Source: an uncultured Lactobacillus sp.
GTDB lineage: Bacteria; Bacillota; Bacilli; Lactobacillales; Lactobacillaceae
Direction: 5' to 3'
NCBI GenBank assembly: GCA_946477855.1
Contig: CAMKZU010000002.1
Span: 1-64,000 of the forward strand
Length of the DNA: 64,000 nt
Both the position numbers and the translations under genes were made by a program. Each line of letters begins with the position of its first letter. Within the stretch, counting starts at the first letter, position 1. Shown in pieces: positions 1-64,000 of the stretch. The notes below the pieces were generated by a model. That model searched no databases. It saw only the letters and a program-made list of their open reading frames with translations, and was not told the origin of the DNA.

Positions 1-444
1 GACAGGAAAATATAGTGAAAACGATATAGTTGTAACCTATGTATACAAAAAAGACTCTCCTGCGCCAACTGTGGGTAAAGTGACAACCAAATACGTTGAT
101 GAGGCAGGTAACGAAATACATGATCCAGTCACTGAAACTGGTGTAGTTGGCGCAGAATATGTGGCAAAAAAGCTTGCTATTGAAGGTTATACTTTAGATG
201 AAAGTAAAATACCTGCTAATGCGACAGGAAAATATAGTGAAAACGATATAGTTGTAACCTATGTATACAAAAAAGACTCTCCTGCGCCAACTGTAGGTAA
301 AGTGATAACCAAGTTTGTTGATGAGGCAGGTAACGAAATACATAAACCGGTTGAGCAAACTGGTGTGGTAGGATCTAGTTATACTACTGCAAAATTAGGA
401 ATTTCTGGTTATACATTAGATGAAAGTAAATTACCGAATAATAG
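1..444 (+). repeat. 222-bp in-frame tandem repeat coding for MucBP units
   Basis: The segment starting at base 1 recurs at 223, a period of 222 bp or 74 codons. The first 72 bases of the two copies are identical and the remainder has diverged, especially the second half of the last unit. Repeat number probably varies between strains by recombination; that is inference from the near identity. Confidence 0.85.
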
Positions 445-802
445 AGATGGAAAATTTATTCAGGGGGACATCATTGTAACTTATGTTTACAGCATGAACA
501 AACCTCAAGTGAATGATACACCTACTGCAGAACAAGATAAAAATAATTATGGTGATAATAATGATTCTAATAAGCAAAATGATGTAAATGGAACGAATCA
601 TGATTTTGCCAAAACTGTTTCAAATAATAAAACTGCTAAAAAGCAAGAAGTAAGTCAAAAGCCAACTGCATTAAAATCTAAAAAAGCAAGTTTGCCTAAG
701 ACTGGAGCTAAAGAGCAAAAATATTTACTAGTCTTTGGTACACTTTTATTATTATTTATAGTTTATATTACACTTGATACAAACAAGCATCACGATTATT
801 AG
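2..802 (+). CDS. MucBP-repeat surface protein, C-terminal part (5' end outside window)
   Basis: The reading frame is open from base 2, so the gene begins upstream of the window; the GTG at 71 is internal. The visible part holds the end of one MucBP-type repeat and two further repeats with the pattern KVxTKxVDEAGNEIH ... GYTLDESK ... GKxxxxDIxVTYVY. A low-complexity Asn/Asp/Lys-rich spacer follows, then an LPKTG sortase motif (692-706), a hydrophobic segment and a short charged tail. This is the usual layout of a sortase-anchored, mucus-binding-type adhesin exposed on the cell wall. MucBP domains are known from lactobacillus mucus-binding proteins; the ligand here is not known. A bidirectional terminator follows. 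Total length and N-terminal domains cannot be seen. Confidence 0.9.
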   Translation, partial: TGKYSENDIVVTYVYKKDSPAPTVGKVTTKYVDEAGNEIHDPVTETGVVGAEYVAKKLAIEGYTLDESKIPANATGKYSENDIVVTYVYKKDSPAPTVGKVITKFVDEAGNEIHKPVEQTGVVGSSYTTAKLGISGYTLDESKLPNNRDGKFIQGDIIVTYVYSMNKPQVNDTPTAEQDKNNYGDNNDSNKQNDVNGTNHDFAKTVSNNKTAKKQEVSQKPTALKSKKASLPKTGAKEQKYLLVFGTLLLLFIVYITLDTNKHHDY

Positions 803-841
803 ACGTGTAAGTCTTAAAAATAGCTATAAAAAGGTTGAAAT

Positions 842-882
842 AAACTCTCTAGATTTGAGTAAAATCTGTCTAGAGAGTTTTT
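842..882. terminator. Bidirectional terminator between convergent genes
   Basis: A perfect 12-bp stem (842-853 with 869-880) is followed by T residues on the + strand, with an A/T-rich flank on the other side. It separates the MucBP gene from the convergent lipoprotein gene. Confidence 0.85.
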
Positions 883-902
883 ATATTGAAAAATAGTATT
901 AA

Positions 903-1700
903 CTATTTTTTCTTTTTGTCAGTTTTAGGTAGTGGGTGGGCATTAAGTGCATTGTTAGGGATCTTTAAGAAATCTTGCTTACCCATATTGCCGTAACTTT
1001 GTCCTGCACTAAAGCGCATTAGTTTGTTAACTTTAATTTTTACTAAGTATTGAAAAGAGTATAGCTTTTTGTTTTTGACTACTAACTTTGCAGTCATGCC
1101 TTGAATTTTACCCATTTTAACTAATTTATTGTAAATTGTTTTTTGCTTGGGACTTTGTGTATTAGTAGTAAAAATTGGATCAAGCGCATCTTTCATTGTT
1201 TGCTGATCCTTGATTTTGGCATTTAAGGTATAAGTATGACCTTTGCGGGTCATTTTATAAGCTTTAGTAAGAACGGCAGGTGGATCCATCAACATCGCGT
1301 TATTAGTGAATGAGTCGAGTAGGTCAGCATAAGAATGACCTGTCAGTTTGTTAAAATCGGCTTTGTACCACTTACTCTGCCCGTTAATATAAACGTGATT
1401 GGCACTATCCACCCATTCTTGTGAGGACTGGGTTTTACCCTTAGATTGTGTTTCGTAATTAAGCTGAAAAACAGTTGGGTTGCCACCAAAAAGGGCGGTA
1501 GTAGCAACCACCTGCTTAGATGTATCAGTGCCTAAAGTCACTGTTTGCTTAGCTTGTCCGCTCTTAAATGATTTCTGTGAACATTTGATTACTTGGCTTT
1601 TAGTTAGAATTGGTTCGCTTTGCTTTTTCGGCTTGGAACAACCACCCGCAACTAGTGCTGCAGCAATACTCAAGCCTAAAATTAGTTTTTTAAATTTCAT
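903..1700 (-). CDS. Predicted lipoprotein of unknown function (DUF6612-like)
   Basis: 265 residues. It starts with a lipoprotein signal peptide: MKFKK, then a hydrophobic core, then a lipobox ending VAGGC. It should therefore be attached to the outer face of the membrane. The mature part is a soluble Lys/Thr-rich domain with repeated beta-strand-like stretches and an Asn-rich middle. It resembles the uncharacterised lactobacillus lipoproteins grouped as DUF6612, but I assign that family only from general appearance. It is a single gene, convergent with the adhesin and divergent from gpmA. No enzymatic motif is visible. Confidence 0.7.
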   Translation of the reverse strand: MKFKKLILGLSIAAALVAGGCSKPKKQSEPILTKSQVIKCSQKSFKSGQAKQTVTLGTDTSKQVVATTALFGGNPTVFQLNYETQSKGKTQSSQEWVDSANHVYINGQSKWYKADFNKLTGHSYADLLDSFTNNAMLMDPPAVLTKAYKMTRKGHTYTLNAKIKDQQTMKDALDPIFTTNTQSPKQKTIYNKLVKMGKIQGMTAKLVVKNKKLYSFQYLVKIKVNKLMRFSAGQSYGNMGKQDFLKIPNNALNAHPLPKTDKKKK

Positions 1701-1858
1701 AGTGAGTTAGATTATCTCTTTTCTTATAATCATTATTATAACTATTGTATCGTAAAATATAAATTTAAAAAATGATTTTTAGTCCTAAACCCTATGAAAA
1801 CAAAATGTAAATGTGTAAAATAGTAAGTGAAACATTTAATTTGCAAAGGAGATATTTC

Positions 1859-2551
1859 ATGTCAAAATTAGTTTTGATTCGTCACGGACAAAGTGAATGG
1901 AACCTTGAAAATAAATTTACTGGTTGGATTGATGTAGATTTATCAGAAAAAGGCGTTGAAGAAGCAAAGAATGCAGGTAAGTTAATTAAAGAACACGGTC
2001 TTAAATTTGACCAAGCCTATACTTCAGTTTTGACTCGTGCTATTAAGACTTTACACTATGCTTTGGCAGAAAGCGACCAACTTTGGGTTCCCGAAACTAA
2101 GAGCTGGAGATTAAACGAACGTCATTACGGCGGTTTACAAGGTTTAAATAAGAAGGCTACTGCCGATAAGTACGGTGATGAACAAGTTCACATTTGGCGT
2201 CGTTCATACGATGTTTTGCCACCAAAGATTGAGGATGACTCAAAATACAGCCAAGTTCATGATCGTCGTTACGCCGATCTTGACCCACACATTATTCCAC
2301 GGACTGAGAACTTAAAAGTTTGTTTGGAAAGAGTTATGCCATTTTGGGAAGACCACATTGCTCCAGACTTATTAGCTGGTAAGAATGTCATTATTGCCGC
2401 TCATGGTAACTCACTTCGTGCCTTGACTAAATACATCGAAAACATTTCTGACGCTGATATTATGAACTTGGAAATGAAGACTGGTGAACCAGTAGTTTAC
2501 ACCTTTGATGAAAAGTTGAATGTCACTAACAAAGAAAAGTTAGACGACTAA
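1859..2551 (+). CDS. gpmA: 2,3-bisphosphoglycerate-dependent phosphoglycerate mutase
   Basis: Interconverts 3- and 2-phosphoglycerate in glycolysis, in the cytosol. The 230-residue product begins [15 protein letters not shown] with the catalytic His in the RHG motif (residue 9). It carries the family blocks [28 protein letters not shown] and, near the end, [13 protein letters not shown] with the second catalytic His. Length matches the usual 228-230 residues. I chose ATG 1859 because AAAGGAG lies 7 nt upstream and the protein then begins exactly at the family start; the open frame extends further upstream but has no other good start. It is monocistronic with a strong terminator. Confidence 0.96.
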
Positions 2552-2570
2552 TTTAGAACCTAAAAATAAA

Positions 2571-2598
2571 ATTCCTAACCATCGGTTAGGAATTTTTT
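2571..2598 (+). terminator. Terminator of gpmA
   Basis: Ten-base stem ATTCCTAACC / GGTTAGGAAT with a 3-nt loop and a run of six T. Confidence 0.9.
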
Positions 2599-2864
2599 AG
2601 TATCTGCGACTTATTTGTCACTTGTGATTAAATCGTCAAGTTGCCGCCCATATTGTTCAGTATATTCTCGTAATTTTAAATCATTTTTATCAGTATGATG
2701 GCATGTATGCTTCCATGTTTTACTTGATTTATATCAGTCTAGCTTTCACATATTTTTGAAACATGAAAGTGATGTTAATTAAAGAATCGCAAATTAGGTA
2801 AAAATAAAAATTCATCAATATATCTGCCGAATTAATAACTCGTTTTATAAACACAAGATTCTTT
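2599..2864. other. Gene-free stretch with a possible decayed 3' end on the minus strand
   Basis: No complete gene is present between gpmA and the LysR gene. On the minus strand a frame of about 38 codons (about 2731 down to 2611) has no start codon and is preceded by TGA. It reads like a protein C-terminus (ending REYTEQYGRQLDDLITSDK), so this may be the relic of a lost gene. The rest is AT-rich with no recognisable structure. Confidence 0.3.
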
Positions 2865-2892
2865 TTGAAAAGCCTTGCAATAGTTATATAAT
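2865..2892 (+). promoter_or_regulatory. Promoter of the first LysR gene
   Basis: TTGAAA (2865-2870), 16-bp spacer, TATAAT (2887-2892), 34 nt before the LysR start codon. Confidence 0.65.
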
Positions 2893-2925
2893 TAGTTCAA
2901 ATATAGTTATGAGCAGGATTATAAA

Positions 2926-3813
2926 ATGAATTTTACACAATTACATTGTTTTGTTGAAGCGGTGGATAACTCAAGTTTTACTATTGCTGCAGAGGCTCTG
3001 AATTTCTCTCAGCCAGCTGTTTCAAAAAATATTAAGGATCTAGAAAACGAACTTGAAGTAACATTAATTGTTCGTGAGCATCATCGAATTTCGCTGACAG
3101 ATGCAGGCAGATATTTTTATAAAGTAGCCCGTAATGTGGTGAATGACATGGATTATGCCAAGGATTATCTTAGAAGCAATAAAAGTAAAATTGGAAACTC
3201 TTTAAGAATAGGAGTTTGTAATATTCCGTTAGAAGAAGAATTAATGCCAATTGTTTTGCATGAATTGCATAAAATTGACAAAAGCCTGGATATACGCTTT
3301 AGTGATGTATTAAATTATTCAATTTCTGAAATTTTAAATCATCATGTCGACATTTGTCTTGTTTCGCGTGATAGTGTAGAGGCAATTAAGAATATTAGTT
3401 TTGAGCCCTTAATTGAGGGACATTTTGTTGTGATGTGTCCTTCAAATTCTATACTAAGTAAAAAAGAAAAAGTTACTTTAAAAGATTTACAACAACAAAC
3501 TATATTCTTATTTAATCCGACAAATTCGTTAAGCTTTCAAACTCAAAATGAATTAATTGCAAATATGAATGTGAAGCATATAAGGTTTGTCAGTGATTTC
3601 TTTAAAATGGGCATATATGTTAAAGCTAATTGGGGATATGGTATCTTACCCAATTTTATTGCAGATTATAATGCAAAAGAAGTTAAATATTTACCACTTG
3701 AGTGTCGCAAAATACCGCCTTATGGCATTGCTTATATGAAGTCCGCTGTCAGAGATATTGATATTGACAAAGTAATTCAGGTTTTTAAAAATGCGGTAAA
3801 AAGGACTGCTTAA
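2926..3813 (+). CDS. LysR-family transcriptional regulator (module copy 1)
   Basis: 295 residues. The N-terminal winged helix-turn-helix is typical of LysR (MNFTQLHCFVEAVDNSSFTIAAE, then FSQPAVSKNIKDLE at about residues 25-40). A periplasmic-binding-protein-like effector domain follows. It is clearly paralogous to the LysR at 13375-14280; most N-terminal positions match. Both regulators precede a flavoprotein gene and an MFS gene in the same order and on the same strand, so it most likely controls that flavoprotein/transporter pair in response to the transported substrate. The inducer is unknown. Its own terminator lies before the flavoprotein gene, so regulator and structural genes are separate transcripts. 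Confidence 0.88.
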   Translation: MNFTQLHCFVEAVDNSSFTIAAEALNFSQPAVSKNIKDLENELEVTLIVREHHRISLTDAGRYFYKVARNVVNDMDYAKDYLRSNKSKIGNSLRIGVCNIPLEEELMPIVLHELHKIDKSLDIRFSDVLNYSISEILNHHVDICLVSRDSVEAIKNISFEPLIEGHFVVMCPSNSILSKKEKVTLKDLQQQTIFLFNPTNSLSFQTQNELIANMNVKHIRFVSDFFKMGIYVKANWGYGILPNFIADYNAKEVKYLPLECRKIPPYGIAYMKSAVRDIDIDKVIQVFKNAVKRTA

Positions 3814-3842
3814 TTTCATAAATAGTTTTAAGAATTAAAAGG

Positions 3843-3882
3843 AGCTCGTTAATCTGTTTGCAAGAGATTGACAAGCTTTTTT
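3843..3882 (+). terminator. Terminator after LysR copy 1
   Basis: Thirteen-base stem (3843-3855 with 3865-3877) with one C.A mismatch and one G.U pair, then six T. Confidence 0.7.
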
Positions 3883-4014
3883 GCTGCTAAAATACAAAAT
3901 ATTTCAAGCATTCCAGTTTGTTATTTTACATTTTAATGTACTTGCCTAAATACCAAATTAACATGCTACTTTAAGAGTGTGCACAAAATATAACTAAAGA
4001 AAGAGTTGGTAAAA

Positions 4015-5502
4015 ATGGAAAGCAATTATGACGTAATTATAGCGGGAGCAAGCAATTCTGGTGGAATGGCTGCTTGTGCTGCAGCTGAGAAGGGTGCAAA
4101 AGTTTTGTTAATTGATAAAATGGGTGATTCAAAATATTTGTATCGCTCATCAATTGCGGCAGTAGACAGTAATGCACAAAAAAAGGTAGGTATAAAAATA
4201 GACAAAGCAAAATTGATTAATTTTTTAACTTTATTTGCTCAGTCTAATGTTGACCAGCGCCTTTTATGGAAATGGGTTAATAATAGTGCTGAAACTGTAA
4301 ATTGGCTTGAAGATAATATTTTAAAACCTAATGGTGGTCACATTATGGCTCAACCAGATGCAGGTTATGAAACTCTTATCAATACTGCTTTTCCAGTCGA
4401 AAATGTGATTGCAAATGCGGATGATACTGATTGGGCTCACTATGGTTCTTGGGTAATTAATAAAGCTCAAGAATTAGGAGTGACTTTACAATATAATACC
4501 AAGTTGGAAGATTTGATTACTGATGATGAAGGCAAAGTTATAGGCATTGTTGCCAGTGATCGTCAAAGCGGACAAAAAACGAAATATTATGCAAATAAAG
4601 GCGTTATTATCTGTACTGGCGGATATGGCGGAAACAAGAGTCTGATGGCGAAATGGAATCCATTTGGTCTAAAAAAGAATGTTTATTCTGATGGCCCGCG
4701 TGATGATGGGTCAGGTATTCTGGCTGGTCTTAGAGTTGGAGCAGCTCGTGATGAAGAACCAGCAGAAACCATTTTCGATCGGGGCGGTGTCAAAGTAGGT
4801 ACAAATGCAGAAGATCACTATGTAGTGGATTATCGCGGGTTTGGCTACTTTTGGCTCGGATCATACCCGTTTTTAAAGGTTAACTTACAAGGGGAAAGAT
4901 TCGGAAATGAAAGTGAACCATATCAGTTTGACATCAATAGTGCAGCGAAACAACCTGGTTATTTAGAAGCTGTTATTTGGAATGAAGAAATAATGAATCA
5001 TTTAGAACAGTTTCATACATTAGGCTGTTCAAGACTAAATTGGCCAGGAATATATGATACAGAAGGTGCTAAAGCTGAAGTTCAGCGCCGACTTGATGAT
5101 GGGACAGCACAAAAAGCAGATAGTATTGAAAAATTGGCCGCTAAACTGCAATTACCAGAAAGGAACTTAGTCAGAAGTGTTGAGCGCTACAATCAGCTAT
5201 GCCAAAGTAAACAAGATAGCGATTTTGGTAAAGAACCTTATCGAATGTTTCCAATTGAAAAGGGTCCATACTATGGCATAATTTTGGGCGGTCGCTTATT
5301 AGCTACTCTTGATGGATTACGGATTAACACTAACATGCAAGTTATTGATAAAAAGGGTAATGCAATTCCTCATTTATATGCGGCAGGTAATGCCAGTGGT
5401 GGCTTTTTCTGGGGTAGTTATCCTGATCGTGTCCCAGGTCTAGCATGCAGCAGGGCTCAAACTTTTGGGCGTCTAGCTGGTAAAAACGCTGCTGATAATT
5501 AA
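4015..5502 (+). CDS. FAD-dependent oxidoreductase, FAD_binding_2 / fumarate-reductase-like (module copy 1)
   Basis: 495-residue cytosolic flavoprotein without signal peptide. The N-terminal Rossmann fold is IIAGASNSGGMAACAAAEKGAKVLLIDK, in which the second Gly of GxGxxG is Ser. The C-terminal FAD block is LYAAGNASGGFFWGSYPDRVPGLACSRAQTFGRLAG. Members of this family reduce C=C bonds (fumarate, urocanate, enoates) or act on 3-oxosteroids. The RLGGN-type arginine motif of fumarate reductases is absent, so fumarate is unlikely and the substrate is unknown. There is no FMN_bind domain, so electrons must come from a partner or a soluble flavin. ATG 4015 is preferred over TTG 4006 because GAAAGAG lies 9 nt upstream and it matches the paralogue at 14492. 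It is followed 26 nt later by an MFS gene. Confidence 0.85.
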   Translation: MESNYDVIIAGASNSGGMAACAAAEKGAKVLLIDKMGDSKYLYRSSIAAVDSNAQKKVGIKIDKAKLINFLTLFAQSNVDQRLLWKWVNNSAETVNWLEDNILKPNGGHIMAQPDAGYETLINTAFPVENVIANADDTDWAHYGSWVINKAQELGVTLQYNTKLEDLITDDEGKVIGIVASDRQSGQKTKYYANKGVIICTGGYGGNKSLMAKWNPFGLKKNVYSDGPRDDGSGILAGLRVGAARDEEPAETIFDRGGVKVGTNAEDHYVVDYRGFGYFWLGSYPFLKVNLQGERFGNESEPYQFDINSAAKQPGYLEAVIWNEEIMNHLEQFHTLGCSRLNWPGIYDTEGAKAEVQRRLDDGTAQKADSIEKLAAKLQLPERNLVRSVERYNQLCQSKQDSDFGKEPYRMFPIEKGPYYGIILGGRLLATLDGLRINTNMQVIDKKGNAIPHLYAAGNASGGFFWGSYPDRVPGLACSRAQTFGRLAGKNAADN

Positions 5503-5528
5503 TTTGCTTTTAGAAGGAGAAAGTAAAT

Positions 5529-6725
5529 ATGGAAGAAAAGCAAATGCCTCGTCTTTCAAGTTATCGTTGGGTTATTCTAGCAATAGTATGTTTAATGGAC
5601 GTGGCTAGTAACTATATTCAATTTCAGGTTTCTGTACTGGCAACACAAATTATGCCAGCTTTACACATTTCAACTGCTCAATTTTCAAGTTTGCTAATGG
5701 CTCCCATGTTGGTGGCTGTAGTTTTAAGTTTACCAGCAGGATCTTTGGCAGATAGATTTGGTGCTAAAAAGGTTGTAACTGTAGGATGCATTATTTCAAT
5801 TATTGGTGCCTATGGTCGTTTAATAGCAACTAATTTTGCTATGATGATGGTTATGCTGTTGTTGTTTGGCGTTTATATGTCAATTTTAAGTACCAATACA
5901 ATTAAAATTTTTGGTATTTGGTTTAAACAAGATACTAATTTAGCAATGGGCATGTTCTTTGCTTCAGCCAGCATTGGCATTATTCTTTCACAATTAACGG
6001 GACCGTTATTCTCTAGTGTTAAGGCAGCTTATATGTTCTCCTCAACACTGCTACTTGTTTTGTCAATTTGTTGGGTGCTGTTTATTAAAGACGCCCCTAA
6101 AGGAGAAAAAGTTCCTCCTTCAGAACCAGTAACAAAATATATCAATATTGCTGTTAAAAGTAAAAAGACTTGGTTAGTTGCGATTGCCGGTGGTATTGGT
6201 CAAGCTGCTTCAATGTCATTTACAGGGATTTTGCCACAAGCTTTAATTAATGGCAAAGCAATGACACCAGCCGGAGCTAATGCAATTGCATCTGTTGCAG
6301 AAATTGGTAGTTTGATTGGGGCTATGCTGGGGCCTGCAATTATTGGCAAGATGAAAAAAGCTAAGCCAATAATGGTGGTCTTTGTGACCATTTCGGCATT
6401 AGCGATGTTCATGGTCGCATACTTATCCGGTAGTGGTCTTTTAGTTATAGACTTAGTACTTGGTGGATTGTTTGGTGCTTCAGCTGGCCCAATTTTGCAG
6501 TCAATGATTATTTCATTTCCCGAAATAGGACCTAAATATGCTGGTAGCGCTGGTGGTATTGTTGGTATGACATCTACTTTACTATCATATATTTTACCAG
6601 TTGTGATTTCTTCAATTGCCGGACAAAATTATGCCTTAACATTTATGATTCAAGCTGCTTTGTCCTTCACAACAGCATTTTTTGTTTTAGCACTGCCAGA
6701 TGCTAACCGTGCAAAAAGAAAATAA
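5529..6725 (+). CDS. Major facilitator superfamily transporter (module copy 1)
   Basis: 398 residues with about 12 predicted membrane helices. An MFS signature lies between helices 2 and 3 (AGSLADRFGAKKVV). It resembles the CynX/NNP/OFA-like anion porters more than drug pumps, but the substrate cannot be read from the sequence. An AGAAGGAGA ribosome site lies upstream. It is co-transcribed with the flavoprotein and is a paralogue of the gene at 16006-17223. Context suggests import of the substrate that the flavoprotein reduces, or exchange of substrate and product; this is inference. Confidence 0.85.
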   Translation: MEEKQMPRLSSYRWVILAIVCLMDVASNYIQFQVSVLATQIMPALHISTAQFSSLLMAPMLVAVVLSLPAGSLADRFGAKKVVTVGCIISIIGAYGRLIATNFAMMMVMLLLFGVYMSILSTNTIKIFGIWFKQDTNLAMGMFFASASIGIILSQLTGPLFSSVKAAYMFSSTLLLVLSICWVLFIKDAPKGEKVPPSEPVTKYINIAVKSKKTWLVAIAGGIGQAASMSFTGILPQALINGKAMTPAGANAIASVAEIGSLIGAMLGPAIIGKMKKAKPIMVVFVTISALAMFMVAYLSGSGLLVIDLVLGGLFGASAGPILQSMIISFPEIGPKYAGSAGGIVGMTSTLLSYILPVVISSIAGQNYALTFMIQAALSFTTAFFVLALPDANRAKRK

Positions 6726-6742
6726 ATAAGTGAATTAAATAA

Positions 6743-6780
6743 ACTAAAGCGTGAAAAATCTCGTTTTTCACGCTTTTAGT
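6743..6780. terminator. Bidirectional terminator between MFS copy 1 and lepA paralogue
   Basis: Thirteen-base stem AAAGCGTGAAAAA (6746-6758) / TTTTTCACGCTTT (6764-6776) with T-rich flanks on both strands, between convergent genes. Confidence 0.88.
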
Positions 6781-6792
6781 TTGCTTTAGTTT

Positions 6793-8607
6793 TTAATCTG
6801 GTTCGTTAATATTTAAAATAGCATCGAAGACGCTTTGGGGCAACTTGATATCACTTTTAACAGCTTGTCTCTTATTTAGACTTTGTCTCCGCAAAAGTTG
6901 CTGTTTCTTTGAAATACTCCGTTTTTCACCATTAACTGCCGCATTCTTGCGCAAAGGCGGCACGTCGACTCTTGCAATTGACTTGTTTTCCACCATTGCT
7001 TGCACAGGCATCGGATACAGACGCCGCGGCACAGTATATTTCAGTTTTTTAACTAATTTGTGAGCGATCAAATCTGCTTTTTGGCGGGGCACAATAATAT
7101 CTAGAGCATCAACAGCGGCGTAGTTAATTTGAATTTGAATTTTGACTACATCCACAAGTTCATAATCCAGAAATTCAGTATCAAGAGTCGCAAAACCATG
7201 AGTAATTGATTTTAAACTATTGAAAAAGTCATAGGCAATTTCGGAAACCGGCAGTTTATATGTTAATGTGACTAAATCTTGTTGATTATCTAAATTAACC
7301 ATTTCCCCAAAATGCTGGTCACACAATTTCATGACTGCACCCAAATAGTCATTGGGCGTAGTAATTACTGCTTTAACGTAAGATTCTGTGACGTAGTCAA
7401 TTTCGGAAAAATCAGGGAATTTAGCCGGATTGGTAATTGTGACATATTCTTGCTTTGGCTCAGGTTGCTTGAGATAAACATGGTAGGTGGCGTTGGGAGC
7501 AGTTGTCAGCACTTCCACGTGGTATTCATCACGCAAACGTTCTTGGATAATTTGCAAGTGAAAGATGCCTAAAAAGCCGCAACGAAAACCGGCATCGAGG
7601 GCTTCAGATTGCTCTGGCGTGTAATGAAAAGCTGAATCATTAAGTGCCAACTTACTAATAGCCTGCTTTAACGCCTCATAGCTGGTTTTTCCTTTAGGAT
7701 AAAGACCAGCATAAACCATTGATTGTGCGGGTTTGAAGTGCGGAATCGCATTTTTAGTCGGATTGTCTGCAGCAGTTAGGGTATCGCCCACCTGGACGCT
7801 GGCGACATCTTTAATTCCTGTTACCACGTAGCCAACTTCTCCAGCGTTCAGAGCTTTCACTGGTTGCATGTTTGGTGTGAAAATTCCTATTGCTTGTGCG
7901 TTAAATATACTGCCGCCTTGCATTAACTGTAGTTTTTGCTCACTTTGCAACTGACCGTCAATTAGTCTGACATCCGCAATAATTCCCTGATAAGAATCAT
8001 ACTGCGAGTCAAAAATTAACGCCTTAAGAGGTTCATCTGGGTTTCCTTGAGGAGCCGGGATTTTTTGGTAAATTGCTTCTAAGACTTGGTGAACGTTTTC
8101 GCCGGTTTTAGCAGAGATTTTTAAAATAGCCACATCAGCAAATTCGGGGCGCAAAGCACGAATTTGCGCTTCCGTTGCCGCAACGTCGGCAGCCGCATTG
8201 TCAATCTTGTTAATCACCGGAATGATGGTCAAGTTATGCTTTAAAGCTAAACGTAAGTTGGCTACGGTTTGTGCTTGCACACCTTGAGTTGCGTCCACTA
8301 ATAAAATAGCACCATCACTGGCAGCGAGGCTTTTAGAGACTTCGTAAGAAAAATCAACGTGTCCTGGTGTATCGATTAGATTGTATTCGTATTCTTGACC
8401 ATTGTCAGCTTGATAAAAATTACGCACTGATCGTGATTTAACGGTTACTCCATGCGCTTGTTCTACTTCCATGCTGTCGAGCAGTTGGTCGCTTAATTGT
8501 CTTTTGCTGACAGTATCAGTTTGTTCCATAATTCTGTCGGCTAATGTTGATTTGCCGTGATCAATATGGGCAATTATGGCAAAATTTCTAATATTAGCAA
8601 GTTTCAT
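6793..8607 (-). CDS. lepA2: LepA/EF-4-type translational GTPase, divergent paralogue
   Basis: 604 residues with all GTPase motifs of elongation factor 4: AHIDHGKST (G1), DTPGHVDF (G3), NKID (G4), then domain II, the LepA-specific domain and a C-terminal domain. EF-4 acts on stalled or mistranslocated ribosomes. This copy differs from canonical LepA in conserved places. Switch I reads VEQAHGVTVK where housekeeping LepA has ERERGITIK, and the C-terminal KQKEGKKRMK-type segment is replaced by RRQSLNKRQAVK. Two LepA proteins are known in several lactobacilli, so I read this as the second copy. It is translated from the tail of the TetR gene (one base between TAG and ATG, GGAGG upstream), so a TetR regulator sets its expression. 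Confidence 0.85.
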   Translation of the reverse strand: MKLANIRNFAIIAHIDHGKSTLADRIMEQTDTVSKRQLSDQLLDSMEVEQAHGVTVKSRSVRNFYQADNGQEYEYNLIDTPGHVDFSYEVSKSLAASDGAILLVDATQGVQAQTVANLRLALKHNLTIIPVINKIDNAAADVAATEAQIRALRPEFADVAILKISAKTGENVHQVLEAIYQKIPAPQGNPDEPLKALIFDSQYDSYQGIIADVRLIDGQLQSEQKLQLMQGGSIFNAQAIGIFTPNMQPVKALNAGEVGYVVTGIKDVASVQVGDTLTAADNPTKNAIPHFKPAQSMVYAGLYPKGKTSYEALKQAISKLALNDSAFHYTPEQSEALDAGFRCGFLGIFHLQIIQERLRDEYHVEVLTTAPNATYHVYLKQPEPKQEYVTITNPAKFPDFSEIDYVTESYVKAVITTPNDYLGAVMKLCDQHFGEMVNLDNQQDLVTLTYKLPVSEIAYDFFNSLKSITHGFATLDTEFLDYELVDVVKIQIQINYAAVDALDIIVPRQKADLIAHKLVKKLKYTVPRRLYPMPVQAMVENKSIARVDVPPLRKNAAVNGEKRSISKKQQLLRRQSLNKRQAVKSDIKLPQSVFDAILNINEPD

Positions 8608-8608
8608 T

Positions 8609-9271
8609 CTATTTAGCTCCTCCCAGTTTTTGTGCTAATCCTTGTAAATAAAATAGCATTAATTGATTGGCTTCTTGTTCAAGGTCGATTTGAAACCCTT
8701 TAAAGTCTACGGGCAATTGATCGTGGTGAAATTCATCCAAGTTCATCATATTCATCAAGCCGCTAATGATGGCACTTTGAATAATGAAAAGGTGACTGGC
8801 CTGCTTATCGTCTAAGATATTAATGCGCTTAGCAATGGCTTGCCCTAATTGATGATTTACCTGATATAATTTTTTGCGACCGAGTAAAGTTTGTTCTTTG
8901 TCGGCGGCTGTTTCTAAAATTGGACCACGCAAAGCGTTAAGACGTAAGAGATCAGGTCTTTCACTAATTAACAAATGATTTTGCTCTAGTAAAAAAGAAG
9001 AAAATGCTGACCAAGTAGTAATATTTTCGGCTGCTTGAAAACGAAGCAGAACGTCTTTTAGATAGTCTTGGTATCCAGAAAGCAGCAGGTACATGAAGAT
9101 GCTTTCTTTAGTTTTGAAATAATTAAACAGCGTTCCTTTGGCTACGCCGGATTCGCGGGCAATGCGGGCCATGGATATTTTGTTAAAATCATTTTTTTGA
9201 AATAATTTGCTGGCAGCCGCCGCAATCAGTTGTTTTTTAGCTTCTTTTTCTTGGGGAGATAAGACATACAT
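8609..9271 (-). CDS. TetR/AcrR-family regulator, cotranscribed with lepA2
   Basis: 220 residues. The N-terminal TetR helix-turn-helix is ISMARIARESGVAKGTLFNYFKTKESIF; the remainder is an alpha-helical ligand/dimer domain. The gene lies immediately upstream of the lepA paralogue and is translationally coupled to it. A perfect AATGACC-AAC-GGTCATT palindrome fills the promoter spacer, which argues for autoregulation. An AAAGGAG site lies 12 nt before the ATG, slightly long. The signal it senses is unknown; the coupling to a ribosome-acting GTPase suggests a stress or antibiotic response, which is inference. Confidence 0.87.
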   Translation of the reverse strand: MYVLSPQEKEAKKQLIAAAASKLFQKNDFNKISMARIARESGVAKGTLFNYFKTKESIFMYLLLSGYQDYLKDVLLRFQAAENITTWSAFSSFLLEQNHLLISERPDLLRLNALRGPILETAADKEQTLLGRKKLYQVNHQLGQAIAKRINILDDKQASHLFIIQSAIISGLMNMMNLDEFHHDQLPVDFKGFQIDLEQEANQLMLFYLQGLAQKLGGAK

Positions 9272-9291
9272 AATTATTTTATACTCCTTTT

Positions 9292-9321
9292 ATTCAACAA
9301 TGACCAACGGTCATTTTACAA
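9292..9321 (-). promoter_or_regulatory. Promoter with TetR-type operator in the spacer
   Basis: Read on the minus strand: TTGTAA (9316-9321), an 18-bp spacer, TTGAAT (9292-9297). The spacer contains a perfect 7-bp inverted repeat AATGACC / GGTCATT (9299-9315). An operator in this position blocks polymerase and is typical of TetR autorepression. Confidence 0.7.
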
Positions 9322-9344
9322 ATAATTACAAATTTTTGCAAGAA

Positions 9345-9371
9345 AAAACCACCTCAAGAGAAGGTGGTTTT
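9345..9371 (-). terminator. Terminator of the asparaginase gene
   Basis: Ten-base stem AAAACCACCT / AGGTGGTTTT, with a run of T on the minus strand. Confidence 0.85.
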
Positions 9372-9380
9372 ACATATAAT

Positions 9381-10349
9381 TTAATTATTAATATATTTCT
9401 TTAATTGTTGTCCTTTAAAGCCAGCACTTAAACCTACTAAAAGCTTAATTCTAGCCTTTTGCCCATTTAGTCCGCGGCAGAAAATGATGCCCATTTTAGC
9501 TAAACTGACACCGCCACCCTGATAATCATAAACTGGTTCTGCGATACCATTAAAACAGCGTGAAACTAGGACAAGGGGAATATTGTTATCAAGCAGTTTT
9601 TGCAATTCCGGCAGTGTTTGCGGGGGCATATTGCCGGCTCCTAAAGCTTCAATCACAATTCCATTAGTAGTCGGTTTATTTAAAGCTTGAAAAATTTCTG
9701 GTCCCATGCCGGCGTATGCTTTAACCAAATAGACATTTGAAACTACATGGTCAATTGGCAAATGCTGCTGTGGATTAATAGTTTGGACATAATTAACGTG
9801 TCCTTCCGAAACAATTCCGATCGGACCAAATGTGGCCGTCCTAAATGTAGCGACATTTGTAGTATGGGTCTTGGTCACATAGCGGGCAGGATGAATCTCA
9901 TCGTTCATGACGACCACGACACCTTTACCAATAGAAGCATCTGAACTGGCAACCATTATTGCAGTTTTGAAATTGTACAGGCCGTCACTGCCAATCTCGT
10001 TTGAAGAACGCATAGCTCCCGTAACTACCACAGGCATTTTGCTGGAGATGGTTAAATCTAAAAATAATGCTGTTTCTTCTAAAGTATCGGTACCGTGGGT
10101 AACAACAGCACCGAAAAAGCCTTCTGCTTCAGCTTGGCGTATCCGTAAAGAAATCTGCAACATACGCGCCGGAGTGATGTGTGGTGAAGGTAAATTGAAA
10201 ATTTCCTCAGTAACTAATTGGACATCATCGTTAACGTTTAAAGATAGATCAGTCAGAGGGTTTTGGCTGTTAGGCTTAATTTTCCCTGTTTCGTCCTCTG
10301 ACATTGAGATGGTGCCACCTGTGTGTAAAATTAAAATCTTTTTACTCAT
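9381..10349 (-). CDS. ansA: L-asparaginase (type I-like)
   Basis: Hydrolyses asparagine to aspartate and ammonia. The 322-residue product has both catalytic threonine motifs of the asparaginase family: ILHTGGTIS near residue 8-16 and VVTHGTDTLEETA near residue 85. No signal peptide is present, so it is cytosolic. Length fits the 320-330 residue bacterial enzymes. It is a single gene with its own terminator, pointing the same way as the TetR-lepA2 pair but separated from it. Confidence 0.93.
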   Translation of the reverse strand: MSKKILILHTGGTISMSEDETGKIKPNSQNPLTDLSLNVNDDVQLVTEEIFNLPSPHITPARMLQISLRIRQAEAEGFFGAVVTHGTDTLEETALFLDLTISSKMPVVVTGAMRSSNEIGSDGLYNFKTAIMVASSDASIGKGVVVVMNDEIHPARYVTKTHTTNVATFRTATFGPIGIVSEGHVNYVQTINPQQHLPIDHVVSNVYLVKAYAGMGPEIFQALNKPTTNGIVIEALGAGNMPPQTLPELQKLLDNNIPLVLVSRCFNGIAEPVYDYQGGGVSLAKMGIIFCRGLNGQKARIKLLVGLSAGFKGQQLKKYINN

Positions 10350-10443
10350 ATTAGTTTACTCCTGTTTTTTATTTGATTGTTCTTCTAAAGGTTAGCATAA
10401 TTTGCAGGGTGCAGATACCCTTAAAGGCTTTCGGTTTTGGAAC

Positions 10444-10469
10444 AAAAAAGCTGGTTAAAAAGACCAGCT
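10444..10469 (-). terminator. Terminator of the cupin-CMD operon
   Basis: Seven-base stem AGCTGGT (10449-10455) / ACCAGCT (10463-10469), with six T on the minus strand. Confidence 0.75.
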
Positions 10470-10486
10470 GTCTTAACTTAAAAACT

Positions 10487-10804
10487 TTAATCCTTAAAGA
10501 CTTCTTGTGCTATACCGAACGCAGACCATGCTTTTGGCCAACCGCAATAAAAAGCAAGGTGGGTAATTAATTCAACTATTTCATCTTTAGTAATGCCGTT
10601 TTTCTTGCCGATAACCATATGTGACTTGAGCTGGGGAAAAGCCCCTTGTGCCATTAAGGCAGCACAAGTAATTAAACTACGGTCATGTGCAGATAGTTTG
10701 TCTTCTCTTGACCAAACTTCACCAAATAAAACATCATCATTTAATTCTGCAAATTTAGGTGCAAAATCACCTAGTTTATCTCTACCAGCAGTCTGTTTTT
10801 TCAT
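10487..10804 (-). CDS. Carboxymuconolactone decarboxylase family protein
   Basis: 105 residues, the standard size for the short CMD/AhpD-like family. It contains the alpha-helical core HDRSLITCAALMAQGAFPQLKSH and the conserved C-terminal HLAFYCGWPKAWSAF. It has only one Cys in each region and lacks the CxxC of true AhpD, so a peroxidase role is not shown. It is translated from a GGAGG site inside the end of the upstream cupin reading frame (TAA, two bases, ATG), so the two genes form an operon. CMD/cupin pairs are common in lactobacilli, often beside aldo-keto reductases under MerR regulators; their substrate is not established. Confidence 0.85.
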   Translation of the reverse strand: MKKQTAGRDKLGDFAPKFAELNDDVLFGEVWSREDKLSAHDRSLITCAALMAQGAFPQLKSHMVIGKKNGITKDEIVELITHLAFYCGWPKAWSAFGIAQEVFKD

Positions 10805-10806
10805 TT

Positions 10807-11220
10807 TTAGTCCTCCAGCTTCTCATATTCTTCATCTGTAACAGGTTCCAACCATTTAGGCATTCCCGCAGTAATAGCTATATGTGCAAACTAACTGTTC
10901 TTGGTAGCGCCGTGCCAATGTTTGACGCTGTCATGAACTACGACGACATCTCCTGGGTGCAGTTTGCGTGCTGGCTTACCTTCTTCTTGATACCAGCCTA
11001 CACCGGCAGTAGCCAGTAAAATTTGAAAGCCACCGATATGCTGATGCCAGTTGTTGCGACAACCGGGTTCAAAACTGACATTTGAAACGCTGACATTAAT
11101 ATTAGGATCACTGACTAAACTCTGCAAATAGCTTTGACCTTTAAAATATTTTTGATAAGCAGTATTTTTGGCACCTAAAGCAAAAATACCATCTTGCACA
11201 TCACTTTTATGATCGTCCAT
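10807..11220 (-). pseudogene. Cupin-domain protein interrupted by an in-frame amber codon
   Basis: The frame from ATG 11220 encodes a cupin: NNWHQHIGGFQILLATAGVGWYQEEG, then the second motif LHPGDVVVVHDSVKHWHG. It stops at TAG (10891-10893) after 109 residues. The same frame then continues without interruption for 27 sense codons (FAHIAITAGMPKWLEPVTDEEYEKLED) to TAA at 10807-10809, two bases before the CMD start. In the family a Trp normally sits at this place (HWHG...W-F-HI), so a TGG-to-TAG change is the simplest reading. Both metal-binding cupin motifs lie before the stop, so the short product could still fold. Suppression or a sequencing error are alternatives. Confidence 0.85.
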
Positions 11221-11255
11221 TTTTTTAACTCCTTTATATTTGATTTAATAAGATT

Positions 11256-11286
11256 ACTTTAATCCTTAACGTGAACTTTAAGTCAA
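11256..11286 (-). promoter_or_regulatory. Cupin-CMD operon promoter with MerR-type 19-bp spacer
   Basis: On the minus strand: TTGACT (11281-11286), a 19-bp spacer, TAAAGT (11256-11261). The spacer carries the dyad CTTAA-N8-TTAAG. An overlong 19-bp spacer with an internal dyad is the hallmark of promoters activated by MerR-family regulators. No merR gene is nearby in this window. Confidence 0.65.
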
Positions 11287-11338
11287 GTTGTTTTAACAGA
11301 TGAAGTCAATGAATCTTATTAATAATAACTATTGTTTT

Positions 11339-11367
11339 TTGAATAGTATATATTGGAAAAATATAAT
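11339..11367 (+). promoter_or_regulatory. Promoter of the 601-residue flavoprotein gene
   Basis: TTGAAT (11339-11344), 17-bp spacer, TATAAT (11362-11367). Confidence 0.65.
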
Positions 11368-11418
11368 GTGATAAAATTAATTTGATAAATGAAAGCGATT
11401 TATACAAAGGAGATTTAT

Positions 11419-13224
11419 ATGATTTATCATAAAGATTTTGCATGGGATGCAAATTATGATGTTGTTGTTTTAGGATTTGGCGGTGCTGGTGCCACTGCTG
11501 CTCGGTTTGCGGCTGATCATGACGCTAAAGTGCTACTGGTTGATGCAGCTCCTGAAGGGCACGAAGGTGGTAATACCCGGTATTCTGCCCAATTAATTGG
11601 TACGGGTAATGACTTTAATGAGCTGAAAAAGTATTATCAGAAACTAACGGCGCCAATGGAACTTGACGAAGAGATGATTGATACTTATGTTGATGGGATG
11701 GTGCACATTCCTGAATACGTTTCTAAATATTTGGGTGTTAAACCAAATAGTGCTAAGGAATATGCCCCTGACAAAAGTTATGCTTTCAGGGAATTCCCGG
11801 AATTTCCAGGTTCAGAGTCCTACGATTTTACCACTGTCACTAAACATTGGTTTGATGCTTCCTTATGGCAGATTTTAAAAGAGCAAGTAGTGAGACGGCA
11901 AGACAAAATAGATGTTTTGTACAGCACACCTGCAGAAGAACTAATTCAAGATCCGGAAACTAAAAAGATTTACGGCGTAGTGATTAAGCGTGACGGTAAG
12001 CTGCTCAAAGTTCAGGCTAAAAATGGTGTTGTCATGACTACCGGTGGTTTTGAAAATAATCAAAGAATGATTGAAGACTTTATTGGCGCCAAAAGACTGG
12101 CACCTTTAGGCACCCTTTACAACAAAGGTGATGGTCTGAGAATGGCCCTGGAAGCTGGCGCTGATTTTTGGCATTTACATAATTATGAATCTTTAGGTCT
12201 GCTTCATGGTATGGCTTTTGCGGTACCAGCAGGACAACGCGGTCGCTTAATGTTAGGGCCTCAAAATGAAGCTGTTTCTAGCGGTAGTGCCTTTGTTGTA
12301 GGTGATGACGGTACCAGATACTTTAATGAAGCAGAAGAAAACCGCCACGGCCATATCAAGAATCATGGTCAATGGAAAGTGCCGCTAAATCAAGAGCACC
12401 CATATTTGATTTTTGATGAAACTAAAAAGCATGAATTAGATAGCGATAAAATTATTGGCGATTACAAACCATACACAGAAAATGTTATCAAAGCTGACTC
12501 TGTTTCCGAATTAGCCGAGAAAATTGGTGTTGAACCGGCAGTATTGTCTGATACCCTCAATCGTTTCAATCAAGCATGTCAAAAGCAAGATGATCCCGAA
12601 TTTAGAAGAGATCCAGCAACTTTACGTGCATTTACTGGTAACACAATTTATGCTGTCAGACTAGAACAAACTATGCTCAATACGCAAGGCGGACCTAGAA
12701 GAAATAAGAATGCCGAAATTTTGGATACCAGAGGCAAAGCCATCCCTAACCTTTATTCTGCTGGTGAACTTGGCGGTATCTGTGCTAACCAATATCAAGG
12801 CGGCAATAACTTGGCAGAATGTTTGATTTGGGGCAAGATTGCTGGAGAAAATGCGGCTAAACTAAAGGTTGATGAAGCAACCGATGCAGCAAGCGGTGCT
12901 ACTATGCATGAAAAGCATTTAACTTCAGATCTTAAACATGAAACCTATGAAACCGGGACAAACCAATATATTGGTAAATCAACTAAAGGTATGGGTGATG
13001 AAATAGTTGTCCGGGTAACTGTTGATGAGCAAAAGAACTTGAAGAATATTGAAGTTTTGAAACAAGCTGAGTCGGATGACTATGGCTTGAAAGCTATCAA
13101 GACTTTACCTGCCAAAATGGTTCAGGAAAATACCGTTGACGTGGATGCAGTCAGTGGTGCTTCAAGCTCGTCTCGTGGTCTCAAAGACGCTGTTAGAGAT
13201 GCTTTAAGTAAAATTGCTAAGTAG
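11419..13224 (+). CDS. FAD/FMN flavoprotein reductase with two flavinylation motifs
   Basis: 601 residues. Residues about 10-485 form a FAD_binding_2 domain (VVVLGFGGAGATAARFAADHDAKVLLVD at the start; NLYSAGELGG near its end). Residues about 510-600 form an FMN_bind domain with an ApbE-type flavinylation motif DAVSGAS (576-582). A second motif, DAASGAT (489-495), lies in the linker. FMN_bind domains carry FMN in phosphoester linkage on the last Ser/Thr and relay electrons to the FAD domain. Where fumarate reductases have RLGGN, this protein has YQGGN, so fumarate is doubtful and another enoate-like acceptor is likelier. No signal peptide, so cytosolic. ATG 11419 has AAAGGAG at the right distance; the in-frame ATG at 11389 has none. 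Confidence 0.86.
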   Translation: MIYHKDFAWDANYDVVVLGFGGAGATAARFAADHDAKVLLVDAAPEGHEGGNTRYSAQLIGTGNDFNELKKYYQKLTAPMELDEEMIDTYVDGMVHIPEYVSKYLGVKPNSAKEYAPDKSYAFREFPEFPGSESYDFTTVTKHWFDASLWQILKEQVVRRQDKIDVLYSTPAEELIQDPETKKIYGVVIKRDGKLLKVQAKNGVVMTTGGFENNQRMIEDFIGAKRLAPLGTLYNKGDGLRMALEAGADFWHLHNYESLGLLHGMAFAVPAGQRGRLMLGPQNEAVSSGSAFVVGDDGTRYFNEAEENRHGHIKNHGQWKVPLNQEHPYLIFDETKKHELDSDKIIGDYKPYTENVIKADSVSELAEKIGVEPAVLSDTLNRFNQACQKQDDPEFRRDPATLRAFTGNTIYAVRLEQTMLNTQGGPRRNKNAEILDTRGKAIPNLYSAGELGGICANQYQGGNNLAECLIWGKIAGENAAKLKVDEATDAASGATMHEKHLTSDLKHETYETGTNQYIGKSTKGMGDEIVVRVTVDEQKNLKNIEVLKQAESDDYGLKAIKTLPAKMVQENTVDVDAVSGASSSSRGLKDAVRDALSKIAK

Positions 13225-13237
13225 ATTATTATTTATA

Positions 13238-13268
13238 AAAAGGGTCATTTTAATTAAATGGCTCTTTT
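13238..13268 (+). terminator. Terminator after the 601-residue flavoprotein
   Basis: Thirteen-base stem with two G.U pairs (13238-13250 with 13256-13268), ending in TTTT. Confidence 0.75.
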
Positions 13269-13374
13269 GTATACACTAAAACAAAATATATAGGATTTAA
13301 ATGCTATTTTTATATTAACTGTTTTTTAGTATAATATACATAGTAACAATTACTACTTTTGGTGAGGTAATAAA

Positions 13375-14280
13375 ATGAATTTTACTCAATTACGCTGTTT
13401 TATCAAGGCTATAGATAATTCCAGTTTTACTATTGCAGCTGAGCGCTTGAACTTTTCTCAGTCCGCGGTTTCTAAAAATATTAAGGATCTTGAGAATACT
13501 ATTGGGGTCACTTTAATTAACCGCGCGCATCATCGTATTTCGTTAACCAATGCTGGTAAACACTTCTATCATGTTGCACGCAATGTTGTGGATGACATGG
13601 ATTATACAGTTGCTTATCTGCAGAGCCAGAAAAATGATCCTGAAACTCTTTTGCGAATAGGTGTTTGTGATACACCTTTGGAACAAAAAATTTTGCCAAT
13701 CTTTTTAAGAAAATTGAGAGAGTCTGGCAGTAACCTTAATGTGCAGTTTATTTTTGTACTTAACAATTCTATTGGAGAACTGCTTAATCATCATGTAGAC
13801 TTGTGCGCTATTGCCCGGGACGATGTTAATGTAGTAGCTGACGTAAAGTTTAAACCGCTGATTAAAGGGCAGTTTGTGCTAGCTTGCCCTAAAGGTTCGC
13901 CGTTAGCTGACAAAAAGTTAATTTCTTTAAAAGATCTCAAAGATACCAATATCTTTTTATTGGACCCCAATAGCTCCTTAAATGTCCAGATGAGGTATCA
14001 GGACATTCTGATTAATAATATGGGAATGGATCACATTAAATTTGTGCAAGATTTTTTAGCAATGGATATTTATGTTAAAGCCGGTTGGGGTTATGGTGTA
14101 TTACCTAATTTCATTGTTGATGGCAGTGCAAAAGAAGTTACGTACATTCCAATTGATTATCATGATATTTCACCTTATGGCATTGCTTATATGGAGTCAT
14201 TTACCAATGAATCAGTGTTAAAAAAGGTTGTTAGCATTTTAAGAGAAACAATCAAAGAGTTTGCTCCAGATAAAAATTAA
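13375..14280 (+). CDS. LysR-family transcriptional regulator (module copy 2)
   Basis: 301 residues, paralogue of the regulator at 2926. It has the same opening MNFTQLRCF and helix-turn-helix FSQSAVSKNIKDLE, and the same ending pattern (SPYGIAYM). A TATAAT lies about 40 nt upstream and a GGTGAGG site precedes the ATG. It stands before a flavoprotein and an MFS gene, exactly as copy 1 does, and most likely regulates the longer downstream group of flavoproteins. The effector is unknown. Confidence 0.88.
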   Translation: MNFTQLRCFIKAIDNSSFTIAAERLNFSQSAVSKNIKDLENTIGVTLINRAHHRISLTNAGKHFYHVARNVVDDMDYTVAYLQSQKNDPETLLRIGVCDTPLEQKILPIFLRKLRESGSNLNVQFIFVLNNSIGELLNHHVDLCAIARDDVNVVADVKFKPLIKGQFVLACPKGSPLADKKLISLKDLKDTNIFLLDPNSSLNVQMRYQDILINNMGMDHIKFVQDFLAMDIYVKAGWGYGVLPNFIVDGSAKEVTYIPIDYHDISPYGIAYMESFTNESVLKKVVSILRETIKEFAPDKN

Positions 14281-14307
14281 TTTTATCAATTAAAATTATT
14301 GTTATTT

Positions 14308-14357
14308 AAAAATACTTGTAGTAAAGGCGACATTGCTAATATTGCAAGTATTTTTTG
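14308..14357 (+). terminator. Terminator after LysR copy 2
   Basis: Eleven-base stem AAAAATACTTG / CAAGTATTTTT around a 26-nt loop, ending in a T run. Confidence 0.65.
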
Positions 14358-14491
14358 CTGCATATTTATATTGAAGATGTTGTTATGTATTCCATTTGGT
14401 TATCCTCAATTCTTAAATGCGTGCAGAGATTTGCCCGTTTCATAGTATTATGAAAGCGGTTAAAGGTTTTATTTAAAAGTGAGGGATAAAA

Positions 14492-15976
14492 ATGGAAAAT
14501 ACGTATGATGTAATTATCGCTGGTGCCAGCAACTCCGGTGGTATGGCAGCATGTGCAGCGGCAGAAAAGGGAGCTAAAGTCCTGTTAATTGATAAACAGG
14601 GCAGTTCACAATTTCTGTACCGGTCTTTCTTTGCGGCTCTTGATAGTAATGCGCAAAGAAGGGCTGGAATAAAGGTTGATAAAGCTAAATTAATGAACTT
14701 CTTGACCTTATTTTTCCAAGATAATGTCGATGAGCGTCTGCTTTGGACTTGGGCAAACCACGCAGATGAAACAGCTAACTGGCTGGAAGACAATATCTTG
14801 AAACCAAATGGTGGTGTCTTAAAACCACAAAAGGATGCTCACTATGAAACGGTTGTTAATACCGCTTTTAATACTGAACTTGCAATTGCTACACCTGATA
14901 ATGGCTGGGCTCATTATGGTGACTGGGTAATTGATAAAGTCAAAGAATTAGGGGTTACCCTGAAATACAATACTAAACTTGAAGAACTGGTCACAGATGA
15001 TAGTGGTGCAGTGACCGGTGTGATTACCAGTGATCGCTCTAGTGGCGAAAAAACAGAATATAAAGCTAATAAGGGTGTCATTATTTGTACCGGTGGCTAC
15101 GGCGGTAACGTTGAGCTAATGAAGAAATGGGATCCGCTCGGCTACAAGAAGAATGTTTATTCAGATGGTCCGCGTGATGATGGTTCCGGTATTCTGGCAG
15201 GACTTAAAGTGGGGGCTGCCCGTGACGAAGAACCAGCTGAAATCATTTTTGACCGTGGTGCTGTTCCGGTTGGCACCAATGCTGAAGAACATTATCAAAT
15301 TGACTTTAAGGGCCCCGGTTATTTCTGGATGGGTGCCTACCCAATGCTTAAAGTTAACTTAAATGGTGAACGTTTTGGCAACGAGAGTGTTCCTTATCAA
15401 TTTGATATTAACGCTATGGCTAAACAGCCTGGCTATTTGGAAGCACAAATTTGGTCAGAAGATACTATGGATCACTTGGCACAATTTAGGACTCAAGGTT
15501 GCTCTCGTTTGGGCTGGCCTGGTATTTACAATACTGAACAAAACAAGGCTGAAATTCAACGCAGAATTGATGATGGCATGGTGCAAAAAGCAGATACCAT
15601 TGAAGAATTAGCTGAAAAACTAAATTTGCCAAAAGATAATTTAGTTAACAGTGTTAAACGTTATAACGAAATGTGTGCCACAGGCGTTGATACTGATTTC
15701 GGTAAAGAAAAGTTCAGATTGTTCCCAGTTGATAAGCCGCCATATTACGGTGTTATTATGGGCGGACGACTTCTGGCAACGCTTGATGGGTTACGCATTA
15801 ATCCTAAGATGGAAGTTATTGACAAGAAGGGTCAGCCAATTCCTCATTTGTATGCGGCTGGTAACGCCAGTGGCGGGTTCTTCTGGGGTAGTTACCCAGA
15901 TCGTGTTCCAGGTCTCACTTGCAGTCACGCGCAAACATTTGGTCGTTTAGCGGGACAAAACGCTGCTGAAAATTAG
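14492..15976 (+). CDS. FAD-dependent oxidoreductase, FAD_binding_2 (module copy 2)
   Basis: 494 residues, aligned almost end to end with the protein at 4015. It has the same altered dinucleotide motif GASNSGG and the same end block GNASGGFFWGSYPDRVPG. The gene uses visibly more G/C-ending codons than copy 1, so the two copies are not a recent duplication. It has a GAGGG site, no signal peptide and no FMN_bind domain. It is the first gene of a run of four same-strand genes (flavoprotein, MFS, two more flavoproteins) with gaps of 20-63 nt. The adjacent 621-residue flavoprotein, which has an FMN_bind domain, could supply electrons to it; this is inference. Confidence 0.85.
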   Translation: MENTYDVIIAGASNSGGMAACAAAEKGAKVLLIDKQGSSQFLYRSFFAALDSNAQRRAGIKVDKAKLMNFLTLFFQDNVDERLLWTWANHADETANWLEDNILKPNGGVLKPQKDAHYETVVNTAFNTELAIATPDNGWAHYGDWVIDKVKELGVTLKYNTKLEELVTDDSGAVTGVITSDRSSGEKTEYKANKGVIICTGGYGGNVELMKKWDPLGYKKNVYSDGPRDDGSGILAGLKVGAARDEEPAEIIFDRGAVPVGTNAEEHYQIDFKGPGYFWMGAYPMLKVNLNGERFGNESVPYQFDINAMAKQPGYLEAQIWSEDTMDHLAQFRTQGCSRLGWPGIYNTEQNKAEIQRRIDDGMVQKADTIEELAEKLNLPKDNLVNSVKRYNEMCATGVDTDFGKEKFRLFPVDKPPYYGVIMGGRLLATLDGLRINPKMEVIDKKGQPIPHLYAAGNASGGFFWGSYPDRVPGLTCSHAQTFGRLAGQNAAEN

Positions 15977-16005
15977 TTTTTATTTAAAAGGAGCTTTATA
16001 AAATT

Positions 16006-17223
16006 ATGGATCAAAAACAGTTACCTAAACTTTCAAGTTATAGGTGGGTAATTTTAGCCATTATCTCTTTGATGGATGCCACTAGCAGTTATATTCAATA
16101 TCAGATTTCTGCTTTGGCAACCCAAGTCATGCCGGCTTTACATATTGCACCGGCGCAATTTCAGAGTTTGCTCATGGCGCCAATGTTTATTGCTGTTTTT
16201 CTGAGCATTCCTGCTGGCTCACTTGGAGACAAATATGGTGCTAAGAAAATTGTCAGTGTTGGTTGCTTTGTTTCAATAATAGGCGCTTATGGTCGTTTAT
16301 TCGCTACTAATTTTGCTACGATGATGATTATGCTATTGCTTTTTGGTGTTTACATGGCTCTTTTGAACGCCAACGCACTGAAAATTTTTGGGTCTTGGTT
16401 TAAACAAGATACTAAATTGGCTATGGGTGTATTTTTCGCATCAGCAAGTATTGGTATCATGCTAACACAATTAACTTCTCACATGTTCCCTAGTGTTAAA
16501 GCAGCTTACATTTTCTCATCTACATTATTATTAATCTTAACTGTTTGCTGGATTTTGTTTGTTAAAGAAAAGCCTGAAGGTGAAGAAATTCCGCCAGCAC
16601 AGGCTCAACAAGCTAAACCTGAATCAGCAATGAAATACTTTAAAGTTGTAGCTCGTAGTGGGAAAACTTGGTTAGTTGGTCTTGCTGGTGGTTTAGGTGT
16701 TGCTGCCAGTGAAAGTTTTTCAGGCATTTTGCCTCAAGCATTTGCCGCTCGTGGTATGACACCTGCTGCAGGTAGTATGATAGCTGCTATTGCTACTATT
16801 GGTAGCTTGTGTGGTTCTTTATTTGGACCAGGTCTTATCAATAAGGCTAAAAAAGCTAAGCCAGTGATGATTGTCTTTACTTTGATTGGTGGTGGCTTAA
16901 TGGCACTTACCTGGTATATACCTTTAGGATTGCCGCTAACTATTGCTTTAATTCTTGGTGGTTTGTTCGGTGCTATGACCGGCCCAATTATGAACTCAAT
17001 GCCAATTCAGTTCCCTGAAGTTGGTCCTAAATATGCCGGTAGTGCCGGAGGACTTGTAAGTACAGTTTCACTGCTTCTTTCGTCATGTCTTCCAACTGTA
17101 ATTGGTTTAATTGCAGGTAGAAACTATGAAATGACCTTTATTATTCAAGGCATATTTTTCGCAATCACCGCTATTATCATTGGAATTTTACCAGACGCAA
17201 ACGGTGGTCGCCCACGCAAATAA
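16006..17223 (+). CDS. Major facilitator superfamily transporter (module copy 2)
   Basis: 405 residues, about 12 membrane helices, paralogue of the transporter at 5529 (shared opening LPKLSSYRWVILAI versus MPRLSSYRWVILAI, same loop AGSLGDKYGAKKIV). The central cytosolic loop is slightly longer and Gln/Ala-rich (near residues 195-210). It lies 29 nt after the flavoprotein and 19 nt before the next flavoprotein, so it is very probably in the same operon and carries the substrate or product of those enzymes. Substrate unknown. Confidence 0.86.
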   Translation: MDQKQLPKLSSYRWVILAIISLMDATSSYIQYQISALATQVMPALHIAPAQFQSLLMAPMFIAVFLSIPAGSLGDKYGAKKIVSVGCFVSIIGAYGRLFATNFATMMIMLLLFGVYMALLNANALKIFGSWFKQDTKLAMGVFFASASIGIMLTQLTSHMFPSVKAAYIFSSTLLLILTVCWILFVKEKPEGEEIPPAQAQQAKPESAMKYFKVVARSGKTWLVGLAGGLGVAASESFSGILPQAFAARGMTPAAGSMIAAIATIGSLCGSLFGPGLINKAKKAKPVMIVFTLIGGGLMALTWYIPLGLPLTIALILGGLFGAMTGPIMNSMPIQFPEVGPKYAGSAGGLVSTVSLLLSSCLPTVIGLIAGRNYEMTFIIQGIFFAITAIIIGILPDANGGRPRK

Positions 17224-17242
17224 ATGAAAGGAATTATTAGAT

Positions 17243-19108
17243 ATGGCAAAAAAGATAACTACAAATCCAGGTAAGTTTACCGGCTCAGGTCAAGGTAAAG
17301 AGAGCCGGATTAACCTTGAAGTTGAGGTTGACACGGATAAAATCGTTAACGTTAAACCACTAGATAAATATGCGCCCGACAGCTTAGCTGATAACGCATT
17401 TAAGAAAATGGCGCAAAAGATTGTTGACCAACAATCAGTTGATGTTGATGTGGTTTCTGGTGCATCTGAAACTTCACGCGGTATCATTGAAGGAGTCAAA
17501 GAGGCTCTGAATAAAGCAGGAGTTGATTTCAACGCTCTGAAAGAAAATGGTGGACAAACCGCTGGCAAGAAAGAAGAAACAATCAATGTTGATGTTGCTG
17601 TAGTCGGTGCCGGTGGTGCCGGTGTAGCAGCCGCTTTAGCTGCTCGTCAACATGGCGCAGAGGTGGCTTTATTTGAAAAGACCATTTCACCACTCGGTGC
17701 AAGTACTTTTGCCGGTGGTATGTTTGCCGGAGATAGTCAACAACAAAAAGACCAAGATGCAGTGGTTTCCAAGAAGTGGCTTTATGACGAATATATGGAT
17801 GCTTCTCAAGGTTACATGAATTCAATTTTGGTTCGCCGCATTATTGACGAATCAGGAAAGACTGTTGATTGGTTAAATGAAAACGGCGCTATTATGAAAT
17901 TAGTTGACGCTGGTACTGGCGGCAGTTACGATCACATTGGCATGCCGGCTACCCTTCATGGTTATCAAGAAGGCGGCACTAAGGCAGTAACTAAATTGAT
18001 TGAAAAATTCAAGTCAATCGGTGGCAAGATGTACTTCGGTTTTGCTGGTAAAAAATTACTGCAAGATGACGCAGGCAAAGTTACTGGCTTAATTGCCGAA
18101 GGTGATGACAAATCACTACATGTTAATGCTAAAAAAGTTGTCATTGCTACTGGTGGTTTTGGCGGCAACCCCGAAATGCGTAAAAAATATCTGGGCGACG
18201 TCAACACACAAGGACAAGTTTTACAAAACACTGGTGACGGTTTGAACATGGCCTGGGATGCTGGTACTGCTCACCATATCAATGGTTCAACTCACTACTT
18301 CTGGCAAACTTTCAGTAATAAAGACGTCGGTGACATGGCAAAACTTGTTGGTCCAAACTGGATGCCTGTTAACGCTTTGTCAAACTTCCCTAACTTGCGC
18401 GTAAATAATCGCGGTCAACGTTATGCTAGTGAAACGCACGCCTTAGACTTTGCCGTACACGGTGCTGAATTATCAGAACAGCCGCAACAAACAGAGTTTG
18501 TCATCTTAGATCAGGCAATGCTGGATAAGATCAAAGAAGGTGGAACTGTCGCAATCGAAGATCACTATGGCAAGTGGAAGAACCACCGTGAATTTTACAT
18601 GGAATTTAATTTCCCAACTGATACTGCTGAAAACATTAAGCATGAACACGAAAAGACAGATTTTACTGCACTTTTAAATAAGCTTGCATCAACCAATGTG
18701 GTATTTATTGCAGATACAATTGCTGAATTAGCTGAAAAAATGGGTGTAGACAAATCTAATTTGCAAAAATCAGTTGAGCAATACAATGATGCTAAGAAGA
18801 AAGGTGAAGATGATCTCTTCTTCTCAGATACCAAGAGAATGATACCGGTAGAGCAGGGTCCATTTTATGCCGTTAAGTTTATTGCCCGCAACCTCGGTAC
18901 CCTTGGCGGAGCAACAATTGATGAAAAAATGCACGCATTAGCACCAAATGGTGAACCTGTACCTAACCTATACGTAGCAGGTGCAGATGCTTCTGGCATG
19001 TATGGCAAGGCCTACGTCGATTTTGAAGGTGGTACTTTAGGCTTTGCTTATATTTCGGGTAGACTGGCCGGAATTGATGCGGCTGAAACTGCTAAGGCTG
19101 GTAAATAG
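17243..19108 (+). CDS. FMN_bind + FAD_binding_2 flavoprotein reductase
   Basis: 621 residues. The N-terminal FMN_bind domain (about 10-95) has flavinylation motif DVVSGAS at residues 69-75, with Ser75 the expected FMN-carrying residue. An Ala/Lys linker leads to a FAD_binding_2 domain from about residue 115 (VDVAVVGAGGAGVAAALAARQHG). This is the architecture of urocanate/fumarate-type reductases and of the HcrB-type 2-enoate reductases of lactobacilli. The C-terminal block reads YGKAYVDFEGGTLGFAYISGRLAG, not the RLGGN of fumarate reductase, so the substrate is unassigned. No signal peptide. Covalent FMN attachment needs a cytosolic ApbE, which is not encoded in this window. Confidence 0.87.
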   Translation: MAKKITTNPGKFTGSGQGKESRINLEVEVDTDKIVNVKPLDKYAPDSLADNAFKKMAQKIVDQQSVDVDVVSGASETSRGIIEGVKEALNKAGVDFNALKENGGQTAGKKEETINVDVAVVGAGGAGVAAALAARQHGAEVALFEKTISPLGASTFAGGMFAGDSQQQKDQDAVVSKKWLYDEYMDASQGYMNSILVRRIIDESGKTVDWLNENGAIMKLVDAGTGGSYDHIGMPATLHGYQEGGTKAVTKLIEKFKSIGGKMYFGFAGKKLLQDDAGKVTGLIAEGDDKSLHVNAKKVVIATGGFGGNPEMRKKYLGDVNTQGQVLQNTGDGLNMAWDAGTAHHINGSTHYFWQTFSNKDVGDMAKLVGPNWMPVNALSNFPNLRVNNRGQRYASETHALDFAVHGAELSEQPQQTEFVILDQAMLDKIKEGGTVAIEDHYGKWKNHREFYMEFNFPTDTAENIKHEHEKTDFTALLNKLASTNVVFIADTIAELAEKMGVDKSNLQKSVEQYNDAKKKGEDDLFFSDTKRMIPVEQGPFYAVKFIARNLGTLGGATIDEKMHALAPNGEPVPNLYVAGADASGMYGKAYVDFEGGTLGFAYISGRLAGIDAAETAKAGK

Positions 19109-19171
19109 AATCGATAAGTTCAAGACTATGTAAGAAAAATTTCAGCATAGTTTTAATTTGAGGAATAGATT

Positions 19172-20617
19172 ATGACACAAGAAAAATATGATGTAGTTAT
19201 TGTGGGAGCAGGTCTTGCCGGCTTTGCCGCTGCAGATGAAGCTGTTGACAATAACCTAAAGACTTTGCTGGTTGAGAAAGGTAAAACGACTGGCGGAACT
19301 GGCAATTATGTAGAAGGTGTTTTTGCCGCCGACTCTGAATTGCAAAAAAAGGATAATGCCACACTTAATAAGGAAGAATTACTTAAAGAGGAATTAACTT
19401 ATTCGCATTACAAGGCTGACGGCAAAATGTGGCAAAAGTATATTGCAAATGCTGGTAAAAATGTTTCTTGGCTTGAGGACCATGGCGCTGAAATTGGAAT
19501 GGTTGCCAATTTGGGTTCTGGTGCTAGAACTTGGCATTTGTTTAAAGGCAGGGGGCATGATGCTATTCATAATGGCCTGGAACCGTATGCTAAAAAGAAG
19601 GGCATAACCATTGCCACATTAACGAGAGTGACTGACTTAAAGAAAAATGCAGACGGCACTTATGATGTTACTTTAACTGACGTCATTGAAAAAGTGACGA
19701 AAGTGGTTAATGCCAAAAACGTTGTTTTGGCAACAGGTGGATACTTAAATGATCAAAAATTATTAGAAAATACACCACACCAAAATCCTGATAACATTAT
19801 CCCAGTTAACTCTGGTAAAAATACTGGAGATGGTTTGAGATTAGCCTGGAAGTTAGGTGCTAAAAAGTACTTTACGGGAATGGCCATGATGTTTGGCGGA
19901 CAATTGAAAGATAAGACTGTCCCTTCATTCAAGCTCTGGGGCACAGCTATCTGGAGTTCAGTTTGTGATCAACCACAAATGTGGGTCAATGAACTCGGTG
20001 AGCGTTTTGTCGATGAAAGCGCAGCTGTAGTGAACTGGGCAAACGAAGGCAATTCAATGAACCGTCAAGACCGGGTCTTCTGCATCTTTAGCCAAAAGAT
20101 TTTGGATGACTTTACTGATAAGTCATATCCAAGGTCAATGAAACCTTTTGTTCCAGAAGACAGATACCCAACTTTGCGTGATGATATTGCCAAAGCTGAA
20201 AAAGAAGGTCGTCAATACTTGCACAAGGCAGCAACGCTGGAAGAACTCGCTCAAGAAATTGAAACTCCTAACTTAGTTGCGTATGTCAAACATTATAATG
20301 AAATGGCTGCTAATGGCGAAGATACTGATTTCCATAAGCCGGCTAAATACATGTTGCCAGTTGATGGTGATGGTCCATTTTACGCAATTGAATTGGGCGT
20401 TGGGGCCTATACTACCGGTGACGGCCTGCGGGTTAACACTAATAATGAAGTATTGGATACTAAAGGTAGACCAATTAAGGGCTTGTATGCTATCGGTGGC
20501 GATGGTTCAGCCGTTTTATATGGTGACACCTATGGTGTTAATATTCCTGGCACGCATGCAGGGTACTGTATCTTTTCAGGACGCAATGCAATTAAAACAA
20601 TTGCAGCTAATAAATAG
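19172..20617 (+). CDS. FAD-dependent oxidoreductase, FAD_binding_2
   Basis: 481 residues. The FAD-binding fold starts at residue 6 with a canonical VVIVGAGLAGFAAADEA motif. The end block reads LYAIGGDGSAVLYGDTYGVNIPGTHAGYCIFSGRNA. There is no FMN_bind domain and no signal peptide. The active-site end differs from all three other flavoprotein types here, so it probably acts on a different substrate. It is the last gene of the group; a small hairpin (about 19125-19151) lies in the 63-nt gap before it and might attenuate or protect transcripts. Confidence 0.84.
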   Translation: MTQEKYDVVIVGAGLAGFAAADEAVDNNLKTLLVEKGKTTGGTGNYVEGVFAADSELQKKDNATLNKEELLKEELTYSHYKADGKMWQKYIANAGKNVSWLEDHGAEIGMVANLGSGARTWHLFKGRGHDAIHNGLEPYAKKKGITIATLTRVTDLKKNADGTYDVTLTDVIEKVTKVVNAKNVVLATGGYLNDQKLLENTPHQNPDNIIPVNSGKNTGDGLRLAWKLGAKKYFTGMAMMFGGQLKDKTVPSFKLWGTAIWSSVCDQPQMWVNELGERFVDESAAVVNWANEGNSMNRQDRVFCIFSQKILDDFTDKSYPRSMKPFVPEDRYPTLRDDIAKAEKEGRQYLHKAATLEELAQEIETPNLVAYVKHYNEMAANGEDTDFHKPAKYMLPVDGDGPFYAIELGVGAYTTGDGLRVNTNNEVLDTKGRPIKGLYAIGGDGSAVLYGDTYGVNIPGTHAGYCIFSGRNAIKTIAANK

Positions 20618-20666
20618 TCAAAAAAATAATTTCAAAATAAAACATTATACCAGCGAAATACCACCG

Positions 20667-20702
20667 AAAAAGCCAACTCATTTAATATGAGCTGGCTTTT
20701 TT
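20667..20702. terminator. Bidirectional terminator
   Basis: Fifteen-base stem with one mismatch (20667-20681 with 20687-20701) between the convergent flavoprotein and deaminase genes; T runs on both strands. Confidence 0.85.
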
Positions 20703-20716
20703 GTGTGAATTTTAAA

Positions 20717-21736
20717 TTATGCGTTTGCTTTTACAAAGCGATCAATTTCATCTAAATATAATTGTTTTTGACGTTGGCTTATCCAAGAAGTTTCAAAAGA
20801 ATTCTTAGCAAGCTGCACTATTTGGTCTTGGGCAAGATGATATTTTTGTGCTAAAGCATAATAATTGTCACTAATATAACCTTTAAAATAAGCAGGGTCA
20901 TCCGAGTTAATAGATACTTTGACACCGGCATTTAATAGCTCAATAACTTCTTGACCTTTCATCTCTGGTGAAACAAAGCTATTAGACAGTGGGCAAGACG
21001 TTAAGCCGATCTTTCTTTTGGCTGCTAATTCTACCAAATCTGGATCTTCCACGATGTTGGTACCGTGATCAAGACGTTCAACTTCCATTATTTCTAAAGC
21101 TTGACGGATATGTTCGATTGAATCTTTTTGATCAATATCACAGTGAGTGGTGATATGAAATCCAGCAGAAACTGCTTCTTCAAATTGACGGGCAAATTTT
21201 AGCGGCGGATTATTATGTTCATCAGAATCAAGTCCAATGCCAATAATTTTATCCTGATATTTCAGACCCTCCTGCAGTGTTTTTCTAGCTGATTCCTTTG
21301 AAAAATCACGTAAAAAGCACATGATCAGATGAGCGTCGACGTTTAAGGCGCGGGCATCAACCGTAGCTTGATAAAGTCCATTTAGAACGACTTCAAAGGG
21401 GATGCCACGGCTAGTATGGGCTTGGGGATCAAAAAAGAGTTCAACATGCCGTACATTATTGGCAGCTGCCTTAGTTAAGTAGTCCCAAGCTAAGTCGTAA
21501 AAGTCTTCTTCAGTTTGTAAAACATTCATTGCTGGATAATACACAGCTAAAAATGATGCTAGGTCATGATAGTTATATGTTTTTTGGACATCTTCAATTG
21601 TAGCTTGGCCTATATCGACGTGATTGCGTTTAGCTAATTTTAGTTTCAATTCAGGTTCTAAAGTACCTTCAACATGCAAGTGCAATTCGGCTTTAGGCAG
21701 GCCACGGGTAAATTCTGGTGTAACGACTGAACTCAT
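20717..21736 (-). CDS. Adenine deaminase-type member of the adenosine deaminase family
   Basis: 339 residues of the metal-dependent adenosine/AMP deaminase fold. The first zinc motif is AELHLHVEG (His19, His21), then THCD, LDHG and the SDDPA block with the zinc-binding Asp. The catalytic-Glu segment reads GIGLDSDE (Glu173) followed by NNPPLKF. Adenosine deaminases have a D-L-A-G-D-E type motif here. The GLDS-x-E plus NPP version is the one known from Aah1-type adenine deaminases. I therefore favour adenine to hypoxanthine plus ammonia (purine salvage) over adenosine deamination. It is usually annotated add. Single gene with an AGGAGGATTATATG start. Confidence 0.8.
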   Translation of the reverse strand: MSSVVTPEFTRGLPKAELHLHVEGTLEPELKLKLAKRNHVDIGQATIEDVQKTYNYHDLASFLAVYYPAMNVLQTEEDFYDLAWDYLTKAAANNVRHVELFFDPQAHTSRGIPFEVVLNGLYQATVDARALNVDAHLIMCFLRDFSKESARKTLQEGLKYQDKIIGIGLDSDEHNNPPLKFARQFEEAVSAGFHITTHCDIDQKDSIEHIRQALEIMEVERLDHGTNIVEDPDLVELAAKRKIGLTSCPLSNSFVSPEMKGQEVIELLNAGVKVSINSDDPAYFKGYISDNYYALAQKYHLAQDQIVQLAKNSFETSWISQRQKQLYLDEIDRFVKANA

Positions 21737-21868
21737 ATAATCCTCCTTAATAATGTTCTTATTTTTAAACTATTATTCTAGTTTAGCATAATTTTTATCA
21801 TAAAAATAGAGTAAAATACGAACAAATTTAAGTAAATTAAAATATACGTTCCTAGAATAACTGAGTGC

Positions 21869-21900
21869 AAAAAATACCTAACTAAAAATATAGTTAGGTA
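21869..21900 (-). terminator. Terminator of the fused ThrE-like exporter gene
   Basis: Ten-base stem TACCTAACTA / TAGTTAGGTA with six T on the minus strand. Confidence 0.8.
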
Positions 21901-21923
21901 AAAAGAATCATCTTTGAATAAAC

Positions 21924-23279
21924 TTAATCTGCATGCCGCCACTTTGCATCTGTTAAAATTCGAGCGGTTAGTAAACCGATTGGCAGGGCAGTAATAATCA
22001 TTAAAGCATCCATAATCCAATAAGCACCAACATTAATATTAGTAATACCAAAATTAAAGACAGCACGATACATGTATAAACCGGGAACCATTATTACGAT
22101 TGCAGGCACGGTAATTGCAATGCGAGGGAAACCAACTTTATCACGGACAAAACTGGCAATTAGTCCTGCTAACAATGCTCCGATGAATGCTGCTAAGGCG
22201 GCCGGAAAGTGATTAAATTCAACTAGACTTAAACGCAATGTGTTTGCCAAGGCTCCAATAACTGCAGCTACTGTTGCCATTGATACTTTAGCATTAAACA
22301 AGATTGAAAAGCCAAAAACACCACAGAAACTGGCAATCATTCTTAAAGTTGTTAATAGCACTGGACTAAGAGCAATTTTGGGCATTGTACCCGGAGATAA
22401 GTTGAGCATAGTAGCCATACCCCAACCTACCATTGATGCAATCATAACAACTAGTATTGCATAGGCTAATCTTTCCAGTCCTGATCGCATATCAAGTTTT
22501 GACATATCAAGACCAGAAGTAATAAAGGGAAATCCAGGAATGACATAAAGCATTGACCCAATGTAGCCATACGCATGATTATTTCCCCAACCACAAAGTA
22601 TTGTCCCTACTTTAAAGCAGATGAAGTAGACCGCGCAGGAAATAGCCACACCAACAGTTATTTTGGCAACTAGAGTGATTTTTTTCTGTCCTAATAATTG
22701 CTGCAGGTAGTTACCAATGAGCGCTCCAAAAAATGTACATAACATTTCCGGTATTCCACCACCAAGGAGAAAAATAAAACTGGCACAGGCTAAGCCGGCA
22801 CTCAAAGCAGAAATGATTAGAGGATAATTTTGAGTATGGCGCTCAATTTGATTCAACTGGTGGTGAACTGCTCCAATTGTCCAATAATCATTTTCAGTCT
22901 CAAATTTTCTGACAAATTCTTCCATTTCATTAAGTTTGTTCATATTTACTTCCGTAGCCGGTAAGGAAAGGGTTTGTGAGTAAGACTTGTTGTCAACGTC
23001 GAAACAGGTATAACTAATATTTACTAAGCCAATGTCTGCTGAACAAGTGATTTTAAGTGCACGTGCAATGGTATTCATAGAATCCCGTACGCGCCAAGCC
23101 CCAGTACCACATTGAAGTAGCATTATACCAATTCTGCCGACTAAAGATCCTTTTTCTACTAAGGTGATATCTTTGACTAAAGTATCATCTGGACTTTTGA
23201 AAAATTGTTTCCAGTGAATTCTCATGTGGTGTTTGTTAGAAATCTTTGGATATGATGCTGGAGATTGGCTGTCTTTCAT
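21924..23279 (-). CDS. Threonine/serine exporter-family protein, fused two-domain form
   Basis: 451 residues. The N-terminal soluble part plus about five helices match the ThrE/DUF1212 half (GIMLLQCGTGAWRVRDSMNTIARAL). A second group of helices corresponds to the DUF3815 half (AFIGALLAGLIASFVRDKVGFPRIAITVPAIVIMVPG). This family exports threonine/serine or related small solutes; the substrate of this member is not shown. I chose ATG 23279, 12 nt after AAAGGTG; the in-frame GTG at 23294 lies inside that ribosome site. The split two-gene version of the same family occurs at 45312-46570. Confidence 0.83.
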   Translation of the reverse strand: MKDSQSPASYPKISNKHHMRIHWKQFFKSPDDTLVKDITLVEKGSLVGRIGIMLLQCGTGAWRVRDSMNTIARALKITCSADIGLVNISYTCFDVDNKSYSQTLSLPATEVNMNKLNEMEEFVRKFETENDYWTIGAVHHQLNQIERHTQNYPLIISALSAGLACASFIFLLGGGIPEMLCTFFGALIGNYLQQLLGQKKITLVAKITVGVAISCAVYFICFKVGTILCGWGNNHAYGYIGSMLYVIPGFPFITSGLDMSKLDMRSGLERLAYAILVVMIASMVGWGMATMLNLSPGTMPKIALSPVLLTTLRMIASFCGVFGFSILFNAKVSMATVAAVIGALANTLRLSLVEFNHFPAALAAFIGALLAGLIASFVRDKVGFPRIAITVPAIVIMVPGLYMYRAVFNFGITNINVGAYWIMDALMIITALPIGLLTARILTDAKWRHAD

Positions 23280-23466
23280 AATTGAATTTATCACCTTTCT
23301 TTTTATAATATTTTAATTTTACCATACACATGGTTGAAACAATTTTGTAGGCTTTTTTGGAACAAAAGGCTAAGGTAAGCAGATTGACTGTTATTCATGT
23401 TTTTTAGGTAAATTATCGTTGAAATTATCAAAGTTTATTCGCGATCATCTTTCTTTTTCGCTATTA

Positions 23467-23513
23467 ATGAATGATTTTGCCAGAAAATGACAAATTATGA
23501 TTGAAAATGATTG
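23467..23513 (+). promoter_or_regulatory. Candidate FruR operator: ATGA boxes in 10-bp register
   Basis: ATGA occurs at 23467, 23487, 23497 and 23507, i.e. on multiples of 10 bp, with an exact ATGATTG direct repeat at 23497 and 23507. It lies 47 nt before the fruR start. Spacing of one helical turn suits a DeoR-type repressor. Confidence 0.5.
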
Positions 23514-23559
23514 CTTTTAATTATTAAACCGCATAAAATACTGTCTGGAGGTGAAATGT

Positions 23560-24315
23560 ATGCTAACGCCAGAAAGACAAAAAGTAATTGAAGACTACGT
23601 TAACCAGCATGGACTGTGTCGAGTTAGTGATCTCTGCTCAATGACTTCGACTTCGGAGTCAACAATCAGAAGGGACCTTAATCAAATGGCACAAAAAGGT
23701 TTGGTCAAAAGAGTGCATGGTGGCGCGCAATCAGTTAAAAGCTTTACCCATGATGTATCACAACACATTCGTTTTTCTATGAACCATAGTGATAAAAAGG
23801 CAATCGCTCAGTATGCTGCTAAAAACTTTGTCCATAAAGACGATTACATTTTTATTGACGCAGGTACGACAACTTATGAAATGGTTCCTTTTGTTGCTCT
23901 AATTCCGGGAGTAACGATTGTCACTAATGGTTTAGAAACAGCACTATGTGCCCTTAATCACGGGATTGAGGCTATTCTTTTAGGTGGACGTATTAAGGAA
24001 AATACGCACGCTGTAGTGGGTCAAACAGCCTTAAAGCAACTGCAGGAAATGAATTTTTCCGCCAGTTTTGTTGGGACTAACGGACTTGACTCTAACGGCA
24101 ATTTGACCACGCCTGATACTGAAGAAGCAGCTATTAAAAAAATTGAAATTACACGGGCTGATCAGGCATACATTTTGACCGATACTTCTAAAATTGGTGA
24201 GCGCAGTTTTGCGACTTTTGCTCAAGCTGGGGATGTTACCATCGTTACTACCGCATTGAGCACAAAAGACAAAGAATTACTGCCAGCCAAAATTAATTTG
24301 AAGGAGATTTGCTAA
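23560..24315 (+). CDS. fruR: DeoR-family repressor of the fructose operon
   Basis: 251 residues. The N-terminal DeoR helix-turn-helix is LTPERQKVIEDYVNQHGLCRVSDL with TSESTIRRDLNQMAQKGLVKRVHGGA. The C-terminal sugar-phosphate-sensing domain has IFIDAGTTTYEMV and DTSKIGERSFATFA. It represses fruKA until fructose-1-phosphate binds, as known for this family. ATG 23560 is chosen because GGAGG lies 9 nt upstream; the in-frame GTG 23551 would touch the ribosome site. The stop codon overlaps the fruK start (TAATG). Confidence 0.93.
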   Translation: MLTPERQKVIEDYVNQHGLCRVSDLCSMTSTSESTIRRDLNQMAQKGLVKRVHGGAQSVKSFTHDVSQHIRFSMNHSDKKAIAQYAAKNFVHKDDYIFIDAGTTTYEMVPFVALIPGVTIVTNGLETALCALNHGIEAILLGGRIKENTHAVVGQTALKQLQEMNFSASFVGTNGLDSNGNLTTPDTEEAAIKKIEITRADQAYILTDTSKIGERSFATFAQAGDVTIVTTALSTKDKELLPAKINLKEIC

Positions 24316-25229
24316 TGATTTATACAGTTACAGTTAATCCGGCTTTGGATTACGTAATTCAATTAAAGCAGGTTAACCGTGGTGAAGTTAATCGCGCAGA
24401 TAACTGCTCGTTTCTAGCTGGTGGTAAAGGAATTAACGTTTCACAAATTCTCAATCAGCTGGATATTGACAATACAGCTTGGGGCTTTGTCGGTGGTTTT
24501 ACCGGTAAAGAGCTGGTACGTCAACTTAATCAGCGACACATCGTTAATGATTTTGTGACCATTTCTGATGTGACCCGTGTCAATGTAAAAGTTCACGCTG
24601 AAGAAGAATCTGAAATTAATGCCGCTGGGCCGAATATTACTGCTCAAGAAATAACTGCTTTTAAAGCTCGTCTTAGCGATTTACAAAAAGGCGATATTGT
24701 TGTTTTAAGTGGTTCATTAGCTCCTAGTTTGCCAGTTGATTTTTATAAAGAACTTTTGCCTACTATTAAGGAAGCTGGAGCAGACTTTGTAATTGACACC
24801 ACTGGTCAAGCTTTGCTTGATACTTTGAGCTATAAACCGCTGGTAATTAAACCCAATCATCACGAACTGGCCGATCTGTTCAATACCACTTTTGTCTCAG
24901 ATAAAGAGATGCTTGAGTCCGCACGCAAATTGCTTGACATGGGTGCGCAAAATGTTATGGTCTCCATGGCTGGTAAAGGTGGCTATCTGATTACGCCAAA
25001 ACATTTTTATCATGCCAAAGCAGCTGTTGGAACTGCAGTTAATTCGGTTGGAGCTGGTGACTCAATGATAGCTGGCTTTGTTGGTACTTATGTAAAGACA
25101 AAGGATCCAGCTCAAAGCTTCCGTATTGGTATGGCCTGCGGTGCTGCCACAGCCTTTACTAAGGATATTGCAGTTAAAAGTCAGATTGATGCGGTTTTGC
25201 CGCAAATTAATGTTGAAGAAATTTCGTAA
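24315..25229 (+). CDS. fruK: 1-phosphofructokinase
   Basis: Phosphorylates fructose-1-phosphate to fructose-1,6-bisphosphate. The 304-residue PfkB-family protein has IYTVTVNPALDYVIQL at the start, the GGKGINVSQILNQL sugar-binding motif near residue 36, and the GAGDSMIAGFVG anion-hole/catalytic Asp motif near residue 250. ATG 24315 shares one base with the fruR stop and has AAGGAG 8 nt upstream. It is the middle gene of fruR-fruK-fruA. Confidence 0.95.
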   Translation: MIYTVTVNPALDYVIQLKQVNRGEVNRADNCSFLAGGKGINVSQILNQLDIDNTAWGFVGGFTGKELVRQLNQRHIVNDFVTISDVTRVNVKVHAEEESEINAAGPNITAQEITAFKARLSDLQKGDIVVLSGSLAPSLPVDFYKELLPTIKEAGADFVIDTTGQALLDTLSYKPLVIKPNHHELADLFNTTFVSDKEMLESARKLLDMGAQNVMVSMAGKGGYLITPKHFYHAKAAVGTAVNSVGAGDSMIAGFVGTYVKTKDPAQSFRIGMACGAATAFTKDIAVKSQIDAVLPQINVEEIS

Positions 25230-25246
25230 TTTGAGGAGAATTTAAA

Positions 25247-27217
25247 ATGAAAATTAAAGATATTTTGGCTCCTGAATCTATGATTATGTCGCTTAAAGCG
25301 ACTAATAAGGAAGATGCTGTTAAGGAAATGGCAGACTTGGAAGTCAAAACAGGCATCGTCAATGACGAAGATGAATTCATTAAGTCAATTTGGGCGCGCG
25401 AAAATGAATCTACTACCGGGATTGGCGAAGGTATTGCAATGCCACATGCTCGCAATAAAACAATCAATAAGGCGCGTGTACTTTTTGCTAAAAGCGAAAA
25501 GGGAATTGACTACAATTCACTTGATGGTCAACCGGTTCATTTATTCTTTATGATTACCGCGCCAGATGGTGCTGATAATACTCACCTTGAAGCCTTAGCT
25601 AAATTGTCCGGGTTATTAATTGATCCTGATCTGGTTAACGCTCTTAAAAAAGCGCAAACCCCTGAAGAAGTAATCCAGCTTTTTGAAGACGCTGAAAAAC
25701 AAAAAGATGCCGCTAAACAAGCTGAGAAAGAGCAAGCTGCAAGTACCAGTGACAGTAAGAAGGAAGAAAAACCTTTAATTGTCGGCGTTACTGCATGTAT
25801 TAACGGCATTGCCCACACTTACATGGCTCAAGAAGCTTTGATTAAAGCCGGCAAAAAACGTGGCGTTGATGTGCGCATTGAAACCAATGGTTCTGAAGGT
25901 GTCAAGGATAAATTGACCGCTGATGAGATTAGCCGTGCTCAAGGAGTTGTTATTGCATCGGATAAGAAAGTTGATATGCCCCGCTTTGATGGCAAGCCAC
26001 TAATTTCTCGTCCAGTTGTTGATGGTATCAACAAGCCTGATGAATTGATTGACAACATTTTAGAATCAAAAGCCGGCGTTTACCATTCAAACGGTGAAAA
26101 GAGCAGTGACGATAGTGACAACTCTAAAGAGGGCGTTTGGGGTTCAATTTATAAGAACCTTATGAACGGCGTTTCTCACATGTTGCCTTTTGTTATCGGC
26201 GGCGGTATCTTAATGGCAATTTCCTTTATTGTGGAAAACTATGCTGGTGGACCAAAATCTCCTGCATTTATTTTCTTGAACAATGCCGGTAACATGGCTT
26301 TTGCGTTCATGGTGCCAATTCTATCAGGTTACATCGCTGAATCAATCGGTGACTTACCGGCTTTAATGCCTGGTTTTGTCGGCGGATTTATGGCGACAGT
26401 TTATAGTGGCGCTTACGGTGGTGCTTATGTTGCCAATGTGGTAACAAATGCAAAATCACCTGCAGGTTTCTTAGGTGGTCTGGCTTCTGGATTTATTGCT
26501 GGTTACTTAGTAGTCGGCTTAAAGAAATTGTTTGCTAAATTGCCAAAATCACTTGAAGGGATGAAGCCAATGCTCATTTATCCAATTTTGAGCCTGTTCT
26601 TCATTGCCCTGATCATGTATTACATTGTTAACCCAGTCTTTAGTGCTATTAACTTTGCAATTACTAATTTCTTGAACCAAATGGGTACAGGCAACTTAGT
26701 AGTTTTGACTACTATTTTAGCTGCCATGATGTCAATTGATATGGGAGGACCTTTCAACAAGGCCGCTTATGTCTTTGCTTCAGGCGCCTTTGCCAATGAC
26801 CCGCACTCAACTGTTGCCGCTGTGATGATGGCTGCCGTAATGGTGGGTGGTATGGTGCCGCCATTTGCGACCGCGATTGGCACAACTTTCTTTAAGAATA
26901 AGTACACTATGGATGAGCGCCGTGCTGGTTTAACTAACTGGATTTTAGGCTTTTCTTTCATTACTGAAGGTGCTATTCCGTTTGCTGCAGCTGATCCTGG
27001 ACACGTACTGCCTTCATGCATCATTGGCTCTGCTGTTGGTGGCGCTCTAGTCGGCTTGTGGCACATTGGCGTTCCAGCACCTCACGGTGGACTATGGGTT
27101 TCTCCACTTGCTAACCACATTTTACTTTACTTTGTTGCTACAATTATCGGCTCCATTGTTGCAGGCGTAATTTTAGGTCTGTGGAAAAAACCGATCGATC
27201 AACAAGAGAATAAATAA
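25247..27217 (+). CDS. fruA: Fructose PTS permease, fused EIIA-EIIB-EIIC
   Basis: 656 residues. EIIA occupies about 1-150, with the phosphorylated His67 in GIAMPHARN. A Lys/Gln/Ala linker leads to EIIB (about 175-275) with the active Cys184 in VGVTACINGIAHTYMA. EIIC spans 300-650 as a membrane domain with GGAYVANV and FITEGAIPFAAADPG. It imports fructose as fructose-1-phosphate for FruK. The order A-B-C and the length are standard for Gram-positive FruA. GAGGAG site upstream; strong terminator downstream. Confidence 0.96.
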   Translation: MKIKDILAPESMIMSLKATNKEDAVKEMADLEVKTGIVNDEDEFIKSIWARENESTTGIGEGIAMPHARNKTINKARVLFAKSEKGIDYNSLDGQPVHLFFMITAPDGADNTHLEALAKLSGLLIDPDLVNALKKAQTPEEVIQLFEDAEKQKDAAKQAEKEQAASTSDSKKEEKPLIVGVTACINGIAHTYMAQEALIKAGKKRGVDVRIETNGSEGVKDKLTADEISRAQGVVIASDKKVDMPRFDGKPLISRPVVDGINKPDELIDNILESKAGVYHSNGEKSSDDSDNSKEGVWGSIYKNLMNGVSHMLPFVIGGGILMAISFIVENYAGGPKSPAFIFLNNAGNMAFAFMVPILSGYIAESIGDLPALMPGFVGGFMATVYSGAYGGAYVANVVTNAKSPAGFLGGLASGFIAGYLVVGLKKLFAKLPKSLEGMKPMLIYPILSLFFIALIMYYIVNPVFSAINFAITNFLNQMGTGNLVVLTTILAAMMSIDMGGPFNKAAYVFASGAFANDPHSTVAAVMMAAVMVGGMVPPFATAIGTTFFKNKYTMDERRAGLTNWILGFSFITEGAIPFAAADPGHVLPSCIIGSAVGGALVGLWHIGVPAPHGGLWVSPLANHILLYFVATIIGSIVAGVILGLWKKPIDQQENK

Positions 27218-27242
27218 TCAATTCAATTATTTTTAAAAATTT

Positions 27243-27275
27243 GCACTAAGCTGCTCGCTAGCTTAGTGCTTTTTT
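27243..27275 (+). terminator. Terminator of the fru operon
   Basis: Ten-base stem GCACTAAGCT / AGCTTAGTGC with a 7-nt loop and six T. Confidence 0.92.
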
Positions 27276-27454
27276 GTTTAGTATTATCTGGGCTTGCTTA
27301 AATTTTTTATTTGTGAATTTAACAGCCTATTTTTACCATTTAAAATATTATTTTGCGCAGTTGAATACGATTTCTATTGCTTATGTTGAAAAATTTGCGA
27401 TACTTATATGGTATAAATGGTGTATTCCAACTTAGTTTAGAATTGGAGAATAAC

Positions 27455-29200
27455 GTGTTTAATTTATTTGTCTTACTATCAGAGCGTTTAGGAATCATAA
27501 TGGTTCTAGCGTTTCTCCTTGTTAACATGCGCTTTTTTAGAGATTTAATTGAAAAGCGGACTCTTAAATCACAAATTTGGCTGTTTATCATTTTTTCATT
27601 ATTTGTGGTGATTGCTAATTTAACAGGCGTGGAGATATCGAGTTCAAAAGAAATAGTCACCCCCCTTATTCTGACAGAATTGCCCCAATCTGATTCAATT
27701 GCTAATACGCGTATGCTGGTGATTACAACCGCCAGTCTGACCGCAGGACCGTATGTGGGGTTATTAGTTGGTTTGGTAGGTGGTCTGCATCGAGTAATTT
27801 TCGGTGGTTTTTCAGATTATTTTTATATCGTCAGTTCAGTTTTAATTGGCTATTTAATCGGCGTTTTAGGCGATAAAGTTAAGAAAAATAATCTATACCC
27901 CTCAACTTTTTGGGTAGCAGTTTTATCTTTCTTAGCAGAACTAATACAAATGGCCTTTATTTTTGCATTTCATGGTTTTGGCTTAATTAAGTTAATTTTT
28001 ATTCCCATGATTTTATTAAATACAGTTGGGTCTTGTTTATTTATAGAAATCTTGAAGACTTATTTATCCAATGAACGGCAATTGCGGGCCGTGCAAACTA
28101 AAGATGTCTTGGAGCTGGCTAATAAAACATTACCCTATTTTCGTCACGGTCTTGATAACGATTCCGCTGAACATGTTTGTAAAATTATCAAAAAGTATAC
28201 TAATTTCGACGCAGTAGGTTTAACTGATCGTGTTAACGTCTTGGCTCATGTGGGAGCAGGGCAAGACCACCACATTGCAGGAGCACCGGTCATAACTGAT
28301 TTATCTAAAACTGTGATCGCCACCGGTAAGGAAAAATTGGCACGTTCTAAGAAAGAAATTGGCTGCCCTCATGAAGGCTGCCCGCTGTCATCTGCAATTG
28401 TTTGCCCTTTGCAGGTGAATGAAAAAACGATTGGCGCTTTAAAATTATATTTTTGTGCTGAACAAGAAATGACTGTTGTTGAAGAAAACTTGGTTCGTGG
28501 GTTAGCCATGATTTTTTCAGGTCAACTCGCAATTGGTATTGCGGAGCAGCAAACAAGTTTAGTCAACGAAGCTGAAATTCGGGCATTGCAAGTTCAAATT
28601 AATCCCCACTTCTTCTTTAATGCCATTAATACGATTGGTGCGTTGATGAGGGTAAATGTCGATGAGGCCCATAGAGCCTTGATGGAATTGAGTACATTTT
28701 TTAGATTGAGTTTGAAAAATGGTCAGGCAAAAGAGATTACCGTCGAACAAGAAAAGCGCTACGTTAGTGCGTATACTGAGATTGAAGAATTGCGTTTTCC
28801 GCATAAATTTAAGATAAACTACGAAATTGATGTTCCAGATGATACTCTGCTGCCATCTTTTTGCTTACAAATTTTTGTGGAAAATGCCATCAAGCATGCT
28901 TTTAAGGGTAGAAAAACCGGTAATAAGATCAATATTAAACTAAGTAAAAAAGAGGACTATTTACAGATTTTAGTTAGTGACAATGGCGTGGGCATTAAGC
29001 CGGCTATTTTAAAAAGACTCGGTCAAAAGCCGATTAGCGAAACAACGGGTAGCGGAACGGCACTGTATAATTTGAATAAACGACTGATAGGCTTATATGG
29101 TACAAATAGCCAGTTGCATATTCAAACCAGTGACAGAGGAACAACTTTTATAACTGAAATTCCATTAAACCAAGCGGAAAAAAGTAATTTTGAAAGTTAG
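27455..29200 (+). CDS. lytS: LytS-type sensor histidine kinase
   Basis: 581 residues. The N-terminal half is a 5TM-LYT membrane sensor with about six helices. A GAF-like domain with Cys-rich segment GCPHEGCPLSSAIVCPL follows. The His_kinase domain has QINPHFFFNAINTI with the phosphorylated His385, then an ATPase domain (DNGVGI, GSGTALYN). LytS proteins sense changes in membrane potential or pyruvate and phosphorylate LytR to switch on lrgAB. I prefer GTG 27455, which has TTGGAG upstream and starts at the first membrane helix. The frame is open to ATG 27377, but that extension lacks a ribosome site. Confidence 0.9.
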   Translation: MFNLFVLLSERLGIIMVLAFLLVNMRFFRDLIEKRTLKSQIWLFIIFSLFVVIANLTGVEISSSKEIVTPLILTELPQSDSIANTRMLVITTASLTAGPYVGLLVGLVGGLHRVIFGGFSDYFYIVSSVLIGYLIGVLGDKVKKNNLYPSTFWVAVLSFLAELIQMAFIFAFHGFGLIKLIFIPMILLNTVGSCLFIEILKTYLSNERQLRAVQTKDVLELANKTLPYFRHGLDNDSAEHVCKIIKKYTNFDAVGLTDRVNVLAHVGAGQDHHIAGAPVITDLSKTVIATGKEKLARSKKEIGCPHEGCPLSSAIVCPLQVNEKTIGALKLYFCAEQEMTVVEENLVRGLAMIFSGQLAIGIAEQQTSLVNEAEIRALQVQINPHFFFNAINTIGALMRVNVDEAHRALMELSTFFRLSLKNGQAKEITVEQEKRYVSAYTEIEELRFPHKFKINYEIDVPDDTLLPSFCLQIFVENAIKHAFKGRKTGNKINIKLSKKEDYLQILVSDNGVGIKPAILKRLGQKPISETTGSGTALYNLNKRLIGLYGTNSQLHIQTSDRGTTFITEIPLNQAEKSNFES

Positions 29201-29211
29201 GGGAAACGTAA

Positions 29212-29949
29212 ATGAAAATTTTAGTGGTTGACGATGAACCATTAGCGCGGACTGAATTGTCATATCTAATTAAAAAAAGTCCTGTTTTAAAAAAGCAGAA
29301 GATAAAACTCTATCAAGCAGAAGATGTCAAAGAAGCACAGGGAATTTTACTTAAATATAAGGTTGATTTATTGTTTTTAGATATCTCACTTAATGAAGAA
29401 AACGGTTTTGAATTAGCAGATGAGCTGAAACAACTGAGTTATTCTCCGATGATTGTTTTTGCCACGGCCTACGATGATTATGCTGTTAAAGCGTTTGATG
29501 TTGGCGCGCTTGATTATGTGTTAAAACCTTTTGAACAAGAGCGGATTGATCAAGCGTTAACCAAGGCAGTAAAGATTTTAAATACTAAAGACAATAACTT
29601 AAAGCAGAGTGAACAAAAGAAAAGCGATGTTTTAAGTATCGAACTTGAAGATCGTAATGTGATTGTTAAAAAGCTGGAAATAGTAGCAGCAACAGTTAAC
29701 AATGGTATTTTGACTATTGAAACAAATAAGCAAAAATATGAAACACGAAAAACTTTGGCTTGGCTAAAAGAGCGTTTGACAGATTCATGTTTCATGCAAG
29801 TTCATAGGAATGCGATCGTCAATATTGAAGATATTAAGGAAATTCAGCCTTGGTTTAATCATACTTTGTTGCTAATCATGGTAAATGACGCCAAAATACA
29901 AGTGGGACGGTCATACCGCAAAGAGTTAAATGAGCGCTTAGGAATGTAA
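29212..29949 (+). CDS. lytR: LytR/LytT response regulator (LytTR DNA-binding domain)
   Basis: 245 residues. The receiver domain has acidic residues DDE near the start, phospho-acceptor Asp57 in LFLDIS, and a conserved Lys in LKPF. A C-terminal LytTR domain (from about residue 140; FMQVHRNAIVNIEDIKEI, QVGRSYRKEL) binds direct repeats rather than palindromes. It sits 11 nt after lytS and upstream of lrgAB, its usual target. Candidate repeats with the expected 21-bp step lie directly downstream. Confidence 0.92.
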   Translation: MKILVVDDEPLARTELSYLIKKSPVLKKQKIKLYQAEDVKEAQGILLKYKVDLLFLDISLNEENGFELADELKQLSYSPMIVFATAYDDYAVKAFDVGALDYVLKPFEQERIDQALTKAVKILNTKDNNLKQSEQKKSDVLSIELEDRNVIVKKLEIVAATVNNGILTIETNKQKYETRKTLAWLKERLTDSCFMQVHRNAIVNIEDIKEIQPWFNHTLLLIMVNDAKIQVGRSYRKELNERLGM

Positions 29950-29959
29950 AAATATTTGA

Positions 29960-30004
29960 AATGGCTGGTGAATATGTCTAAATGCAGTTCACCAGCCATT
30001 TTTT
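29960..30004 (+). terminator. Terminator of lytSR
   Basis: Thirteen-base stem AATGGCTGGTGAA / TTCACCAGCCATT, then a T run. Its 3' arm also contains the first of the candidate LytR repeats. Confidence 0.85.
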
Positions 30005-30057
30005 GCAATTCACCAGTAAATCGCTTACAAAAATTGCTTTTACCAGTATCGTATTAT
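29988..30057 (+). promoter_or_regulatory. Candidate LytR-dependent lrgAB promoter
   Basis: TTCACCAG at 29988, TTCACCAG again at 30009 (21-bp step), and TTTACCAG at 30039. TATTAT (30052-30057) is a possible -10, and no good -35 is visible. LytTR proteins bind two direct repeats about 21 bp apart, and a missing -35 fits an activator-dependent promoter. Confidence 0.5.
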
Positions 30058-30098
30058 GTGAAAGCAAGAAAGCTTAAATGAGAAAGGAAATTGATTTT

Positions 30099-30533
30099 AT
30101 GAAGAAAGAAAAAACAAAATCAGCTCCAATTTTAGTTCAGATGTTTATCTATGCTGCAATTTTGTTTGTAGCACAAATAATTTCTGACTTAATGCCAAAG
30201 TCTTTTCCCGTCCCAACTCCAGTAATTGGGTTAGTTTTGCTATATGTTTTATTAACCTTTCATGTTATTAAAGTTGAATGGGTTGATTCTTTTGGTAGTG
30301 CATTAATCTCACTGATTGGTTTTATGTTTGTTCCATCTGGAATTTCATTAGCTGCAAATTTGAAGATTATGCAAACGCAGGGATTACAACTAATCATAGT
30401 AGTAATTGCATCTACAATCATTTTATTAGTTGTTACTGCCTACACTACAAGATTCTTTAGTTGGGTTATTAGCAAAGTTACTAATAGCCAATTGCATGTA
30501 GTCGATCATAAAAAAGTAGGAGATGTTAAGTAA
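30099..30533 (+). CDS. lrgA: CidA/LrgA-family holin-like protein
   Basis: 144 residues with four membrane helices and the family core FPVPTPVIGLVLLYVLL. LrgA/CidA proteins modulate murein hydrolase activity and pyruvate or other metabolite transport across the membrane. ATG 30099 has GAAAGGA upstream; the frame also contains an ATG at 30078, which would place that ribosome site inside the gene. The stop overlaps the lrgB start (TAATG). It follows lytSR as in staphylococci and other Firmicutes. Confidence 0.9.
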   Translation: MKKEKTKSAPILVQMFIYAAILFVAQIISDLMPKSFPVPTPVIGLVLLYVLLTFHVIKVEWVDSFGSALISLIGFMFVPSGISLAANLKIMQTQGLQLIIVVIASTIILLVVTAYTTRFFSWVISKVTNSQLHVVDHKKVGDVK

Positions 30534-31258
30534 TGCAATATATTACTAATCCATTATTTGGCGTATTTTTATCGCTGATTGTATTTTTAATTGGTCAATG
30601 GCTATTTAAAAAATCTAAAGGTTTTTTCCTTTTTCAACCATTATTTGTGGCTATGGTCTTAGGAATAGCAATTCTAATTATCTTAGCTAAGTGCTTTGAC
30701 GTAACAACGGCTACCGTTTATGCTAAAGCCTATAAACCCGGTGGTGACATCATTTTCTGGTTTATCACGCCAGCTACAATTGCTTTCGCAGTGCCATTGT
30801 ATAAGCGTAACGATGTTGTAAAGAAGAATTGGTTGGTTATTCTTCTAGGTTTGGTTTTCGGTACACTTTTCTCAATGGTCTTGATAACACTTGTTGCTAA
30901 AGCAGTTGGTCTAGACGCCGTGGGTATCAAATCAATGCTTAGCCAGTCAGCTACTACTGCAGTTGCAATGCCTCTGACAAAAGCTATTGGTGGTAACGCA
31001 TCGGTTACTGCCATGGCATGTATACTTAATGCCGTAGTTATCTACGCTTTAGGTAAACAACTGGTTAAGTGGTTTAATTTAAATAGTGATCCACTGGGAA
31101 CTGGTCTGGGACTTGGTGCTGCTGGACACACTATTGGTTCGGCTTTTGCCTTGGAAATGGGTTCCATTCAAGGAGCAACTGCTGCTGTAGCAGTTGTGGC
31201 AACGGCTTTAGTTGATAATTTGTTAGTTCCCGTTTTTGCCCATGTAATTGGGTTATAA
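30533..31258 (+). CDS. lrgB: LrgB-family membrane protein
   Basis: 241 residues with many membrane helices and the LrgB core SQSATTAVAMPLTKAIGGNASVTA. It ends with GLGAAGHTIGSAFALEMG. It acts with LrgA in the membrane, in control of autolysis and pyruvate uptake in characterised systems. Coupled to lrgA by a 1-nt overlap. Confidence 0.93.
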   Translation: MQYITNPLFGVFLSLIVFLIGQWLFKKSKGFFLFQPLFVAMVLGIAILIILAKCFDVTTATVYAKAYKPGGDIIFWFITPATIAFAVPLYKRNDVVKKNWLVILLGLVFGTLFSMVLITLVAKAVGLDAVGIKSMLSQSATTAVAMPLTKAIGGNASVTAMACILNAVVIYALGKQLVKWFNLNSDPLGTGLGLGAAGHTIGSAFALEMGSIQGATAAVAVVATALVDNLLVPVFAHVIGL

Positions 31259-31300
31259 GTTAATAATTAATAGTTTTATGATATTCTGTTTACTTACTCT

Positions 31301-31330
31301 AAAGCGTGCGAATTGATCGCACGCTTTTTA
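31301..31330 (+). terminator. Terminator of lrgAB
   Basis: Eleven-base stem AAAGCGTGCGA / TCGCACGCTTT with a 5-nt loop and T run. Confidence 0.9.
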
Positions 31331-31426
31331 GATTATCTCGACTTAATTTCAATTAATCATAGTAACAAAATAGTCTTTTTATTTATTTCATTAATAAAAC
31401 TGTAATATAAGTATTTAAGGTGTCGC

Positions 31427-31456
31427 TTTCAAAGCAATCTGTTTTTAGTGTATAAT
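31427..31456 (+). promoter_or_regulatory. Probable promoter of the metal ABC transporter operon
   Basis: TTTCAA (31427-31432), an 18-bp spacer, TATAAT (31451-31456). About 100 nt of leader with no clear riboswitch separates it from the first gene. Confidence 0.45.
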
Positions 31457-31555
31457 GGTTATTAATTGTAAGTAACTTTCGGCTGTACTTCAATTGATGA
31501 GGGTACTGTCATACAAAGAAACTACACTTTAAAATGAAAAGGAATGACAACAATA

Positions 31556-32443
31556 ATGAAATTTGTTAAATTGAAAAAATTATTTGCTGTAACAACCTTA
31601 TTAGGCTTAGTTCTTTTAACGTTAAGTGCATGTTCACCAAAACCACATAAAAGCAACAAAATCTCAATTATGACTACGACGAATGTTTATTCAGATATTG
31701 CGCAAAACATAGTCGGTAAATATGGTAAAGCAGAGGCTATTATCAAAAAGTCAGCAGCTGATCCACATGATTTTGAGCCTACAACTAATGATGCCAAAAG
31801 ATTATCTAATGCAGATATCGTTGTAGAAAATGGTTTAGGCTATGACGGCTGGATGGATAAACTTGCTTCCTCAGTTGACAAAAAGCCAATTAGAGTGGGC
31901 GAAGATTTGATGGGCCTTGAAAAGGGCGCTAATCCTCATATTTGGTTTGATTTGACTATGCCTACAAAGTATGTTAATTACTTAGTTAAGAGGCTCAGTC
32001 AAAAGGATCCTAAACATGCACGTTATTATCGTAGGAATGGTAAGAAGTATTTAGCTGAGATAGCCCGCGTGCAAAGGTCTTCTGCTAAATTAAACCATCA
32101 CGTTAAAAAGCCTGTTTACGTTAGTGAGCCCGTGTTTGATTATGCTTTGGCTTCCGTCAATATTAAAGTCGCAAATAAAGATTTCGAAAAGGCAATTCAA
32201 AATAACACTGATCCTAGTCCAGCAGCCGTTCAGAAAATGTCTGAGGGTCTTAAAAAACAACAAATTGCATTTTTTGTAGTTAATGAACAAACTTCAAGTT
32301 CTACGGTTGATAATTTTATTAAGTTAGCAGAAAAGAATAATATTCGTATTTTAAAGGTAAGAGAAACCATCCCAGATAATACTAATTATCTCGATTGGAT
32401 GAAAGATAGCTACCAGGATTTGATTAAGGTCGCTCAAAAATAA
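31556..32443 (+). CDS. Metal ABC transporter substrate-binding lipoprotein (Mn/Zn family)
   Basis: 295 residues. Lipoprotein signal with cleavage before Cys26 (TLSAC). The cluster A-I fold has metal ligands His71 in ADPHDFEPT and a second His in NPHIWFD. The third-ligand motif is SEPVFDYA, with Glu where zinc binders such as ZnuA/AdcA have His. Glu at this place is found in manganese binders such as PsaA. There is also no His-rich loop. Manganese is therefore my preferred metal, but the fourth ligand is unclear. ATG 31556 is preferred to ATG 31544, which touches the AAAAGG site. It is the first gene of a four-gene operon. Confidence 0.85.
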   Translation: MKFVKLKKLFAVTTLLGLVLLTLSACSPKPHKSNKISIMTTTNVYSDIAQNIVGKYGKAEAIIKKSAADPHDFEPTTNDAKRLSNADIVVENGLGYDGWMDKLASSVDKKPIRVGEDLMGLEKGANPHIWFDLTMPTKYVNYLVKRLSQKDPKHARYYRRNGKKYLAEIARVQRSSAKLNHHVKKPVYVSEPVFDYALASVNIKVANKDFEKAIQNNTDPSPAAVQKMSEGLKKQQIAFFVVNEQTSSSTVDNFIKLAEKNNIRILKVRETIPDNTNYLDWMKDSYQDLIKVAQK

Positions 32444-32463
32444 AGTTATAAGGAGGAAGAAAA

Positions 32464-33606
32464 ATGAAAAAGTTAATTGCTGCTTTGGCATTGGGTGCAA
32501 GTATTGCAACTGTAGCAGCTCCAGAGTCATTGGTAGTCCAGGCAAGTACAATCAATGATACTGCAAAACAAAATTCTTATGGTGGCGTGACATATTTGGA
32601 CCAAATGCTGGCTCAAGAAGGCGTGCAATATAATGATTTTTCTTCCGCCAACCCTATTAATTATCGTAACGGCAAGCCTGAGGGCGTAGTTATTCATGAA
32701 ACTGCTACACCTAATGCTACAGCGCATAACGAAGCTATCTACTTTAATAGAGAGTGGATGAATATTTATGCTTACGTTCATGCTTTTGTAGATAAAACAG
32801 GCGTTATACAAATGACTAGTCCAGACTACGGTGTTTGGGGTGCTGGTCCTGTAGCAAACAACCGCTTTGTTCAGGTTGAATTATGTGAGGAAAACAATCT
32901 CGCAGATTTTGCTAAAGGCGTCAATAATGATGCGATTTATGTTGCGCAAATTTTACACCGGTACAATTTAGTCCCTGATAATGCTGTTCATGATGGTCAA
33001 GGAACAATATGGTCGCACCATGCTGTGTCTACATTCTTAGGAGGAACAGATCATACCGACCCTGATGGCTATTTTGCTAAATGGGGTTATTCAATGGATG
33101 ATTTCTTCGATTTGGTTAAATACTATTATGATCAAGGGTCTTCAACTACTAATACTGGTATTGCTGCTTCTGATCCAGTGGTTACTAAGCCTGTTGAAAC
33201 CGGTAAGCCAGCTAAGAAGCCAGTTTCAAATACACTGCCAAAGCCGGTTGGTACAAAAATTCTGATCCATAATGCATTGGTATATGATGAAAATGGCGTG
33301 GCAACTAAATTACCAACTAAAAAAGCAGGGACCAAATTAACTATTTACGGCAATCAGACCATTAAAAAGAGAAAATATCTGCAGATCGGCATTAACCAAT
33401 ATGTAGTTGCCAGCAACGTAGAAGGTAAATTGCAACGCTTGAGTCACAATGCGTTTATTTATGATGGTACTGGTCAACGAATTGGCACGGGTAAATTATA
33501 TCGTGGCAATTACGTCCGCACCTATGGTGGACGAGTAAAAATTAAAGGTCGTAAGTATTACCCAATTGATGTTAATCAATTTATCAAAGTGGGCAATTTT
33601 AAGTAA
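32464..33606 (+). CDS. Secreted N-acetylmuramoyl-L-alanine amidase with two SLAP domains
   Basis: 380 residues. A signal peptide ends near VVQAS (residue 28). The Amidase_2 domain (about 60-220) has zinc ligands in GVVIHETATPN, a central conserved VQVELCEENN block, and SHHAVSTF ... DHTDPDGYF. A Thr/Pro/Lys linker follows. Two SLAP domains (about 265-320 and 320-380) attach the protein non-covalently to the wall. It cleaves the peptidoglycan stem peptide from muramic acid. The gene lies between the binding protein and ATPase genes of a metal transporter with gaps of 20 and 17 nt. Amidase_2 enzymes need zinc, so cotranscription with metal uptake may be functional. Confidence 0.9.
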   Translation: MKKLIAALALGASIATVAAPESLVVQASTINDTAKQNSYGGVTYLDQMLAQEGVQYNDFSSANPINYRNGKPEGVVIHETATPNATAHNEAIYFNREWMNIYAYVHAFVDKTGVIQMTSPDYGVWGAGPVANNRFVQVELCEENNLADFAKGVNNDAIYVAQILHRYNLVPDNAVHDGQGTIWSHHAVSTFLGGTDHTDPDGYFAKWGYSMDDFFDLVKYYYDQGSSTTNTGIAASDPVVTKPVETGKPAKKPVSNTLPKPVGTKILIHNALVYDENGVATKLPTKKAGTKLTIYGNQTIKKRKYLQIGINQYVVASNVEGKLQRLSHNAFIYDGTGQRIGTGKLYRGNYVRTYGGRVKIKGRKYYPIDVNQFIKVGNFK

Positions 33607-33623
33607 AAAGTAAGGAATATAAA

Positions 33624-34277
33624 TTGTCAGATGTTTTAGAAGTTATAAATCTCACTATGAGATTTGACAAGTATACTGTTTTCAAAGACTTGAATTTTAA
33701 GTTAAAAAAGGGTTCAATGACCGCGCTTTTAGGGCCTAACGGAACAGGGAAAACAACTTTAATCAATATTCTGATGAATATGCTCACACCAAGTGCGGGT
33801 ACATTTAAATTTGCAGATGCGGTTCGTTTAGGATACGTGCCGCAATTTCGCAATATTGACGCAGAATATCCGTTATCAATTGAAGCTTTTATCGGTTTGA
33901 ATGCTCCGGTTATCAAAAATAGTGCTACAAAACAGGCGATTAAAAAGCAGTTAGAGGAAACTAATTTATACCAAATTAGGAATACACGTATGGGTGAAGC
34001 ATCTGGCGGGCAAAAGCAGCGTGCATATCTAGCACAGGCTCTACTTGATAATCCTAATGTTATTATTTTGGATGAAGCCACCGCAAGTCTTGATCCTATG
34101 GCTAAGGATGAGTTAATGAAGTTAATCAAGCATTTAAATGGCAAACATAAAATTACTGTTTTGTTTGTCACTCATGATGTTTCATTAGCGCGTAAGTATA
34201 TGCAAAATTATTTGTATTTAAATCACGGTCAAATTGAGCAAGGTGAAATGTCTCAATTTAAGGAGGCATACGAATAA
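33624..34277 (+). CDS. Metal ABC transporter ATP-binding protein
   Basis: 217 residues. Walker A is LLGPNGTGKTT; the signature is EASGGQKQR (Glu-Ala in place of the usual leading Leu-Ser); Walker B is VIILDEATASLD; the switch His is in VTHD. The start is TTG 33624, with AAGGA 7 nt upstream; no ATG fits. The stop overlaps the permease start. It energises the transporter whose binding protein is the first gene of the operon. Confidence 0.92.
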   Translation: MSDVLEVINLTMRFDKYTVFKDLNFKLKKGSMTALLGPNGTGKTTLINILMNMLTPSAGTFKFADAVRLGYVPQFRNIDAEYPLSIEAFIGLNAPVIKNSATKQAIKKQLEETNLYQIRNTRMGEASGGQKQRAYLAQALLDNPNVIILDEATASLDPMAKDELMKLIKHLNGKHKITVLFVTHDVSLARKYMQNYLYLNHGQIEQGEMSQFKEAYE

Positions 34278-35074
34278 TGTTTGCATACGGATTTATGAGA
34301 AATGCCTTTTTGGCAAGTACGTTTATTGCAATAACCTGTGGTACTGTCGGTGTCTATGTTGTTGCACGAAATTTTAGTTTTCTGGCACATACGCTGTCAG
34401 AAATTGGTTTTGCCGGAGCAGCATTTGCCGTTTGGTTGGGAATTGGACCTTTATGGGGCATGCTTTTATTTACTTTGCTTGGTTCAATTGGTGTTGGCGA
34501 GCTGTCCCTGCACAGTGAGCAAAAAGAATCATCAATTAGTGCAATTTCTGCATTATTTACTGGTTTAGGTGTGCTTTTTCTAGCAATTTCTGGCGCAAAT
34601 AGTAATTACGCTACCAATATTTTGTTTGGCAGCATCATTGGGGTTGATCATCAGGGTGTAATGCAATTGGTAATTTTATCAATTATTGTGCTACTCTTAA
34701 TTTTTAGCATTCAGCGGCAATTAAACTTTGATTCTTTTGACCATATTGGTGCTCTTGCGCACGGGGTAAAAACTAATTTCATCAGTGTGATTTTTTTAAT
34801 TGCTTTGGCAATGTCCGTTTCAATTGGTGCCCAAATTGTTGGCTCACTGTTAGTTTTTATTTTGTTAACTCTACCGCCGGCAACTGCCAATTATCTTGGT
34901 AAAACTATCCCAGCAATGATCGCTTGGTCTGTCTTTTTTGCGTTGATTGGCGTATGGCTGGGACTATACTTAGGCTATATTACTAATTTACCCGTTACAT
35001 TTTTTATAGCGGTTTTCGAAGTTGCAGTGTATCTTGTTACCTATTTCACACATATTATCAAGCATAAACTATAG
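34277..35074 (+). CDS. Metal ABC transporter permease (ABC-3 / ZnuB-MntB family)
   Basis: 265 residues, seven to nine membrane helices, with the family motifs FLAHTLSEIGFAGAAFA and SIGAQIVGSLLVFILLTLPPATA. It forms the channel for Mn or Zn import. The ATG overlaps the ATPase stop codon (TAATG). It is the last gene of the operon; only a weak hairpin without a clear T run follows (about 35107-35126). Confidence 0.92.
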   Translation: MFAYGFMRNAFLASTFIAITCGTVGVYVVARNFSFLAHTLSEIGFAGAAFAVWLGIGPLWGMLLFTLLGSIGVGELSLHSEQKESSISAISALFTGLGVLFLAISGANSNYATNILFGSIIGVDHQGVMQLVILSIIVLLLIFSIQRQLNFDSFDHIGALAHGVKTNFISVIFLIALAMSVSIGAQIVGSLLVFILLTLPPATANYLGKTIPAMIAWSVFFALIGVWLGLYLGYITNLPVTFFIAVFEVAVYLVTYFTHIIKHKL

Positions 35075-35182
35075 GGTATCTAAGTAATTTTTATTTAAAA
35101 GTTTGCTTTTCACTATCTTGTGAAAAATCATACAGTTATAACGCCGTTATTTGAACATTTCTTTTTAAATTTCACTAACTTT

Positions 35183-35204
35183 TGTAAGCATTTACATGTA
35201 TAAT
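35183..35204 (+). promoter_or_regulatory. cre-like dyad overlapping the lactate oxidase promoter
   Basis: TGTAAGCATTTACA (35183-35196) fits the CcpA cre consensus except at the central CG and has perfect TGTAA/TTACA arms. It abuts TATAAT (35199-35204). Binding there should repress. Confidence 0.5.
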
Positions 35205-35241
35205 AGGAAGTGGAAATATTATAGAAAAAGGAGTTTTTAAA

Positions 35242-36471
35242 ATGACATCATATTATAACGGTTTTCCCCAAAGCGATCGTGATGAAGCAATCGATATGAT
35301 TAATCTCGATGAACTCGAGGAACGTGCAAAGAAGGTCATGCCGGAAGGGGCATATTATTATATTGCTTCTGGTTCTGAAAATGAATGGACATGGCGTAAT
35401 AACATCTCTGCCTTTAATCATTTTCAAATTGTCCCACGTGCTTTGACTAATATGGATCACCCACAACTTGATACTGAGTTTATGGGTATGAAGTTAAAAA
35501 CACCAGTGATGATTTCACCAATCGCTTGTCACGGCATCGCTCACAAGGATGCGGAGATTGCCACTCAGAAGGGTGCTGCTGCAGCAGGTGCATTATTCTC
35601 ATCAAGTACATACGCTAACAAGAGTGTTGAGGATATAGCAGCTGCTGCACCAGATGCTCCGCGTTTCTTCCAGCTTTACCTTAGTAAAGACTGGGGCTTT
35701 AACAAGATGGTTTTTGATGCAGTTAAAAAAGCTGGCTACAAGGGAATTTTCCTTACTGTAGACGCTTTGGTATCAGGCTTTCGTGAAGCTAACCTTAGAA
35801 CTAAGTTTGCTTACCCTGTTCCACTAGACTTCTTTACTCGTTATCAAGGAGCAAAGGGTGAAGGTCAAACTGTTGCTCAAATGTATGCTTCTTCTGCACA
35901 AAAGATCGGTCCAGAGGACATTAAACGCATTAAGGAAATGTCTGGTTTGCCAGTATTTGTTAAAGGTGTTGTTTGTGCTGAAGATGCCTACTTGGCTATG
36001 GGTGCCGGTGCTGATGGTATTTATGTAACTAACCATGGTGGTCGTGAAGTTGACTGTGGTCCTGCAACAATTGATATGTTGCCTGAAATTGCTAAAGCTG
36101 TTAACCACCGTGTACCAATCGTCTTTGATTCCGGTGTTCGTCGTGGTTCTCATGTCTTTAAGGCATTAGCTCTTGGTGCCGATATGGTCGGTATTGGTCG
36201 TCCATATCTCTATGGTTTAGCACTAGGTGGTGCTAAAGGTGTTCAATCAGTTATTGAACAACTCAATCAAGAATTATTAATTGATATGCAATTAACCGGC
36301 TGCAAGACAATTGAAGATGTCAAGCACGCTAAGATTACTCATATCAATTACACTGCTGACAACTTGAAGTCAAATACTGATCCTTCAAGAGTTAAGCCTT
36401 ATCCAGTAACTGCTGAAAATCAATTAAAAGAAAATGATTCAGACGCTGTCACTGGTGCTTCACAAGCTTAA
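35242..36471 (+). CDS. FMN-dependent L-lactate oxidase-type enzyme with C-terminal flavinylation tag
   Basis: 409 residues of the alpha-hydroxy-acid oxidase family, which oxidises L-lactate to pyruvate and reduces O2 to H2O2. Visible landmarks are YYIASGSENEWT (substrate Tyr), QLYLSKDWGFN, TVDALVSGFREANLR and the catalytic TNHGGREVD (His/Arg). GVRRGSHVFKALALGADMVGIGRPYLY binds the FMN phosphate. The family normally ends soon after the barrel. Here a polar tail runs on and ends in DAVTGAS-QA (401-409), a match to the ApbE motif D-x-x-[ST]-[GS]-A-[ST] that receives covalent FMN. It is monocistronic, with a cre-like site in its promoter and a terminator after it. Confidence 0.87.
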   Translation: MTSYYNGFPQSDRDEAIDMINLDELEERAKKVMPEGAYYYIASGSENEWTWRNNISAFNHFQIVPRALTNMDHPQLDTEFMGMKLKTPVMISPIACHGIAHKDAEIATQKGAAAAGALFSSSTYANKSVEDIAAAAPDAPRFFQLYLSKDWGFNKMVFDAVKKAGYKGIFLTVDALVSGFREANLRTKFAYPVPLDFFTRYQGAKGEGQTVAQMYASSAQKIGPEDIKRIKEMSGLPVFVKGVVCAEDAYLAMGAGADGIYVTNHGGREVDCGPATIDMLPEIAKAVNHRVPIVFDSGVRRGSHVFKALALGADMVGIGRPYLYGLALGGAKGVQSVIEQLNQELLIDMQLTGCKTIEDVKHAKITHINYTADNLKSNTDPSRVKPYPVTAENQLKENDSDAVTGASQA

Positions 36472-36485
36472 TTAAAATAAATAAT

Positions 36486-36538
36486 AAAACCACTCCACAT
36501 ATTTTAGCTTTTTAAACTAGAATAGGGAGTGGTTTTTT
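36486..36538 (+). terminator. Terminator of the lactate oxidase gene
   Basis: Eleven-base stem AAAACCACTCC / GGAGTGGTTTT around a 29-nt AT-rich loop, then a T run. Confidence 0.8.
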
Positions 36539-36632
36539 ATTGCTTAAAAAAGTATAGCTATTAAGTAATATTTGTAATTTTATTTTTATATCTTTATAAT
36601 TGCTATCATAAAAATAAATGTGGAGGAAAAAT

Positions 36633-38123
36633 ATGAAGAAAGCGTGGAGATTGATTGAAGCACTGCTTGTGACAGTTTTAATGTTAACTATAGTGCCTCA
36701 AAAAACAAGTGCAGCTGACAAGCAGGAAGCAAGAACTGATAATTATCTGCGAAATGTCAAGCGCAAGGGTGAATTGGTGATGGGAACTAGTCCCGATTTT
36801 CCTCCTTACGAATTTGTCAAAAACGTTAATGGCAAATCTAAAGTTGTGGGCATGGATATTGAAGTCGGCAAAAAAGTTGCCCGCGATATGGGCGTGAAAC
36901 TTGTTGTGCGGACAATGGATTTTGACTCTCTATTAGTAGCTCTTGAAACTGGAAAAGTAGACATGGTTATTTCAGGAATGGACGCAACACCCAAAAGAGC
37001 ACAAAGTGTAGATTTTAGCCGTGCATATTATAAAAGTGGTCAAAACCTGTTGATCAGGACTGAAGATCAGGATAAATACCACGATTATAAATCTTTTGCT
37101 GGTAAGGCAATAGGTGCCCAAACTGGCAGTATGCAAGCTACTTTAATTAAGCAGCAGGCTAAGAAATCTAAGTTGAAAACCATGGATAAAGATAATGATT
37201 TAGTCCTTGGTTTAAAAACGCACAAGTTTGACGCCGTAGCTGTTGATAAGGCTACGGCAGAAGCTTTTGCCAAAAATACTTCGGGGATTATGGTCATTCC
37301 GTCTGGCTTTAAGGTTGATTCTGCCGGCTCCGCAATTGCTTTTCATAAAGGAGCTAAGAGTTTAGTTAAACAAGCTAATAAATCGATTGCTGAAATTAAG
37401 CAAAAAGATTTAATTAATCAAAAATATTTACCTAAGGCGGGTAAATATTTAGCTGGAGGCAAAAGCAAAAAAGAAAACAAGGCTTCTAACTCCATGTGGG
37501 CATATAAAGACTTCTTTATTGCTGGTGTAGGGTATACCTTGTTTATTTCTGCTATTTCAGTATTTTTTGGCTTTTTACTAGGGGCAATATTGGCATTTAT
37601 GCGGCTAGGGCGCAATCAAATAGCCCGGTCTGTTGCCACCGCATACATAGAATTCGTCCGCGGGACACCTTTAATGGTACAACTACTATTTATTTATTTT
37701 GGCCTCGGCTTAATCATCAATATTCCAGCCTTACTGTCTGGTATTATTGCGGTTTCCCTTAATTCAGCTGCCTATGTGGCAGAAGTTATTCGTTCGGGAA
37801 TTAGCTCCATCGCTGTTGGTCAGACAGAAGCTTCTCGTTCTCTCGGACTTTCTCGCACTGCCACTATGCGCTATGTCATAATGCCCCAGGCAATGAAAAA
37901 TATTTGGCCGGCTCTGGGAAATGAGTTTGTATCGTTGATTAAGGAAAGCTCCATTGTTTCGGTAATTGGTGTTAAAGATTTAATTTATCAATCACGGATA
38001 GTTCAAGCCGATACATACCGCGGGGTTATGCCATTGGTAATTACAATGATTTTATATTTCATCATTACTTTTGGCCTATCTAGCTTAATGAAAGTATTTG
38101 AAAGGAAAATGAATCATGACTGA
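36633..38123 (+). CDS. Amino-acid ABC transporter, fused substrate-binding protein and permease
   Basis: 496 residues. A signal/anchor sequence (1-30) precedes a family-3 solute-binding domain (about 45-270; [44 protein letters not shown]). A Lys/Asn linker leads to a HisM-type permease domain (about 295-495) with the EAA loop [24 protein letters not shown]. Such fusions serve glutamine/polar amino-acid import in lactobacilli; the specific amino acid is not readable. ATG 36633 has GGAGGA upstream. The 3' end overlaps the ATPase gene by 8 nt. Confidence 0.92.
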
Positions 38124-38865
38124 TAAATCACCGGTAATAAAAGTTGAACATTTGCAAAAAAGCTTTGGCAATAATAAAGTTCTCAAAGATATTAATGCAG
38201 AGGTCAACGAGGGGCAGGTTATCTGCTTAATTGGTCCATCTGGTGCAGGGAAAAGTACTTTTTTGCGTTGCTTGAACTTGTTAGACCAACCGTCATCCGG
38301 CAAAGTCATTTTTGAAAATAAGGAATTGACCGCACTGAGTGAAGACCAACTTGATCAGTTACGTGAAAAAATGGGGATGGTGTTTCAGCAGTTTAACTTG
38401 TTCCCGCATATGAGTATTATTGAAAATATCAAGCTAGCGCCAATGAAAGTAAAAGGTATGTCCAGTAAAGATGCTGAAGCTAAGGGACTTGAGCTTTTGC
38501 GGCAAGTAGGCTTGGAAGATAAAGCCGACGCTTTTCCAGCTAGTCTGTCAGGAGGTCAGCAGCAGCGTGTTGCTATAGCACGTGCCCTAGCAATGGATCC
38601 TGAAGTGATGCTTTTTGATGAGCCGACATCTGCTCTTGATCCGGAAATGGTAGGAGAAGTACTTAAAGTCATGCAGGATTTGGCACAAAAAGGGATGACT
38701 ATGGTAGTAGTAACTCACGAAATGGGTTTTGCTAAAAATGTGGCAGATGAAGTATGGTTTATGGCGGATGGGTATATTCAAGAAAAAGCTGCTCCCCAAC
38801 AATTTTTTACTCAGCCACAGACTCAGCGCGCTCAGGACTTTTTAGCAAGAGTGCTAGAAGCATAA
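38116..38865 (+). CDS. Polar amino-acid ABC transporter ATP-binding protein (GlnQ-like)
   Basis: 249 residues. Walker A is [15 protein letters not shown]-loop FQQFNLF, signature [17 protein letters not shown], Walker [16 protein letters not shown], and the switch is VTHEMGFA. It energises the fused binding/permease protein with which it overlaps by 8 nt. An M20 deacylase gene follows 13 nt later in the same operon. Confidence 0.94.
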
Positions 38866-38878
38866 AAAGGGGATAAAT

Positions 38879-40021
38879 ATGGAAAAAGCGCGTGCACTTA
38901 AAATTCTGACGGACTTAATGGCGATAAATTCAGCTAATGACCATGAGAGTGTGGTTGCCGACTATCTGACTTCATTGTTTGAACAGTATTCTGTTCAGAT
39001 TGTTAGAGTGTCTTATTCTGCTGGTAGAGATAATCTGGTTATTACGATTGGTGATCATGGTCCGCTTCTGGGCTTTTCTGGACATGAAGATGTGGTTTCT
39101 GCAGGAGAATTGTCTAACTGGCATACACCGCCGTTTACACCCACTATTAAAGATGACAAAATTTATGGTCGGGGCGCAAGTGATATGAAATCCGGTCTGG
39201 CAGCGATGGTAGTGGCAATGCTGGACTTACTTGAAAGTGGTAAGGATTTGCCGGGACGTATTAGACTGTTAGCTTCTGTAGGTGAAGAAACCGGAGAATA
39301 CGGTGCAGCCCAACTGGTTAAAGAGGGTTACGCCTCTGATTTAGACGGACTGGTAATTGGCGAGCCCTCGAACTTTGATGTTCGCGTTACACATAAGGGA
39401 GTGATTGATTATTATGTTTACTCTCAAGGAGTGTGCGTTCATTCTTCAACTCCTGAAAAGGGTAAAAATGCCATTATGCCTCTTATTTCTTTTGCTCAAG
39501 AGGCTCAGCAATTAATGTCTAGTCACCAAAAGCAAGATCCCGTTTTAGGATCTTTAACACACGTAATTAGTCAAATTCATGGTGGCAGTCAAATTAATTC
39601 AGTGCCTGACAGAGCGTGGTTATCAGGCAATATTAGAACGACACCTTTATATCCTAACCAGCAAATTTACGCTGAACTTGAACGTATTATTGCTGATCTC
39701 AATGAACAAGGAGCGCAGCTTAATATCCGCTACAGCTTTCCTGAAGTGCCACTTCCTGACCAATCTGGAAGTAAATTAGCTAAACTGGCACGGCAAGTAG
39801 TGCAGCAGAAAATCGGGCGGCCGAGCCAATTTACAGCAGGAACCGGCGCAACAGATGCTTCGGAATATATTCAAGCAGGAGATTTTCCTATTATTATTCT
39901 AGGACCTGCAGCAGGAACAACGGACCATGAACCAAATGAATTTGTTGAAATAGCGGCATATTTAGATGGGTGCCGTCTTTATCAAGAAATGGCATGGGAA
40001 TTCTGGAATTCAAATATATAA
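38879..40021 (+). CDS. M20-family peptidase / ArgE-DapE-type deacylase
   Basis: 380 residues. Metal and catalytic motifs are GFSGHEDVVSAGELSNW (HxD, with Glu between), YGRGASDMKSG (bridging Asp), SVGEETGEYGA (catalytic and metal Glu), VIGEPS, and a final H in GTTDHEPNEF. The family removes acyl groups from amino acids or cleaves dipeptides (succinyl-diaminopimelate, acetylornithine). The substrate of this one is uncertain. Cotranscription with an amino-acid ABC transporter suggests that it processes the imported compound. Confidence 0.87.
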   Translation: MEKARALKILTDLMAINSANDHESVVADYLTSLFEQYSVQIVRVSYSAGRDNLVITIGDHGPLLGFSGHEDVVSAGELSNWHTPPFTPTIKDDKIYGRGASDMKSGLAAMVVAMLDLLESGKDLPGRIRLLASVGEETGEYGAAQLVKEGYASDLDGLVIGEPSNFDVRVTHKGVIDYYVYSQGVCVHSSTPEKGKNAIMPLISFAQEAQQLMSSHQKQDPVLGSLTHVISQIHGGSQINSVPDRAWLSGNIRTTPLYPNQQIYAELERIIADLNEQGAQLNIRYSFPEVPLPDQSGSKLAKLARQVVQQKIGRPSQFTAGTGATDASEYIQAGDFPIIILGPAAGTTDHEPNEFVEIAAYLDGCRLYQEMAWEFWNSNI

Positions 40022-40025
40022 AAAT

Positions 40026-40061
40026 AAAACCCGCTTCTTAAATAAGTCAGAAGTGGGTTTT
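40026..40061. terminator. Bidirectional terminator between the M20 gene and pepF
   Basis: Thirteen-base stem with one G.U pair (40026-40038 with 40049-40061); T-rich on both sides. Confidence 0.8.
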
Positions 40062-40122
40062 GATGTAAGAAATTATAATTTTACATACTTGTTATATTAT
40101 TTGTTGTTAAAAGGTGCAAGTA

Positions 40123-41928
40123 TTAACTGAAATTATTTTGAACAATTTCCTTAAATTCAGCTAAGCGTTTAGCAAAAGTGGCAAATGCTTCTTCCAAATA
40201 TTCAGGTTGAGTCATGTCAACGCCTGCTTTTTTCATGATTTCAACCGGATAGTCACTTGAACCAGATTTTAAAAAGTTAATGTAAGCTGTCGTTTGTTCT
40301 TCGGTGCCATGAACAACGTTGTTAGCTAAAGCTGTAGCTGCAGCAAAACCTGTAGCATACTGGTAGACGTAGAAATTGTAGTAAAAGTGTGGGATTCTGG
40401 TCCACTCTTTGGCAATTTCTCCACCCGGTTCAACGCAATCGCCATAGTAGCGCTGGTTAAGTTCACCATAGCATTTATTTAGCCGGTCAGCAGTTAAAGG
40501 CTCACCCTGAGCATCCATTTCGTGAATTTTTTGTTCAAATTCGGCGAATTGAGCTTGTCTGAATAAAGTCCCTTTAAATGAATCTAAGTAGTAATTAAGG
40601 ACAAATGCACGTGTTTTAGGATCTTTTACATGGGCTAAAAAGTATTCGGTTAAGATGTTTTCGTTAGTAGTTGAGGCAATTTCGGCAACAAATATAGGAT
40701 AATTACCATAAACGTAAGGCTGGTTTTGCCTTGTATACATACTGTGAACTGAATGCCCCGTTTCGTGTACTAAAGTATAAAGAGAATCAATATTATCCTC
40801 CCAGTTAAGGAGTTCGTAAGCGTCTGTATCATAACAACCACCGGAATAAGCACCTGTAACTTTATTTTTTGATTCAACGACATCAATTACCCGATTATTG
40901 AAAATATAGTCTACCTGTTTTAAATAATCTGCTCCAAGTGGTTGCAACGCTTTTTGCGCTTCCGCTTTGGCTGCGTCAAATGTATAGCTTAAAGATGGTT
41001 TGCCTGTCAGGGGCACATAGATGTCCCACATTTGCAGGTCTTTTAAACCTAAAATTTGTTTACGCAGAGCCACATATTCATGTAGTAAGTCTATATGCTT
41101 GTTTACCTCTGCAATTAAGGTATCGTAAACAGCTGCCGGTACATTATTTTCATTGATCGCACAATCGCGGGCTGACTTATAATGATGAACGCGTGCATAA
41201 TAGTTATGCTTTTTGACTACTCCAGAAAGAGTGGCCGCCAATGAGTTTTGGTATTGACCGTATGTGGCATACATGACATCAAAAGCTTCCTTGCGGATAG
41301 TTCTGTTTTGCGATTGGATTAGTAAGGAATATAATCCTTCCGATAATTGCACCATTTCGCCGTCATCATTTTGCGTATAACCAAATTCCATGTCCGAATT
41401 AGTCAGCACATTATAGGTGTTTTCAGAAGCAGACATTGCATCTCCAGCATCGGCAACTAATTTTTCTTCTTGAGCAGATAAAGTATATGGTCGCATTCTG
41501 GTAATCTGATCCAATAAATGATTGTAATCAGCTAGTCTTGGTTCTTCGCGTTTAAAGGCGGCTAATTTCTCAGGGGAAAGGCTTAAAATTGCAGGAGCCA
41601 TAAAAGCGGTAGCGGCATCAAATTGATTGGCTAGTCCTTGTACTTGAGAAACTAAACCTAAATAGTGGGCATCTTTGGTATCGACATCACTGGACAAACT
41701 GGCATAAGTATAAACTTTTTCCAAGTGGCGAGTAACTGCAAATATTTGCGTAATCCCGTCATATAAAGAGGTTCCCGAAGTAGTAAAATTATCTTTGATA
41801 GTGCTTAAAGCTGGTATTTCTTTTTTAACACGTGTATATTCATCTTCCCAGTCTTCATCAGATTTGAATATTCTGGTTAAGTCCCATTTAAGATTTTCAG
41901 GGACGTCTTTTCTTTTAGGAATTGTCAT
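40123..41928 (-). CDS. pepF: Oligoendopeptidase F (M3B metallopeptidase)
   Basis: 601 residues, the standard PepF size. The zinc motif HETGH lies at 388-392, followed by the third ligand in EIASTTNENIL. The N-terminal helical domain begins RKDVPENLKWDLTRIF, as in other PepF proteins. It is a cytosolic peptidase that cuts peptides of roughly 7-17 residues and takes part in nitrogen supply and protein turnover. Single gene; AAAGGAGA lies before the ATG. Confidence 0.95.
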   Translation of the reverse strand: MTIPKRKDVPENLKWDLTRIFKSDEDWEDEYTRVKKEIPALSTIKDNFTTSGTSLYDGITQIFAVTRHLEKVYTYASLSSDVDTKDAHYLGLVSQVQGLANQFDAATAFMAPAILSLSPEKLAAFKREEPRLADYNHLLDQITRMRPYTLSAQEEKLVADAGDAMSASENTYNVLTNSDMEFGYTQNDDGEMVQLSEGLYSLLIQSQNRTIRKEAFDVMYATYGQYQNSLAATLSGVVKKHNYYARVHHYKSARDCAINENNVPAAVYDTLIAEVNKHIDLLHEYVALRKQILGLKDLQMWDIYVPLTGKPSLSYTFDAAKAEAQKALQPLGADYLKQVDYIFNNRVIDVVESKNKVTGAYSGGCYDTDAYELLNWEDNIDSLYTLVHETGHSVHSMYTRQNQPYVYGNYPIFVAEIASTTNENILTEYFLAHVKDPKTRAFVLNYYLDSFKGTLFRQAQFAEFEQKIHEMDAQGEPLTADRLNKCYGELNQRYYGDCVEPGGEIAKEWTRIPHFYYNFYVYQYATGFAAATALANNVVHGTEEQTTAYINFLKSGSSDYPVEIMKKAGVDMTQPEYLEEAFATFAKRLAEFKEIVQNNFS

Positions 41929-42077
41929 ATAAATTCTCCTTTTTTGATCTATTTAAGTAAATTATACTAAAGAATAAAAAATAAGATATTATTAATTATA
42001 AGTGATATTATTTTAATTCAAGTTTGAAAGTGATAAAAATATAACATGGAAAACTACGAAAGGGATTAAATAGAGTA

Positions 42078-43259
42078 ATGAATTCAAACTCAAAACGCAG
42101 AGAGGACTATCATAAAAAGCGTTCTTCTCTGAATCTTCATCGTAATCTTGCTTTAGCAGCACCGTCTAAGGTTTTTAAAGGTAGTGTTTGTGCCCGAATA
42201 GTTGGTATTTTATTGGTTCTATGTGTCAGCTTTGGTTTAGCTTGGGCAGCTCATATGTATTTTGCTTTACATAGCGCAATAGATGGTAATGGTGGCAACT
42301 ATGCCACTTCTGCTAGAATTGCCAACAAGCAGCCGATTTCCGTTTTGATTCTTGGTGTCGATCAGGGACTAGAGGGGCGCCACGATAAAGGCAATTCGGA
42401 CACTATTATTTTAGCTACTGCCAATCCTAGTAAGAATAAAGCGACAATGACTTCTATTCCTCGTGATACCCTTGCTAACATTTTAGGTGATCCAGGAAAT
42501 AAGTACAACATGTTTCGGGTTAATTCAGCTTATGGCGTTGGCGGCAGCTCTGCTTCTATGAGAACAGTTTCTGCTTTAATTGGCGTACCAATTCATTATT
42601 ATGTTGAAGTTAATATGAAGGCGTTAAAGAGCTTGGTTAATGCGGTTGGGGGAGTCGACGTTAAAGTACCATTTAGTTTTTCTTATGATTGGTGCGATTT
42701 TCATAAAGGAAAACAACATTTAAACGGGCGTCACGCAGTTGCTTATGTCAGAATGCGTCATGATGATCCTCGAGGTGATTATGGTAGACAAATGCGCCAG
42801 AGGCAAGTCATTACAGCGGTCGTTCATAAGGCAATTTCTGTTGACTCAATTGCTAATTACCGTAAACTAGTTAATATTTTTTCTAAGTATGTCAAAACAA
42901 ACCTGACTTTCAATGACATGTTGGCTCTAGCGCTCACTTACCGTGGCTGCTCTGAAAACATTGCTAGCGGTTATATTCAAGGTCACGATGCCTGGATCAA
43001 TGGTTCTTCCATTCAAGTTGCCTCTACTCAGCAATTACAAAAGGCATCTGACAAGATACGTGACAATCTTGACTTGGAAAAGAAAGTATTGGATAATGAT
43101 GAAACGAAGCTCAACAAGCTAAACGAGCAAAATAACCATATTAAGTGGAAGGACCCTAATCCGTTTACGAATTATCAAATTTATCATTCAGTAGTAACTG
43201 ATGAAACAAATAACAATTCTACGGGAAACACCGGTGGCAATAATACTACTGGTCAATAG
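42078..43259 (+). CDS. LytR-CpsA-Psr (LCP) family cell-wall polymer ligase
   Basis: 393 residues. It has a cytosolic Lys/Arg-rich tail of about 45 residues, one membrane helix (about 48-72) and an extracellular LCP domain. Typical blocks are ISVLILGVDQG, NSDTIILATANPSKNKATMTSIPRDT, INMK-like VEVNMKALKSLVNAVGGVDVKVP and YVRMRHDDPRGDYGRQMRQRQVI. LCP enzymes transfer teichoic acids or polysaccharides from lipid carriers to peptidoglycan. The C-terminus ends in an Asn/Thr/Gly-rich tail. A small membrane-protein gene follows 29 nt later. Confidence 0.93.
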   Translation: MNSNSKRREDYHKKRSSLNLHRNLALAAPSKVFKGSVCARIVGILLVLCVSFGLAWAAHMYFALHSAIDGNGGNYATSARIANKQPISVLILGVDQGLEGRHDKGNSDTIILATANPSKNKATMTSIPRDTLANILGDPGNKYNMFRVNSAYGVGGSSASMRTVSALIGVPIHYYVEVNMKALKSLVNAVGGVDVKVPFSFSYDWCDFHKGKQHLNGRHAVAYVRMRHDDPRGDYGRQMRQRQVITAVVHKAISVDSIANYRKLVNIFSKYVKTNLTFNDMLALALTYRGCSENIASGYIQGHDAWINGSSIQVASTQQLQKASDKIRDNLDLEKKVLDNDETKLNKLNEQNNHIKWKDPNPFTNYQIYHSVVTDETNNNSTGNTGGNNTTGQ

Positions 43260-43288
43260 TTATTTCTTAAAGAAGGAGGAAAATAAAC

Positions 43289-43648
43289 ATGCGTAAGCAA
43301 TCGACGTTTTTAATTGCTTATGGGACAATATCAGCACTTATTGCGTTTATTGCCGTATTATTCATTTGCTTACGCACGTTGCACTGGAATCTGTCAATCT
43401 CTATTTTGGTTGCAAGCGTATTTGCCTTATTTTTCTTTATTCTTTCCTGGTTTCGGGGACATGCTTCTGCTGAAATCAAACGGATTACACGTGAATTTCA
43501 TTTAACTAATGAAGATTTAGCTAATATTACTGGAATGAAAGCAAGCGACTTTCCAATTTACAATAATAAACTGCAATTAATTTTGCCTAAGCGTTATTGG
43601 CCTAAAATATTGGATGCTCTGCAGAAATATGAACAAGAAAGAAAGTAA
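43289..43648 (+). CDS. Small membrane protein of unknown function
   Basis: 119 residues. Two membrane helices (about 7-30 and 35-55) are followed by a soluble basic domain with HLTNEDLANITGMKASDFPIYNNKLQLILPKRYW. I do not recognise a family. A GGAGG site precedes the ATG and a terminator follows the gene. It is very probably in one operon with the upstream LCP gene, so an envelope role is plausible but not shown. Confidence 0.6.
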   Translation: MRKQSTFLIAYGTISALIAFIAVLFICLRTLHWNLSISILVASVFALFFFILSWFRGHASAEIKRITREFHLTNEDLANITGMKASDFPIYNNKLQLILPKRYWPKILDALQKYEQERK

Positions 43649-43675
43649 AAGATGGGTAAATCGCCCATCTTTTTT
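43647..43675 (+). terminator. Terminator of the LCP operon
   Basis: Ten-base stem AAAAGATGGG / CCCATCTTTT with a T run. Confidence 0.85.
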
Positions 43676-43754
43676 AATTTGCGCGCACATAGGGCAATGG
43701 TAGGTTAGCTATAATACAAGTGAGATATTTTAAATAAACCAAGGGAGATGTAGG

Positions 43755-45302
43755 ATGAGTTTACTCACAGTTAAAAATTTGGGACAGGGTTTTGAAGACA
43801 AGACATTATACGAAAACAGCAGTTTTGTTCTCAATAAAGAAGATCACATGGGAGTTACTGGTCAAAACGGTGTTGGTAAATCTACCTTGATTAAAATTTT
43901 AACTGGCGAAATACTTCCTGACGAAGGACAGGTAAAATGGCAAAATAAGGTAACGGTTGGCTATCTTGATCAATATGCTAAATTAAAGCAGGGTGTAACT
44001 ATCCGCCAATTTTTACGCACAGCTTTTGCACAACTTTATCATAAAGAGAAAGAGCTTAATACTTTATATGAAAAATATGCGGTAACTGGTGATGATTCTC
44101 TGCTTGAAAAGGCAGGCAAAGTACAGACTTTCTTGGAAGAAAATGATTTTTACGGCATAGACACTGAAATAGAGCGTGTTGCTTCTGGATTGGGGTTAGC
44201 AGAACTAGGATATGACCATGATGTCAGTGAGCTTTCTGGTGGTCAAAGGTCGAAAATTATTCTGGCTAAGTTATTATTACAAAAGCCGGAGGTTTTACTT
44301 TTAGACGAACCTACCAATTACCTAGATGTTTCTCATATAGATTGGCTAGTTGATTATCTCAATGACTTCACTGGTGCTTTTATTGTTGTGAGTCATGACT
44401 ATGATTTTTTGGGCAGGATTGCGAATTGTATTATTGATATCGATCTGGGGACAATCACTCGTTATACTGGCTCGCTTAAGCTGGCAATGCGCCAAAAAGA
44501 GGCTAACCGTGAGACATACATGAAAGCCTATAGCAACCAGCAGCGCAAAATTGCTAAAACCGAGGCATATATCCGTAAAAATAAGGCAGGTACCCGTTCT
44601 AAAAGTGCAAAATCGCGTGCAAGACAGCTTGCTAAAATGGAAGTATTAAACCCCCCTAAAGGAAATCATAAGCCTCACTTTACGTTTCCTTATGTTGCGA
44701 CAGCTGCTAATTTACTTTTGCAAACGCAGGATCTAGTAATCGGTTATGATCATGCTCTTGTCAAAGAGGCGTTTAACTTTTCAGTGGGCGGTAATGAAAA
44801 AGTTGCTATTACTGGTTTTAATGGTATTGGTAAGACGACTTTGTTAAAAACTCTACTTGATCAAATTGATCCGATTTTTGGTACATTTAAATTATCAGAA
44901 ACTGCTAAAATTGCTTATTTTAAGCAAAATTTGACCTGGCCTAATAATAATATGACGCCGCTGCAATATTTACAGGAAAATTTTAACCGCATCAAGCCTA
45001 AGGAATTAAGGGGTGCTTTAGCAAGATTGGGAGTTAGTGCCCAGCAAGCTATGAGTCCCTTAAAAAAATTATCTGGAGGAGAGCAGGAAAAGGTAAAATT
45101 AGCTAAAATGCAGTTTGAACCTGCTAATTTATTATTTTTAGATGAGCCCACCAATCATTTGGACCGTGATTCTAAAGATGCCCTGCGACGAGCGATTGTC
45201 AAATTCCCAGGTGGAGTTATTATCGTTAGTCATGAACGCGATTTTTTCCAGGGTAATTGGATTGATAAAACTATTGATATTGAAACTATGAATAAAATTT
45301 GA
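43755..45302 (+). CDS. ABC-F family ATP-binding protein
   Basis: 515 residues with two ABC domains and no membrane part. First domain: GQNGVGKSTLIK, ELSGGQRSK, LLLDEPTNYLD. Second domain: GFNGIGKTTLLK, KLSGGEQEK, LFLDEPTNHLD. The basic interdomain linker (about 255-310, KAGTRSKSAKSRARQLAKME) is the ribosome-contacting P-site tRNA interaction motif of ABC-F proteins. It likely acts on the ribosome as a translation factor of the YbiT/EttA type; antibiotic protection is possible but not indicated. GGGAG site upstream. Confidence 0.9.
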   Translation: MSLLTVKNLGQGFEDKTLYENSSFVLNKEDHMGVTGQNGVGKSTLIKILTGEILPDEGQVKWQNKVTVGYLDQYAKLKQGVTIRQFLRTAFAQLYHKEKELNTLYEKYAVTGDDSLLEKAGKVQTFLEENDFYGIDTEIERVASGLGLAELGYDHDVSELSGGQRSKIILAKLLLQKPEVLLLDEPTNYLDVSHIDWLVDYLNDFTGAFIVVSHDYDFLGRIANCIIDIDLGTITRYTGSLKLAMRQKEANRETYMKAYSNQQRKIAKTEAYIRKNKAGTRSKSAKSRARQLAKMEVLNPPKGNHKPHFTFPYVATAANLLLQTQDLVIGYDHALVKEAFNFSVGGNEKVAITGFNGIGKTTLLKTLLDQIDPIFGTFKLSETAKIAYFKQNLTWPNNNMTPLQYLQENFNRIKPKELRGALARLGVSAQQAMSPLKKLSGGEQEKVKLAKMQFEPANLLFLDEPTNHLDRDSKDALRRAIVKFPGGVIIVSHERDFFQGNWIDKTIDIETMNKI

Positions 45303-45311
45303 GGTAACAAG

Positions 45312-46091
45312 ATGGATGCTACTAAACGAGGTGAGACCTTTTATCAGGATTTGCTTGATACATGCCTAACCGCTGGAGAATTAATGATTGAGGGCGGCAG
45401 TGAAATGTACCGGGTCGAAGATACAATGATGCGAATTGCTAAGAGTGCGGGTGAGCCTGACCCACGTGTGTTTGTCGTACCTACCGGTGTTTTTATGAGC
45501 TTAGATCACGGCAATTATTGTCAAACGCTACTAGTTCATGAACGCAATATCAATCTTGAGCTGGTTGATCGGATTAATTCTTTATCACGGGCATTTGCTG
45601 AACAAAAAATCACCTTGCAGGAAGTTAAACGCGAAGTTAATAATATAGCCAGTGGTGGTTTTCCTACTTTTCCTGTCTGGTTGCAAACTATTGGGGCAGC
45701 AATTTTGAGTGCTACTCTCATGGTTATGTTTATGAATAATTATGACTGGATTGACTTTCCGGCGGCCGCAATAGTTGGTGCAACCGGTTTTATTTCTTTT
45801 TATTATTTTAAACGATTTACGAATGTTAAATTCTTGTCTGAATTGGTGGCAGCGGTAATTATGACAGTGTTAGCGGCAGGGTTAGTCCATATCTTTCCGC
45901 AAATGATCATCGACCATATTTTAACGGGAGCGCTAATGCCGCTAGTTCCTGGCTTAGCCTTAACGAATGCACTACGGGATTTATTTAAAGGTGATATTCT
46001 TTCGGGTATGGTCAAAATTTGTGAAGCCCTTTTAACTGCATTTGCACTAGGTGGCGGCGTCGGTATTGTTTTAAAATTTTTGGGAGCATAA
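45312..46091 (+). CDS. Threonine/serine exporter family, N-terminal half (DUF1212) as a separate protein
   Basis: 259 residues. A soluble start with GGSEMYRVEDTMMRIAKSAG (the DUF1212/ThrE signature) precedes about five membrane helices, including ALMPLVPGLALTNALRDL. With the next gene it forms a two-component transporter equivalent to the fused protein at 21924-23279. It starts 10 nt after the ABC-F gene, so the three genes are probably cotranscribed. Exported solute unknown. Confidence 0.85.
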   Translation: MDATKRGETFYQDLLDTCLTAGELMIEGGSEMYRVEDTMMRIAKSAGEPDPRVFVVPTGVFMSLDHGNYCQTLLVHERNINLELVDRINSLSRAFAEQKITLQEVKREVNNIASGGFPTFPVWLQTIGAAILSATLMVMFMNNYDWIDFPAAAIVGATGFISFYYFKRFTNVKFLSELVAAVIMTVLAAGLVHIFPQMIIDHILTGALMPLVPGLALTNALRDLFKGDILSGMVKICEALLTAFALGGGVGIVLKFLGA

Positions 46092-46093
46092 AA

Positions 46094-46570
46094 ATGTCAT
46101 TTGGAATTGAATTATTAATTAATATTGCATTTGCCTATTTGGCTTCCGCGGGATTTGCTTTGACAATCAATGTACCCCGGCGTGTAATTAATCTTGCCGG
46201 TATCAGTGGTGTCACCAGTTGGATAATTTACTGGTTGGCGATGCGCGCTTCTATGGGCCGCCTTTTGTCAAATCTGCTAGGCTCATTTGCTATTGGTATT
46301 TTAGGCATAGTTTTTGCGCGAATGAAAAAATGCCCGGCTACAGTTTTTTACATTCCCGCGATTGTTCCTCTTGTACCGGGAGTTCCTGCTTATCAAGCAG
46401 TACGTGAATTGACTTCAGGCAATCTTAGGGGTGCTAATGACGCGGTTTTACGTGTAATAATTGTAACCGGCTCAATAGCCTTGGGCATGCTTTTGTCCAG
46501 TATGTGTGTCGAAATCTTTTTTAGGATAAAAAAATTTTACAAAAACAAATCAAATAAGTATAATAATTAA
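46094..46570 (+). CDS. Threonine/serine exporter family, C-terminal half (DUF3815) as a separate protein
   Basis: 158 residues with four or five membrane helices. The family block is ATVFYIPAIVPLVPGVPAYQAVREL. It begins two bases after the stop of the DUF1212 half, so the pair is translated together and presumably assembles. Its 3' end overlaps the promoter of the putative small RNA that follows. Confidence 0.85.
   Translation: MSFGIELLINIAFAYLASAGFALTINVPRRVINLAGISGVTSWIIYWLAMRASMGRLLSNLLGSFAIGILGIVFARMKKCPATVFYIPAIVPLVPGVPAYQAVRELTSGNLRGANDAVLRVIIVTGSIALGMLLSSMCVEIFFRIKKFYKNKSNKYNN
46536..46564 (+). promoter_or_regulatory. Promoter of the putative small RNA
   Basis: TTTACA (46536-46541), a 17-bp spacer, and a perfect TATAAT (46559-46564). 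It lies inside the last codons of the DUF3815 gene, so transcription would start near 46571. Confidence 0.7.
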
Positions 46571-46747
46571 TGCGAGTCGACAAAAACGCGGGATGCGTAT
46601 TTGTATGAGGACACCCGTCTTAAGTGGCAGGCACGGGAAGTGCTGGTGGTTGACCAACCTGATGTGAACAGAAGTAGTCACCTATTATTTTATTAATGGG
46701 CCTCGATTTAAAAAGAGCAGATTCTTAATTGAATCTGCTCTTTTTTA
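46571..46747 (+). ncRNA. Putative structured small RNA of about 175 nt, family unknown
   Basis: A near-consensus promoter starts transcription at about 46571 and a strong terminator ends it at about 46747. No reading frame with a ribosome site lies between. The segment is less AT-rich than its surroundings and can form several helices: CAAAAACGC/GCGTATTTG (46581-46603, one mismatch), GAGG...CCC closing with GGGCCTC (46607-46616 with 46698-46704), GCAC/GTGC, GGTT/AACC, GTGA/TCAC. The size and single-gene layout resemble 6S RNA or the lactobacillar Lacto-usp class, but I recognise no diagnostic sequence. SRP RNA is excluded because the GGAAGGAAGCAGC-type loop is missing. Confidence 0.5.
46711..46746. 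terminator. Bidirectional terminator of the small RNA and the C39-like gene
   Basis: Fourteen-base perfect stem AAAAGAGCAGATTC / GAATCTGCTCTTTT with T runs on both strands. Confidence 0.9.
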
Positions 46748-47455
46748 TTCTAAATATAAGGCTTGCCTTCCTTGTTGATTAAAGCTTCTTTCCAAGTTTT
46801 TCCACGGAATTGCTTTATTTTTATGACCAAAAGGATCGTTTACGTAAACAATACGTGCTTTTTTATCAAAGCCCGTGATGACACAAGCATGCGAAGAAGG
46901 AGTGACGTGTACTTCTCCTTGAGCTGTTTGCCAAGTTTGCATGTCGCCTACATGGTTAAAATTGGTCGTTGTAATGATTAAAACTGGATGACCATCAGAA
47001 ACCAATTTTATTACTTGGATAAAGTCGTGGTTAGTGAAATTTCTAATGCGATTTGTATATTTAAGTCCAACTTGTTCTAAAGGTTCATTATAAACACACC
47101 AGCCTGCATTTGCCTGACTCATATAACCAACAAAACCCACATGAGGATTACCGCGGTACTTGCCATTATCAGTGTATGAAGACACGTGTTTAATGTTTTC
47201 TGAGAGGTCAAGTTTATTAACTTTAATACCATAGTAACGCAAAAGCATTGATAAAGAGGTAACTTCACAGCCATTAGGCAGGTCAGGATATTGATTCTCT
47301 AACGGTACGTCTAATTTTTGAGTAGACTTCAGTGTTAACCAATCATAGCGGTCTTTAAAACCAGACGAGTTACAGAAGGCAAAAACTAATCCGAGTAAGA
47401 AGACCCCAAAGAATAAAATCAAAATAGCTTTAAAGGAAAATCTGTTCTTTTTCAT
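46745..47455 (-). CDS. Membrane-anchored C39-like peptidase-fold protein
   Basis: 236 residues. A single N-terminal membrane helix (about 10-30) precedes a papain-like Peptidase_C39_2 domain. The candidate catalytic Cys is in LPNGCEVTSLSMLLRYYG, the His in SSHACVITGFD, and the third residue in VNDPFG. The domain should face outside. No ABC transporter or bacteriocin gene is nearby, so a wall-linked or housekeeping role is likelier than bacteriocin processing. I use ATG 47455. An upstream in-frame ATG at 47503 lies inside the terminator hairpin of the neighbouring gene. No strong ribosome site is seen. Confidence 0.78.
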   Translation of the reverse strand: MKKNRFSFKAILILFFGVFLLGLVFAFCNSSGFKDRYDWLTLKSTQKLDVPLENQYPDLPNGCEVTSLSMLLRYYGIKVNKLDLSENIKHVSSYTDNGKYRGNPHVGFVGYMSQANAGWCVYNEPLEQVGLKYTNRIRNFTNHDFIQVIKLVSDGHPVLIITTTNFNHVGDMQTWQTAQGEVHVTPSSHACVITGFDKKARIVYVNDPFGHKNKAIPWKNLERSFNQQGRQALYLE

Positions 47456-47486
47456 AAAGCTATTTAAACATAGGTTGATTGATAAA

Positions 47487-47522
47487 AGCAAAAAATCGCT
47501 CAAATTAATGAGCGATTTTGCT
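47487..47522 (-). terminator. Terminator of the multicopper oxidase gene
   Basis: Stem AAAATCGCTCA (47492-47502) / TGAGCGATTTT (47509-47519), with T run on the minus strand. Confidence 0.85.
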
Positions 47523-47554
47523 AAATTTTATTTTTTATTGAGTAAAAGTAGGGA

Positions 47555-49132
47555 TTAATGATGAGTTGCGCTTGATAAAGCATCAAGACTATGATCTTCA
47601 CCTTTAACTGCCATACCTTCAACGTCCATACCTGGGCAGAAGACTTCATCTTCTGGAACGCCTCTTTCTTCAGCAAAAGCCTTAGTCAGAGTTTCCATGT
47701 CCATCAAATGATATTTCTTGTCTGGGTGTTTTGGATCAACAATTTGAATTTGCGCCATCATACCGGCATCTTCGTGCTCGATAATGTGGCAGTGGTACAT
47801 GAAGACACCAGTGTTTTGGAAGTAAACCTTTATGCGAACTGTTTCTTGAGGTGCTACTTCGATAGTGTCCTTGTAAACTCCTCTTTCGTTTGGATATGGT
47901 TCTTTACCGTTACGTGATACAACCAGGAAGTGGGCACCGTGAGTATGGAATGGGTGCAACATACCGTTAACTTTATCGTTAGTGTTAGTTACGTCCCAGT
48001 ATTCAGCATTCATCAATTCCTGCTTCATATCAATTCTTTCCATTGAGAACAACTTACCGTTGATCATGTTGTGGTTATCCATAGTAACATGAGGAACTGG
48101 TGAGTTAGGGTTAACAACTGGATCATATGGTTTGAATAAAGTATCAGGAATTACGCTGTCATCTTTTTCATAACTGTGAATTCTGAATTCAACCAGCTTG
48201 AAGTCGTCAGTGTAAAGGTTGACAACATCGCCTTCTTTATAATTGCTGAAATCAACAACTACTTGTTGACGTTCACCTGGTCCAATTAAGACTTTAGTCA
48301 ATTTAACTGGGTGCTCCAAGAATGAGTCGTCACCGGCGATTTGGGTCATTACCAAGTCATCACTAAAGTGCAGGCGCCATTCACGACGGTTAGAACCACC
48401 TAAGAAGAGCAAACGTACTTTTTGAGTAGTGACATCAACGTATGGACGAACAACACCATTGATGATTGGAGTGTCGCCAAAGATACCCATTGCGTTGTAG
48501 TCTGCCTTATAGTCAAATTGGTTGTCTTCGTGGAAAATACGGTCTTGCAAAATAATTGGGAACTCATCCTTGCCGTAAGTCTTAGGAATTGGCAGTTTAG
48601 CTTCGTTAGCATCAGTAATAACAACGCCCATAGCTAGTCCCATCCAAACTTGCATGGCAGTTGATGGACATGGGTGAGCGTGCAGCCAAGTCAAAGCTGC
48701 TGGTTGTTTAACTATGAAGTCAATGTGCTTTTCTTCACCTGGGTAAACCGGTGAGTGACAAGCACCATCGTTACCAGGACCTGAAAGTTCCATACCGTGC
48801 CAGTGGTAAGTAGTCAATTCTGGTAAGCTGTTCTTCAAAGTTACGTGAACATGTTGACCTCTGGTTAAAACCATGGTCTTACCAAGAACTGGGAAGTTGT
48901 AGCCCCAAGTATGAGTCTTTTTACCTGGCAAAAATTGGAAGTCACCTTCTTGGGAATCAATTGTGTACCAAACATCATTGTTTTCTTGTTTATCAGGCTC
49001 TAATACTGGTGGAACAATTAAAGGTTGAGCTTCAACACCTTCAGGAATGTGAAGATCCTTGTATCCCATTTCGTGATTTTTATCAAAATCTTCGGAATTA
49101 TAGAAATAATCTGTGTAAACTTTATCTGACAT
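47555..49132 (-). CDS. Cytosolic multicopper oxidase with C-terminal flavinylation tag
   Basis: 525 residues, three cupredoxin domains. Copper motifs are HWHG (110-113), WLHAHP, HPFHTHGAHF and HCHIIEHEDAGMM (His447-Cys448-His449, axial Met), i.e. a complete T1 plus trinuclear centre. Such enzymes oxidise phenols, Cu(I) or other donors and reduce O2 to water. There is no signal peptide, unlike most CotA/CueO relatives. After the last cupredoxin domain an acidic tail of about 50 residues ends DALSSAT-HH (517-525). This matches the ApbE FMN-attachment motif, with Thr523 as acceptor. Single gene; a cre-like site overlaps its promoter. Confidence 0.88.
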   Translation of the reverse strand: MSDKVYTDYFYNSEDFDKNHEMGYKDLHIPEGVEAQPLIVPPVLEPDKQENNDVWYTIDSQEGDFQFLPGKKTHTWGYNFPVLGKTMVLTRGQHVHVTLKNSLPELTTYHWHGMELSGPGNDGACHSPVYPGEEKHIDFIVKQPAALTWLHAHPCPSTAMQVWMGLAMGVVITDANEAKLPIPKTYGKDEFPIILQDRIFHEDNQFDYKADYNAMGIFGDTPIINGVVRPYVDVTTQKVRLLFLGGSNRREWRLHFSDDLVMTQIAGDDSFLEHPVKLTKVLIGPGERQQVVVDFSNYKEGDVVNLYTDDFKLVEFRIHSYEKDDSVIPDTLFKPYDPVVNPNSPVPHVTMDNHNMINGKLFSMERIDMKQELMNAEYWDVTNTNDKVNGMLHPFHTHGAHFLVVSRNGKEPYPNERGVYKDTIEVAPQETVRIKVYFQNTGVFMYHCHIIEHEDAGMMAQIQIVDPKHPDKKYHLMDMETLTKAFAEERGVPEDEVFCPGMDVEGMAVKGEDHSLDALSSATHH

Positions 49133-49492
49133 ATTCGTCTACCTTTCAGTTAAAAAATTTAGTGAAAAATTTTTAGTTACATGTTAAATTTACTCTATGT
49201 GAAAACGCTTGTAAAGTAGATAAAGCCATGTTTTTAAAGTATTAATATAAAAAAGAGCTTTTTTAAGTTTGTGAAGAGCAAAATGTTATTTAATAATAGT
49301 AAGAATAGCGCGCAAGAAGTAGGATTTTAGTATTAAAAACAAGTTTTTAGTATTTTAAAGCAAATTTCACTAGTATAAATGTTTTTTAAAAAATATTTTT
49401 AAAAGAAATAAAATAAATTGTTTTTAAACGCAAATTTGAGTATCGTATATAAGACTGATAAAAATTAATAAGTTTAGATAAGGGTTTTTAAT
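49133..49492. other. AT-rich intergenic region upstream of the multicopper oxidase
   Basis: It contains the oxidase ribosome site and promoter at the left end. The remainder, up to the TTG-started gene at 49493, is strongly AT-rich with repeated TTTTAGTATT-like words near 49327-49365. No ORF, RNA or mobile element is recognisable. Confidence 0.6.
49187..49215 (-). promoter_or_regulatory. Multicopper oxidase promoter with overlapping cre-like site
   Basis: Minus strand: TTTACA (49210-49215), a 17-bp spacer, TAAATT (49187-49192). TGAAAACGCTTGTA (49200-49213, plus strand) matches the cre consensus except one base and covers the spacer and part of the -35. Confidence 0.5.
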
Positions 49493-50059
49493 TTGAAAAT
49501 TAACTTAACAGATTTAACTACAAAGATAGAACAAAAAGATTATATTGAGGATTTAGAAACTGTAAAATATGCTGATATCAGTAAGTATAAAGCTAAAGTG
49601 CATGAATTGGCAGCAAAATTAGTTAAAGAAACTGCGGCCGCTCTTAAACATAATTCATTAAGTCATGTAGCTGTTGAAGTAACGGGGCAAAGGCCGCTTA
49701 CTTTTGCATTAGAAAGCAATATTATTAATTTGCCCTATGCCAATTATAAAAAGATCGCCAACTTTTTTGAAGAGCAGAAAGAATACTCTGTTAACATCTA
49801 TTTTGAAACTCAATCGGAATATTTAAATGCGTCAGGTTTTAGAATTGATCAAATCGCAACAGAAACTGAAATTAAGCAAAAAGAAGATACCGTAATTGCT
49901 GAATTGACAGCAGCTATGCAGGAAAAAATTAGACAGGTTCGTGAATACCAAAAGCCGGCACCAGCCGCTAAAAAGAAAACAGTAACTAAAAAAAGAGCAA
50001 CGACTAAAACGAGTTCAAATAAAACCAAAAAGGCAGCTAAAACTAAAGGTACTAACTAA
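49493..50059 (+). CDS. Conserved hypothetical protein with basic Lys/Ala/Thr-rich tail
   Basis: 188 residues, no signal peptide or membrane helix. The first 150 residues look like a mixed alpha/beta domain (KAKVHELAAKLVKETAAALK; TFALESNIINLPYANY). The last 35 residues are almost only Lys, Ala, Thr, Arg and Pro, like histone-H1-like or nucleic-acid-binding tails. The start is TTG 49493 with AAGGG upstream; there is no ATG start in a suitable place. I do not recognise the family; nucleic-acid binding is a guess from the tail. Confidence 0.55.
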   Translation: MKINLTDLTTKIEQKDYIEDLETVKYADISKYKAKVHELAAKLVKETAAALKHNSLSHVAVEVTGQRPLTFALESNIINLPYANYKKIANFFEEQKEYSVNIYFETQSEYLNASGFRIDQIATETEIKQKEDTVIAELTAAMQEKIRQVREYQKPAPAAKKKTVTKKRATTKTSSNKTKKAAKTKGTN

Positions 50060-50188
50060 AAGATAATTTGCTCTAGTTAGTGTAGCTGTGATGGTTACAA
50101 TATCTTTAATTTGTTAAACTATATAAGAACTCAACTATTCAAAAGATGCTTTTTACAATATAATGGAGAAAAGTGTAGGGGGTCCGTC

Positions 50189-50809
50189 ATGATCAGCTGG
50201 AATCTACTTGGAGTTTTGTTATGGGTAGTTATTATTTTGTACCTGGTTTTTGTTGTGCAAAATATTCGCAAGCGCCGTATTACCATGATTATCAAAAAGC
50301 ACAGACAGTTTAGCTGGCCTAATTTTTTAATTGATTTAATAGAAGTGGCAATTCTATTAGTAGGTATTGTTTGGCTGTTCGGTAAAACCATGTTAGATAA
50401 CCCCGATCTTGATGATACCAGTAAGATTACCTCGAATATCACATACCAGCCCATCGTCATGAATACTGGTGAAGGTAATTCAAGTTATGTAACAATTAAT
50501 TCTAAAAAGAAAAAGATTAGCACACAGACCTTTACATATTATCGACCAGGCAAGAAAATCAAAGTATCTAGTGACTTTGCCACTGTGGCTTACGGCAAAA
50601 GCCCGCTAGACTTAAATGCTGCCAGAATTCCTTATGACAAAAAGCAATTAACTAAAATGGATCGTAAATATCAGCGCGCGTATGTTGCGATTTATACGGC
50701 TACTTATAAAAAAGTTTGGCAAAATGGAATAGGGATGCATGCCGGTCATAATGCCACACGTTACTACTTAATCAGGATACCTGACGCTTCTTTTATTAAG
50801 GAAAAATAA
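50189..50809 (+). CDS. Membrane protein of unknown function (LVIS_2131-like)
   Basis: 206 residues. Two membrane helices (about 5-25 and 50-68) flank a basic loop (NIRKRRITMIIKKHRQ). An extracellular domain follows with FTYYRPGKKIKVSSDFATVAYGKSPLDL and a closing YYLIRIPD. It resembles a lactobacillus-specific family annotated as LVIS_2131; that link is from memory and weak. ATG 50189 follows AGGGGG; the frame is open further upstream but only via a TTG without a ribosome site. Confidence 0.6.
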   Translation: MISWNLLGVLLWVVIILYLVFVVQNIRKRRITMIIKKHRQFSWPNFLIDLIEVAILLVGIVWLFGKTMLDNPDLDDTSKITSNITYQPIVMNTGEGNSSYVTINSKKKKISTQTFTYYRPGKKIKVSSDFATVAYGKSPLDLNAARIPYDKKQLTKMDRKYQRAYVAIYTATYKKVWQNGIGMHAGHNATRYYLIRIPDASFIKEK

Positions 50810-50810
50810 A

Positions 50811-50908
50811 AACGTAAATGAAACAGCTGGGAATTTTGGGAAAAACTTGTACAATCAGTGGTTTAAGCAAACCATTGTGCAGCAATCCAGTTTCATTTAC
50901 GCTTTTTT
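50811..50908. terminator. Long nested-hairpin terminator between convergent genes
   Basis: Outer 12-bp perfect stem CGTAAATGAAAC (50813-50824) / GTTTCATTTACG (50890-50901) followed by six T. Inside it lie a second short helix (CTGG/CCAG) and an inner hairpin CAGTGGTTT / AAACCATTG. T-rich on both strands. Confidence 0.7.
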
Positions 50909-50909
50909 G

Positions 50910-52427
50910 TTATTCTTTTTTATTGACTTGTACTAATAGATTGCCTTCGATAAATGCCAAAATAAAGCTGGCAGTTAAAAAGTCGACTACGTTGCCAGAT
51001 GAAAATGCAGCTAATAAGATAAAACCGCTGGAAACTATTAAAGAACTTACCAGGTATGTGCGTGCAGTTTTATATTTGAGCCACCTACATGCACTATAAA
51101 GCAATACCGCAAGGTAAGGACCGACAAATAGCAGCATACCCAACCAGCCTAATGAATATATTTGTGCAGCAAAATCACGTTCTAAATTAAAAATATTGTT
51201 TTCTCTTATATAGGAAATACCAAAAAACTTGTCTAAAGGATTATTGTTTGTCTTCACAACCTGATTAAGCATGGCTTTTTCAATGTGGCGGTTTTCCATA
51301 CGGGATTGACCGGGTTCACGAATAATTTTTAGCCAAAATTCAGGGTCATATTGATAAGGATAACTTTTTAAAACAAATTTTGGATTAAGTGCATATTCTT
51401 GATAATTTTGCTTAATAAAGGAGCGTAGAAATTTCGCTCTTTTTTCTCCTGTGGGATATTTTTTTAAACCAGCAGCTAATTCCTGCTTTTCATCTGTCAG
51501 GTCATGATCAGATTGCTGGGCTAAGTAAATTTCATAGTTATATCTTTGAATTGCTGGTCCAAAAGGCAAAATAACTAAGGAGCCTGCTTCAATTATAACG
51601 GCAACCAGAAAAGCTTTGCCCCCGTTTTTAACGTCCTTGATTAAAAACTTATGGATTGCAAAAACAATTACGCTGACGATTATTCCGCCAATTAAACCAA
51701 TCGCTGCTACTTTGGTACCAATCTCAATCATTGCTAATGCCTGCACAATATTGAGTAGAACAGTAAGCCAATTAAATGAAGTAAAAAGGTAATAAAGCAT
51801 CAGCGGTAGCAACATAAATAGTACTGCTGAAATCATATTGGTAAAATTAAAGAAGCCCTTAGACGCCATATGGGAATAACCAATATTGGGATTAAAAAAC
51901 CATTCAAAAATATTGGCGCTAATGGTGCCAGTTTCATACGATTTAAGCGAAATTATGAATAAATTAGATAAGACGATAGTCCCGGAAAAAAGTCCAGAAA
52001 TGCCTTCGATAACATGTTGCAGCTGCTTTTCTTTAAAGCCTAATTCATTAGTTAAATAAAGAACTATTAATGGCAGCACCATTCTGATGAGGTAAAAGAT
52101 TTCACCAGTTGGTGTGTAACCATAACCATTGGGACTAACACTGTTAAAGTGTTGCTCATGTACTAAATGCAAAGCCGAGTATAGAATTAATAGCACTATA
52201 TAAATCAGCAACCATTTTTGGCGTGATAATCTTTGCCAAGAATTTTTAGCACTAAAGTAAAGACAAACTAATGTAAAAACGGCTAGAATACGAATAATTG
52301 TTGGTAGAGTAAAGGGTAAAATATTGGCTAAAGTGCCATGGTAAAACCAATATAAGTCTAAAAATGGCTGGATTAGAATAAACCAGAATAAAACGGTTCT
52401 TGCTTTTTCTTTCACTTTTGTCTCCAT
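50910..52427 (-). CDS. O-antigen ligase/polymerase-like polysaccharide membrane protein
   Basis: 505 residues with about 11 membrane helices and one large extracytoplasmic loop rich in charged residues (about 330-440). This layout is typical of the Wzy/WaaL O-antigen ligase superfamily. Such proteins polymerise or ligate lipid-linked polysaccharide; no glycosyltransferase gene cluster is adjacent, so the polymer is unknown. I start at ATG 52427. The frame is open to 52499, but that part runs through the terminator hairpin of the upstream gene. No clear ribosome site is visible. Confidence 0.7.
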   Translation of the reverse strand: METKVKEKARTVLFWFILIQPFLDLYWFYHGTLANILPFTLPTIIRILAVFTLVCLYFSAKNSWQRLSRQKWLLIYIVLLILYSALHLVHEQHFNSVSPNGYGYTPTGEIFYLIRMVLPLIVLYLTNELGFKEKQLQHVIEGISGLFSGTIVLSNLFIISLKSYETGTISANIFEWFFNPNIGYSHMASKGFFNFTNMISAVLFMLLPLMLYYLFTSFNWLTVLLNIVQALAMIEIGTKVAAIGLIGGIIVSVIVFAIHKFLIKDVKNGGKAFLVAVIIEAGSLVILPFGPAIQRYNYEIYLAQQSDHDLTDEKQELAAGLKKYPTGEKRAKFLRSFIKQNYQEYALNPKFVLKSYPYQYDPEFWLKIIREPGQSRMENRHIEKAMLNQVVKTNNNPLDKFFGISYIRENNIFNLERDFAAQIYSLGWLGMLLFVGPYLAVLLYSACRWLKYKTARTYLVSSLIVSSGFILLAAFSSGNVVDFLTASFILAFIEGNLLVQVNKKE

Positions 52428-52470
52428 ATCATAAATATTTTCATGATTTAATTTTAGGCAAAAATAAGAC

Positions 52471-52501
52471 AAAAAAAAAGAGCAGTGAACCATATTCACT
52501 G
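52471..52501 (-). terminator. Terminator of the 104-residue gene
   Basis: Seven-base stem CAGTGAA / TTCACTG and nine T on the minus strand. Confidence 0.85.
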
Positions 52502-52522
52502 TTTCTTAATTAAAATTTGTTG

Positions 52523-52837
52523 CTAATCCTTTTTAGTGGCATCATTTGCAGCATCTTGATCAGATTTCGCAATTTTTTCTACCTTAACATCACTTTTAGC
52601 TAAAGCTTGAATTTCCTTGATTTTCTTTTTAGGAACACTCTTTAAATTCTTGAAGTTGACTACTATTTTATGATTAAGGTCGCTAACTGCAGTTTTGTCA
52701 GTAGGATCAAAATCAATAATTGATAGGAGAGCAGAATTTTCGTAAATTTTTTCGACTTTACCTAAAAAAGGCTTTGTTAGTTCTTCTTCAGACTTGGCGC
52801 TGAGAATGTCATCTGCTTTTACGTCTGCTTTTTTCAT
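52523..52837 (-). CDS. Small conserved hypothetical protein (DUF2187-like)
   Basis: 104 residues, soluble and charged. The core PFLGKVEKIYENSALLSIIDF ... KIVVNFKNLK looks like a small beta-barrel of the YkvS/DUF2187 kind. A basic-acidic tail ends in DATKKD. Start ATG 52837 has GGAAG 11 nt upstream; an upstream TTG (52861) would include that site. Function unknown. Confidence 0.55.
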   Translation of the reverse strand: MKKADVKADDILSAKSEEELTKPFLGKVEKIYENSALLSIIDFDPTDKTAVSDLNHKIVVNFKNLKSVPKKKIKEIQALAKSDVKVEKIAKSDQDAANDATKKD

Positions 52838-52931
52838 AATATTATTTACTTCCTCTCTCAACCATGTTTCATTATAATAGAAAGATATTATTATAAAAGT
52901 GAATTGTTTTCAAGTAAAGGAAGCTCGGGTT

Positions 52932-53477
52932 TTGCAAAAATTAATTTTAATTGCCGGTCCTAGTGGTGCTGGTAAAACGACTGTTTCAGAATATTTAGCG
53001 CAAAAGTTTGCTATTCCGCGTGTACTGACACATACTACTAGGCCAATTAGACCGGGTGAAATTCCCAATAAGTCATATCATTTTGAAAGCGAGGAGAGTT
53101 TTAGTCAGTTACATTTTTTTGAACATGTCCAATATGGTTCTTATCAATATGGCTCAAGTCAAGAAGCATTGACCAATGCCTGGGAATATCATGATATAGT
53201 GTCGCTTATAGTTGATATTAAAGGAGCAGCGTCTTATTTAGCCGCAATTAGAGAACAAGTTTTCTTTTTATACATTACAACCAGTTCCCAAAGAATATTG
53301 GCAGAGCGTTTGCTTAAACGGGGTGACGATCCGAATAAAATTAAAGAACGTTTAAGTGGCAGTGAACTAAATACCTTACCTGATTCTTTAAAAGGAAGCG
53401 CGCACATACTGGTTAATGATGATTGGAATGAAACCAAAAACGAACTTGCAACAATAGTTCATAGCTTAAAAAAATAG
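52932..53477 (+). CDS. Guanylate kinase-like P-loop protein
   Basis: 181 residues. The P-loop is LIAGPSGAGKTTVSEYL. The GMP-binding region resembles guanylate kinase (LTHTTRPIRPGE, then SYHFES), and the lid region has ERLLKRGDDPNKIKERL. Several guanylate-binding residues after the TTRPIR block are altered and the protein is shorter than Gmk (about 205). It is therefore a Gmk paralogue and may have another substrate. TTG 52932 has AAAGGAAG 8 nt upstream, so I prefer it to the GTG at 52899. Confidence 0.72.
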   Translation: MQKLILIAGPSGAGKTTVSEYLAQKFAIPRVLTHTTRPIRPGEIPNKSYHFESEESFSQLHFFEHVQYGSYQYGSSQEALTNAWEYHDIVSLIVDIKGAASYLAAIREQVFFLYITTSSQRILAERLLKRGDDPNKIKERLSGSELNTLPDSLKGSAHILVNDDWNETKNELATIVHSLKK

Positions 53478-53669
53478 CTAAGGGGAATTTAATTACACTT
53501 TGTAAAAAATATTTGTGTTTCAAAATATAATTCTTAACATTTTGTAGCTCGTTTGACACGAATGTGTAACATTAAATGTTTAAGATAGAAAATGTCGAAT
53601 AAAAAGAGTGAGTAATTTTATATACGACTTGCTCAGTACGGAGAAATTTGTCTAGAAAAGAGCCTAATT

Positions 53670-54161
53670 TTGAAACACGGACACCAAAAGAGCTTAATCA
53701 AGCTTATAACTGCTATAGTTTTATTTTTTACAAGTGCTGCTGGCGCTACTGTAGTGACTGCAACTACAGCTAAAGAAGTCAGTGCCAGTGCGGTAACTAA
53801 AAAAAGGACAGCTGTGGCCACACTTGCCAAAAAGCAAGTTGGCAAAGGTTATGTGTATGGTGCTACCGGCCCGTATTCATTTGACTGCTCTGGTCTGGTG
53901 CAATATGTTTACAAAAAGGCTGGTAATAAAGTTTTACCGAGAACCACTTATTCACAAGTAACTCAAGGCAAAAAAGTTTCACTTAAAAAGTTAAAGAAGG
54001 GCGATTTACTTTTCTGGGGTTCTTCTGTTTCTCCGTATCATGTTGGAATTTATGTTGGCGATAATCAATTTGTTCATGCTGCAACACCAAGTCAAGGTGT
54101 TTTAAAGCAATCATTAAGTGCGTACTTTTATCCATCGGCTGCTAAAAGAATTCTAGAGTAG
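53670..54161 (+). CDS. Secreted NlpC/P60 endopeptidase (paralogue 1)
   Basis: 163 residues. A signal peptide (about 1-40, cleavage near SASA) precedes an NlpC/P60 domain with Cys73 in FDCSGL, His124 in YHVGIYVG and His136 in VHAATP. It cleaves gamma-D-Glu to diamino-acid bonds in peptidoglycan. It lacks the N-terminal module of the next two paralogues. TTG start. It is the first of three tandem NlpC/P60 genes, each with its own spacing and terminator. Confidence 0.9.
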   Translation: MKHGHQKSLIKLITAIVLFFTSAAGATVVTATTAKEVSASAVTKKRTAVATLAKKQVGKGYVYGATGPYSFDCSGLVQYVYKKAGNKVLPRTTYSQVTQGKKVSLKKLKKGDLLFWGSSVSPYHVGIYVGDNQFVHAATPSQGVLKQSLSAYFYPSAAKRILE

Positions 54162-54232
54162 AAATTTAATAATTTTCCCGTTCGACCAATAATTCATATT
54201 TACTTCTATAAATAACAAGAACATTTTATATC

Positions 54233-54271
54233 AGGTCCTTTATCATATAAATTCGATGGAAGGGCTTTTTT
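54233..54271 (+). terminator. Terminator after NlpC/P60 paralogue 1
   Basis: Eight-base stem with two G.U pairs (54233-54240 with 54260-54267) and a T run. Confidence 0.5.
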
Positions 54272-54392
54272 ACTTACTAGTATTATTATTGTAACCTTCT
54301 TGTAATAATCTACGAGTAAAATTGATTTTGTAACATAGAAGTAGAATTGAATTGTCTAAAACATTTAATGTGATGACGGGAGGATATTGATT

Positions 54393-55115
54393 TTGAAAGT
54401 AAAAAGTAATTGGGTAAAATTTACTACTGCAGCAGCTTTAGCAGTTACTGGGTTTGGCGTTGCCAACTTAGCTAATTCTAATGTTACAGCTGCGACTGTT
54501 AAAGCGGCTACGAAAAAAGTAAAAATCAATTATGTCCCTGGTTATGGCATTAATATATGGGATAATTATGAAAATCCTAACTTTACTGGCGAGCGGATTA
54601 AACACGGAAAAACTGTTGCCGTTTTGAGCAGCGCTATTGACCAAAAAGGCAATACTTGGTATCAAATTGGCGAAAATCAATGGATCCAAGCTCGCTACAC
54701 AGTTAAGCCTGGTACCAAAATCAAGGCAGTTTCTCCTCAGAAAAAATCCGTCAAACAAGCTGAAAAAGTTGTTGACTTGGCTAACGCTGAAGTGGGTAAA
54801 GCTTACGCTTGGGGTGGCAATGGTCCTCAAGGATTCGATTGCTCAGGACTAGCTCAATATGTTTATAGTAAAGCTGCTGGCATGAATTTGAGTCGCACTA
54901 CTTATTCTCAAGTTAAGGAAGGTAAAAAAGTTTCATTGCAGAACTTGAAGCCGGGAGACCTCTTATTCTGGGGTTCATCGACCGCCCCTTATCATGTGGG
55001 AATTTATGTTGGCAATAACCAATATGTTCATGCAGCAACACCAACTCAAGGAGTTGTTAAAGAAAATTTGAGTTCATACTTCTATCCATCAGTTGCTAAG
55101 CGTGTTCTTGACTAA
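54393..55115 (+). CDS. Secreted NlpC/P60 endopeptidase with N-terminal SH3-like module (paralogue 2)
   Basis: 240 residues. A signal peptide (about 1-37) precedes a small module (about 40-105; VKINYVPGYGINIWDNYENPNF, WYQIGENQWIQARYT) like a wall-binding SLAP/SH3 unit. The NlpC/P60 domain has Cys150 in FDCSGL, a His in YHVGIYVG and a His in VHAATP. TTG 54393 lies 9 nt after GGGAGG, which is better placed than the TTG at 54387. The triad is intact, in contrast with paralogue 3. Confidence 0.9.
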   Translation: MKVKSNWVKFTTAAALAVTGFGVANLANSNVTAATVKAATKKVKINYVPGYGINIWDNYENPNFTGERIKHGKTVAVLSSAIDQKGNTWYQIGENQWIQARYTVKPGTKIKAVSPQKKSVKQAEKVVDLANAEVGKAYAWGGNGPQGFDCSGLAQYVYSKAAGMNLSRTTYSQVKEGKKVSLQNLKPGDLLFWGSSTAPYHVGIYVGNNQYVHAATPTQGVVKENLSSYFYPSVAKRVLD

Positions 55116-55130
55116 GAATACGATTTGAGA

Positions 55131-55162
55131 AAAAACACTTAGAAAATTTCTAAGTGTTTTTT
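55131..55162 (+). terminator. Terminator after NlpC/P60 paralogue 2
   Basis: Twelve-base stem AAAAACACTTAG / CTAAGTGTTTTT with T run. Confidence 0.88.
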
Positions 55163-55268
55163 TATTGCAGTTTGATTAGTGTAACTTGATTAAATATCTG
55201 AAGCGGTTAAAATAAAATTGAATACTAATTTTTGATCACATTATACTACCTGAAGGAGAATTAATTTG

Positions 55269-56189
55269 ATGAAGCGTAATTTTTGGAAAATGGGTCTTGC
55301 AGCAGCATTGACACTCACCGGAATTGGTGTGGCTTCACCACAGAAAATTGTGGATGCTGCTACACTAAAAACTCCAGTTAAAAGAATAGAAATAAATTGC
55401 TTACCAAGTAAAAGCGTCAAAATTTGGACTAATTATGAGGGTGGACAGTTAATTAACTTTCGCGCTAAAAATAAAAGTAAGTGGAATGTTGCTAAAACGG
55501 CAGTGGATCGTAAAGGCAAATTATGGTACATGATTGGTGATAGTGAGTGGATTGAAGCGCGCTATACCAAAGACTTAGAAGAACAATCTAATACGAAAAC
55601 TGCTCAAGAACAAGTAAGAAAAACTGCTACCAAAAAGAAAATTAAAAAATCTAAGCTTAAGGTTAAAGCTAAGAAGGTAGTGAAGAAGGTACCAAAGCAA
55701 AAAGTCCAAAAACAAAAAGTAGTAGTACCTCAGCTTAGTAATGTTGTAAAAAAGAAAAGTAACAAAACTACTGCAGCTCCAACCATTACTCATGTGAGCG
55801 ATAAAACTGTTTCTCCCAATGTTTCTAAAAGGGCGCAAGCGGTAGTCAACTTGGCAGAAAGCCAAGTCGGCAAAGGCTATGTTTGGGGCGGCAATGGGCC
55901 GGACAATTTTGATTGTTCTGGTTTAGTGCAGTATGTTTATAACCAAGTCGGAGGCGTTAAATTACCGCGGGTGACAACTGATCAGGTCAAAGTAGGCGTA
56001 ACGGTGACTATGGATCAATTGCAGCCTGGTGATTTGCTATATTGGGGGTCAGCCGATGCGCCTTACCATGTTGGTATTTATGTCGGCAATAATCAATATG
56101 TCTGTGCTGCGACACCGGAGCAGGGTGTGGTTTTGCAAACAATAAGCTCTTACTTTTATCCTTGTGTTGCTAAAAGGGTAATTGCTTAG
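55269..56189 (+). CDS. Secreted NlpC/P60 protein with altered third catalytic residue (paralogue 3)
   Basis: 306 residues. A signal peptide (about 1-30) precedes an N-terminal module as in paralogue 2 (EINCLPSKSVKIWTNYEGG, WYMIGDSEWIEARYT). A long Lys/Val-rich linker (about 110-175) leads to an NlpC/P60 domain with Cys216 and His267. The third triad position, His in the two sister proteins, is Cys279 (VCAATP). The change needs two base substitutions (CAT to TGT). Activity may be altered or lost, or Cys may serve as the polar third residue. ATG 55269 or TTG 55266 both fit the AAGGAG site. Confidence 0.87.
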   Translation: MKRNFWKMGLAAALTLTGIGVASPQKIVDAATLKTPVKRIEINCLPSKSVKIWTNYEGGQLINFRAKNKSKWNVAKTAVDRKGKLWYMIGDSEWIEARYTKDLEEQSNTKTAQEQVRKTATKKKIKKSKLKVKAKKVVKKVPKQKVQKQKVVVPQLSNVVKKKSNKTTAAPTITHVSDKTVSPNVSKRAQAVVNLAESQVGKGYVWGGNGPDNFDCSGLVQYVYNQVGGVKLPRVTTDQVKVGVTVTMDQLQPGDLLYWGSADAPYHVGIYVGNNQYVCAATPEQGVVLQTISSYFYPCVAKRVIA

Positions 56190-56236
56190 AAGAGAAGATA
56201 AGTTACCATAGCTTTAGCAATATGTGTCGTTAAAAC

Positions 56237-56278
56237 AAAAAAACTTCTTACAGTATACAGTGTGTAAGAAGTTTTTTG
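56237..56278. terminator. Bidirectional terminator between NlpC/P60 paralogue 3 and hflX
   Basis: Fifteen-base stem (56238-56252 with 56263-56277), T runs on both strands. Confidence 0.9.
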
Positions 56279-56279
56279 T

Positions 56280-57560
56280 TTAGACAATATAATTTGAAAA
56301 TCTATTCTGTTGTTCTGGAGCTAAACGAACAGTCACATGAATGCCGTCGTTTTGAAAATTCTCACTGATTACTTGTGCATTTTCATGTAGATAAGATAGT
56401 GTTTTACCATCCGACAGTGGTAATAGCAATCTGGTTCTTTTGTAATTAACGAATATTCTTTTAGTAATTAGATTGGCTAAAGTAGTAATCGACTTAGGAT
56501 CAGTTGCGGAATATAGAATATTGCTGCCCTCAATTTGCGGATAATTTCTTTCTGACTTATCGGCTTTATTGTAAGCAGTAATCATAGGGGTGTTTTTGAT
56601 GCCAATTTCATTCAGAACATTTTGTGTAGTGCGGATCATTTGAATCATATTTGGATCAGATGCATCTACAACATTTATCAGTAAATCGGCATCCCTTACT
56701 TCTTGCAAAGTAGCCTTAAAAGACTCAACTAAGTTATGAGGCAGCTTTGAAATAAACCCTACTGTATCAGAGAGAATAAAGCTAAAATTGTTATCTAACT
56801 CTATCCGCCTGACATTAGTATCTAACGTAGCAAATAGCATATTTTTAACAAAAACCTGCTTGTCGCTATGTTTAGAAAACTCTTGTAAAAGCCCATTCAT
56901 CGTGGTTGATTTACCAGCATTCGTATAACCAACCAAAGCGACTTTGGGAATATTATTTTGATTACGTCTTTTGGCTTTTATTTCTTCCTGCTGGGAGATT
57001 TCTTTTAATTCATTCTTGATGATGGCAATTTGTTTACCGATAGTTCTTCTATTTAGCTCTAGTTTTGATTCACCCGCACCACGGTTGGCAAAACCACCGC
57101 CAGTGGAACCGCCGTTTCCTCTTTGCTGGTCTAAATTATTTTCAGACGGATGCAACCGAGGCAGTTCATATTGCAACCGCGCCAGCTGCACTTGTAATTT
57201 TGCTTGTTTAGTGCGAGCTCGCTTTGAAAATATTTCTAAAATTAGTTCGGTGCGGTCAATTACACGTAGTTTGGTCAATTTTTCTAAATTGCGAATTTGA
57301 ACTGGCGTCAATTCATCATTAAGGATAAGTACTTTTGCCTTTAAGCCGCGTGCCATATCTTTAATTTCATTAATTTTACCCAGACCAAAATATGTTCCAG
57401 CTACTACATGCTCTGCATTTTGCCGTGCTTGTCCTACTACTTCCAAATTGGCAGCTTCAGTCAAATTAGCAAGTTCAGTCATATAATAATCAAAATTAGA
57501 ATCGTTTAAGTTAACCCCGGCAATAAAAGCTTTAGTTTTACGTGGAGTGTTTTCAATCAT
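56280..57560 (-). CDS. hflX: HflX ribosome-associated GTPase
   Basis: 426 residues. The N-terminal nucleotide-binding region has AGTYFGLGKINEI and ILNDELTPVQIRNLE. The HflX signature is a Gly-rich loop followed by GAGESKLELNRR. The GTPase domain has GYTNAGKSTTMN (G1), DTVGFISKLPH (G3) and NKAD (G4). HflX splits stalled or stress-arrested ribosomes. The G-loop glycines GESKLE differ slightly from the usual GETKLE. Monocistronic, convergent with the NlpC gene. Confidence 0.93.
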   Translation of the reverse strand: MIENTPRKTKAFIAGVNLNDSNFDYYMTELANLTEAANLEVVGQARQNAEHVVAGTYFGLGKINEIKDMARGLKAKVLILNDELTPVQIRNLEKLTKLRVIDRTELILEIFSKRARTKQAKLQVQLARLQYELPRLHPSENNLDQQRGNGGSTGGGFANRGAGESKLELNRRTIGKQIAIIKNELKEISQQEEIKAKRRNQNNIPKVALVGYTNAGKSTTMNGLLQEFSKHSDKQVFVKNMLFATLDTNVRRIELDNNFSFILSDTVGFISKLPHNLVESFKATLQEVRDADLLINVVDASDPNMIQMIRTTQNVLNEIGIKNTPMITAYNKADKSERNYPQIEGSNILYSATDPKSITTLANLITKRIFVNYKRTRLLLPLSDGKTLSYLHENAQVISENFQNDGIHVTVRLAPEQQNRFSNYIV

Positions 57561-57739
57561 TTAATTCTCTTTCTATATTAATAAATAGTTACGGGAAAAC
57601 TTATTTTAAAATTCAAAAATCCACATAGTTCATTCTTCTTTCGCTCATTTATTAGTTTAATTTTAATACAAAATAGCTGCTTAACCAAACTTTCTAGTGG
57701 GAATTGAAGATAGGCAAATAGCAAAATTAGGCTAAAAGA

Positions 57740-57771
57740 AAGCTGAGTGGTTTTTAAAAACCATTCAGCTT
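57740..57771 (-). terminator. Terminator of the hydantoinase operon
   Basis: Sixteen-base near-perfect palindrome AAGCTGAGTGGTTTTT / AAAAACCATTCAGCTT, followed on the minus strand by a T-rich stretch. Confidence 0.8.
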
Positions 57772-57798
57772 AAAATAAAAAATTTTTATGAATAAAGT

Positions 57799-59367
57799 TT
57801 AAGCTTCTTTTGCATTATCAATTTCACCTATGACTTTAGCTTTAACCCTAGTTGTTTCTCCTGGAGCGTAGGCAAGTGGCACCTCTGTCACTTCAACTAC
57901 TTTAATAGTATCGGCTTTTGCACCAGCCATTATTGCTTGCTGCCCTGCCTGTTTTTCTACATCAGATAATGCATCCGAGCGTTTAACATGAGCATATTGG
58001 TAAACTTTCTCATATTCACCACCAATGCTGGCAATTGTAGCACCAATAGCATTCGCAACACCGCCAAAATCACTTTTTGTAATGTGTTTAACTCCTTTGA
58101 GAGTTTCAGGTGCAATAATTGACCCTCCGCCAACTAAAACTACTTCCACATCTTCGGCACTTGTTTTCATCTGATCAATACCATCTTCTAAGATAGCAGC
58201 GATCTTCCTCATAGCTTTTTGTGCAGTATCTTCATCAATTGAGTCTACTAACTTAGGATCACCAATTTGACATAGTCCAAGACGAACAGCAATATCAGTT
58301 GTTGTTAACGTATCACCGCCAAAAACGAGGGCCTTTTCGGTAATAGCATAACCTACGCTATCAGGACCGACAGTAACTGATCCATCATCACTGACGCGCA
58401 CAATTGTACCACCACCAAGTCCAACAGATAATACGTCAGGCATTCTAAAGTTAGTACGAACGCCACCTACAGTTACAGCCTTTGAAGATTCACGGGGGAA
58501 GCCGTTTGTTAACACGCCAATATCAGAAGTAGTCCCGCCAATATCAACTGTTAAAGCATTTTTAATTTTAGATAAATAAGCTGCACCGCGAATACTGTTA
58601 GTTGGTCCGCTACCGATTGTTAAAATAGGATACTTAGCAGCATATTCTAATGACATCAACGTACCATCATTTTGACATAAGTAAACAGTAGCGTTAGTAA
58701 TTTTTTCATCTGCCAATGCGTGTGAAAAACCATGGGTAACGTTTTTGATAACTTTGTTTAAAGCAGCATTCAAAATAGTAGCATTTTCTCGTCCGATCAA
58801 GCCGATGGAGCCAATTGAAGATGAGATAGAAACGGGGAAGTCAGGGCCTAAGATTTCGTGAGCTATTGCACTGACACGTTTTTCCTGATCATCGTTAATT
58901 GATGAGAAAACTCCAACTACGGCTAATCCATCTATTTGACCTTGCCATTCAGTGAGCTTAGTACGCACTTCTTCTTCTGAAAAGGGCACAATTGGATCGC
59001 CGTTAAACTCATAACCACCATGTATTAAAGCATATTTGTTTGACAAAATTTGCGTAATATCTTCAGGCCATTCTGTATAAGGCAAAACGGACGCGGTTGC
59101 GGGATAGCCAATTCGCAGAATACCTACTTTACCGAGATTTTTACGTTCAACAATTGCATTAGTGGCTTGAGTTGTCCCCAGCATTGCCTGCTTTATTTGC
59201 TGAACATCAATATTTTTGCCGTTGACAACTTTATGAATAGCGTTTTTAATACCAGTTTCAATATCTTTGGTAGTATGGGTCTTAGCTGAAACAAGTACAT
59301 TTAATTTATCATCCAATATTACAGCATCAGTATTTGTACCACCGACATCAATTCCTAATTTATACAC
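57799..59367 (-). CDS. Hydantoinase/oxoprolinase family protein (HyuA-like)
   Basis: 522 residues. The N-terminal actin-like ATP-binding block is LGIDVGGTNTDAVILDD. The central domain has TVDIGGTTSDIGVL (second phosphate loop) and SVGLGGGTIVRV. The family hydrolyses hydantoins or 5-oxoproline with ATP. It is shorter than full HyuA (about 680) and forms an operon with a DUF917 protein and an NCS1 permease. This arrangement recurs in bacteria but lacks a defined substrate. Cytosolic. Confidence 0.88.
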   Translation of the reverse strand: MYKLGIDVGGTNTDAVILDDKLNVLVSAKTHTTKDIETGIKNAIHKVVNGKNIDVQQIKQAMLGTTQATNAIVERKNLGKVGILRIGYPATASVLPYTEWPEDITQILSNKYALIHGGYEFNGDPIVPFSEEEVRTKLTEWQGQIDGLAVVGVFSSINDDQEKRVSAIAHEILGPDFPVSISSSIGSIGLIGRENATILNAALNKVIKNVTHGFSHALADEKITNATVYLCQNDGTLMSLEYAAKYPILTIGSGPTNSIRGAAYLSKIKNALTVDIGGTTSDIGVLTNGFPRESSKAVTVGGVRTNFRMPDVLSVGLGGGTIVRVSDDGSVTVGPDSVGYAITEKALVFGGDTLTTTDIAVRLGLCQIGDPKLVDSIDEDTAQKAMRKIAAILEDGIDQMKTSAEDVEVVLVGGGSIIAPETLKGVKHITKSDFGGVANAIGATIASIGGEYEKVYQYAHVKRSDALSDVEKQAGQQAIMAGAKADTIKVVEVTEVPLAYAPGETTRVKAKVIGEIDNAKEA

Positions 59368-59382
59368 CTAATTTTCCTCCTA

Positions 59383-60483
59383 TTAATTATTGTATTCTGC
59401 GTAACGTTTTTCAATTGGAACATAATCAACATCGTATTTGAAATACCGCGGTCCTACGAGTTTTATGCCGGCTTCGGTGCGCCATTTTTCATTGGCTGGC
59501 AAGCCCAGAACCATAATCCGTTTACCATAGCGGACTTCTTCATTTGTAATAGGAAGCAAAGTGTCAATATCAACCATAGTGATTAAATCGGGAACGGTTG
59601 CCAAAATTTTGCCGTCAAGCTGCATAATAATATTTTCGTTCTGGAAAGAAATCTTACCAGTTTGCCCCTCATTTTCATTAAGACCACCCAAAGTAATTTC
59701 ACCAAAGTTAAATCCACCCTTAGTGACATGGGAAATATCCGTGATTTTAGCTGTCATCAGTTTATAGCCATGAGTCAAATGCAATAATTCACTTAACGCA
59801 CTATCAACGGAGTCGTAATCATTGGCATGTTGAATTAACTGACCAATTTTTTGACTCAAATCAACGATATTCAAAACCCCAGCTTCACGTATTTGTTTAC
59901 CAGTTAATGAATCACTGGCGCTTGAAGATGTAGCACCCACTTGCACCGTGAAGTTACGACCGATACGTTCAGCCCAGAAAGCATCAGGAGTATTAATTAG
60001 TGAAGTATTACCCCGCTCATCAGACAAAACCATAGGAGTTACTGAATGTCCAGCTAAAACAAAAGTTGACATTTGTAATTCTGGGAAAGCCCGTCCCATT
60101 CCATCAGCATCTGCAATCGGCAAGTCCATATTGGCGGCTGCAACGATTGGCATCATCGAATTGATACCACCTGCTTCAATTGGAAAGGTACCATAAATTT
60201 TTTTGCCATAATATTGCTCAAAAATTTTAAAAGCATTCACGAACTCATTTCCATTAGGAAATTTTTCCATTGAAACTGCTGGGGCCCCAATATTTGAGGC
60301 TGAAACAAATAATTCGTCATCTGGAAATTCGTCTGGTGCAAGCAAAGTCACTGGACCATGTTTTTTAATGGCTGAAATTGCCATCAATTCGCCAATAAAC
60401 GGATTGCCTCCACCACCTGAGCCCAGCAAAGAAGCTCCAATAGCAATTTGTTTTACATCCTTAATTCCTATTTCTTTACTCAA
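59383..60483 (-). CDS. DUF917 family protein
   Basis: 366 residues. It has the DUF917 hallmarks ASLLGSGGGGNPFIGE near residue 18, EAGGINSMMPI, PIADADGMGRAFPELQM and GATSSSAS. DUF917 proteins are nearly always encoded beside hydantoinase-like genes and probably form the partner subunit or process the same substrate; this is not proven experimentally to my knowledge. It lies 15 nt upstream of the hydantoinase gene and 3 nt after the permease stop. Confidence 0.88.
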   Translation of the reverse strand: MSKEIGIKDVKQIAIGASLLGSGGGGNPFIGELMAISAIKKHGPVTLLAPDEFPDDELFVSASNIGAPAVSMEKFPNGNEFVNAFKIFEQYYGKKIYGTFPIEAGGINSMMPIVAAANMDLPIADADGMGRAFPELQMSTFVLAGHSVTPMVLSDERGNTSLINTPDAFWAERIGRNFTVQVGATSSSASDSLTGKQIREAGVLNIVDLSQKIGQLIQHANDYDSVDSALSELLHLTHGYKLMTAKITDISHVTKGGFNFGEITLGGLNENEGQTGKISFQNENIIMQLDGKILATVPDLITMVDIDTLLPITNEEVRYGKRIMVLGLPANEKWRTEAGIKLVGPRYFKYDVDYVPIEKRYAEYNN

Positions 60484-60486
60484 AAT

Positions 60487-61836
60487 CTATTCCTCTATCC
60501 CTTTATTTTTAACTATTCGCTGATCAACTTTTCTAACTAAAAGACTACCTAAGTAGTAGACCAGCCCTGAACTAATAAGAACATTTAAAGACTGCACCCC
60601 CCATGTAACGAATTGACCGACTAAAATTCCTATTATCCAAGCGATAACCGTCATTACAGGTAACTTAGCAGAAGTTTGGGGCAACTCTCCTTTAGCCCTA
60701 CTTTCGTCTAAATTTTTGCGGTCGGTTTTTAAAAGCCAGTAGTCAACAAACATAATGGCTGCTATTGGTGGGAAAACAACGCCTAGTACAGTCAAAAATC
60801 CTTGAAATTTATCAATTAAGCCAATAACTGAAAGAATTGTTCCTAATATACCGGTAATGACAGTCATAACAGATCTGTTCAAACTCACTTTAAAAACTTG
60901 CCTAAAAAAGTTAACGACATTTAAGCTGGCAGAATAAAGATTCATGTCATTAACTTTAACTGATGACAACACGATTAAAGCAATTCCCAAAGCTCCTGTT
61001 AATTGATAAATAATAGGCATAATTTCTTTTGAGCCAATCGCGTGAGCCATTAACACGCCAATAACATTGACGCCTAATTCACCCACAATCGTACCGATTA
61101 CACAAACCCAAAAAACATCGCGACCGTTTTTAGTACGTCTGGTTATGTCAGGCATGATGATGGCGCCAACGATAAAATTACCTGTAACCATTGTGATCCC
61201 AGCACCCATGCCCATTGCGGCACCGGGAGCAGCCATCGTTACTAAATGACTGAGGCTGTTGCCTTTAAGCATATTGTAAGTGGCAAAGCCCATTACAATA
61301 ATAAAAGCTGGAATTGAAATGTTGGTGGTCCAACTTAGCCCCTTAAAGCCGAAAATAACAGAAAAGGTAACTAGCAACCCGGTAATAGTAGCAACCAGTT
61401 GATAATTAATATTACTGTGAGTAATTGTGTTCATTATCTGTACCACGCCTTGAGCAAATACAGAGTTCTGAATGCCAAACCAGCCAATTAAACTAATTGC
61501 AAAGGTTAAACCAACGATAGCTGAGCCAACTGTGCCAAATCCAGCCCATTTTGACAAAAGACTGGTAGGTAGGCCCTCTCTTTGACCGGCTAAGCCTAAA
61601 CCAAATGAAATGAACTGTAAGATGACACTACCCAAAATAGTGGATAGTACAGCGTCATGAAAAGTCATTCCGTAACCCAGCTCTGCGCCAAGCATAAATT
61701 GACTTAAGGCGACAAATCCTCCGATTTGTACCATTAACACTTTCCACATCGGATCACGTTTGTCTTTAGGGAAACGTTGTGTAGAGTAGTCATCGTATGT
61801 ATCTTCAACTGTGGAATTATGATTTTTTTCCGCCAT
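60487..61836 (-). CDS. NCS1-family nucleobase/hydantoin permease (CodB-like)
   Basis: 449 residues with 12 membrane helices. Family features are FMLGAELGYGMTFHDAV in helix 1, FGIQNSVFAQG, GNFIVGAIIMPDITRR and PPIAAIMFVDYWLLK near helix 10. NCS1 carriers import cytosine, allantoin, hydantoins or related heterocycles with H+ or Na+. As the first gene of the operon it would supply the ring substrate opened by the hydantoinase/DUF917 pair. Confidence 0.9.
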   Translation of the reverse strand: MAEKNHNSTVEDTYDDYSTQRFPKDKRDPMWKVLMVQIGGFVALSQFMLGAELGYGMTFHDAVLSTILGSVILQFISFGLGLAGQREGLPTSLLSKWAGFGTVGSAIVGLTFAISLIGWFGIQNSVFAQGVVQIMNTITHSNINYQLVATITGLLVTFSVIFGFKGLSWTTNISIPAFIIVMGFATYNMLKGNSLSHLVTMAAPGAAMGMGAGITMVTGNFIVGAIIMPDITRRTKNGRDVFWVCVIGTIVGELGVNVIGVLMAHAIGSKEIMPIIYQLTGALGIALIVLSSVKVNDMNLYSASLNVVNFFRQVFKVSLNRSVMTVITGILGTILSVIGLIDKFQGFLTVLGVVFPPIAAIMFVDYWLLKTDRKNLDESRAKGELPQTSAKLPVMTVIAWIIGILVGQFVTWGVQSLNVLISSGLVYYLGSLLVRKVDQRIVKNKGIEE

Positions 61837-62195
61837 AGACTTCCTCTTTCTAAAATAACAATAAGTTTATGATGAACAATATAGTCACCGTATTATTAGA
61901 ATAATTATTATTTGCTAATTAATATCTAATGTTTTTGAGTATAGATTAGTAGTTAATTAAAGTCAATGCTATTTTTTGCTTAGTTTTCAAATGTTTTTAG
62001 TGCTAATTTGTAGTAAAAAATAATAATTGCACAAATAATCATTTTTAAAATTCTATTAATAAAATTTAAGTTTGTAATTGAGTGATTCTAAACCAATATT
62101 ATTTTATTTGAGCTATTAATTTAGCCAAATAAGATATTACAAAATCTAGTCCAAACTTTATTTTGACTGTAAGTTGAGACATTCTTCATGTTGCA

Positions 62196-62226
62196 AAAAC
62201 AACTGCATAATATATGCAGTTGTTTT
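62196..62226. terminator. Orphan terminator-like hairpin
   Basis: Thirteen-base perfect stem AAAACAACTGCAT / ATGCAGTTGTTTT with a T run on the + strand. It lies just before the MFS promoter, with no gene upstream on the + strand. Confidence 0.75.
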
Positions 62227-62230
62227 TTAC

Positions 62231-62258
62231 TTGGCAGCTGAGAAAAAAAGAGTATAAT
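62231..62258 (+). promoter_or_regulatory. Promoter of the DHA2 transporter gene
   Basis: TTGGCA (62231-62236), a 16-bp spacer, TATAAT (62253-62258). Confidence 0.65.
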
Positions 62259-62303
62259 TCAAACTATTAAGGTACCTAACTAAATTGAAATGGAGATAAA
62301 TAA

Positions 62304-63740
62304 ATGACACAAAAAATTAGTTATCAAACAGATATCAAGGTACAAAAAAATCGGTGGTGGATACTAGTTGCAGTTGGGCTTTTTACATTTATGTCAACTT
62401 TAGACGGCACAATTGTGAATATTGCTTTACCCGTAATTAGTAGTGATCTGCACATCCTAATGAGTCAGTCAGAATGGGTTGTTTCCTTATATTTAATTGT
62501 GGTTTGCAGTTTTATCCTGTTTTTTGGGAAGCTAGGTGACATATACGGTAAGATTAAGATCTTTCGCCTAGGAGCAATTTTCTTTATTGCTGGCTCTTTA
62601 TTATCAGGTTTCAGAATTAATTTGCTATTTTTGCTGTTAGCAAGGGCTATTCAAGCATTTGGAGCTGCCATGACTATGGCAACCAACAATGGAATTATTA
62701 CTGAAATTTTTCCAAGTACTGAAAGAGGCAAGGCTTTGGGAACTATTGGCTCCTTTGTAGCCCTGGGTTCAATTGCAGGTCCTGGTCTAGGAGGATTGAT
62801 ATTGAGTCGCCTGTCTTGGTCTTATATTTTCTGGCTAAATGTTCCGGTAGGATTGGTTGCCGCAGTTATTGGTGCAATCTTTTTACCCAAAGACATTACA
62901 TTTACCAAAACCGCGCTGGATAAAACCGGTTCTTTCAGTTTTGCTTTAGGCATGATTACACTGTTTGGCGGCATCTTTTTAGGACAGCAACTGGGTTTCG
63001 GCGCATTACCCGTAGTTATTATGCTGTTAGTAGGACTAGTTAGTTTTGTCTGGTTTGTGTATGTCGAAAATCATGCAGCTAACCCTTTATTACAATTTAA
63101 GTTGTTTAAAAATCCAGATTTTTCTGTTAGCCTGCTTTGTGCGTTGTTAATTTTTATTACGAATTTTTTCTTTAATGTGGTTACACCTTTTTACTTAGAA
63201 AGTGCCCGGCATTTGTCTCCAAGTCAAACCGGCTATATTTTAATGATTTTACCTGTAGTACAATTGTTTGCGGCTCCAGTGGCAGGTTCTCTTTCTGATA
63301 AAATCGGGCCCAAATTAATTACCTTTATCGGATTAGTTTTGCTGTTAATCAGTCAAATTGGTTACATGCTGTGCAACTTAAAATCTTCTATCTGGCTCTT
63401 TATTATAAGTATTGCAATTATGGGACTAGGTAGTGGAATATTCAGTTCACCCAATAACTCGTTGGTAATGGGGTCAGTTGAGCAGAAAGATTTAGGTGTT
63501 GCCGGCAGTATCAATTCCTTATCACGTAATTTAGGTATGGTTATCGGAATATCTAGTGCTACTACGGTATTATTTGCGGCAATGAGCATGGCAAAAGGCA
63601 GTCGGGTCACGACTTACTTGCCTAAGCAGCCGGAGATTTTCATTTATGGTATGCATGTAGTTTTTAATATTTCAATGATTATTTGCTTTATTACGGTCAT
63701 TCTAAGTGGTTGGAGACTATTTAAAAAGAATAATAAATAA
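62304..63740 (+). CDS. DHA2-family (EmrB/QacA-type) MFS drug transporter
   Basis: 478 residues with 14 predicted helices. The DHA2 motif is LDGTIVNIALPVI in helix 1; motif A is GKLGDIYGKIKIF; motif C is GSIAGPGLGGLI. These proton-driven exporters remove lipophilic drugs or toxic metabolites. It has its own promoter just downstream of an orphan terminator, and no regulator gene is adjacent. The substrate is not known. Confidence 0.92.
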   Translation: MTQKISYQTDIKVQKNRWWILVAVGLFTFMSTLDGTIVNIALPVISSDLHILMSQSEWVVSLYLIVVCSFILFFGKLGDIYGKIKIFRLGAIFFIAGSLLSGFRINLLFLLLARAIQAFGAAMTMATNNGIITEIFPSTERGKALGTIGSFVALGSIAGPGLGGLILSRLSWSYIFWLNVPVGLVAAVIGAIFLPKDITFTKTALDKTGSFSFALGMITLFGGIFLGQQLGFGALPVVIMLLVGLVSFVWFVYVENHAANPLLQFKLFKNPDFSVSLLCALLIFITNFFFNVVTPFYLESARHLSPSQTGYILMILPVVQLFAAPVAGSLSDKIGPKLITFIGLVLLLISQIGYMLCNLKSSIWLFIISIAIMGLGSGIFSSPNNSLVMGSVEQKDLGVAGSINSLSRNLGMVIGISSATTVLFAAMSMAKGSRVTTYLPKQPEIFIYGMHVVFNISMIICFITVILSGWRLFKKNNK

Positions 63741-63745
63741 AATGT

Positions 63746-63783
63746 AAAAAACGTTGAAAAGAACATTTTTTCAGCGTTTTTTT
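63746..63783 (+). terminator. Terminator of the DHA2 transporter gene
   Basis: Stem AAAAAACGTTGAAAA / TTTTCAGCGTTTTTT with one G.U pair, then T residues. Confidence 0.85.
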
Positions 63784-63874
63784 GTGCAAAAGAATAATTT
63801 TTTTATAATTATTTCTTCTTTTGGCTATTTTAGGTATATTATGATAGAAGAAAGCGCAAATGAGGAGGTTTAGG

Positions 63875-64000
63875 ATGAACCATAAAGTTGTGACGTATCC
63901 GGCTATTTTTAAGCCACTGGAAAATGATATATATGTGATTAAATTTCCTGATGTTAAAGGAGGAATAACAGAAGGACAAGGTTTACGTGAATCAATGAAG
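63875..64000 (+). CDS. HicB-like antitoxin / HicB-family protein, N-terminal part (runs off the window)
   Basis: 42 codons are visible from ATG 63875, with GAGGAGG upstream. The product begins MNHKVVTYPAIFKPLEND, then IYVIKFPDVKGGITEGQGLRESMK. This is the HicB partial RNase-H-like fold start (pattern YPAxF ... FPDxxGxxTEGxxxxE). HicB usually neutralises the HicA mRNA interferase. No hicA lies upstream within the window, so a partner would have to follow; otherwise it is one of the common solitary HicB-like proteins. Confidence 0.7.
   Translation, partial: MNHKVVTYPAIFKPLENDIYVIKFPDVKGGITEGQGLRESMK

Follow-up and report, generated by a model that had tools for sequence, protein, structure and literature searches.

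Does a multicopper oxidase (MCO) of Lactobacillus carry FMN covalently attached near its C-terminus, and what would a flavin do on a copper enzyme? The question comes from a 64,000-nucleotide stretch of DNA from an uncultured Lactobacillus sp. (contig CAMKZU010000002.1; hereafter the window), in which a minus-strand open reading frame at 47555-49132 encodes an MCO of 525 amino acids. A sequence-only reading had noted that this protein ends in a motif of the type flavinylated by ApbE, as does a lactate oxidase in the window. It had proposed a modular covalent-FMN system in which the tethered FMN feeds electrons to the T1 copper.

We found that the protein is a three-domain multicopper oxidase of the laccase/CueO type, as judged from its Pfam domains, fold and ligand residues. 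Cu-oxidase_2 and Cu-oxidase_3 scored above the Pfam cut-off, and Cu-oxidase scored below it (18.8 versus 21 bits). Foldseek with an AlphaFold2 model of the protein (mean pLDDT 78) placed laccases on top, those of Pediococcus being closest (9rcm, 9rc5 and 6xj0; 55-57% identity) and CueO lower (~30% identity). Among named strains, L. melliventris ESL0393 has the most similar MCO (99.8%). Twelve residues were invariant in an alignment of 24 sequences (H110, H112, H151, H153, H393, H396, H398, H447, C448, H449, H453 and M458), and we take these to be the family's ligands for the T1 and trinuclear copper. Those in the third domain (HPFHTH ... HCHIIEHEDAGM, residues 393-458) are encoded at 47759-47956 on the minus strand. 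By inspection, the N-terminus (MSDKVYTDYFYNSEDFDKNHEMG) has no hydrophobic signal.

The C-terminal stretch of the product reads ...KGEDHSLDALSSATHH, and positions 47555-47584 are exactly the nine final codons and the stop. The tag, DALSSATHH (residues 517-525; 47558-47584, minus strand), was read from the open reading frame as D517-A-L-S-S-A-T523-H-H, just as the sequence-only reading had it. It leaves exactly two residues behind the motif, as does the lactate oxidase tag DAVTGASQA. The predicted FMN acceptor, placed by the ApbE motif, is Thr523 (codon at 47564-47566, minus strand). The claim that every required residue is present holds for the Asp, the Ala and the Thr acceptor and needs qualifying at position 5, where the MCO has Ser instead of the Gly of the strict motif; the published ApbE consensus is D-x-x-[ST]-G-A-[ST] (PMC12052999). 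The same review reports that in Klebsiella a change of Gly to Ala at position 5 cuts labelling to half. The linker, described earlier as acidic, is so only mildly. Residues 498-525 (47558-47641, minus strand) had pLDDT below 50 in the AlphaFold2 model, so the tail is predicted to be flexible. With E-values of up to 1 allowed, PF04205 (FMN_bind) did not match the MCO; the two have the short tag alone in common.

We found that the tag is conserved throughout the Lactobacillus MCOs. An MCO match was present in 41 of 75 Lactobacillus genomes; the match in G063, a fragment of 54 bases, was left out. MCO loci were sorted by whether their identity to the window protein was above or below 65%, and the Lactobacillus set of 64 loci (24 + 40) yielded 40 distinct proteins. 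One gene (L126, genome G011) has an in-frame stop, and the sequence after the stop was used alone. All 40 proteins end in D-x-x-[ST]-[GSA]-A-[ST], followed by no more than 1 to 4 further residues and, in 36, by exactly two. Conservation in orthologues, on which the sequence-only reading had staked its proposal, is thus complete in this set. The motif Asp and the Ala preceding the acceptor were each present in 40/40, 31 proteins had Ser as the acceptor and 9 had Thr, and position 5 was Gly (the strict motif) in 29, Ser in 9 and Ala in 2. Three of the proteins have two relaxed motifs within their last 70 residues. The stretch between core and tag varies in length and letters. Codons at the fixed tag residues differ synonymously while the residues are retained.

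The motif was absent from the last 70 residues of all MCOs sampled from other genera (0/59 distinct proteins from 62 loci), most of which end in WMPGM, WMPGC or a Met-rich stretch. Of these loci, 52 come from 21 genera of the family (by labels; one apparently Lactiplantibacillus) and were chosen among the matches listed for 262 genomes of the family that had one to the MCO; the other 10 were chosen from a separate list of matches. L033, titled uncultured Lactobacillus, was counted with the other genera because of its 55% identity and Lactiplantibacillus-like end. Two loci were excluded from the motif count: L116, which has an early stop and aligned to residue 302, and L037, from a gammaproteobacterium (33%), which fell below the E-value cut. 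In a FastTree phylogeny of 99 MCO cores, the 40 tagged proteins formed one clade with support of 1.0. This is consistent with one gain in the genus, and the data fit a tag that was gained once in Lactobacillus and retained since.

Might the tag nevertheless be a chance match? We compared the motif with several controls. Of 413 distinct proteins encoded in the window and in loci L003-L036, 18 MCOs and one lactate oxidase, that of the window, had the C-terminal motif. The remaining 394, with the untagged MCOs of L026-L036 among them, all lacked it. When the motif was altered in six ways (reversed; N, E or K in place of D; V or L in place of A), the count was 0/413 each time. Shuffling of the tails led to an expectation of 0.027 matches among the 40 orthologues, versus 40 observed. 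Genome-wide, a strict DNA pattern exceeded its reversed control in three Lactobacillus genomes (16, 33 and 38 versus 2, 5 and 6) and in three more (13, 18 and 19 versus 2, 4 and 2), for 137 versus 21 over the six. Counting against the reading, the same pattern was little above control both in 12 genomes of the family with no ApbE match (157 versus 127) and in five ApbE-bearing genomes outside Lactobacillus (115 versus 89).

The pattern that covers the window tag did not stand out. Counts of this Ser-type DNA pattern and its reverse were 17 and 21 in the window's own genome, 56 and 65 in a second and 52 and 49 in a third, which is chance level. We therefore rejected the single 7-mer as evidence, and the case rests on the orthologues. 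The comparison with chance frequency that the sequence-only reading had called for came out in its favor for the orthologue set and the strict pattern, and against it for the Ser-type pattern. The Ser-type counts by themselves suit a chance match in the MCO. However, the orthologue count against the shuffles, the synonymous codon changes at retained residues, the 394 other proteins lacking the motif and the empty altered-motif controls all argue against one, and we rejected it as extremely improbable.

A conserved tail need not be a flavinylated tail. It could bind metal through His and Met, or be a docking or turnover signal that resembles the ApbE motif. HH closes many of the Lactobacillus MCO tails, several of which have additional His residues, and Met-rich tails are frequent in the orthologues of other genera. 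However, the terminal His pair varies (EH, QK, HR, RH, HHC, QHN), whereas the Asp and Ala of the motif do not and the acceptor is invariably Ser or Thr. In addition, similar tags without HH end the lactate oxidase (QA), pyruvate oxidase (EH, AH, RH) and PAS_10 proteins. We consider a tail without flavin improbable.

Flavinylation would require a transferase in the same compartment, and we found a candidate. The window's own genome encodes two ApbEs. One (L001) has a lipoprotein-like start; its neighbour, likewise lipoprotein-like, has two SGAT sites. The other (L002 1453-2379; G000:C20:8271-9197) has 309 residues, matches PF02424 at 8.9e-69, aligns with the solved ApbE 7esa at 8.8e-60 and has no signal by inspection. 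Signals being absent by inspection from both, this ApbE and the MCO are predicted to share the cytosol. The gene lies in a row with genes for an FMN_red protein (L002 18-566) and, by inspection, a phosphatase-like protein. ApbEs of this signal-less type (at least 56% identity) were found in 72 of 75 Lactobacillus genomes and in all 60 that were at least 90% complete.

The signal-less ApbE keeps the HxxDPxTG-type motif, as HHLIDPRTG. Canonical ApbEs have an Asp and a Thr that we take to be the Mg site; at these places the signal-less ApbE has Glu and Cys, as found in 30/30 fetched relatives. Six ApbEs from other genera whose genes adjoin those for PAS or GlpO were compared: four had the Glu, and in two the motif was not readable. 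Glu and Cys at the presumed Mg site count against the proposal and are possibly a mark of the signal-less subfamily. ApbE also occurs in genomes with an untagged MCO (e.g., G141 and G169) and in Lactobacillus genomes with no MCO, so its link to the MCO tag is not one to one.

Several other proteins carry similar tags. The window's lactate oxidase, an FMN_dh protein of 409 amino acids (35242-36471, plus strand; tag at 36442-36468), belongs to a family that was tagged in 6/6 Lactobacillus loci and 0/24 others among the best 30 loci. Two fumarate-reductase-like proteins encoded on the plus strand of the window have Pfam FAD_binding_2 and FMN_bind domains. In one (11389-13224) the FMN_bind domain is C-terminal (DAVSGAS) and the linker holds an extra motif, DAASGAT; in the other (17243-19108) it is N-terminal (DVVSGAS). 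These two are among five fumarate-reductase-like flavoprotein genes that cluster at 2926-20617 with those for two LysR-type regulators and two transporters, assigned partly by inspection.

Pyruvate oxidase had two tags in all five Lactobacillus loci among the best 30. Five tagged loci came from three other genera, and 20 of the 30 were untagged. The two tags are C-terminal and follow a very acidic linker in the pyruvate-oxidase-like TPP enzymes of L240 (1961-3781) and L254. The window's own genome had no pyruvate oxidase match. PAS_10 proteins mostly have two to four tags. Among the best 30 PAS_10 loci, five of six from Lactobacillus had three tags; in the sixth (L296, G014) the frame is broken. 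Of the 24 from elsewhere, 23 were tagged (L300 was not). The PAS_10 protein of the window's own genome (G000:C5:55369-56133; L291, also in L211) has DATTGAT, DAQTGAS and DTATGAS in its last 46 residues. GlpO had an internal tag in four of its best 30 loci and none in 26. Genomes G050 and G033 also encode a tagged protein of the OYE family (L219) and fumarate-reductase-like proteins, named by inspection, with tags at their C-termini (L198, L206, L215 and L244). A 69-residue frame in G033 (L255 5410-5619) with a nitronate-monooxygenase-like start ends in DALTGASASSSD and is, by inspection, possibly a truncated gene.

We found that the PAS_10 tags go together with ApbE. Across 151 genomes of the family, PAS_10 occurred solely with an ApbE match: ApbE was present in 51/51 genomes with PAS_10, versus 27/100 without (Fisher p 1.9e-20, with both kinds of ApbE counted and shared ancestry not removed). 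In 18 genomes a PAS_10 gene and apbE are same-strand neighbours within 2 kb of each other; three such pairs (G149, G173 and G175) depend on weak PAS matches of 26-30% identity.

Four kinds of gene row around apbE were read directly, with some names assigned by inspection. One (L379 6390-9952; G178:C29) encodes a PAS protein with five tags, ApbE, a PAS protein with three tags and an FMN_dh protein, and is an apparent cytosolic flavinylation operon. Another encodes pyruvate oxidase, ApbE and PAS (L380 and L381). A third encodes a GlpK-like protein, tagged GlpO and ApbE (L382 2285-5157 and L383 2574-5369); here GlpO, with its internal DVVSGAS, is followed by a signal-less apbE after gaps of 206 and 78 bases by match places. 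The fourth encodes a fumarate-reductase-like protein, ApbE, an FMN_red protein and an FMN_red/PAS fusion with two tags (L384). Against the reading, the pyruvate oxidases and the FMN_dh protein beside apbE (G178, G107 and G194) are themselves untagged. These rows tie repeats of the C-terminal motif to signal-less ApbEs independently of the MCO.

A precedent comes from Lactococcus. In PMC11334425, C-terminal tags of FMN_red proteins were flavinylated upon co-expression with their ApbE, and changes of Ser/Thr to Ala showed that the Ser/Thr is needed. Together, the conserved tag, the signal-less ApbE, the similar tags on other proteins, the tags beside apbE and this precedent make it very likely that the MCO is flavinylated by ApbE. 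The modular covalent-FMN system proposed earlier is, as a tagging system, well supported by the conserved ApbE-type tag, by the signal-less ApbE in the genome and by similar tags on several folds; the Ser-type pattern, at chance by itself, adds nothing to it. The accompanying model of electron flow is plausible.

The best reading, to which we assign a probability of roughly 0.6, is that electrons from the tethered FMN feed the T1 copper of the MCO. A cytosolic laccase-type oxidase would have become a client of the cytosolic ApbE of Lactobacillus, which would attach FMN to the last Thr or Ser of the tag (Thr523 in the window MCO). The flexible tail would then swing like an arm, and NAD(P)H:flavin reductases of the cytosol, or else other tagged flavoproteins, would reduce the FMN that it bears. 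The FMN would pass single electrons to the T1 copper, and the trinuclear cluster would reduce O2 to water. That a reduced flavin should hand electrons to copper is reasonable. The MCO would belong to a set of tagged redox proteins in the cytosol that can trade electrons via exposed flavins, with lactate oxidase, pyruvate oxidase, PAS_10 proteins, the OYE family and fumarate reductases as its proposed partners.

The flavin might serve another end. It could reduce Cu(II) or Fe(III) beside the MCO, giving a cuprous or ferrous oxidase a metal reductase of its own, or merely dock the MCO to flavoprotein partners. Laccases and CueO, the closest folds, are linked to metal oxidation, most tails in other genera are Met-rich, as expected of copper-handling tails, and the evidence for the tag is the same as for electron delivery to the T1 copper. 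However, the surroundings of the gene do not point to copper. A CopY-type box (TACANNTGTA) had 0 matches in the window, upon which copper regulation there was rejected, and no other copper gene was recognized near the MCO, where neighbours are partly annotated. We regard a role in metal reduction or docking as possible and rather unlikely.

Among the 18 MCO loci listed, with neighbours again partly annotated, no operon link to a reductase gene or apbE was seen, so the reductant for the preferred T1 copper route is not readable from gene order. A divergently read neighbour like that at 49493-50059 of the window is present in 12 of the 18; the MCO of L018 lies outside the range covered by the comparison. 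In Lactiplantibacillus fabifermentans (L026 7596-11057), an untagged MCO adjoins genes that, by their first letters and inspection, resemble riboflavin-biosynthesis genes.

A wider and more tentative proposal is that the tagged proteins form a soluble, membrane-free electron-transfer chain in the cytosol. FMN-tagged H2O2-forming enzymes (perhaps lactate, pyruvate and glycerophosphate oxidases and flavin reductases) would pass electrons, partly via the multi-tag PAS proteins, to the MCO as a water-forming terminal oxidase, or to flavinylated fumarate reductases when O2 is absent. Similar tags on several oxygen-using Lactobacillus enzymes hint at an intracellular flavin wiring that is undescribed. 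If the reading is right, a flavinylated MCO would be a new combination of cofactors, in which copper receives electrons from a tethered flavin. ApbE flavinylation has been studied mostly outside the cytosol; a set of tagged cytosolic oxidases would bring it into the aerobic metabolism of lactic acid bacteria, with a bearing on their O2 handling and H2O2 output.

ApbE tagging itself is known; new here are a copper oxidase and several cytosolic oxidases as predicted targets. No flavinylated multicopper oxidase was found in the open-access literature as judged by titles and the starts of abstracts; two of the papers (PMC8951191 and PMC11375781) contain "multicopper oxidase" as well as a term for flavinylation. 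In PMC12052999, "multicopper" occurs in a reference title only, and PMC8238504 sets cytosolic flavinylation aside. The PAS_10 proteins recall LjPAS of Lactobacillus johnsonii, which, in experiments with proteins made in E. coli, slows assembly of the H2O2-forming NADH:FMN reductase FRedA/B (PMC4500961). LjPAS, too, is a PAS protein tied to an FMN reductase, and in other lactic acid bacteria it is fused to one, as is the PAS_10 protein beside ApbE in L384; we liken the two by domain. A term search of the main text of PMC4500961 found no "ApbE," "covalent" or "copper."

The MCO has the fold and family of the laccases of Pediococcus and other lactic acid bacteria (9rcm, 6xj0, 6xiz and 9f1t; 45-59% identity in the top rows). 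Unlike these, it is tagged: the tag is absent from the 62 non-Lactobacillus MCO loci (59 distinct proteins) and from the solved Pediococcus chains, for which this is read from alignments that end near query residue 503. The Lactococcus FMN_red proteins described in PMC11334425 are similar: their C-terminal extension is unstructured and bears one or two motifs, apbE is nearby, and the host is likewise one of the Firmicutes. They differ in having a flavin site of their own where the FMN can dock, whereas the MCO has copper cofactors and no known flavin site. According to PMC12052999, a seven-residue C-terminal tag suffices, this length being the minimum, and labelling is best at the N- or C-terminus. 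In Klebsiella, as the same review describes, a signal-less cytosolic ApbE flavinylates a cytosolic redox enzyme, a soluble fumarate reductase, much as we propose for Lactobacillus. The Klebsiella target is a flavoenzyme; here the predicted target is a copper oxidase.
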